In this document: positions 1 through 33,883 of the stretch, in pieces | Numbering within the stretch: the first letter of the stretch is position 1 | How the letters are laid out: each line of letters starts with the position of its first letter | Origin: an uncultured Verrucomicrobia subdivision 3 bacterium | Lineage (GTDB): Bacteria; Verrucomicrobiota; Verrucomicrobiia; Limisphaerales; UBA11358 | DNA: 33,883 nucleotides | Assembly: GCA_903861445.1 (NCBI GenBank) | Contig: CAIOUK010000072.1 | Span: forward strand, 1-33,883 | Direction of reading: 5' to 3' | Notes under the pieces: model-generated | The model's input: only the letters and a program-made list of their open reading frames with translations | Told to the model about the DNA's origin: nothing | Database searches by the model: none | Position numbers and translations under genes: made by a program

Positions 1-165
1 GCGACCGGCAGTATCCACGAACTTCTGCTGGCCCGTGTAGAACGGGTGGCACACGTTGCAAATACCGACGATGATGGTCTGCTTGGTGGAACGCGTCTTG
101 ATCACGTTGCCGCAAGCGCAACGAATCTCGGCGTCCACATATTTCGGATGAATGTCCGTCTTCAT
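1..165 (-). CDS. rpmE: 50S ribosomal protein L31, zinc-binding (C+) type; truncated by window edge
   Basis: Reverse-strand translation from ATG at 165 reads [55 protein letters not shown], the L31 family pattern with CxC...CxxC. Not in the ORF track because it is partial. Confidence 0.95.
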
Positions 166-266
166 AAAATTGGTCGGTCAAAGTATCAGGAAAAAGCCGG
201 ATGACAAGAGGGAATTTAGGGCGGACAGGGAAAGGCAATTAGGAAACTACCGCGTAACCGATTGGC

Positions 267-752
267 TTATAGCGGCGGCGAAGAATGCTGGTATAAAATT
301 TTAATCGGCATCGGCAGTGTCAGAGCAGATGAGAACTGGATATGCAACTCGCAAGGCACTCGGCCATCATTTTGGAACATGGAAACTGGAAACGATTGCC
401 GTTCAAGTAAACGAGGCAAGCTGCCAGCATAAAGCAGCGCGCCACTGTGAGGAACCACGGTGGTGAAGGCGCCGGGATTGGGCAATTCAATCACGCCACT
501 GCTGGAGGTATTGGTAAGCGTAACTACAACCATATTTTCATCTGGGAATTTCGGCGCAGGCAAAGCACAACAAAAAGTAATCGCATGGGCATCTCTAGGT
601 AAAGTTGTCCTGAACACAAAATTGGTTCGCGGAACACAGGGAATGATACCGATCTCCGTTTCACCCTCCGTAAACAGCAGCGCACAGCCGCTCAATATGG
701 CGACCGCGCTGGCAAGCAAGCAGGTTGCTGTGATACGAAAGTGAATGTGCAT
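267..752 (-). CDS. hypothetical lipoprotein
   Basis: ORF 267..788; likely start at the internal Met (MHIHFRITATCLLASAVAILSGC...), a signal peptide with lipobox-like LSGC. No family recognised. Confidence 0.6.
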   Translation of the reverse strand: MHIHFRITATCLLASAVAILSGCALLFTEGETEIGIIPCVPRTNFVFRTTLPRDAHAITFCCALPAPKFPDENMVVVTLTNTSSSGVIELPNPGAFTTVVPHSGALLYAGSLPRLLERQSFPVSMFQNDGRVPCELHIQFSSALTLPMPIKILYQHSSPPL

Positions 753-774
753 ACGGTGAAGGTTGGGCTCCGAA

Positions 775-1974
775 TTAAACGCCGCCAATCCACTTGCGGT
801 CTTCCCAAACCGCTTTGAGCGAAGTCAGGTTGCGCGAATCAAAAATATTTTTCGCCGCCGCCGCGATTTTTCCGCGCTTCAAATTATTGTAGGCGTCGCT
901 GGCGCTGATGGCCACGAATTGCAGCACGCTCGGGTCGCGGTAGCAGTCAATCATGCACTTGGTGCAGCCGTCGCGGATGAGCTTGGAGTTGTCCCAGTCC
1001 CAGACCTTGCACATCGGCTCGTGCCACGCGTGGCAGCGGAACAGGTCGAGGTTCCAGTCGAGGTAGAAATATTTGTGGCCGCCGAGGCAGCCAAATTTTT
1101 CCTGCTCGCCGCGCAGATGCCGCTGCATTTCGTCGAGCGACTCGCGCGGGTTGACCACGGGAAAACCGCTGTTCTTTTTCATCCGCTTGATGTTGTCGAA
1201 CAGCGCGATGAGTTCTTCCTTGTTGAAATTCACCAGCCCGCTGTCGCTAAAACTCAAATAGCTGCTCGCTAGCGAGGTGAGCGGATAGCTGAAGGTGCAG
1301 CTCTTGAAGCCGAGCGTCTCCAGAAATTCCGGCAGCTTCTCGTAGTCGTCAATCAACCGGCTGGCCGTGATGCTCGCCGTGGTCTGGATGCCGGCGGACT
1401 GGAAAAATTCGTTCGCCTTCTTGATTTTTTTGCAGACGTCCGGCAGGCCGCGATTTTTTTCGTGTTTCGCCACGTCATGCGCGTCGATGGACATGATGAC
1501 GCTGGTCAGCCCGTCGCTCGCGAGGTCGCGCATGTTCTGTTCGTTCCACAGGCCGCCGTTCGTGCAAATCATCGGGTGGATGCCGCGTTCCGCCGCGTAG
1601 CGCGTCATCGCGCGGAGGTCGCGATGCACCATCGGCTCGCCGCCGACAAAGAGCAGATAGCCGATGTGATTTTTCAGCGCGATATCAATGACGCGCTTCG
1701 CCTCATCGAGCGTCACACTGCGCCGCGCCTTGGGATCGAATTGCGAACGTGCAAAACCACAGAAGTCGCAATCGGCATTGCAGATATTCGTGATGGCGAA
1801 TTGCAGGTAGCCGGGGCCGCCGTGGCGGAGCACTTCCTTGAACAGGTTCAGCGCGCCCTTTTTCGGGCGGACGACGGGTTTGGAGAAATCAGCTTGAGCG
1901 GAAGCGGGAGTTTCCGTTGTGGCGGGCGGATTGGCGTTGATGACATCGCTCATTATCAAGGATAATTTTGTCAT
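775..1974 (-). CDS. radical SAM protein with C-terminal Cys cluster (SPASM-like)
   Basis: CxxxCxxC motif in ITNICNADCDFCGF, GGEP motif (FVGGEPMVHRDL), C-terminal cysteines CHAW...MCKVW...CTKCMIDC. Start may be the internal MSDVINANPPA. Confidence 0.85.
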   Translation of the reverse strand: MTKLSLIMSDVINANPPATTETPASAQADFSKPVVRPKKGALNLFKEVLRHGGPGYLQFAITNICNADCDFCGFARSQFDPKARRSVTLDEAKRVIDIALKNHIGYLLFVGGEPMVHRDLRAMTRYAAERGIHPMICTNGGLWNEQNMRDLASDGLTSVIMSIDAHDVAKHEKNRGLPDVCKKIKKANEFFQSAGIQTTASITASRLIDDYEKLPEFLETLGFKSCTFSYPLTSLASSYLSFSDSGLVNFNKEELIALFDNIKRMKKNSGFPVVNPRESLDEMQRHLRGEQEKFGCLGGHKYFYLDWNLDLFRCHAWHEPMCKVWDWDNSKLIRDGCTKCMIDCYRDPSVLQFVAISASDAYNNLKRGKIAAAAKNIFDSRNLTSLKAVWEDRKWIGGV

Positions 1975-2074
1975 CAGGTAAAGCTGCGGGCAAATCTTCT
2001 TTCGCCGAGAGCGTCGAGTTAGATTGTATTTTCGCTTTGCTTGGCGGGCGTAAAAAGTTTAGTTTCAGTGCGCT

Positions 2075-2148
2075 TGTCTGATGGTGTAATGGTAGCACAG
2101 AGCCCTTTGGAGGCTTTAGTCATGGTTCGAATCCATGTCAGACAACCA
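2075..2148 (+). tRNA. tRNA-Gln (anticodon TTG), CCA encoded
   Basis: Acceptor TGTCTGA/TCAGACA, anticodon arm GAGCC-CTTTGGA-GGCTT, T-arm CATGG-TTCGAAT-CCATG, discriminator A followed by CCA. Confidence 0.93.
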
Positions 2149-2234
2149 CTTCTTCGATTGCTATTCTAACCAATATTTACGTCGTTTTTATGCGCGGTTG
2201 AGTTTTTATCATCAAACGTTCCCGCCAGTCCTGT

Positions 2235-3314
2235 TCAAACTTTGGCATCCGGCGTCGGCACGGGACCGATTGTGCCGCCGCTGACAAATTCTGCCGGCAC
2301 GAAGGTTTGCTTCACATCCGGGCGGCCTCGGCTCACGGTCGCCGCCCAGCGGATGATGCGGGGGACCACCTTGCTATAATCCCACCGATAATGAGAAACC
2401 TCCGTCATACACCAGTTGAATTGGGAGAGGATTTCCGTGCTTACTAGTGAAACCTGCTGCGGCACCTGAAGACCCTGCTCGGCTAAAAACTGCTGCGTCG
2501 CAATGAAGAGGTTGGGTTCGTCAATGATCAAAGCCGTGGGCGGCGTGACGCGGAACAGTGAATTCAGGAGCCGGCGCAGGCCTTTTGGAGTTTCTTCCCA
2601 GTCCGGCAGATTGTAATCACCCACCGGAATGCCGAGCGCTGCGAGTTCATCCAGAAAAGCGCGTTCGGGTGGGCCGGGATACGGCACCCGCCGCTCCCGG
2701 TGGTTCAGCATCACGATGCGACGATGGCCGAGGCGGGCCAGATGGCGGACGGTGGCGGCAATCGCTCCCCGGTAATCCGGTCCGATGGCAGCGACGGGCA
2801 GATCCTGCCGGCGACCGAACAGGGCGAAGACGGGCAACGGCTGCGTGCTGAACCATTCCAGCACTTCCCGCGAGCCAGCCATGACCACCCAGGCATCAGC
2901 GGTGGTTTTTTTGACGAACCGTCGGACGCGGGCCACGTCCATTTTGAGTTCCATCAGGCTTTTTGTGGTGGTGACAAATGTGTGGCCTGCATTGGTCAGC
3001 GCGTCAGGGAGTTTGATGATGTATTCCCGCTGGCTGTCGGTGCTTTCGTAGAGCAGCATGGCGATCCGCATGGAACGGGATATATTTTTGTCGGGTGCGA
3101 GAATCAGCCGTTTGCGGCGTGGTCCTTGCCTCGCCAGCAACCTTTCCCGCTCGAGCAGTCTTAATGCGGCATCCATGGTCTTGCGGTTCACCCCGAGTTC
3201 CACGGCCAACTTGTCCACCCCGGGCATCGTCCCGCTCCACCGCCCCCGGAGCAGATCAGTGCGCAGGTGGACGGCAACCTGCTCGGCGACCGAAAGAAGT
3301 TTTAAGACTGGCAC
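2235..3314 (-). CDS. GntR-type winged helix + LacI/periplasmic-binding-type sensor transcriptional regulator (AraR-like architecture)
   Basis: N-terminal VAVHLRTDLLRGRWSGTMPGVDKLAVELGVNRKTMDAALRLLERERLLARQGPRRKRL (GntR wHTH) followed by a sugar-sensor-like domain. GTG start at 3314. Confidence 0.85.
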   Translation of the reverse strand: MPVLKLLSVAEQVAVHLRTDLLRGRWSGTMPGVDKLAVELGVNRKTMDAALRLLERERLLARQGPRRKRLILAPDKNISRSMRIAMLLYESTDSQREYIIKLPDALTNAGHTFVTTTKSLMELKMDVARVRRFVKKTTADAWVVMAGSREVLEWFSTQPLPVFALFGRRQDLPVAAIGPDYRGAIAATVRHLARLGHRRIVMLNHRERRVPYPGPPERAFLDELAALGIPVGDYNLPDWEETPKGLRRLLNSLFRVTPPTALIIDEPNLFIATQQFLAEQGLQVPQQVSLVSTEILSQFNWCMTEVSHYRWDYSKVVPRIIRWAATVSRGRPDVKQTFVPAEFVSGGTIGPVPTPDAKV

Positions 3315-3326
3315 ATCAGCATACTA

Positions 3327-3341
3327 CCCCCAAAAAGGGGG
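3327..3341. repeat. perfect inverted repeat CCCCC-AAAAA-GGGGG just upstream of the regulator start
   Basis: Read directly: actaCCCCCAAAAAGGGGGcagt; outer ACT/AGT extends the dyad with one mismatch. 12 bp upstream of the GTG at 3314. Confidence 0.7.
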
Positions 3342-3502
3342 CAGTCGTCAATGCGGAAATAAATCATCCAGTGGACGGTGGCGTGATGAGTGAAATTGGC
3401 CGGCAAGGCACCCAGCGACGAAAGGTTCGATGATGGCATTCGTATCATCGCCAGTTTTCAAACCGCCAAGTAAGCCCAAAAATCAACCGGCACGATTACA
3501 GG

Positions 3503-3578
3503 TGGTGCCCCCATCCCGAATTGAACGGGAATAACACGTTTAGGAAACGCGGGCTCTATCCATTTGAGCTATGGGGGC
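3503..3578 (-). tRNA. tRNA-Arg (anticodon CCT), CCA encoded
   Basis: Reverse complement GCCCCCATAGCTCAAATGGATAGAGCCCGCGTTTCCTAAACGTGTTATTCCCGTTCAATTCGGGATGGGGGCACCA; acceptor, D, anticodon and T arms all pair. Confidence 0.94.
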
Positions 3579-3997
3579 AACGGAAATCGCTTCATCCTAA
3601 AAATCAAAAATTGCGGGGCTTCGATTAAAAACAAAGAACCGCCCGAATTTACAACAGTTGACCCAAGCATTAAACCTTTTTTAGCAATCGGCCAGCGATG
3701 GCTGAAACGAACTTGGTTGGAGGTGAGTTCGTCCCCAAAATGCTCGCCGGGTGAGGTATAATCGCACAGCTCAAGGAATGCCGTGAAAGTTTCTGTTCTT
3801 TAGCTCATGTTTCAATGGGCGGATTTCGGGGTGAAGGGCGGAAATTTAAATCACCGTTGCGATCAGCCAATGGTGTAACCTCAACAGGTGTGCCGGACGT
3901 CTTCGTAAGGATAATCAACAGAAAGCCACGGTCGAGGTGTCACCGCCTCTAATTAAAAGCGAAACATTAAACCGATTTGAACCATAATCATAACAGG

Positions 3998-6016
3998 ATG
4001 CACAAAAACAATTTTTTTAAGATTGTTGTTGGAATAATGATGTGGGCCGCGGCACTCATGTATGCCGGCCAGCTAAATGCCGCCGAGCGCAGGCCCAACT
4101 TCCTGTTCATCTATGCGGACGACCAGCGTTGGGACGCGCTGGGTGTGGTTCAGCGCGAGCAAGGCGAGGCCGGCCGTTTTCCCTGGCTCAAGACGCCCAA
4201 CATGGATCGCCTTGCCGCCGAGGGGGTGCGTTTCCGCAACGCTTTCGCCACCTGCTCGCTTTGTGCTCCGAGCCGCGCGGCGTTTCTTACCGGCCAATAC
4301 AATCATCTCAACGGCATCATCAATAATCACACGGAGTTTCCCACCAACTCGGTCACCTATGCCACGTTGCTCCAAGCTGCCGGCTACCAGACCGCCTACA
4401 TCGGCAAGTGGCACATGGGCCGGCAGCGCGGCCAGCGTCCGGGCTTCGACTATTCCGCCAGCTATATAGCTTATGGTCGCTACAACGATTGCCCGTTTGA
4501 AATCAACGGCGTGTCCACGCCTACCACGGGCTGGGTTGACGATGTCTGCACGGACTTTGCAATCAAATGGATGAAAGAAAACCGTGACCGTTCGTTTGCG
4601 ATCGCCATTGGTTTCAAAAGTCCACACAGTCCGCGCGGCGGCACGAATCTTCCCGTGCGCTTGCGCAATCTCTACGCCGGCGAAACGAGTCGCCCAGCGC
4701 CGAACAGGAATGCCTACGCGATCTTCCACGCGCCGGATCCGGTCACCCTTAATCAGTCGTCGGGAATGTCCGCCAACGCCGTGCATCTCGACTATCTTCG
4801 CCATGTGAACGGCGCTGACGAAAATTTAGGTCGGTTACTCGACACCTTGGCCGAACTCGGTTTGGCTGATGACACGGTGGTGGTCTATACCAGCGACAAC
4901 GGCTACTACCTCGGCGAACATGGCCTTGGCGACAAGCGTTCGGTGTATGAGGAGTCGCTGCGCATTCCGATGTTAGTCCGTTACCCGCGGCTCTTCGGCC
5001 AGAGTAAGGTTGTGGATGATATGGTTCTCAACATTGACCTCGCGCCGACTTTTCTCGATCTGGCTGGTGTGCCGGTGCCGCCGGCAATGCAGGGGGCGAG
5101 TTGGAAAACACTCGCCGCCGGCCAGCAACCGGCGAACTGGCGCCAGTCCTTCTTCGCTGAATATTTTTACGAACGAGGCGGTGGCGACACACCCACCTTG
5201 GTCGCCGTTCGCACCACCAACGCGAAAATTGTGAAGTATCCCGGCCACGCCAAATGGACGGAAGTTTTTGACTTGGTCGCAGATCCCTATGAGTTAAAAA
5301 ATCTCGCCGGCAATACCGCTCTGACAGCGAAGCTCAACGCGGAACTGGAGGCGCAGAAGAAAGCCGTGGGCTATAAAGTGCCGGCGAGCACGGACAAGCC
5401 GCAACCGTCTGGCGAACCTTCGCTCGTGCCGATTACAGATGTGCCGGGTTTGCCGCGCGTGTTGCTCATCGGCGACAGCATTTCGATGGGCTATACTTTG
5501 CCGGTGCGCGAATTGCTCAAAGGCCAGGCAAACGTGCATCGGATTCTGACGAACGGCGGCTCGACCAAGGATGGTGTGACCAACCTCAACGACTGGCTGG
5601 GCAACAGCAAATGGGATGTCATCCATTTCAACTGGGGTTTGCATGACCTAAAGCACATGAAGGATGGCAAACTGGATTTGGCCGGACCGCAGGTTTCCAC
5701 GCTCGCTGAATACGAGGCCAATCTGCGCGTGCTCGTCAAACAGTTGCAGGCCACCGGCGCAAAACTGATTTGGGCTACGACCACGCCCGTGCCGGAAGGT
5801 TCGGATGGCCGCGCGGCGCGCGCTGAATTAAAATACAATGAGGTGGCCAATCGGGTCATGAAAGATTTGGGAGTTTCGACAGACGATCTCCACGCACTGT
5901 GCTTGCCGAGGCTGGCCGCATGGCAGTTGCCGAAGAACGTTCACTACCAACCCGAAGGCTACGCGGGAATGGCGGTTCAGGTTGCCACCGAAATCAAAGC
6001 CGCGCTGCCAAAATAA
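3998..6016 (+). CDS. secreted FGly-type sulfatase fused to C-terminal SGNH-hydrolase domain
   Basis: Signal peptide; RPNFLFIYADDQRWDALG; sulfatase signature CAPSRAAFLTG with the Cys codon at 4262-4264; C-terminal VLLIGDSISMGY...WDVIHFNWGLHDLK...NVHYQPEGY. ATG at 3998 preferred over the track's TTG at 3977. Confidence 0.9.
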   Translation: MHKNNFFKIVVGIMMWAAALMYAGQLNAAERRPNFLFIYADDQRWDALGVVQREQGEAGRFPWLKTPNMDRLAAEGVRFRNAFATCSLCAPSRAAFLTGQYNHLNGIINNHTEFPTNSVTYATLLQAAGYQTAYIGKWHMGRQRGQRPGFDYSASYIAYGRYNDCPFEINGVSTPTTGWVDDVCTDFAIKWMKENRDRSFAIAIGFKSPHSPRGGTNLPVRLRNLYAGETSRPAPNRNAYAIFHAPDPVTLNQSSGMSANAVHLDYLRHVNGADENLGRLLDTLAELGLADDTVVVYTSDNGYYLGEHGLGDKRSVYEESLRIPMLVRYPRLFGQSKVVDDMVLNIDLAPTFLDLAGVPVPPAMQGASWKTLAAGQQPANWRQSFFAEYFYERGGGDTPTLVAVRTTNAKIVKYPGHAKWTEVFDLVADPYELKNLAGNTALTAKLNAELEAQKKAVGYKVPASTDKPQPSGEPSLVPITDVPGLPRVLLIGDSISMGYTLPVRELLKGQANVHRILTNGGSTKDGVTNLNDWLGNSKWDVIHFNWGLHDLKHMKDGKLDLAGPQVSTLAEYEANLRVLVKQLQATGAKLIWATTTPVPEGSDGRAARAELKYNEVANRVMKDLGVSTDDLHALCLPRLAAWQLPKNVHYQPEGYAGMAVQVATEIKAALPK

Positions 6017-6030
6017 ATTTGCCCAAGCAC

Positions 6031-6065
6031 AATTTTGTAACAAAAATGTTTCTCCAACGTCCATC
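6031..6065 (+). promoter_or_regulatory. conserved upstream block, copy 1 (AATTTTGTAACAAA-N12-ACGTCCATC), possible operator dyad TTTTGT-A-ACAAAA
   Basis: Same 14-mer and 9-mer occur at 10705-10718 and 10732-10740, upstream of the paralogous gene. Confidence 0.45.
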
Positions 6066-6094
6066 CATGAGCATCGCTACCTAAAAACAGTCCC

Positions 6095-8044
6095 ATGAAA
6101 TTAAACATCCGCAGCGGAATTAAAACATTTTCAATCATCATCTGCCTGTTGGCGGCGTTCATCCTTGGCCTGTCGCCTGCCGGGGCAGCCATAAAACGCC
6201 CAGTGCCGGCGGCGGTGTCGCTCAACCAAACCGGCATTAAACTGGAAGCCAAATACGCCGGTATGCTCAAGGCCTTGCAGGAGCAAATCCTCACGTCCCT
6301 GCCGAAAATCAACGAACCGCAGAAGGCTGCCTTCCTCAAGGCTTATCAAGCCGAAGCGGCGGCGGCGGCGGGCGAACGGAAGGCTGTGTTGGGTGGAGCC
6401 CATGCCAAAGATAAAGCGGCTACGGAAAAGGCGCATCAGGCGGCTCAAGCCGCTCAAGTAGTTCTCGATCAGGCGACGAAAAATGCGCAGGCACCGGCCA
6501 CGGCCGTGCTGATGAACTTGGAGAAGTTTCTGCAAAGCGACAAACTGGACGCGAAGCTGGTGAAATACAATGTCCTCGCCCAAGCTACGCCACGCGGTCT
6601 GGCCGAGTTTGCCCAACAGGGAAAAGAACAGGAAGCCCTCGTGGATCAGCTCCTGGCCGACGATGGCCTGATGAAGCAGATGCTCGTCGCCGACGGTGCC
6701 GCCGCTGGCCGGTATGGTCAGGCCATGAAGATTTACGCCGATATTCAGAAGGCGAGCCCGCGGGCCAAGGATGGCATCCTCCAGCGCCTGGCGCTCGGCA
6801 CGAGCTTGGAGCATGCGCTGCCGGTGGAGCAACGCAACGCCGATGATCAGCGGAATGCTCCGACCATCGTGGATCCGGTGAAACGATACCTGCATTTCGA
6901 GAAGGCGTTTCTGGCTGGCGAGTTGGATCCCGGTTTCAAGGATTTGTCCGTTTGGGACTGCCGCTTCGTCGGCAACGGCGATGAACCGAATGAGGAATTG
7001 GCTTGGGGGCGCGAGATGCTCCGCAACTACCGGCCTGACCAAATCGCCACTCCGGACACTCGCTGGCGTTATGTGGAAAGTGTTAAAACGGAAGTCAAAT
7101 ACGGGTCGCAGGATCAAAAAAATGATTCTCCCGCGCTTGGGTTCTACCAGAACATCATCAATACCGGCGGCGTTTGTGGTCGGCGCGCGTTCTTTGGACG
7201 TTTCATCCTGCGCTGCTTCGGCGTTCCGACGCTGGCTCGTCCCCAACCTGGTCATGCCACCTTGGTTCACTGGACGCCGGCTGGTTGGGTGATCAACCTC
7301 GGTGCGGGCTGGGGGTGGGGCACAATCGAAGGCAATGCCGACACTGATTTTCTGGCGATGACGCAGGCCAGAAAGATTGAGGCGGCTTATCCAGAAGTGC
7401 AGCGCGCCCAGTGGGCGGGCACGGCCGTTGGCGAAACCAAAGCAGCTGGTTTCTGTGCGCCGGTGACTGGCTTTTGGAACGGCGTGGCGCTTTACCAACA
7501 GCAGGCGATTATCGAGAAGGCCAAGGCGGTGGCGCTGGCCGCCGTTGGCACGGACATCGGCGAGGCGAATGAATCCAAGGAGAAGGAAGTCGTCAAAGCC
7601 GTGACCGTGACTGAGGCCGACAGGAAGATTGTCGTTGATCAAAATGGCGTGATTACGATTCCCGCCGTGGCCTGCAGCAAGCCGCTGAACAGCACGGTGA
7701 GAATCCGTTTCATGAAGAGTGATCTGGGCGGGATGCAATTGCATTACACCCGGCTCGGGAAAGCGGCTGAGTCGTTCGAATACACTTTCGACGCACCCGC
7801 CGCCGGCAAATATACGCTCAACGCGCGCGTGGTGACCGTGAGTCCCGACCAGCATCTCCTCGTCGCGGCCAACGATGCAAAGGAAACCGTGGATCTCGCC
7901 GCGCCTTATACCATCGGCATGTGGCAGGAAACCAAGCCGGTGGAGATGGCGCTCGTCAAGGGCAAGAACGTGCTGCGCTTCACGCGGCCCGAGCCGGTCA
8001 AGGGCATGACCATAAAAGAATTCACGTTGACGCCGGTAAAGTAA
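6095..8044 (+). CDS. secreted helical/coiled-coil protein with transglutaminase-like core and C-terminal beta-sandwich (CBM-like) domain, paralogue A
   Basis: Signal peptide; GGVCGRRAFFGRFILRCFGVPTLARPQPGHATLVHWTPAGWVINLGAG resembles the transglutaminase core (Cys, then GHA.). Paralogous to 10781..12931. Confidence 0.7.
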   Translation: MKLNIRSGIKTFSIIICLLAAFILGLSPAGAAIKRPVPAAVSLNQTGIKLEAKYAGMLKALQEQILTSLPKINEPQKAAFLKAYQAEAAAAAGERKAVLGGAHAKDKAATEKAHQAAQAAQVVLDQATKNAQAPATAVLMNLEKFLQSDKLDAKLVKYNVLAQATPRGLAEFAQQGKEQEALVDQLLADDGLMKQMLVADGAAAGRYGQAMKIYADIQKASPRAKDGILQRLALGTSLEHALPVEQRNADDQRNAPTIVDPVKRYLHFEKAFLAGELDPGFKDLSVWDCRFVGNGDEPNEELAWGREMLRNYRPDQIATPDTRWRYVESVKTEVKYGSQDQKNDSPALGFYQNIINTGGVCGRRAFFGRFILRCFGVPTLARPQPGHATLVHWTPAGWVINLGAGWGWGTIEGNADTDFLAMTQARKIEAAYPEVQRAQWAGTAVGETKAAGFCAPVTGFWNGVALYQQQAIIEKAKAVALAAVGTDIGEANESKEKEVVKAVTVTEADRKIVVDQNGVITIPAVACSKPLNSTVRIRFMKSDLGGMQLHYTRLGKAAESFEYTFDAPAAGKYTLNARVVTVSPDQHLLVAANDAKETVDLAAPYTIGMWQETKPVEMALVKGKNVLRFTRPEPVKGMTIKEFTLTPVK

Positions 8045-8144
8045 TCGAATAAACCAATCAAACAACCCAGAACCATGGCCTCGAATCGAAATGCACAATG
8101 CATTATCAAGACGAGACCATAAACATAAAAAAGGAATCCAAGTT

Positions 8145-9257
8145 ATGATGAAGAAGTCCGTGTTTGCCGCGACCACTTTGTTGGCGGCAACGCTCATGAG
8201 CACTACTGGAGTATCGGCAGCTGATACTAGTTCGAAATATAATTTGCCCAAGCCGGACGGCAAGCCGGCGGACATGAGCAAGCCGGTGAAGGTATTTTTG
8301 ATCATGGGTCAATCCAACGCATTTGGCATGGGGCATCCTGCTGGTGACAAGGAGGGAACCCTGGAGCATGCGGTCAAGAAAGAAGGACTTTACTCGTTCC
8401 TGGTGGATGATTCCGGCAAGTGGACGGTGAGAAATGATGTGCGGAATGTGCAAATCGCGAATGGCAAAGGCGGGGGAGTGGGTATCCCGCACAACGAATG
8501 GATGACGGTCGGCAGCGGCAAAGGTGGTGCTCCCGCCGGCACCATGGGTGTGGAATTTGGTGTCGGTCACCAGCTTGGCAACGCCCTCGAAGATCCCGTC
8601 ATGATTCTCAAGACTTGCATTGGCAACCGCGCCCTCGGCTGGGATCTGCTGCCGCCAGGCAGTAAAGGCTATGATTTTACCAGCAAGGATAAGGCGGGCA
8701 ATGCAGTGACCTACACTTACGCTGGTTATGGTGAATCTCCAATGAAATGGGTGAAAGGCACCACGCCGGTGAAAATTGGCTGGCATGCCGGCTTGCAGTA
8801 TGACCTGGACGTCGCCAACGCCAAAAAAGTGTTGTCCGAGCTGGACAAGTATTATCCGGGAGCGAAAGGTTATGAAGTTGCCGGCGTTTTCTGGTGGCAG
8901 GGTGAAAAAGACTGTGGTGATGCGGGGCTTTCTACTCACTATGAAGAGAACCTCGTTAACTTGATCAAGGCGCTCCGCAAGGAATTCAATGCTCCTGACA
9001 TGAAATTTGTGATGGGCACGCTCGGCGAAGCTACGAAGGGCATCAGCGGCAATGAAGGACTGGTGCTGAATGCCATGATGGCGGTTGACGGCAAGAGCGG
9101 CAAGCATCCCGAGTTCCAGGGCAATGTGGCCACCGTTTACACCCATGACATGGCGCGTGGTGGTGGTGGCAATGGCCATTACAATCACGATTGCCGGGTC
9201 TACATGGATGTTGGTCTTTCTATGGGCGAAGCGATGGTTGAGCTGTTGAAGAAGTAA
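8145..9257 (+). CDS. secreted SGNH carbohydrate esterase of the SASA / sialate O-acetylesterase family
   Basis: Signal peptide MMKKSVFAATTLLAATLMSTTGVSAA; VFLIMGQSNAFGMG and VAGVFWWQGEKDCGD motifs. SD-like aaggaa upstream of ATG 8145. Confidence 0.87.
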   Translation: MMKKSVFAATTLLAATLMSTTGVSAADTSSKYNLPKPDGKPADMSKPVKVFLIMGQSNAFGMGHPAGDKEGTLEHAVKKEGLYSFLVDDSGKWTVRNDVRNVQIANGKGGGVGIPHNEWMTVGSGKGGAPAGTMGVEFGVGHQLGNALEDPVMILKTCIGNRALGWDLLPPGSKGYDFTSKDKAGNAVTYTYAGYGESPMKWVKGTTPVKIGWHAGLQYDLDVANAKKVLSELDKYYPGAKGYEVAGVFWWQGEKDCGDAGLSTHYEENLVNLIKALRKEFNAPDMKFVMGTLGEATKGISGNEGLVLNAMMAVDGKSGKHPEFQGNVATVYTHDMARGGGGNGHYNHDCRVYMDVGLSMGEAMVELLKK

Positions 9258-9270
9258 TCAAAAATAATAT

Positions 9271-9313
9271 AACAAGGGCAGCAGTTGTTTGAACGACTGC
9301 TGCCCTGTTCTTT
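9271..9313 (+). terminator. rho-independent terminator-like hairpin
   Basis: GGGCAGCAGT (9276-9285) pairs perfectly with ACTGCTGCCC (9296-9305), 10-nt loop, followed by TGTTCTTT. Confidence 0.8.
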
Positions 9314-9355
9314 ATGTCTGGCTGTAGTTTTGAAGACGGGTTGGTCTGCTGAATT

Positions 9356-10714
9356 ATGAAGCGGCGGGATTTTTTGAAAATCACCGGCACAAGTGCGGCT
9401 GCGTTCGCCTTGTTTCCGGAGGATTGGGTTTGTGCCGCTACCCCCACGGCCTTGGCCATCCGGGAATTTTTACAATCGGACAACCCCAAGGTGCTGGCGC
9501 TGGCGCAACGCGTCTTCGACAAATGCGTTTTAGAAAGACTGCGAACGCCGACGGAACCGTTCCTTCACACTTGGATTCAGGCGGGCGGGGACTATTACAA
9601 AGGCCAGTGGATTTGGGACACCATGTTCGTCGTGGACTTGCTCGCCATCCTGCCCGAACAGAAAAAAACGATTCGCGATATTTTTCAGAACTATTGGGAT
9701 TTTCAGGATCGTTGGAATAAATCCATGCCGGACTACGCGCACGACATGGTGACGGTGGCCATCAAGACCGCGCCGCAGGCGGTCCGGCAGTTTTCGCAAA
9801 TTCCCCTTCTGGCTTGGGGCGTGGAACGCGTCTATCTGCGCAACGGCGACAAGAAATTATTGGAGCAAAGCCTCGGGCGGCTCGAACGGTTCCACGACTG
9901 GTATTGGCGCGAGCGCGATGTCACCAACAGCGGTTTGATTGCCGTCGGTTCCTACAGCGGCATCGTGCAACATGCGCGGTGGGAAACCTACGATTACGAC
10001 GCCTCAATGGATGGTTTGAAACTCACGCCGCATCCGACGTGCAAGGGGCTGACGGAAGGCGCGTGGTATGGCGATGTCTGCGTGACGGGCAACACCGCCT
10101 ATTTGATTTTAGCCGAGCGAAGTCTGGCACGACTGGCAAACGTCATGGGCGATAAAGCCATGGCGGCACGGCGCGAACAGCGGATTAATAAATCCGTCCA
10201 AGCCATGCGCGATCATATGTGGGATGAAAAAGCCGGAACCTTTCTGGCGGTCAACCGTGACTCGCTGGAAAAAATCCCCGGAGCGACGATTGGCAGCTGG
10301 ATTCCTTTGGCGGCCGGCGTTCCCACTCAAACCATGGCCGACCGCATGGCGGAAGTGCTGGCTTCGCCTGACTGGATGACGCCGCTGCCCGTGCCCACGC
10401 TCGCGCGCAACGATCGGCGTTGGAAGGCCAATGGCTTCTGGCGCGGCGATGTCTGGCCGGCGACGAATTACCAGATTGCCACCGGTTTGGCCGCTTACGG
10501 GCACAAGGATTTGGCCGGCGACATTGCCGACAAGACCATCGCCAACGCCGTCCAACACGGTATCAACGAGCACTACGATTCTGTCACTGGCAAGCCGTTG
10601 GGGGTTTCAGATTATAGCATGAGTTGCACGTTGGTCACCATGATGCTGGACGGGCTGGCGCAAACACACACGCTGAAGCCGCTCGCCAAAAGCGGCGTTA
10701 AATTAATTTTGTAA
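9356..10714 (+). CDS. Tat-exported (alpha/alpha)6 glycoside hydrolase-like protein (GH63/GH37 clan-like)
   Basis: MKRRDFLKITGTSAAAFALF Tat-type leader; YKGQWIWDTMF, NGFWRGDVWPATNYQIATGL, EHYDSVTGKPLGVSDYSMSCTLV typical of trehalase/mannosylglycerate hydrolase-like enzymes. Confidence 0.75.
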   Translation: MKRRDFLKITGTSAAAFALFPEDWVCAATPTALAIREFLQSDNPKVLALAQRVFDKCVLERLRTPTEPFLHTWIQAGGDYYKGQWIWDTMFVVDLLAILPEQKKTIRDIFQNYWDFQDRWNKSMPDYAHDMVTVAIKTAPQAVRQFSQIPLLAWGVERVYLRNGDKKLLEQSLGRLERFHDWYWRERDVTNSGLIAVGSYSGIVQHARWETYDYDASMDGLKLTPHPTCKGLTEGAWYGDVCVTGNTAYLILAERSLARLANVMGDKAMAARREQRINKSVQAMRDHMWDEKAGTFLAVNRDSLEKIPGATIGSWIPLAAGVPTQTMADRMAEVLASPDWMTPLPVPTLARNDRRWKANGFWRGDVWPATNYQIATGLAAYGHKDLAGDIADKTIANAVQHGINEHYDSVTGKPLGVSDYSMSCTLVTMMLDGLAQTHTLKPLAKSGVKLIL

Positions 10715-10740
10715 CAAACAGATTGCGTCCGACGTCCATC
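10705..10740 (+). promoter_or_regulatory. conserved upstream block, copy 2 (AATTTTGTAACAAA-N13-ACGTCCATC)
   Basis: Matches copy 1 at 6031-6065; its 5' part overlaps the last codons of the upstream CDS. Confidence 0.4.
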
Positions 10741-10780
10741 ACTGGCCATCATATTTTTTGAACATAAATTGATTTCAACC

Positions 10781-12931
10781 ATGAAGACCGCCCATCGAAA
10801 ACCCTGCGCGATTATGCCGAAAACATTTTTGATCATAACCTGTCTCTTGGTAGCGGCTCTGGGCGTGCTGCCGGTCGGGGCGAAGGAAAAGAAAAAAGGG
10901 GCGGCCGCCGTGCCCGCAACTCCACTCACGGATGTCGGGAACAAGCTGCAGGCGCAATATGCCGAGCAACTCGCGGCGATACGGGCGGAGATTGAAAAGG
11001 CTTTGCCCGCTGTGTCCGCGCAAAAAAAGGCGGCTTTGCAAAATGCAGAAGCCGCCGTCGCGGCGGCGCAGAAAATGGCCGAGGCCGCCAACGCCTCTGC
11101 CAGCACGGCCAATAACACCAAGGCTAAAATAGATAATTGGAAGAAATTTTGGGTGGGCAAGGACAAAAAGGCCATTGCCACGGAACAGGCTAATCTGGCG
11201 TCCGCGCCCACGGCGGCGGCCCGCCAAGCTTCGCAGCAAAAGATTGCCGAATTGCAAGCGAACATGGCCGAGGGCGAAAAGAAGATTGCAGAAGCACAGG
11301 CTGAATTAACTAGAGAAAAAATTGGCCAGGACGCGCGGACGGCGGCGAGCGAATCCGCCAAAGCAGCCTTGGCCCGGGCACGCGCCAATGAAGTCAGCGC
11401 GGCTAGGGCACTCTTGGCGGATGTGGAACCGTTTTTAAGCAACGACCAGTTGGACGCGAAACTGGTCAAAGGTGCCGTGCTGGCGCATGGGACGCCGCAC
11501 GGATTGGCGACGTTTGCGCAGCAAGGAGCGGAGCAGTCGGGCTTGGTGGAAAAACTTTTGGCGGACACGGCTTTGATGAAACAGATGCTGGAGGCGGGCG
11601 GTGCGGCGTTCGGTAAATATGGTCAGGCCATCCAGATTTATACCGCCATTCAAAAAGCCAGCCCGAAGGCCAAGGACGGCGTTTTGCAGCGCTTGGCGCT
11701 GGCGGTCAGCTTGGAATTGGCTGGGGGGATTAAGCAGAAAAATCCCGAGGCACAAGCTAATGCGCCGGTTTATGTGGATCCGGTGAAGCGCTATTTGCAC
11801 TATGAAAAGGCTTATCTTGACGGCGAGCTGGATTCGGCGTTCAAGACGCTTACCGCGTGGGAATATCGGCTGGTCGTGGACTCTGACGCGCCGGATCAGA
11901 TTCTGGCGTGGGGGCGCGAGGCGCTTCGGAATTACCGGCCGGATCATGTCACGAATCCGAATTACGGCTGGCGCTATTCCATGGCCGTCAGGACGGAGGT
12001 TCCCTACGGTTCCCAAAATGTCGCATACGATCTCCCCGACTTACAAGAGTATCAAAACATCGCCAAGGATGGCGGCGTGTGTGGTCGCCGCGCGTTCTTT
12101 GGCCGGTTTATCCTGAAAAGTTTTGGCATCCCGTCTTGGGGTGTGACCCAGCACGGCCATGCGGCGTTGAGCCATTGGACGCCCAAAGGCTGGGTAATCA
12201 ATCTGGGCGCCGGGTTTGAGCATAGTTGGTGGGACAAGAGCGATGTTTCGCTTAGCGGGACACAATTTCTGCTGGAGACGGAAGCGCGGGCGAATGCGCC
12301 GGAATACTTGAAGGTGCTGCGGGCGCAATGGGTGAATTTTATTCTAGGCGAGGAAGCCTACAATGACCGCAAGCAGATTGCCGGCGGCCTGTGGAGCAAT
12401 CTGGCTCATTACAAATCAGTGGTCATCGCGTCTCAATCAGTTGCGCTGGGGCCGCTTGGCGAAGAATTAGCCGAGGCAAATGAACCGGCGGAAAAACCGA
12501 CCGCAGGGGAAGCGCCAATCAAAGCGGCGGATCAGCAAGTGGTGGCGAATCCGAGTGGCTCCATCATCATTCCGGCCGTGGCGCACAGCGCCGCAGTAGG
12601 AAAAAGCATGAATTTGAAAAGCTATTCTGGCGGGGTGCAGTTGAATTGCGAGGGTGGTTTCAAGACCCAGTATTCATTTAACGCCCCGCAAGCTGGCAAG
12701 TATCTGCTGACGCTGCGGGTGGCGACGTTGCAAACAGGTCAGAAGTTTCTGCTGGCGGCCAACAGCGCCCATTCGGCTGAAGTCGCGGTTCCCTACACCC
12801 TCGGCATGTGGCAGGAGACCAAGCCGGTCGAAGTCGCTCTGGTCAAAGGCCAGAACACCCTCAACTTCGAGAGCGAACAAAAGAGCCGCGGAGTGGCCAT
12901 CAAACAATTCCTGCTGACGCCGGCAAAATAA
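10781..12931 (+). CDS. secreted helical/coiled-coil protein with transglutaminase-like core and C-terminal CBM-like domain, paralogue B
   Basis: Signal peptide; Ala/Lys/Glu-rich helical N-terminus; GGVCGRRAFFGRFILKSFGIPSWGVTQHGHAALSHWTPKGWVINLGAG; C-terminal PYTLGMWQETKPVEVALVKGQN shared with paralogue A. Confidence 0.7.
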   Translation: MKTAHRKPCAIMPKTFLIITCLLVAALGVLPVGAKEKKKGAAAVPATPLTDVGNKLQAQYAEQLAAIRAEIEKALPAVSAQKKAALQNAEAAVAAAQKMAEAANASASTANNTKAKIDNWKKFWVGKDKKAIATEQANLASAPTAAARQASQQKIAELQANMAEGEKKIAEAQAELTREKIGQDARTAASESAKAALARARANEVSAARALLADVEPFLSNDQLDAKLVKGAVLAHGTPHGLATFAQQGAEQSGLVEKLLADTALMKQMLEAGGAAFGKYGQAIQIYTAIQKASPKAKDGVLQRLALAVSLELAGGIKQKNPEAQANAPVYVDPVKRYLHYEKAYLDGELDSAFKTLTAWEYRLVVDSDAPDQILAWGREALRNYRPDHVTNPNYGWRYSMAVRTEVPYGSQNVAYDLPDLQEYQNIAKDGGVCGRRAFFGRFILKSFGIPSWGVTQHGHAALSHWTPKGWVINLGAGFEHSWWDKSDVSLSGTQFLLETEARANAPEYLKVLRAQWVNFILGEEAYNDRKQIAGGLWSNLAHYKSVVIASQSVALGPLGEELAEANEPAEKPTAGEAPIKAADQQVVANPSGSIIIPAVAHSAAVGKSMNLKSYSGGVQLNCEGGFKTQYSFNAPQAGKYLLTLRVATLQTGQKFLLAANSAHSAEVAVPYTLGMWQETKPVEVALVKGQNTLNFESEQKSRGVAIKQFLLTPAK

Positions 12932-12990
12932 CCAACCGGTATTCCCCGGCCGCTGCAACGCGGCTCTGAATCATGCAGCTTGTCCTAGCT

Positions 12991-13242
12991 TGCCGGTGGG
13001 TCGGAGCGTCATCGGCCAGGACAAGAAATTCGCGCGGGAGTTTTTCAGCCGCAACGCCGACAAGTTACTGTTTGGCACGGACAGCGGCTTGTGGTCGCTT
13101 AAGCTGGGGAACAAAGCCTGCGCCGGAGTTTGCCCTGATTGACGAACTGAAGCTGCCGAAGGAAGTCGAGGACAAGATTTGCCGGGGCAATGCCGAGCGA
13201 CTATTCTGGAGTCAGAAGCCGGAAAACTTTTTTACGAAATGA
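12991..13242 (+). pseudogene. frameshifted C-terminal remnant of an amidohydrolase-family protein
   Basis: Frame 1: VIGQDKKFAREFFSRNADKLLFGTDSGLWSLKLGNK; after a frame change near 13100-13125: PEFALIDELKLPKEVEDKICRGNAERLFW. Together they read as an amidohydrolase_2-like C-terminus; no N-terminal part is present. Confidence 0.75.
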
Positions 13243-13255
13243 AAAGTTAATAAGG

Positions 13256-14008
13256 ATGAAAACAAAATTAACCATGATTAAACTAAAATCATTCACAACG
13301 TTTTTTCTGGTCGCGCTGTTGCCGACGGCAACGTTTGCGTTTGAGAAAGATAGATCTGCGAAACCGGCGGTGCTGCCACCGAATCCCAATAATCTGCCCA
13401 AGGTATTGCTCATCGGCGACTCAATCTGCGGCGGCTATTGCAAGGCGGTTGCCAAAGCCCTTGAGGGCAAGGCCGTGGTGGGCAAGAGCAGCGACAATGG
13501 CGAGTCCACGGCGGTCGGAGTCATAAAAATAGATGGGTGGCTGGGCGATACCAAGTGGGATGTCATCCACTTCAACTGGGGTGTGTGGGACATGTATGGC
13601 TGGCAGTATGCAGCGGACGACCGATCGCCGGCAGCGTATGCGCAAAGACTCGAAATATTGGTTGTCCGTATGAAGAAGACCGGAGCCAAACTGATTTGGG
13701 CGACAACCACACCAGTTCCACCAAAACCCGAGACGGCCATGCTCAAGCGTTTCAAAAAAGAAGTGGTGATCAGTCCGGAGCTTGAACGCCAATATCGGGA
13801 AGCGGCGTTGAAAGTCATGAAGAAGTATGAAGTGACGGTGGATGATTTATACTCAGTGATGAAGCCGCATCAGAAGGAATTTCAAGCCGAAGACAATGTC
13901 CACTTCTCGCCCGGCGGATACAGCCTGCTGGCACAGCAGGTTGCCAAAGTCATTCTTCAGGAACTTAAACCGGCAGAGAAGAATCCGTCGTCAGCCAATC
14001 CAAAATAA
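13256..14008 (+). CDS. secreted stand-alone SGNH hydrolase, paralogous to the C-terminal domain of the sulfatase fusion
   Basis: Signal peptide MKTKLTMIKLKSFTTFFLVALLPTATFA; VLLIGDSICGGY, WDVIHFNWGVWDM, GAKLIWATTTPVP, DNVHFSPGGY. Confidence 0.87.
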   Translation: MKTKLTMIKLKSFTTFFLVALLPTATFAFEKDRSAKPAVLPPNPNNLPKVLLIGDSICGGYCKAVAKALEGKAVVGKSSDNGESTAVGVIKIDGWLGDTKWDVIHFNWGVWDMYGWQYAADDRSPAAYAQRLEILVVRMKKTGAKLIWATTTPVPPKPETAMLKRFKKEVVISPELERQYREAALKVMKKYEVTVDDLYSVMKPHQKEFQAEDNVHFSPGGYSLLAQQVAKVILQELKPAEKNPSSANPK

Positions 14009-14021
14009 ATACCGCTACCGT

Positions 14022-16424
14022 ATGAACGCACGTCCAATCCGCCAAATCCAGGTAAGGCCAATTTATCGCCGAAAATATTGGCTATTAATTTTTGCCGGTT
14101 TATTTATCCATATCGTCAATGTGAAGGCGGCCGCCGATGGGCCGATGGGGGTTGAGCGCGTCGCCCGGCCGGCCAAGCAAAACTACGCGAGCCCTTCGGT
14201 GACGAACCAAGATACCGTGTGCTGGGTGCAGGTGGATTTGCAGCGGTCGCTGCCCGTCGAAAAAGTTAAATTGTTTCCCATCGTCGATTGGAACTGGCTG
14301 GGCCCGATCAAAACTCAAAATTTTCCAGCCCGCTTCAAAATCGAGACGTCCGACGATCCGGAGTTTCGAACCGCCAGTCTCGTGGTTGATCAGACTGGTG
14401 CCGATTTTCCCAACACTGAAGACGCCGTCATCATATTCCCCGGCAACCGCGCGGCGGGGCGTTATGTGCGCCTCACCGCCACCCGCTTGAACGGCAAGAA
14501 ACTTTGCTTGATGCGGTTCGAGGTCTGGTCGGGCGGCACGAATGTGGCCGAAGGCTGTCCGGTCGCCGATTCGTTCAAGGGGAATTTGGGCGTGACGGAT
14601 CTTACCCGCAAAAGTCGGCCGCAAGATGAAGTGGTGACGGATAATCCCGGCAACATCCTGCCGGTCGCGCAATGGAAACCAGTGGCTTATCAAGCGCAAG
14701 CTCCGCTCGGCGGGGTGCATCTCGGCGAAGGTTTGTTCAAGACCGCGATGCAAAACAACATCACCTATCTGATGAGCACGGCCACGGTGGATGAAATGGT
14801 GCGCGATTTCCGCGAGCGCGCCGGCAAGTCGAATCCAAAAGGCCTGCGCAAGCCCAGCTATTTTTGGGATACCATGTTGGCTGGTCAGAACGCCGGCCGC
14901 TTCCTGATGGGAGCCGGTAACACCCTGCGCTGGATGGAAGATGCCGCCCTGCGCCAGCGCATGAATGAAGTTGTGGATGTGATTGCCGAGTGCCGTCGGC
15001 CTGACGGCTACATCATGGCTTTTCCGGCTGACGCCATTTTCACTTCGGAACGCGCGGCCTACACCCGGGCCTGGGTGACGCATGGGTTGATTGAAGCGGG
15101 CTACGCCGGGAATCCTAAAGCCTTTCCTTTGTTGCGCGGATTTTATGATTGGTTCAATCACAGTCCCTATTTGCCCGAACTGTTGCGTCGGCCGATCCAA
15201 GGGCAGCAGGGAACGATCGCCGATACCCGAGTCTATTTCACGCCCATTGGCAAACCGGAGGATCTACAGGTGGTGCAGCGTTATTTTCAAGAAGACTACT
15301 GGCTGGACCAGTTAGCCAAACGTGATCTGAAGGCGATTTGGAAATATCCGTATGACCGGCCGCACTGCTATCTGCTCACCGCGTTGGAGCCTTATCTGGA
15401 TTTGTATCGTGCGACCGGCGAACGCAAATATCTGGAGGCCGCAAAAGGTGGCTGGGAATTGTTTCACGACGACTGGGAACAAATCGGCGGATGTATCTCC
15501 ATCATTGAAGGCAAAGTTTGTCCCCCGAAATCGTATCTCTATCACGGCACCGGCGAACTCTGCGGGAGCGTTTTCATGGCGCGCTTGAGCCAGCGATTCC
15601 ATCTGCTCTATCCCGATGAGGACAAGTATGTCGAAGAGATCGAAAAAGCCATTTACAATGTCACGCTGGCGAATCAGCTGGGGGATGAAGGCATTCTTTA
15701 CCACGCCAATCTGGTCGGTCGCAAAGATGACAAGATTCCCCACGATATCGGCACCTGCTGCGAAGGACAAGGGACACGGATGATCGGGTCGCTGCCGGAA
15801 TATATTTATTCCATTGCCCCGGACGGCCTCTATGTTGATTTATTCGCCGCCTCGGAGATTACCTGGCAACAAAACAGCCAGACGCTCAAGGTGCAGATGA
15901 CCACCCGTTTTCCATTCGACAACAAAGTGGCCTTGCGCTTCTTACTGGCTGCCCCCACCGCATCAAAAATCCGCGTGCGCGTGCCGGCGTGGGCGGCCAA
16001 ACCCATGCCGATTCTGGTCAACGACCAACTTGTGGCAACCGGTGTGCCCGGCACCTATGTTACATTGGAGCGCACGTGGAAAGATGGCGACAATATCACT
16101 TTTACGCTGCCGGCTGAATTACAGATGACGAAATACACCGGTCAGGAAGCCACCGCCAAAAACCCGCGCTATGCCTTGCAATACGGTCCCATCTTGCTGG
16201 CGGCCGTCGGCACCGGCGCGGACAGCCCGGAAGCGCATTTTGCCTGCGATAGCGCCAGTCTCCTGAACCGCATCAAACCCAAAGCGGGGCAGCCGCTGCA
16301 CTTCTCCATCGAAGGCGAACCCAACTACAGCTTCATCCCTTATTGGGAAGTTCCGACAAAGCATAATTTTACCTGTTTCCCAACCTTCGCCGATAGCGGA
16401 GATCATCTGCCTGTTCGCCCATGA
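14022..16424 (+). CDS. GH127-like (DUF1680) beta-L-arabinofuranosidase-family protein with N-terminal discoidin-like domain
   Basis: TATVDEMVRDFRERAGKSNPKG...YFWDTMLAGQNAGRFL...TGELCGSVF...GTCCEGQGTRMIGSLPEYIYS; E-x-C and CC pairs match the Zn-ligand pattern known for GH127. Start at ATG 14022. Confidence 0.85.
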   Translation: MNARPIRQIQVRPIYRRKYWLLIFAGLFIHIVNVKAAADGPMGVERVARPAKQNYASPSVTNQDTVCWVQVDLQRSLPVEKVKLFPIVDWNWLGPIKTQNFPARFKIETSDDPEFRTASLVVDQTGADFPNTEDAVIIFPGNRAAGRYVRLTATRLNGKKLCLMRFEVWSGGTNVAEGCPVADSFKGNLGVTDLTRKSRPQDEVVTDNPGNILPVAQWKPVAYQAQAPLGGVHLGEGLFKTAMQNNITYLMSTATVDEMVRDFRERAGKSNPKGLRKPSYFWDTMLAGQNAGRFLMGAGNTLRWMEDAALRQRMNEVVDVIAECRRPDGYIMAFPADAIFTSERAAYTRAWVTHGLIEAGYAGNPKAFPLLRGFYDWFNHSPYLPELLRRPIQGQQGTIADTRVYFTPIGKPEDLQVVQRYFQEDYWLDQLAKRDLKAIWKYPYDRPHCYLLTALEPYLDLYRATGERKYLEAAKGGWELFHDDWEQIGGCISIIEGKVCPPKSYLYHGTGELCGSVFMARLSQRFHLLYPDEDKYVEEIEKAIYNVTLANQLGDEGILYHANLVGRKDDKIPHDIGTCCEGQGTRMIGSLPEYIYSIAPDGLYVDLFAASEITWQQNSQTLKVQMTTRFPFDNKVALRFLLAAPTASKIRVRVPAWAAKPMPILVNDQLVATGVPGTYVTLERTWKDGDNITFTLPAELQMTKYTGQEATAKNPRYALQYGPILLAAVGTGADSPEAHFACDSASLLNRIKPKAGQPLHFSIEGEPNYSFIPYWEVPTKHNFTCFPTFADSGDHLPVRP

Positions 16425-16674
16425 AACATCGCTCAATATTTAAAAAAGAGCTGTCCTAGATAACGCACAAAATGTTTTATAAAAGGCGGCATGAACAAAC
16501 ATTGAATCCGTTCCGGAAAACAGGTCAGGCGGATGGAGCCTTTTGTGGCTGGTATGACGGCGCGGATGGCAGCAGAGTTAAAGACCGTAAATGAAACCAA
16601 ACGGAAATGGAGAAAGTGCTCAACGAAGTAATGCGCCGGCAGCTTCGGTGAAACTTGATTAAAAATAGATTTTT

Positions 16675-19383
16675 ATGGCATCACAGCTTTCAAAAATATT
16701 GGCGATTAGCGTCTTGCTGGTGGCCATGTGTTCGGTCGCTGCTGGTGCAACCGTTTCCGTGACCGACTTGCGGTGTGAGTATCTGGCCGAGCCGCCGGGC
16801 ATTGACACGCCATTGCCGCGCTTCAGTTGGAAGCTGGTGGACGCTGCGAAAACGCGCGGGCAGCGGCAGACGGCTTGCCAGATTATCGTGGAAACGGCAA
16901 CCGGGGCGGCGGCAGCGAAAAAAGTTTTGTGGGATTCGGGCAAAATTACGTCTGCCAATTCGGTGAACTTTGAATATGGCGGCACGCCGCTGACTTCAGG
17001 GCAGACCTGTTTCTGGAAAGTGCGGGTTTGGGACAAAGATGGCAACCCGACGGAATGGAGTGCGCCGGCGCGGTTTTCCATCGGTCTGCTTCAGCCGGCG
17101 GATTGGGAAGGCGATTGGATTCGGTTCAAGGAAGCCGACAATGTCAAGCACATCTGGTATCGAAAAAGTTTTTCCTTGAAGGACGTGCCGGCTTCCGCGT
17201 TTGTTTATCTCGCTTCGATTGGTTACCACGAGTTGTATGTGAATGGCGAGCGGATCGGTGACCGCGTGCTCACGCCCGAAATCACGGACTTGGAGAAGCG
17301 CGTCATCTACGTCACCTACGACATCACGAGCAAGCTGCGCGCGGGTGACAACGTGATCGCGGTCTGGACCGGACCGGGCTGGGCGCGGGCCGATGGTTCT
17401 TATGGCAAAAAAATCTGGAAACAGGACTCCATCTTTAATTGTCAGGTCAACTTATCAAATGACATGAAGCTGCACTCGGACGCGAGCTGGAAATGCCGAA
17501 TCAGTTCCAGCGAAAATCTCGGACTTTGGAAGGGCGGCGGCAAAGGAGAATACGGCGGCGAACTAGTTGACGCCCGGCGCGAGGTGCCGGACTGGAATCA
17601 GCCCGCTTACGATGACAGCGGCTGGAGCAACGCGTCTGTCTATCAGAAATCCATCATCCTGTCCGCGACGATGCAGGAGCCGGACCGCAAGATTGAAATG
17701 TTGAAGCCGGTATCCATGACAGAAACGAATGGCGAATACACTTTCGATCTGGGCCGGAACTTTACCGGGTGGATTGAGTTCGATTTGCGTAACGGCAAGG
17801 CTGGGGAAGTGGTGAAATTTCTGACCGCCAACCGGCCGGGAACCAAAATTGATTTCAAGCAGGAAAGCCGATACATCTACAACACCAACGGCACTGGCAC
17901 ATTTCGCCATCGCTTCAACTACTGCGCCGGGCGCTGGATCACCGTTGCCGGGCTTTCTTACAAACCGGATTTGAAAGACCTGCGTTGTTACATCGTCACG
18001 AACGACCGCAAACGGATCGGGAGCTTTAATTGCTCAAAGGAACTCTTCAACCAGATTTATGAAACCGACTTGCGGACTTATCTGGCGTGCACTGTCAACG
18101 GCGTGACCATGGATTGTCCGCATCGCGAGCGGTTTGGTTACGGCGAGGTCGCGCTGGCCTGCACCTGGGGCTGCGGCATGCCGAACTTTGAATCCGCGCC
18201 GTATTATCGCAAGGCCGCGCGCGACTGGTTTGACGTGCAGCGCGCGGACGGTTTCGTCAACACCATCGCGCCGCAGGTCTACAAAGGTGCGGGCGGCACG
18301 CTTTGGAGCAGTGCACCGATCACCTTGAGCTGGGAGTTTTACAAAGCTTACGGCGACCGGCGATTTTTGGCGGAAGCTTATTCGCCAATGAAAAAATGGC
18401 TGGATTACTTGAACCACGCGGTTTCAGCCGAAGGCGTGCTGACGAACTACGCCGGCGCAGCGCGGTTTCTCGGCGACTGGGCGACGCCGCACGGCAGCGA
18501 ATATGGCAACACGCCAGCGGCGCAGTTGTTCAACAACGGTGTGTATGCTTACGGCCTCGGAGTGTTGGTTGAGTCGGCAAAAATTTTGGGCAATCCGGAA
18601 GATGTAAAAATTTATTCGGCGCGGCTGGAGGAGTTGCGGAAGAATGTTCACCGCCACTTTTTTAATGCGGACAGTAAGACCTACATTGACGGACGGCAAC
18701 TGGCGATGGCCTTCCCGCTCTACACTGGCATTACGCCGGCGAGCGAACGCGCGGCGGTGTTCAAGAATTTCGCGGATGAGATTAACCGCAAAGGCTATCT
18801 CGACACGGGCAGTTCCGGTCTGCCCATTCTGCTGAAGTTCATCGTTGAAGATGCGGAGCGTGCTGATCTCCTGTTCCCGAGTTTGGCGCGAACGGAAGCT
18901 CCGAGTTACGGCTTCTTTCTGAAATCCGGCGAGACGACGTGGCCGGAATATTGGAAGGGGGAAGACTTGTTCAGCCGCATCCACACTTGTTACACGGGCA
19001 TCGCCGGTTATTTCATCAAGGCGATTGGCGGCATCCGGCCTGACCCATCGGCTTGGGGAATGCAGCAGTTTCTCCTCAAGCCCAGCCTTGTCGGTGATTT
19101 GACTTACGCGAACACCAGCAGCGGTTCGTATTATGGCAACATCGTATGCAACTGGGCCCGCACGGGGAACACCGCGACGTTCGACGTGGAAATTCCGCCG
19201 AATACGACCGCGAAAGTTTTCATTCCCGCCGCGAAAGTGGACGACGTGCGCGAAGGCTCCAGCCCCGCCGCAAGTGCCGAGGGCGTTTTCTATCTCGGTC
19301 AGGAAAGTGGTTGCGCCGTGTTTTCTGTTTCGTCTGGGGCGTATCGGTTTAATAGTTCATCGGTTCCCGCGCGGGCGAAATAA
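16675..19383 (+). CDS. GH78-like alpha-L-rhamnosidase
   Basis: VTDLRCEYLAEPPGIDTPLPRFSWKL N-terminus, YHELYVNGERIGDRVLTPEITDLEKRVIYVTYDIT, catalytic-region motif DCPHRERFGYGEVALA. Confidence 0.92.
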   Translation: MASQLSKILAISVLLVAMCSVAAGATVSVTDLRCEYLAEPPGIDTPLPRFSWKLVDAAKTRGQRQTACQIIVETATGAAAAKKVLWDSGKITSANSVNFEYGGTPLTSGQTCFWKVRVWDKDGNPTEWSAPARFSIGLLQPADWEGDWIRFKEADNVKHIWYRKSFSLKDVPASAFVYLASIGYHELYVNGERIGDRVLTPEITDLEKRVIYVTYDITSKLRAGDNVIAVWTGPGWARADGSYGKKIWKQDSIFNCQVNLSNDMKLHSDASWKCRISSSENLGLWKGGGKGEYGGELVDARREVPDWNQPAYDDSGWSNASVYQKSIILSATMQEPDRKIEMLKPVSMTETNGEYTFDLGRNFTGWIEFDLRNGKAGEVVKFLTANRPGTKIDFKQESRYIYNTNGTGTFRHRFNYCAGRWITVAGLSYKPDLKDLRCYIVTNDRKRIGSFNCSKELFNQIYETDLRTYLACTVNGVTMDCPHRERFGYGEVALACTWGCGMPNFESAPYYRKAARDWFDVQRADGFVNTIAPQVYKGAGGTLWSSAPITLSWEFYKAYGDRRFLAEAYSPMKKWLDYLNHAVSAEGVLTNYAGAARFLGDWATPHGSEYGNTPAAQLFNNGVYAYGLGVLVESAKILGNPEDVKIYSARLEELRKNVHRHFFNADSKTYIDGRQLAMAFPLYTGITPASERAAVFKNFADEINRKGYLDTGSSGLPILLKFIVEDAERADLLFPSLARTEAPSYGFFLKSGETTWPEYWKGEDLFSRIHTCYTGIAGYFIKAIGGIRPDPSAWGMQQFLLKPSLVGDLTYANTSSGSYYGNIVCNWARTGNTATFDVEIPPNTTAKVFIPAAKVDDVREGSSPAASAEGVFYLGQESGCAVFSVSSGAYRFNSSSVPARAK

Positions 19384-19411
19384 AATGGCCGAGTGAACCG
19401 TGAAACGAAAT

Positions 19412-22400
19412 ATGAAAAACCGGATTGATAGGAGCATATTTCGGATGGATAGTGGCGGGATGCAAGTTGCCTGTCGTAAAAGTTTTCTGTCCGCGTGCTT
19501 GTTCGTTTTCAGCATGGCGTCGATGGCGGTGGCGCAGTCGGCGCCGGATCTCACGGTGGGCACCAACCGCTTCACGGTCTACACCAATAGCCAATACTAC
19601 ATGGGTGGCCAATTTTTTACCTACAACTTGGGACCCACGGGACTGCGCGGCTGGATTTACGCATTGGGTCCGAGTTCACTGGATCAATTTACTTCCATTG
19701 CACCCTGGCAGATTCTGGTCACCTCGGTGGGCACCAACACGCCGGCGGTTGGCTTCCTCCAAACCAACGATGTCATTTTGGGGGTGGCGGCCGGATTGCC
19801 GCCGGCACCGCTCTTTACGAATGATTCGCGCATTGTGCTGGGCAACGCCATCACCGCCGCCGAGGCCGGCAACGGCAAACTTAGTTTTCTGGTGAACCGC
19901 TACGGCGTCAGCACCAACATGAATTTTACCATTCAGTTGCGGATGACCAACATGGCCTACAGCGGCACTGCGCCGTATAACTGCCCTAAGTCGGCGTTGA
20001 TTCTGTCCAATGCCTTGAATGTGATCAGCCAGCGGAATGGGGGTTCGCAGGCTTTAGCATTATTAGCCAGTGGTAACACCAATTACCTGCCTCAAGTGCA
20101 GAGTTATGCGCGCTCGATTGCGCCGGCGAACCTCGTGTTGGGATGGCCGACTTATCAGGGCGTGGGGGGCGGGGATGATACCTGGACCATGGGATACAAT
20201 GGGCTGTTGCTCGCTGAGTATTATATGGTGACCCACGATTCACAGGTGACCAATGCGTTGACGCAATATATCGTGGGGCTCGCCAAAAGTGATACGATGT
20301 GGGGCTGTTACGGTCATGGTGGCGCGAAAGTTATGCCTTATCATGTGGCCGCCGGAGTGCATGGTTATGGTTCGGGCTATGGCCCGGTCAATGCCTGCGG
20401 TTTGCTTTGCAAGTTGGCCATGGCGGTAGCCCAGAAGACTGGTATTCCGAGCATCGTGAACAACCCGGAATTCCAGCCGGCCATTAATCGCTCCATTAAT
20501 TTTTACGGCTACTATGTCCAAAAGGGCATGGTTCCTTATGGGGAAATGCCACCGTATTGGGATAATTATCATCCGGTCGGCAAGGATGGTTTGGCCGCCT
20601 TGTTCTTTGGGGTGTTGAGCAATCAAACGACTCAAGCCCAGTATTTCACGCGGATGAGCCTGGCGTCTTACTATTCCCGGGAAACCGGACATAACGGCTC
20701 GGGTTGGGGCTTGTGCTGGGACACGCTGGGCACAGTCATGGGCGGCACCAACGCTGCGGCCGCCTTTTCCGCCAACGCCCGTTGGCAATTGGAACTGGCT
20801 CGCCGTTGTGATGGTTCTTTTGCTTACGATTGCACCAGTGACACAATCAGCACGACTTCAGACTACTGGGGCTATGAAGACTATCAAGGCTTCTTGGATC
20901 CCACCGCATGGAATGCGCTGTTCCTGTCCGCGCCCAAGCAGGCGCTCTACATCACCGGCAAGAACGCCAACCCGTCGAATTACCTTACCGATGCCGCCGT
21001 GTCCAATGCAGTCTGGGCGGGGCAATGGCTCGCGAACGTGTCGAGCTATACCACGAACCAACTCATCGCCAATTTGAGCGAGTATCAGCCGACAGTGCGT
21101 CATGCGGCGGCGCAGCAACTGGCCGCCCTGTGCGCGACCAACGCAGCAATCAGCAACGCGGTTGCGCCGACGCTGATTATGTTGACGACCAACAGCAATC
21201 CGTGGACGCGCGAAGCAGCCTGCGACGCGCTCGGCAGCATGAAGTGCACAAATGCGCTTAACGCATTGGCGGCGCGGATGTATGACACTGATGTGTGGGT
21301 GCGCTTCAACGCAAATAATGCGCTGGACCAATTGGGCACGGCGGCCCTGCCGCAGTTGACGAACATCATGACGGCGTTCACCACCTACGCCTCACCGGAT
21401 CCATTGGTATCAATCAACTGGAATGATCCCTGCGGCTGGGGCAACGGTTATCTGGCTCACCTCCTGTTCAATACGCTCGCCAACAATACCATCGCTCAAA
21501 GCGTGGATCTGTTGTATCCGGCGGTCAATGCCGGATTGCTGGGACAACCAGATCGAATGGAGCAATCTCAAATAGGTCCTTTTCTCAAAAATCAGTTAAG
21601 CTGGCAGGATGTGCAGGCGGTGGCTCCGGCGCTGATGGTGGTCGGGAGCAAGATGGCACAAGCCGACCCGATGTGGGACGGCGCGGAGGCCGACGCGCTC
21701 GCGTGTCTGGCCAAATTCGGAGTCCCTGAAGGCTTGGCCGCACTCGCAGTGACGACCGACTCCGGGATAACATTCGATGGTGCCGGCAGGTTGACGCAAG
21801 CTTACCAGACCTACGGCACCGAAGCCGCCCAACTGCTGCCCACGCTGTATAATATGGAAACGACTGGCCAATCTAATGGTTGTGCCGGGTTAATTGCGGC
21901 GCTCCAGGCCAACGTCAACAATTTGCCGGCCGTGAACAGTTTCGTGCAGTTCTCCGTGGCGTCGGCGACGCCTTCCGCCGTCGGCATGGCGGCGGCTACC
22001 AACGTGGTTCTGAACGTGGCCGCATCCGATCTGAGTGGATGGAATCTACACTACGCGTGGTCGGTTGCGCAGGGACCGGGCACGGTCAGCTTTAGTAATC
22101 CGACCAACGCCAGCTGCACCGCTTCGTTTTCTGCTCCGGGAGTCTATGTCTTGCAAGTGGCGGCCGCGCCCGTCATGGACCGAAATCTTTTTTGGGATCC
22201 CGCCATTCCGGGCGCGATGTTCATGTGGGGTGATCCGACCTGGACATTTAATACCTGGACCAATTTTTATGGCGCATCCTACACCAATGTGCTCGTCACC
22301 GTCCTCGGCCCGCCGAGTGTCAACAATGCGGGTGGCGTAATCAAGCAGACGGCGACTTCCGCCGCCCTGCAAGGGTTGCTGACGGCCGGAGGCGGAGCAA

Positions 22401-24136
22401 ACGCCTGGTTTTGCTGGGGTGATCATGATGCCGGCACCAACAGTCCCAATGCGTGGGATGCGATCCAGACTGCGGGCACCGTGTCCGAGGGGACGGTATT
22501 TTCAGCCACGGTGACCGGACTCGCCACCAACAAAACTTATTTTTACCGCTGCTTTGTAACCAACGTAACCGGTCAGGCTTGGTCGGCTGCCGCCACCAGC
22601 TTCAGCGCCGTGCCGGCCAACGGCGGTTCTGGATACAACATGCAGATTTCTTTTACCAACTACAATCGGGCCGAGACCTTAACCAACTTCCCGCTGCTGG
22701 TGGTGCTCAGCAACGGCATGGCGGGAGCCACATTCGACTTTGGCACCTTTCTGACGACCAACGGCTATGACCTGCGGTTCACTGACAGCACCGGGCTGAC
22801 TAACTTGAACTACGAAATTGAAAGTTGGTCCGGCGCCAGTGCCAATGTCTGGGTGCAAGTGCCACGGTTCAATAGTAACTGCTCCATTTGGGCGAAGTGG
22901 GGGAATATTTCACAGACTAATCAGCCGGCTTATACCACTAATGGCGCGACTTGGGATAGCACCTTTAGAGGGGTCTGGCATTTTCCGGCCGGTGCAAGCC
23001 TTTCGGTGTTAGATTCGACAAGTAACAAGAACAACGGCACTAACTTTTCAGCTACAGCCGCTCAAGGAGCGGTGGGCGGAGGAATATATGCAGCATCAGG
23101 GCAATATATCGACCTGCCGAACAAGAATAACAGCTTGGACATATCTGCTGGAGACTGGACTATGCAAGCGTGGGCGAAACCCACCGCCTCTCTTCATTGG
23201 GTCAATCTCGTGTGTGCTAATAATTATTACGGTATTGCGGGGGGGGCAAATTCGCGGTGGAGTTTGCTGCAAGCTGACAACATTGTAGCCTGCGCAGATA
23301 GTGTTCCGGATGGTTCATTTCAGCATATGATGGCGACGCATTCCGGAACCAACAATAATTTTTACATAAATGGGTCTCTTCAGTCTTCAGTTTATCCTGA
23401 CAACAATTATTATTTTGGCCACCCATATTGCATCGGGCTTGGCTATTCTTCTTTTGCTGGTTCGATTGATGAAGTTCGCATCGAGGGTGTGGCTCGTTCG
23501 TCCAACTGGGTCTGGGCTTGTTACATGAACATGGCTTCTAACTCATTCTTCAATACGCCGAGTCCGGTCACATCATTCTGGTTATCTGCACCCATCGCGA
23601 ACCTGGCTCCGACCGGCATTACGACTAATTCCGCCACGCTGAATGCGGCCATGTCGGTTCCCGTCACAAACTATGCAGTGACCGTTTACTGGGGCACCAC
23701 TAACGGTGGAACCAATGCTGGCGCGTGGACGAATAGTGCATCCGTTGGTTCCTGGACCAATGTGGCGCTGACTAACATCGCGTATCAGGTCAGCGGGTTG
23801 TCGCCTGGAACGAAATACTATTACGCCTTCCGGGCGACGAATGCTTCGACCAACGTGTGGGCCACGCCAAGCTGGCAGTTTTTGACCTTGAATGTCAATG
23901 GCGCTGCCACGCCTGGGAAGTTCAAGGGTGTCAGCATAAGCGGGAGAATGTTGGGGCTGGTGGTGACGAACGGAACACCGGGCGGCTCATGGACCTTGCT
24001 GCAAAGCACGAACCTGGCACAGCCGATAAGCCAATGGCAGACCAACTGCACGGGCACCTACGATGGCAGCGGCAATCTCTCCACAAACATCGCCAACATA
24101 GTCACCAACCGCATGGGTTTTTACCTCCTGAAATAA
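19412..24136 (+). CDS. very large secreted multidomain protein: PDZ-like/alpha-alpha toroid (DUF6288-like), HEAT-like repeats, DUF2341, LamG-like, FnIII-like
   Basis: Signal peptide (SACLFVFSMASMAVAQ); toroid-like WPTYQGVGGGDDTWTMGYNGLLLAEYY; HEAT-like NPWTREAACDALGSMKCTNALNALAARMYDTDVWVRFNANNAL; DUF2341-like NFPLLVVLSNGMAGATFDFGTF; LamG-like DWTMQAWAKPT...FAGSIDEVRIEGVARS. Start uncertain (GTG 19400, ATG 19412 or ATG 19445). Confidence 0.75.
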   Translation: MKNRIDRSIFRMDSGGMQVACRKSFLSACLFVFSMASMAVAQSAPDLTVGTNRFTVYTNSQYYMGGQFFTYNLGPTGLRGWIYALGPSSLDQFTSIAPWQILVTSVGTNTPAVGFLQTNDVILGVAAGLPPAPLFTNDSRIVLGNAITAAEAGNGKLSFLVNRYGVSTNMNFTIQLRMTNMAYSGTAPYNCPKSALILSNALNVISQRNGGSQALALLASGNTNYLPQVQSYARSIAPANLVLGWPTYQGVGGGDDTWTMGYNGLLLAEYYMVTHDSQVTNALTQYIVGLAKSDTMWGCYGHGGAKVMPYHVAAGVHGYGSGYGPVNACGLLCKLAMAVAQKTGIPSIVNNPEFQPAINRSINFYGYYVQKGMVPYGEMPPYWDNYHPVGKDGLAALFFGVLSNQTTQAQYFTRMSLASYYSRETGHNGSGWGLCWDTLGTVMGGTNAAAAFSANARWQLELARRCDGSFAYDCTSDTISTTSDYWGYEDYQGFLDPTAWNALFLSAPKQALYITGKNANPSNYLTDAAVSNAVWAGQWLANVSSYTTNQLIANLSEYQPTVRHAAAQQLAALCATNAAISNAVAPTLIMLTTNSNPWTREAACDALGSMKCTNALNALAARMYDTDVWVRFNANNALDQLGTAALPQLTNIMTAFTTYASPDPLVSINWNDPCGWGNGYLAHLLFNTLANNTIAQSVDLLYPAVNAGLLGQPDRMEQSQIGPFLKNQLSWQDVQAVAPALMVVGSKMAQADPMWDGAEADALACLAKFGVPEGLAALAVTTDSGITFDGAGRLTQAYQTYGTEAAQLLPTLYNMETTGQSNGCAGLIAALQANVNNLPAVNSFVQFSVASATPSAVGMAAATNVVLNVAASDLSGWNLHYAWSVAQGPGTVSFSNPTNASCTASFSAPGVYVLQVAAAPVMDRNLFWDPAIPGAMFMWGDPTWTFNTWTNFYGASYTNVLVTVLGPPSVNNAGGVIKQTATSAALQGLLTAGGGANAWFCWGDHDAGTNSPNAWDAIQTAGTVSEGTVFSATVTGLATNKTYFYRCFVTNVTGQAWSAAATSFSAVPANGGSGYNMQISFTNYNRAETLTNFPLLVVLSNGMAGATFDFGTFLTTNGYDLRFTDSTGLTNLNYEIESWSGASANVWVQVPRFNSNCSIWAKWGNISQTNQPAYTTNGATWDSTFRGVWHFPAGASLSVLDSTSNKNNGTNFSATAAQGAVGGGIYAASGQYIDLPNKNNSLDISAGDWTMQAWAKPTASLHWVNLVCANNYYGIAGGANSRWSLLQADNIVACADSVPDGSFQHMMATHSGTNNNFYINGSLQSSVYPDNNYYFGHPYCIGLGYSSFAGSIDEVRIEGVARSSNWVWACYMNMASNSFFNTPSPVTSFWLSAPIANLAPTGITTNSATLNAAMSVPVTNYAVTVYWGTTNGGTNAGAWTNSASVGSWTNVALTNIAYQVSGLSPGTKYYYAFRATNASTNVWATPSWQFLTLNVNGAATPGKFKGVSISGRMLGLVVTNGTPGGSWTLLQSTNLAQPISQWQTNCTGTYDGSGNLSTNIANIVTNRMGFYLLK

Positions 24137-27087
24137 TGGAATTATCACGTTGTCAGATTCGGCTCTGGATGTTTCTGGTCGTATTGGTGGGGCTGGCCCA
24201 TGAGGTTGGTGCGGCGACCGGGCAATCGGACAGTTCGCTTTCGCTGGCCGGGACTTGGCGGTTCCAGCTCGACCCGAAAAATATTGGTGTTGAGAAAAAG
24301 TGGTTCGCAGAAAAATTGGAGGACTCGGTCACGCTGCCGGGCACGACCGACACCAATCACAAAGGCATTTTCAAGGACGAACACGCGGTGGATCGGCTCT
24401 CGCGGGTCTGGTATTGGAAAGGTCCGGCGTGGTATCAGCGCGAGGTCGTGATTCCCGAAACTTGGCAAGGCAAGCGCATCACACTGATGCTGGAGCGGAC
24501 CAAAAATACCCACGTGTGGGTGGATGACCAAGATTGCGGCGGCGAGGATACGCTCAGCGCCCAGCAAATTTTTGATCTCACCCGCGTGCTGACGCCCGGT
24601 CGCCACACGATTATCGTGCTGGTGGACAACGCCAAACTGCCGCCCGTCGGGCCGGCGCACGCGGTGGACGAGCGGACGCAATCAAATTGGAATGGCATCA
24701 TCGGCCGCATCGAATTGCGCGTCACAGATCCTGTGTGGATTGAAGATGTCCAAGTCTATCCCGACGCGGATAAAAAACAGGCGCGCGTCCGCGTGGTCGT
24801 GGGTAACAGCACAGGTCAACTGGCGCAAGGAAAGCTCACTGTCAACTGCCGCAGCTTCAATATCGCCAAACCTGCAGATTTCGTTGCACAATCCATTGCT
24901 GTGTCGGCGACGAATGCGCGCACCGTGGTCGAGTTTGTTTATCAACCCGGCGAAGCCGCGCCGTTGTGGGATGAATTTCAGCCGGCCATGTTGCGGCTGA
25001 ATTTGCAATTGTCGGCCACTACCTACGGACAACTTTTTGCCGATCAACAATCGGTCAGTTTTGGCCTGCGCGATTTCAAACGCGACGGCCAACGTTTCGC
25101 TATCAACGGGCGGACGGCATTTCTGCGCGGGCGGTTGGATTGCGCCAATTATCCGCTGACCGGTTATCCGCCGATGGACAAGGCCGGCTGGCTCCGCGTT
25201 TTGGGAATTCTCAAGGACTGGGGACTCAACCACGTTCGTTTTCATTCGTGGTGTCCGCCCGAGGCGGCGTTCGCGGCGGCGGACGAACTGGGATTTTATT
25301 TTCAGGTGGAGCTACCGAACAAGCGCAGCGCGTTCAATGCGTCGGAAAGCACGGAGGCGGCCAAGCGCAATATTGATTACCTCGACGTTCCGGCGGATCC
25401 CAAAGCCTCGCTCTACGATTACGCGGTGCGTGAGGCAGATTTGATTTTCCGGCAATTTGGCAACCATCCCTCGTTTGTGATGTTCACGCTGGGCAACGAG
25501 CTTGGTCGCAGCCCGGCGATGTATGATTTGGTGGCGCGCTTCAAAAAACGCGACCCGCGCCATCTCTACGCCCAGGGATCAAACAACAATCACTGGAACC
25601 CCACTTATGCTGAAGGCGACGATTTTTGGGTGACGCACAAGACTGGAAAAACTCTGCCGGTGCGCGGCGCTTATTTTTCAGGCGATATGGCTGGCGGCGG
25701 CTACATTTACAACCAGCCACCCTCGACGCTCGTCAATTATTTCGATTCCATCAAGGACGTGCCGGTGCCGGTCATCGGGCATGAAATAGCCGAGTTTGAA
25801 GTCACGCCGGATTTTAGCGAAATCCCCAAATACACGGGCGTGATGCGGGCGCGCAATCTGGAAATTTTTCAGGAGCGCTTGAAGAAGGCCAATATGCTGG
25901 ATTTCGCGCCCGATTTCATGCGGGCCTCCGGCGCGCTCGCGGCCATCTGCCAGCGCGAGGACATCGAGGCGGCTTTGCGCACGCCGGGCTTTGGCGGTTT
26001 TCAATGGCTGGACATCCAGGATTTTCCGGGTCAGGGCACGGCGCTGGTCGGGATGCTGAACGATTTCATGGAAAATAAAGGCATCACGACGCCGGAGAAA
26101 TGGCGGCAGTTTTGTTCCCCGGTCGTGCTGCTGATCGAGATGCCGAAATACACTTGGACTGCGGATGAAACTTTCACGGCAGAAATCAAAGTCGCGAATT
26201 ATGGCCCGTCGAACATCACGAATGCCCGCGTGAAATGGCAAATTATTGATAATGGTAGTGATGTTAAAAGAGCTGTTTATAGATCAACGCTGGTGTGTTC
26301 TGAAGGTGTAATAGATTCGAAGCTAATTAAGCAGGGAGGGTTGACTTCTATCGGCCAGATTGGCGTTCCTTTGGATACACTCATGACTCCGCAAAAAATT
26401 CAAGTGAGAGTCTGGATTGATGGGATTTCGCAGACTGCGTGGAACACATACGACATTTGGGTGTATCCGCCAAAAGCGGACAACAGCATCCCGAAAGACG
26501 TGGTGGTTACGAATCGCCTCGACGAAGCGACGCTGAAATTTTTGTCGGATGGCGGCAAGGTTTTGTTGTTCTCTCCGAACAACGATATGAAGCACAGCGT
26601 GGGCGGCGCGTTCCCGACCGACTTCTGGTGCTGGGCAATGTTTTCCAAAGGAGCCATCGCGCAAGGGATCGAACCGGCGCCCGGCACACAAGGTTTTCTG
26701 TGCGACCCGAAGCATCCCGCGCTGGCGGAGTTCCCCACCGAGTTCCACAGCAACTGGCAGTGGTGGCAGATTGTCAAAAATTCGCGGCCCATTGTTTTAG
26801 ATGAAACTCCGGCGGATTACCGACCCATTATTCAGGTCATTGACAACTTCGCCCGCAATCACAAACTCGGACTGCTCTTTGAAGCGAAAGTTGGCCAAGG
26901 TAAGTTGCTGGTTTGCGCCAGCGACTTGCCAGCCCTTCAAGAACATCCCGAAGCGCGGCAACTGTTGCACAGCCTGCTGCGCTATGTGGTTTCTCCGGCC
27001 TTCGCGCCGCGCGCAGAATTTGATGTCGGGCTTTTGAAGAAACTGTTGCCGGGCGAAACGCAGGGAGAGTTAAGCCCGCAAAAATGA
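24136..27087 (+). CDS. GH2-family glycoside hydrolase (beta-galactosidase/beta-glucuronidase-like)
   Basis: LAGTWRFQLDPKNIGVEKKWF, jelly-roll/TIM signatures, acid/base motif NHPSFVMFTLGNELGRSP. ATG 24136 overlaps the upstream TAA (TAATG). Confidence 0.9.
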   Translation: MELSRCQIRLWMFLVVLVGLAHEVGAATGQSDSSLSLAGTWRFQLDPKNIGVEKKWFAEKLEDSVTLPGTTDTNHKGIFKDEHAVDRLSRVWYWKGPAWYQREVVIPETWQGKRITLMLERTKNTHVWVDDQDCGGEDTLSAQQIFDLTRVLTPGRHTIIVLVDNAKLPPVGPAHAVDERTQSNWNGIIGRIELRVTDPVWIEDVQVYPDADKKQARVRVVVGNSTGQLAQGKLTVNCRSFNIAKPADFVAQSIAVSATNARTVVEFVYQPGEAAPLWDEFQPAMLRLNLQLSATTYGQLFADQQSVSFGLRDFKRDGQRFAINGRTAFLRGRLDCANYPLTGYPPMDKAGWLRVLGILKDWGLNHVRFHSWCPPEAAFAAADELGFYFQVELPNKRSAFNASESTEAAKRNIDYLDVPADPKASLYDYAVREADLIFRQFGNHPSFVMFTLGNELGRSPAMYDLVARFKKRDPRHLYAQGSNNNHWNPTYAEGDDFWVTHKTGKTLPVRGAYFSGDMAGGGYIYNQPPSTLVNYFDSIKDVPVPVIGHEIAEFEVTPDFSEIPKYTGVMRARNLEIFQERLKKANMLDFAPDFMRASGALAAICQREDIEAALRTPGFGGFQWLDIQDFPGQGTALVGMLNDFMENKGITTPEKWRQFCSPVVLLIEMPKYTWTADETFTAEIKVANYGPSNITNARVKWQIIDNGSDVKRAVYRSTLVCSEGVIDSKLIKQGGLTSIGQIGVPLDTLMTPQKIQVRVWIDGISQTAWNTYDIWVYPPKADNSIPKDVVVTNRLDEATLKFLSDGGKVLLFSPNNDMKHSVGGAFPTDFWCWAMFSKGAIAQGIEPAPGTQGFLCDPKHPALAEFPTEFHSNWQWWQIVKNSRPIVLDETPADYRPIIQVIDNFARNHKLGLLFEAKVGQGKLLVCASDLPALQEHPEARQLLHSLLRYVVSPAFAPRAEFDVGLLKKLLPGETQGELSPQK

Positions 27088-27290
27088 AATACGTTTTACG
27101 CTTATTCCACAAGGGTCTCTTGTCATCATTTTTGTTGCGGTCGTGAACGCCGTAGCCGCCGGGCTGCCCACAAACCTTTATCCATCGGAAAAATAATGGC
27201 ATCTACGATGCCCCTGCCATGCGGCCAATGGTTTTCATCGTGACACACCGCGTGGACTGGAACAGAATTAATTTTTGTCCGGCGTGACTA
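27084..27290 (+). pseudogene. decayed secreted-protein gene remnant (signal peptide with frameshift, body lost)
   Basis: ATGA overlap with the GH2 stop; frame 1 MKYVLRLFHK then shifted frame SLVIIFVAVVNAVAAGLPTNLYPSEK* forms a plausible signal peptide; a third short frame encodes NNGIYDAPAMRPMVFIVTHRVDWNRINFCPA*. Confidence 0.45.
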
Positions 27291-27360
27291 ATTTGCGTCG
27301 GATTTGCAGGCACGCAACGCCATCAAAAATAGAATTTTAACATCGTCGCTTTTTAAAAAT

Positions 27361-28140
27361 ATGGAATCCTCCAATCCCTCAATCACGCCGTTTCGTCTGG
27401 ACGGTGAAGTGGCGCTCATCACCGGCGGTGCCACCGGTCTCGGTTTTGGCATGTCCCGAAGTTTCGTGGCGTCCGGTGCCAAAGTTGTGCTCGCTGGCCG
27501 GCGCGAAGAGGAATTGAAAAAAGCCGTGGCTGCGCTTGGTGCCTCGGCGAGTTACGTCCGCCACGATGTGACCGAACATGGCAAGGCGGGCGAATTGGTT
27601 GCCGCCGCCACCCGTGCTGCCGGCGCACCGCTGAGCATTCTGATCAACAACGCCGGGATTCATCTCAAGAAGCTCGCCGTCGACACCAGCCCCGAAGAGT
27701 TTCTCACCGTCCTCAACACGCACGTCATCGGCGCGCATGCGCTCACGCGCGCGGTCTTGCCGGGAATGATTGAACGGAAGCATGGCAACGTCATTTTCAT
27801 CGCCTCGATGGCCTCGCTGTTTGGCCTCTCGAAAGTCATCGCCTACGCCGCCGCCAAGAGCGCTTACCTCGGCATGGTGCGCACGTTGGCTACTGAAGTT
27901 TCCGTGGATAACGTCCGCATCAACGCCATCGCGCCCGGTTGGATTGATTCCGACATGACGCGCAAGGTGATGGCGGACGACCCGGCGCGGCGCGCGAAAA
28001 TCATCAGCCGCACGCCGATGGGAAAATTCGGGGATGCGGACGACATCGGCTGGGCGGCGGTTTATTTGTGTTCGCCGGCGGCGAAATTTGTCACCGGCGC
28101 TGTGCTGCCGGTGGACGGTGGCGTCAGCATCGGCTTTTAA
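27361..28140 (+). CDS. short-chain dehydrogenase/reductase (SDR)
   Basis: Rossmann motif [35 protein letters not shown], terminal [17 protein letters not shown]. Confidence 0.93.
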
Positions 28141-28143
28141 TTT

Positions 28144-29217
28144 ATGAAACTCGGTTTCGGGCTTTACCGGCACCAGCTCAACGCGGAACACTTTCGTTTC
28201 GCGCGGCAATGCGGCGCGACGCATCTGGTGATTCACCTCGTGGATTATTTCCGTTCCTCGCGCCGCAATCAGCCCGGCGACCAGCCCTTGGGCGACGATG
28301 CGGGCTGGGGTCTCGCCGGCGATCCCGACCAACTTTGGACGTTTGAGGAAATTGCCACCATTCAAAAGGAAGCGGCGGCGCACGGTTTGCAGATTGAAGC
28401 GATTGAAAATTTTGATCCGGCGCACTGGCACGATGTGTTGCTCGATGGCCCGAAGAAAGCGCAGCAACTGGAAAATCTTAAAACCATCATCCGCACGGTC
28501 GGGCGCGTGGGCATTCCGGTTATCGGCTACAACTTCTCGCTCGCCGGCGTCGCGGGGCGTGTGAAAGGCGCGTGGGGACGTGGCGGTGCTGAAGTGGTCG
28601 GGATGGACGGCGCTTACGATAAGCCCATTCCCAAAGGCATGATTTGGAACATGGTCTATGACAAAAATGCGCCAGCCGGAAACCTCGCGCCCATCACCGC
28701 CGAAGAATTATGGCGGCGGCATGGTGAGTTTTTGGATGCGCTGATTCCGGTGGCCGAGGAAGCGGGCGTCACGCTGGCGGCACATCCAGATGATCCGCCG
28801 ACGCCGACCGTGCGCGGCCAGCCGCGCTTGGTGAATCAGCCGCAGCTTTACCAGAAGCTCATTGACCGCCGCCCGAGCCCGCGCAACGCGCTGGAATTTT
28901 GTCTCGGCACGCTGGCAGAGATGCCGGAAGGAAATATTTACGACGCGGTTGAAACCTACAGTCGCCAACGCAAGCTGGCCTACGTCCATTTCCGCAACGT
29001 GCGTGGCAAAGCGCCGCATTATCAGGAAACTTTCGTGGACGAAGGCGATATTGACATGCTGCGTGTGCTGCGGATTCTCAAGCGGAATGGTTTTACCGGC
29101 GTGCTGATTCCCGATCATGCGCCGCAAATGACGTGCGCCGCGCCGTGGCACGCCGGCATGGCCTACGCGTGCGGTTGGATGCAGGCGGCGCTGAAAATCG
29201 TAGAAACCAATTTATGA
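28144..29217 (+). CDS. uxuA: mannonate dehydratase-like protein (UxuA family)
   Basis: MKLGFGLYRHQLNAEHFRFARQCGATHLVIHLVDYF, VIGYNFSLAGVAGRVKGAWGRGGAEVVGMD, AHPDDPP, HFRNVRG. Confidence 0.82.
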   Translation: MKLGFGLYRHQLNAEHFRFARQCGATHLVIHLVDYFRSSRRNQPGDQPLGDDAGWGLAGDPDQLWTFEEIATIQKEAAAHGLQIEAIENFDPAHWHDVLLDGPKKAQQLENLKTIIRTVGRVGIPVIGYNFSLAGVAGRVKGAWGRGGAEVVGMDGAYDKPIPKGMIWNMVYDKNAPAGNLAPITAEELWRRHGEFLDALIPVAEEAGVTLAAHPDDPPTPTVRGQPRLVNQPQLYQKLIDRRPSPRNALEFCLGTLAEMPEGNIYDAVETYSRQRKLAYVHFRNVRGKAPHYQETFVDEGDIDMLRVLRILKRNGFTGVLIPDHAPQMTCAAPWHAGMAYACGWMQAALKIVETNL

Positions 29218-29227
29218 CCCAAGCAAT

Positions 29228-32050
29228 ATGAAAAAAATTATATTCCTAGCCGCCGTTTTATTTTCGGTCTGCGCCAAGTCGTCGGAACTTTCGCCGGCGC
29301 AATTTATCAATCCGCCAATTGACGCGCGTCCCGGTGCCTATTGGGTCTGGCTCAACGGCAACGTGGATCGCGCCCAGCTCACCCATGAGCTGGAAGAGAT
29401 GAAAGCCAAGGGAATGTCCGGCGCGGAAATCTGGGATATCGGCCTGACCACGCCGAATCCGGACATGCCCGTGCCGGTCGGCCCGGCGTATCTGAGTCCG
29501 GAATCCGTGGCCTCCATCCGCCATGCGGACAAGGAAGCGGCGCGGTTGGGTTTGAATCTCGGCCTGATCTCCTCCAGCAGTTGGAACGAGGGCGGCAGTT
29601 GGGTCGAGCCGAAGGACGCCATTAAGGCATTGTATGTCAGCGCCACCAATTTTTCCGGGCCGGCCAAAATTTCGCAGCCGTTGGCGTTCCCGGCGAACCG
29701 CGCGGTCAAGGCCGCCGACGGCTTGCCGCTCTATCATCGCGAAGTGGCCGTCATAGCGTTCCCGGCGTCCGCCCAAAAAATAATTCCCTCTGTCGCCTCG
29801 GTGTTGAACCTGACCGACAAAGTCAATGCCGCCGGCGAATTGCAATGGGACGTGCCGCCGGGCGAATGGACCGTGTTACGCCTCGTCTGTGCGACCACCG
29901 GCCAGCAGCTCGTCGTGCCCAGTCCCAATTCGCGTGGCTTGATGGTGGATCACATGGATGCCGGCGCGGAGCAGCGGAATTACGAAAATATTTTTCAGCG
30001 GCTGTTTCCGCATGGCGAAAATTTTTCGGCGCTGAAATTTTTTCAGGAAGACAGCATCGAGCTGAATCCGCCGCAGAAAACCGGCGGTATCGCGGACTGG
30101 ACGGACAATTTCCCGGCGGAATTCAAACAATATCGCGGTTACGATATTACTCCGTATCTGCCCGTGTTGGCGGGACAAAAGTTTACCAATCCGGAACTGG
30201 CCGAACGGTTTTTGCACGACTACCGTGAAACCGTCAGCGACCTGTGGCTCGACCGGCATTATCTCGTCGCCAAAAAACTACTGCACGAACGCGGTTTGCA
30301 AATCGCCGGCGAACCCGGTCACGGCGGCTATCCTCGTCCGGAAGTGTTGCGCGCACTCGGTGCCATGGATATTCCGCGCGGCGAATTTTGGAACACCCGC
30401 AAAAACTGGGTCACCAAGGAAGCCGCTTCCGCCGCCCATATCTACGGCCTGAAATACGCGGACGCCGAATCCTTCACCGGCTGGCGCAGTTGGCAGGACG
30501 GCCCGTTTGAATTGAAACGCTTGGCCGACACCGCGTTTTGCGACGGCATGAACCGGATGACGATTCACAACTTCGCGCACAATCCGCCGGCCGCCGGGCT
30601 GCCGGGCAATTGCTATCACGCCGGCGAACACGTCAACGTCAACACGACTTGGTGGCCGATGTCCGCGCCGTTCTTCGCCTATCTCGACCGCTGCTGCTAT
30701 ATGCTGCAACAAGGTTTGTCCGTGGCCGATGCCTGTTTTTACTACGGCGACGACGCGCCGAATCTGGTGGCCGCCCGCCGCATTGACACCAAGCCCCAGC
30801 GTGTGGACGGTGAGATTTGCCAGCATTGCTTCCGCACCAATCCCGCGCCCGCCAATGTGCTGGGTGACGGCTACGATTACGACGTGGTTAATTCCGAGGT
30901 CATCCTCACGCGCATGACCGTGAAGGACGGCCGGTTGACGTTGCCGAATGAAATGAGCTACGCCGTGCTCGTTCTGCCCGACCGCGACGATATGCCGTTG
31001 GTCGTGTTGAAGAAAATCGAGAGCTTTGTCCGCGCCGGTGCCATCGTCCTCGGCCCCAAGCCCGTTCACGCTTCTGGTTTGACCGGCTATCCGCAATACG
31101 ACATGGAAATCCAGTCGCTCGCCACGCAGCTTTGGGGCGATTGCGACGGCGAAAAAGTGCGCGAACGCGCCTACGACAAAGGCTTGATTGTCTGGGATCG
31201 CAACCGCGTCCGCGAAATTTTGCAGCAGCATAAAATCATTCCCGACTTTGTTTGCAGCACCACGGACAACAACGCGGACTTGGATTATTTTCACCGGCGC
31301 ACGGCGGCTGCCGACATTTATTTCGTCAGCAACAAGGGGCTCAATCCGATGGACACGGAATGTGTCTTCCGCGTCACCGGCAAACAACCGCACTTCTGGC
31401 TGCCGGACACCGGCGAAATTCAGCCGTGCGAAAATTACGAAATCGGTGCCAACAGCACGCGGGTGAAATTGAAATTGCCGTCGGGCGGCAGCGTGTTCGT
31501 CGTGTTTGAAGGCCAGCCGGAAAAATTGCAAGCGTCGTCGCCCGCCGCATTGCCACCGCCCGCCGCGCCAGTCGAAATCACCGGTTCCTGGCTGGTCAAA
31601 TTTCCGCCGCACCTTGGCGCGCCGCCGGCCTGGACTTTTGAGCAGCTCGTTTCCTGGACGAGCGTCACCAACGAGGGCGTGAAATATTTTTCCGGCACGG
31701 CCACTTACTTCAAAGACTTTGAAGCGCCTGCGGATGCACTGGTTACCGGTCGGCGGGTGATTTTGGATTTGGGATCGCTCCGCAATGTCGCGGACGTGAC
31801 GCTCAACGGTCAGCATCTTGGCATCCTGTGGAAACCGCCGTTCCAAGTGGACGTGACCGGCGCGATGCATGCCGGCACCAATCAACTTCAGATCGAAGTG
31901 GTCAACGTTTGGGCCAACCGTATTGTTGGCGATGCCAAACTGCCCAAGGCGCAACGCGTCACGCAAATGGCGCAGAAACTGCCGGTGCAAGGCCCGCATG
32001 AATCCGGTTTGCTGGGGCCGGTCAGCTTGCGTTTCGAGGCGGCGCGGTAA
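29228..32050 (+). CDS. GH106-like alpha-L-rhamnosidase family protein
   Basis: FINPPIDARPGAYWVWLNGNVDRAQLTHELEEMKAKGMSGAEIWDIG, ISSSSWNEGGSWV, C-terminal galactose-binding-like NGQHLGILWKPPFQVDVTGAMHAGTNQLQIEVVNVWANRIVGD. Confidence 0.87.
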   Translation: MKKIIFLAAVLFSVCAKSSELSPAQFINPPIDARPGAYWVWLNGNVDRAQLTHELEEMKAKGMSGAEIWDIGLTTPNPDMPVPVGPAYLSPESVASIRHADKEAARLGLNLGLISSSSWNEGGSWVEPKDAIKALYVSATNFSGPAKISQPLAFPANRAVKAADGLPLYHREVAVIAFPASAQKIIPSVASVLNLTDKVNAAGELQWDVPPGEWTVLRLVCATTGQQLVVPSPNSRGLMVDHMDAGAEQRNYENIFQRLFPHGENFSALKFFQEDSIELNPPQKTGGIADWTDNFPAEFKQYRGYDITPYLPVLAGQKFTNPELAERFLHDYRETVSDLWLDRHYLVAKKLLHERGLQIAGEPGHGGYPRPEVLRALGAMDIPRGEFWNTRKNWVTKEAASAAHIYGLKYADAESFTGWRSWQDGPFELKRLADTAFCDGMNRMTIHNFAHNPPAAGLPGNCYHAGEHVNVNTTWWPMSAPFFAYLDRCCYMLQQGLSVADACFYYGDDAPNLVAARRIDTKPQRVDGEICQHCFRTNPAPANVLGDGYDYDVVNSEVILTRMTVKDGRLTLPNEMSYAVLVLPDRDDMPLVVLKKIESFVRAGAIVLGPKPVHASGLTGYPQYDMEIQSLATQLWGDCDGEKVRERAYDKGLIVWDRNRVREILQQHKIIPDFVCSTTDNNADLDYFHRRTAAADIYFVSNKGLNPMDTECVFRVTGKQPHFWLPDTGEIQPCENYEIGANSTRVKLKLPSGGSVFVVFEGQPEKLQASSPAALPPPAAPVEITGSWLVKFPPHLGAPPAWTFEQLVSWTSVTNEGVKYFSGTATYFKDFEAPADALVTGRRVILDLGSLRNVADVTLNGQHLGILWKPPFQVDVTGAMHAGTNQLQIEVVNVWANRIVGDAKLPKAQRVTQMAQKLPVQGPHESGLLGPVSLRFEAAR

Positions 32051-32077
32051 TCGGCGGGAAATCCGCTGCTGCGGAAT

Positions 32078-32451
32078 TTACGGTAAAACGTGCGCGGGCG
32101 TGACGGTGGAGCCGAGCGAGCAGGTTGGTGTATCGCCAACTTTTTTGATGGAATAAATGCCACCGTGCGGACAACTAGGAATTTTTCCTGCGCTGGTAAT
32201 GTAAGCTTGATGTAAGGCGTCAGATCGTTTGGAAAATTAATGGGGTCACCGGTTTTTAAGTTCTTTTCCAGCGCGAACTGATTGGCGGCGGCATCAATCT
32301 GACGGAGCATACGGATGCAAGGGTTACCATTAGAAACGCGAGCTTTAACGAAATTAGGAACGGCAATGGCCACCAGCAAGACCACAAATAAAAAAACCGC
32401 TAACCAGACCATAATTTTTTCCGTTGCGGATCTTTTGGCTGGTTCACTCAT
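32078..32451 (-). pseudogene. type IV pilin-like/pseudopilin protein with apparent 1-nt frameshift
   Basis: N-terminus EKIMVWLAVFLFVVLLVAIAVPNFVKARVSNGNPCIRMLRQIDAAANQFALEKNLKTGDPINFPNDLTPYIK; after a frame change near 32204-32207 it continues AYITSAGKIPSCPHGGIYSIKKVGDTPTCSLGSTVTPAHVLP* ending at 32078. Confidence 0.75.
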
Positions 32452-32492
32452 ATATTTTTCAACACCGCCCGCCGGATTCCGTTGCGGGAAAT

Positions 32493-33731
32493 TTACCGTC
32501 TCCGTCCGCCGGGCGCGAAGTGGTAGCCGCCGTGGACGCGGCCGCCGCGCACTTTGCCGGGGAAGCCAGCGGGTGCGCCGGCCTTTGGCTCTTCAAACAA
32601 CGCGGTGTAGCGGTAATCGAAATTCTCCAGCTTCACGCGCGGGATTTTCTGGCTGATGAAGCGTTCGATGGCGAACACGTGCGGCGCATCTTCGGCCACC
32701 ATGATGGTGAAGGCGTCGCCGGTGGCCGCTGCGCGACCCGTGCGCCCGATGCGGTGAATATAATCTTCCTGATGCTGCGGCACGTCGTAGTTCACGACGT
32801 GGCTCACGTCCGCGATGTCCAGTCCGCGCGCGGCGATGTCGGTGGCCACAAGCACTTCAAATTTGCCGTCGCGAAAACCTTGCAAGGCCTGTTCGCGTTC
32901 CTTTTGCGTGCGGTTGGAATGCAGCACGGCCACGGCATGATTCTCGCGCTTGAGCAGCGCGGCGCAACGGTCTGCGCCGTGTTTGGTGCGGCAGAAAACG
33001 ATGACGGAATCGTAGTTCACGCGCTTGAGCAGTTCGAGCAGTAGGTCGGTTTTCTGCGTGTCGGACACGGGATAAATGACGTGCTTCACGGATTCCGCCG
33101 GCGAACGGCGCGCGCCGATTTCGATGGTCTCCGGTTCGTGCATTGCCCATTGAATGAGCGTTTCGATCTGCGGTGGAACGGTGGCGGAAAACAGTGCGGA
33201 GTGGCGTTGCTTGGGGCATTTCTCCACGAGCCGTCGGACGTCAGGCAGGAACCCCATGTCGAGCATCCGGTCAGCTTCATCGAGGACGAGAAATTCCACC
33301 TTGTCGAGTTTCAACGTGCCTTGTTCCAAATGGTCGAGCAACCGTCCGGGTGTCGCGACGACGATGTCCGTGCCGGCTTTCAATTCGTCATTTTGTTTGC
33401 CATAGCCCACGCCGCCGAAGACGACGCAGACTTTCAAATCCGTGAAGCGCGCATAATCGCGGATGGCGGTCTCGACCTGCGCGGCGAGTTCGCGCGTGGG
33501 TTCGAGGATGAGCACACGCGGGCCGACGGGATTATGCGTGCCGAGTTTTGAGAGGATGGGCAAAGCGAACGCGGCGGTTTTGCCGGTGCCGGTCTGCGCG
33601 CTGCCGATGACGTCTTTGCCGGACAGCACGAGCGGAATCGCGCGGAGCTGAATGGGCGTGGGATCCACATAACCCATCGCCTTGACGCCTTCGAGAATTT
33701 TCTCGGAAAGACCTAATTTGCTAAAAGCCAT
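32493..33731 (-). CDS. DEAD-box ATP-dependent RNA helicase (RhlE-like)
   Basis: AQTGTGKTAAF, PTRELAAQ, VLDEADRMLDMGF, SATVPP, HRIGRTGRA motifs. Start at internal MAFSKLGLSEKIL. Confidence 0.95.
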   Translation of the reverse strand: MAFSKLGLSEKILEGVKAMGYVDPTPIQLRAIPLVLSGKDVIGSAQTGTGKTAAFALPILSKLGTHNPVGPRVLILEPTRELAAQVETAIRDYARFTDLKVCVVFGGVGYGKQNDELKAGTDIVVATPGRLLDHLEQGTLKLDKVEFLVLDEADRMLDMGFLPDVRRLVEKCPKQRHSALFSATVPPQIETLIQWAMHEPETIEIGARRSPAESVKHVIYPVSDTQKTDLLLELLKRVNYDSVIVFCRTKHGADRCAALLKRENHAVAVLHSNRTQKEREQALQGFRDGKFEVLVATDIAARGLDIADVSHVVNYDVPQHQEDYIHRIGRTGRAAATGDAFTIMVAEDAPHVFAIERFISQKIPRVKLENFDYRYTALFEEPKAGAPAGFPGKVRGGRVHGGYHFAPGGRRR

Positions 33732-33821
33732 GTGAAAGAGTAGCAAATGCGCGAATTATGGGAAGCCGTGAATTGAGCTTTGTGGTTGCGGGTGGAATCC
33801 GCCTGCCGTTAGCCTGCCGCG

Positions 33822-33883
33822 ATGCAAACGCTCGTCGAAGATTTTCTGCAATACCTGCGGCACGAGCGCGGCCAGTCGGATAA
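33822..33883 (+). CDS. tyrosine recombinase XerC/XerD-like, N-terminal fragment cut by window edge
   Basis: MQTLVEDFLQYLRHERGQSD resembles the Xer N-terminal SAM-like core-binding domain; only ~20 residues visible. Confidence 0.6.
   Translation, partial: MQTLVEDFLQYLRHERGQSD

Follow-up and report, generated by a model that had tools for sequence, protein, structure and literature searches.

The window, a 33,883-nucleotide stretch from the genome of an uncultured Verrucomicrobia subdivision 3 bacterium, contains the large forward-strand open frame given in the initial annotation as 19412-24136; it ends at 24136 and encodes 1578 amino acids if begun at GTG 19400, or 1574 from ATG 19412. By eye, the likeliest start is ATG 19445, with AGGAG ahead of it at 19430-19434, which would give a protein of about 1563 amino acids; residue numbers throughout are counted from ATG 19412.

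Gene and domain architecture

The features of the gene are as follows:

19412..24136, + strand: whole gene, 1574 aa from ATG 19412
19445..19534, + strand: predicted signal peptide MDSGGMQVACRKSFLSACLFVFSMASMAVAQ, cleavage near residue 41 (read from the sequence, no predictor)
19607..19957, + strand: PDZ domain, residues ~66-182, including DUF6288 model positions 1-80 (DegQ/DegP PDZ profile matches, Pfam PDZ matches of the relative L074, model strands)
19958..20989, + strand: (alpha/alpha)6 toroid, residues 183-526, the toroid part of DUF6288 (Pfam, E 2.8e-69 alone; AlphaFold2; Foldseek)
20534..20584, + strand: divergent loop PYGEMPPYWDNYHPVGK, residues 375-391, in which the family's His379/His386/Asn389 are Met/Tyr/Val (family alignment)
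20990..21910, + strand: HEAT-type helical repeats, residues 527-833 (HEAT_2 Pfam match and helices in the AlphaFold2 model)
21998..22162, + strand: PKD-like module, residues 863-917, below the Pfam cut-off
22469..22588, + strand: FnIII-like module near residues 1020-1059 (Pfam Pur_ac_phosph_N match, above cut-off)
22760..22924, + strand: DUF2341 (Pfam on the fragment alone, 32.1 bits, cut-off 23.4)
23096..23509, + strand: LamG-like module (Laminin_G_3), residues 1229-1366, E 2e-14 (Pfam, above cut-off)
23600..23848, + strand: FnIII-like module (fn3), residues 1397-1479, below the Pfam cut-off

Several modules had been named before from the sequence. Both the HEAT-like (HEAT_2 at residues 588-653, E 6e-10) and LamG-like modules pass their Pfam cut-offs, as does DUF2341 when the fragment is scanned alone, and the FnIII-like modules are weak, the Pur_ac_phosph_N match (an FnIII-like fold) lying above its cut-off and the fn3 match below. 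As to the description as a surface protein, an export signal is present, and no anchor motif was seen in the protein. The PDZ domain at the N-terminus, the PKD-like match after the HEAT region, and the placement of the toroid in a named Pfam family go beyond the initial annotation. A search for tandem repeats in the gene found none, and comparing the protein with the sequences of solved structures gave nothing beyond HEAT-type repeats and matches that were of FnIII type or due to chance.

The gene lies in a glycosidase cluster, where its stop codon overlaps the ATG of the downstream GH2 gene (TAATG):

6095-8044 and 10769-12931, + strand: orphan proteins of 649 and 720 aa, no family assignment
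8091..9257, + strand: SASA-type carbohydrate acetylesterase (Pfam)
9356-10714, + strand: MGH1-like glycosidase
13896-16424: GH127 glycosidase
16675..19383, + strand: GH78-type alpha-L-rhamnosidase, directly upstream (family match)
24136..27087, + strand: GH2 glycosidase, exo-beta-1,4-galactosidase BT4151-like, directly downstream (family match)
29228..32050, + strand: GH106 alpha-L-rhamnosidase (family match)

Further members are a sulfatase, a GDSL esterase, a short-chain dehydrogenase, and a mannonate-dehydratase-like protein. The MGH1-like, GH127, and GH78 families have (alpha/alpha) toroid catalytic domains, so three such glycosidases are already present in the cluster. Neither orphan is matched by a Pfam family above cut-off, by NCBIfam, or significantly by a solved structure (10769-12931 has a sub-threshold CBM6 match). 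They are equally open candidates for the missing backbone enzyme, and the absence of a recognised one therefore does not single out the protein studied here.

Family and fold of the toroid

Residues 100-517 match the Pfam family DUF6288 (PF19805) over model positions 2-402 with an E-value of 5e-88 and 296 bits, against a curated cut-off of 26.3 bits. DUF6288 is a Pfam family without an assigned function, and this match rules out a protein of unknown kind; the toroid is hence not the new domain that the initial annotation had proposed, and the three N-terminal motifs quoted there are present as conserved loops of DUF6288. The PDZ domain precedes the toroid, the order that DUF6288 membership requires. 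The first 80 model positions are identified as PDZ by a profile of 20 members, which matches DegQ, DegP, and other PDZ chains, and one relative (L074) is matched by the PDZ Pfam models; against the sequences of solved structures, the family profile returned PDZ and chance matches and nothing else. Model positions 1-80 fuse the PDZ onto the toroid, so that partial matches to unrelated PDZ proteins are possible. Sub-threshold matches to the model in the E. coli and B. subtilis control genomes are attributed to PDZ proteins.

The alpha/alpha character of the N-terminal region, also proposed earlier, is upheld by structure prediction and fold search together. AlphaFold2 models of the core and of the toroid alone both reached a pTM of 0.89 (77 and 75 sequences), and in the toroid model some 11 main helices follow one another as hairpins, in keeping with an (alpha/alpha)6 toroid. 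The whole-core fold search was swamped by HEAT proteins and uninformative, and it was therefore redone with the toroid alone. Its best Foldseek matches are GH76, GH88, and PL27 (5noa), with further GH76 and GH105 structures; others include linalool dehydratase, squalene-hopene cyclase, the terpene cyclase MstE, and complement TED. Across these matches TM is mostly 0.4-0.55, with E-values no better than 6e-4. For the predicted model, these matches settle the fold class and not the family, and a TM of about 0.5 to glycan enzymes and terpene cyclases alike identifies no activity. No polysaccharide lyase family is among the Pfam or NCBIfam matches of the protein at E up to 0.1.

The fold search also raises the possibility of a toroid of the terpene-cyclase or prenyltransferase type acting on a lipid or peptide and not on polysaccharide. 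Along with the cyclase and dehydratase fold matches, a weak profile link leads to SQHop_cyclase and Prenyltrans-type proteins (hhalign probability 48%) through intermediates that themselves match DUF6288 below cut-off; Pfam assigns neither SQHop nor Prenyltrans to the window toroid. The export signal, the esterase and glycosidase gene neighbours, and the structural look of the common motif around W258-D276 speak against this reading, which we regard as quite improbable.

Distribution and association with acetylesterases

DUF6288 is above cut-off in 49 of 388 genomes of the phylum. The genome of the window, 2.66 Mb long and 79% complete, contains 10 matches, 7 of them across nearly the full model. 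In a public genome collection scanned by pattern, at least 557 relatives were confirmed, of which 80 were retained, and their titles are mostly those of Verrucomicrobiota and Planctomycetota MAGs; the motifs used bias the 80-locus set toward PYG[DE]H. Scanning genome contigs with the window domain alone as query gave zero matches, and an alignment succeeded. The proteins fall into two size classes, compact (~830 aa) and long (1,400-3,400 aa). No relatives turned up on plasmids. A full-text search of one literature collection found no paper naming DUF6288, and searches on SASA in Planctomycetes and Verrucomicrobia, and on HEAT, fucoidan, or sulfatase in Verrucomicrobia, brought up nothing relevant.

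The new result is an association between DUF6288 genes and SASA-type carbohydrate acetylesterases. The directly upstream same-strand gene is a SASA-type esterase at 25 of 57 DUF6288 loci, against a figure of 20 of 266 among the other genes on the same strand (Fisher 2.5e-10); these loci come from the 80 motif-selected ones, and related loci are not independent. Because of this selection and kinship, the count was repeated with HMM-found positions in 17 genomes, where, among the SASA matches listed, 14 of 55 DUF6288 domains have SASA within 4 kb, with 0.9 expected from the listed-SASA density and genome kinship ignored. All 14 nearby SASA genes are on the same strand as DUF6288, and the other 41 of the 55 have no SASA match within 4 kb among the matches listed.

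The two families also meet within single proteins. DUF6288, HEAT, and SASA are joined in one relative (L074), and DUF6288-SASA fusions occur in single open frames of three further genomes (G210, G215, and G320). Full scans of four upstream partners showed each to be a DUF2341-LamG-SASA protein, with the same module pair that is fused to DUF6288 in the window protein. Window-genome paralogues at L127, L128, and L129 adjoin SASA proteins; the window's own SASA gene is in the cluster and not adjacent to the DUF6288 gene. At L128, the paralogue and its upstream SASA protein adjoin a GH59 galactocerebrosidase-like gene (8976-10922). Two paralogues (L126 and L127, on G000:C215) lie in a region that by eye resembles exopolysaccharide synthesis, with sugar-nucleotide enzymes, glycosyltransferases, acyltransferases, and a possible exosortase.

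The SASA association speaks for a family role tied to glycans, and a glycan-directed role is the best-supported reading. It could be taken further: DUF6288 proteins may be exported toroid enzymes that work with SASA esterases in cleaving acetylated polysaccharides, with the window protein neofunctionalised through a rebuilt active-site loop and a new specificity, an extension to which we give a small chance of being right.

Conserved core, divergent loop, and exchanged tail

Conservation was assessed against 52 other DUF6288 members found by profile or whole-genome search with no motif filter. Eight residues (K193, W258, E269, Y270, T274, D276, Y376, and H427) are invariant (52/52) and N327, H302, W436, and R464 occur in 49-51 of the 52, all retained in the window protein; E378 and D467 are conserved acids. 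Three positions of one loop are changed: H379 (44/52), H386 (44/52), and N389 (50/52), common rather than invariant and by themselves not defining for DUF6288, are Met, Tyr, and Val. The closest comparison is a homologue from another genome (G396; L156/L167), 72% identical over the toroid, which has Met, Tyr, and Gly at these positions and forms a clade with the window protein on a joint long stem within the family tree. In the motif-selected set the window protein departs at 21 of 94 positions, a count that overstates divergence because the patterns favour PYG[DE]H; in the HMM-selected set it is not among the most deviant members, and what sets it apart is limited to particular loop positions.

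The conserved positions are grouped in the loops that precede odd helices and should therefore share one ring face, as active sites of toroid enzymes do, a placement that helix order and conservation suggest for the predicted model. Loop conservation gave a mixed result, the loops before odd helices being longer and their mean conservation not higher in every case. The long loops carry conserved His, Asn, Tyr, and Arg, which we take to recall toroid lyases.

The PDZ and toroid core is under purifying selection, with dN/dS against the G396 homologue of ~0.12 in the PDZ and ~0.19 in the toroid. Identity to this homologue is 71-83% in toroid and PDZ and 26% in the C-terminal part, the C-terminal third is not confidently alignable, and Cadherin-like and PATR modules stand in place of DUF2341-LamG, so that C-terminal modules are swapped between otherwise conserved cores. 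The genes upstream of the homologue encode a methyltransferase and a protein that matches no Pfam family, and none of the neighbours scanned has a glycosidase match.

This exchange, the loss of the loop residues, and the small share of the toroid, roughly one fifth of the protein, would suit a non-catalytic adhesin or scaffold, in which PDZ and HEAT bind proteins, glycan is bound by LamG and DUF2341, and the toroid serves as a rigid binding platform. Such a role is rather unlikely in our judgment, given that many relatives are compact (~830 aa), leaving no room for added binding modules while the loops are still strongly kept, and that the DUF6288-SASA fusions suggest a metabolic role.

Probable role of the protein

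The initial annotation had proposed that this protein supplies the cluster's backbone-cleaving enzyme, as a lyase or hydrolase. The toroid with its leading GH76, GH88, and PL27 matches, the lyase-like residues of its loops, and the flanking GH78 and GH2 genes, together with GH106 close by, are consistent with such an activity. PL27 targets rhamnose-glucuronate linkages (PMC8377490), and the cluster is rich in rhamnosidases. The proposal was nonetheless not borne out: H379, H386, and N389 are changed in the clade, the homologue lies outside such a glycosidase cluster, and the two orphans are alternative candidates. An active backbone-cleaving enzyme is thus unlikely, and from the sequence of the loop, cleavage by the window protein appears slightly disfavoured. 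The broader description as polysaccharide-active fares better, in that fold, loops, GH2 overlap, and SASA link make a glycan-directed toroid likely; catalysis is unproven.

The reading that we prefer, tentatively and at somewhat less than an even chance, is an exported divergent DUF6288 protein whose PDZ/toroid/HEAT core engages carbohydrate alongside acetylesterases and whose loop has been rewired in its clade. The PDZ, (alpha/alpha)6-toroid, and HEAT core bears exchangeable beta-type modules (DUF2341, LamG, and FnIII-like), with the PDZ possibly binding a partner. It most likely engages carbohydrate at the toroid face built by the long loops before odd helices, and would act in the same glycan-processing step as the acetylesterases. 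That face may be catalytic in the DUF6288 family; because one loop is rewired in the clade, altered specificity or binding without cleavage would be likelier here than the family's original activity. Several observations count against this explanation. The fold similarity of the model is generic (TM ~0.5) and extends to complement TED, linalool dehydratase, and squalene cyclase, and the weak sequence neighbours are toroids of the squalene-cyclase and prenyltransferase type. Carbohydrate enzymes seldom contain PDZ or HEAT domains. The 41 of 55 genes without listed SASA within 4 kb, the two own-genome paralogues in what looks by eye like an exopolysaccharide-synthesis region, and the homologue with no glycosidase match among its scanned neighbours also count against it. 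On balance, the DUF6288 toroid protein is probably part of glycan processing.

DUF6288 is abundant in MAGs of Verrucomicrobiota and Planctomycetota, phyla known as degraders of complex polysaccharides, and the link to acetylesterases, being reproducible, provides a role that can be tested. A catalytic toroid would mean an additional CAZyme-like family; a non-catalytic one would be an example of a toroid that aids glycan use without being an enzyme.

Comparison with known systems

The PL27 rhamnose-glucuronate lyase BACCELL_00875 (PDB 5noa) is likewise an (alpha/alpha)6 toroid (TM ~0.53, E 8e-4), at 12% identity and an rmsd of 6.8 A to the window toroid in a comparison by fold and identity alone. 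It cleaves at rhamnose-glucuronate linkages and has an N-terminal beta-sandwich (PMC8377490), whereas the window protein has a PDZ domain at its N-terminus. The toroid hydrolases of GH76 and GH88/GH105, the best Foldseek matches, share the fold class at 9-14% identity, again compared by fold and sequence alone; neither Pfam nor the PDB sequence search matches the window protein to them. Squalene-hopene cyclase and prenyltransferase toroids are of the same fold class, with weak profile similarity through intermediates, but have different gene partners. The PDZ domains of DegP and DegQ align with the first 80 model positions, and the window protein differs from them in having no protease domain. 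The closest likeness is to other members of DUF6288 (PF19805), which have the same PDZ-toroid-HEAT order; the window protein differs from these relatives in having no SASA directly adjacent, in the replacement of H379, H386, and N389, and in its DUF2341-LamG-FnIII-like tail.
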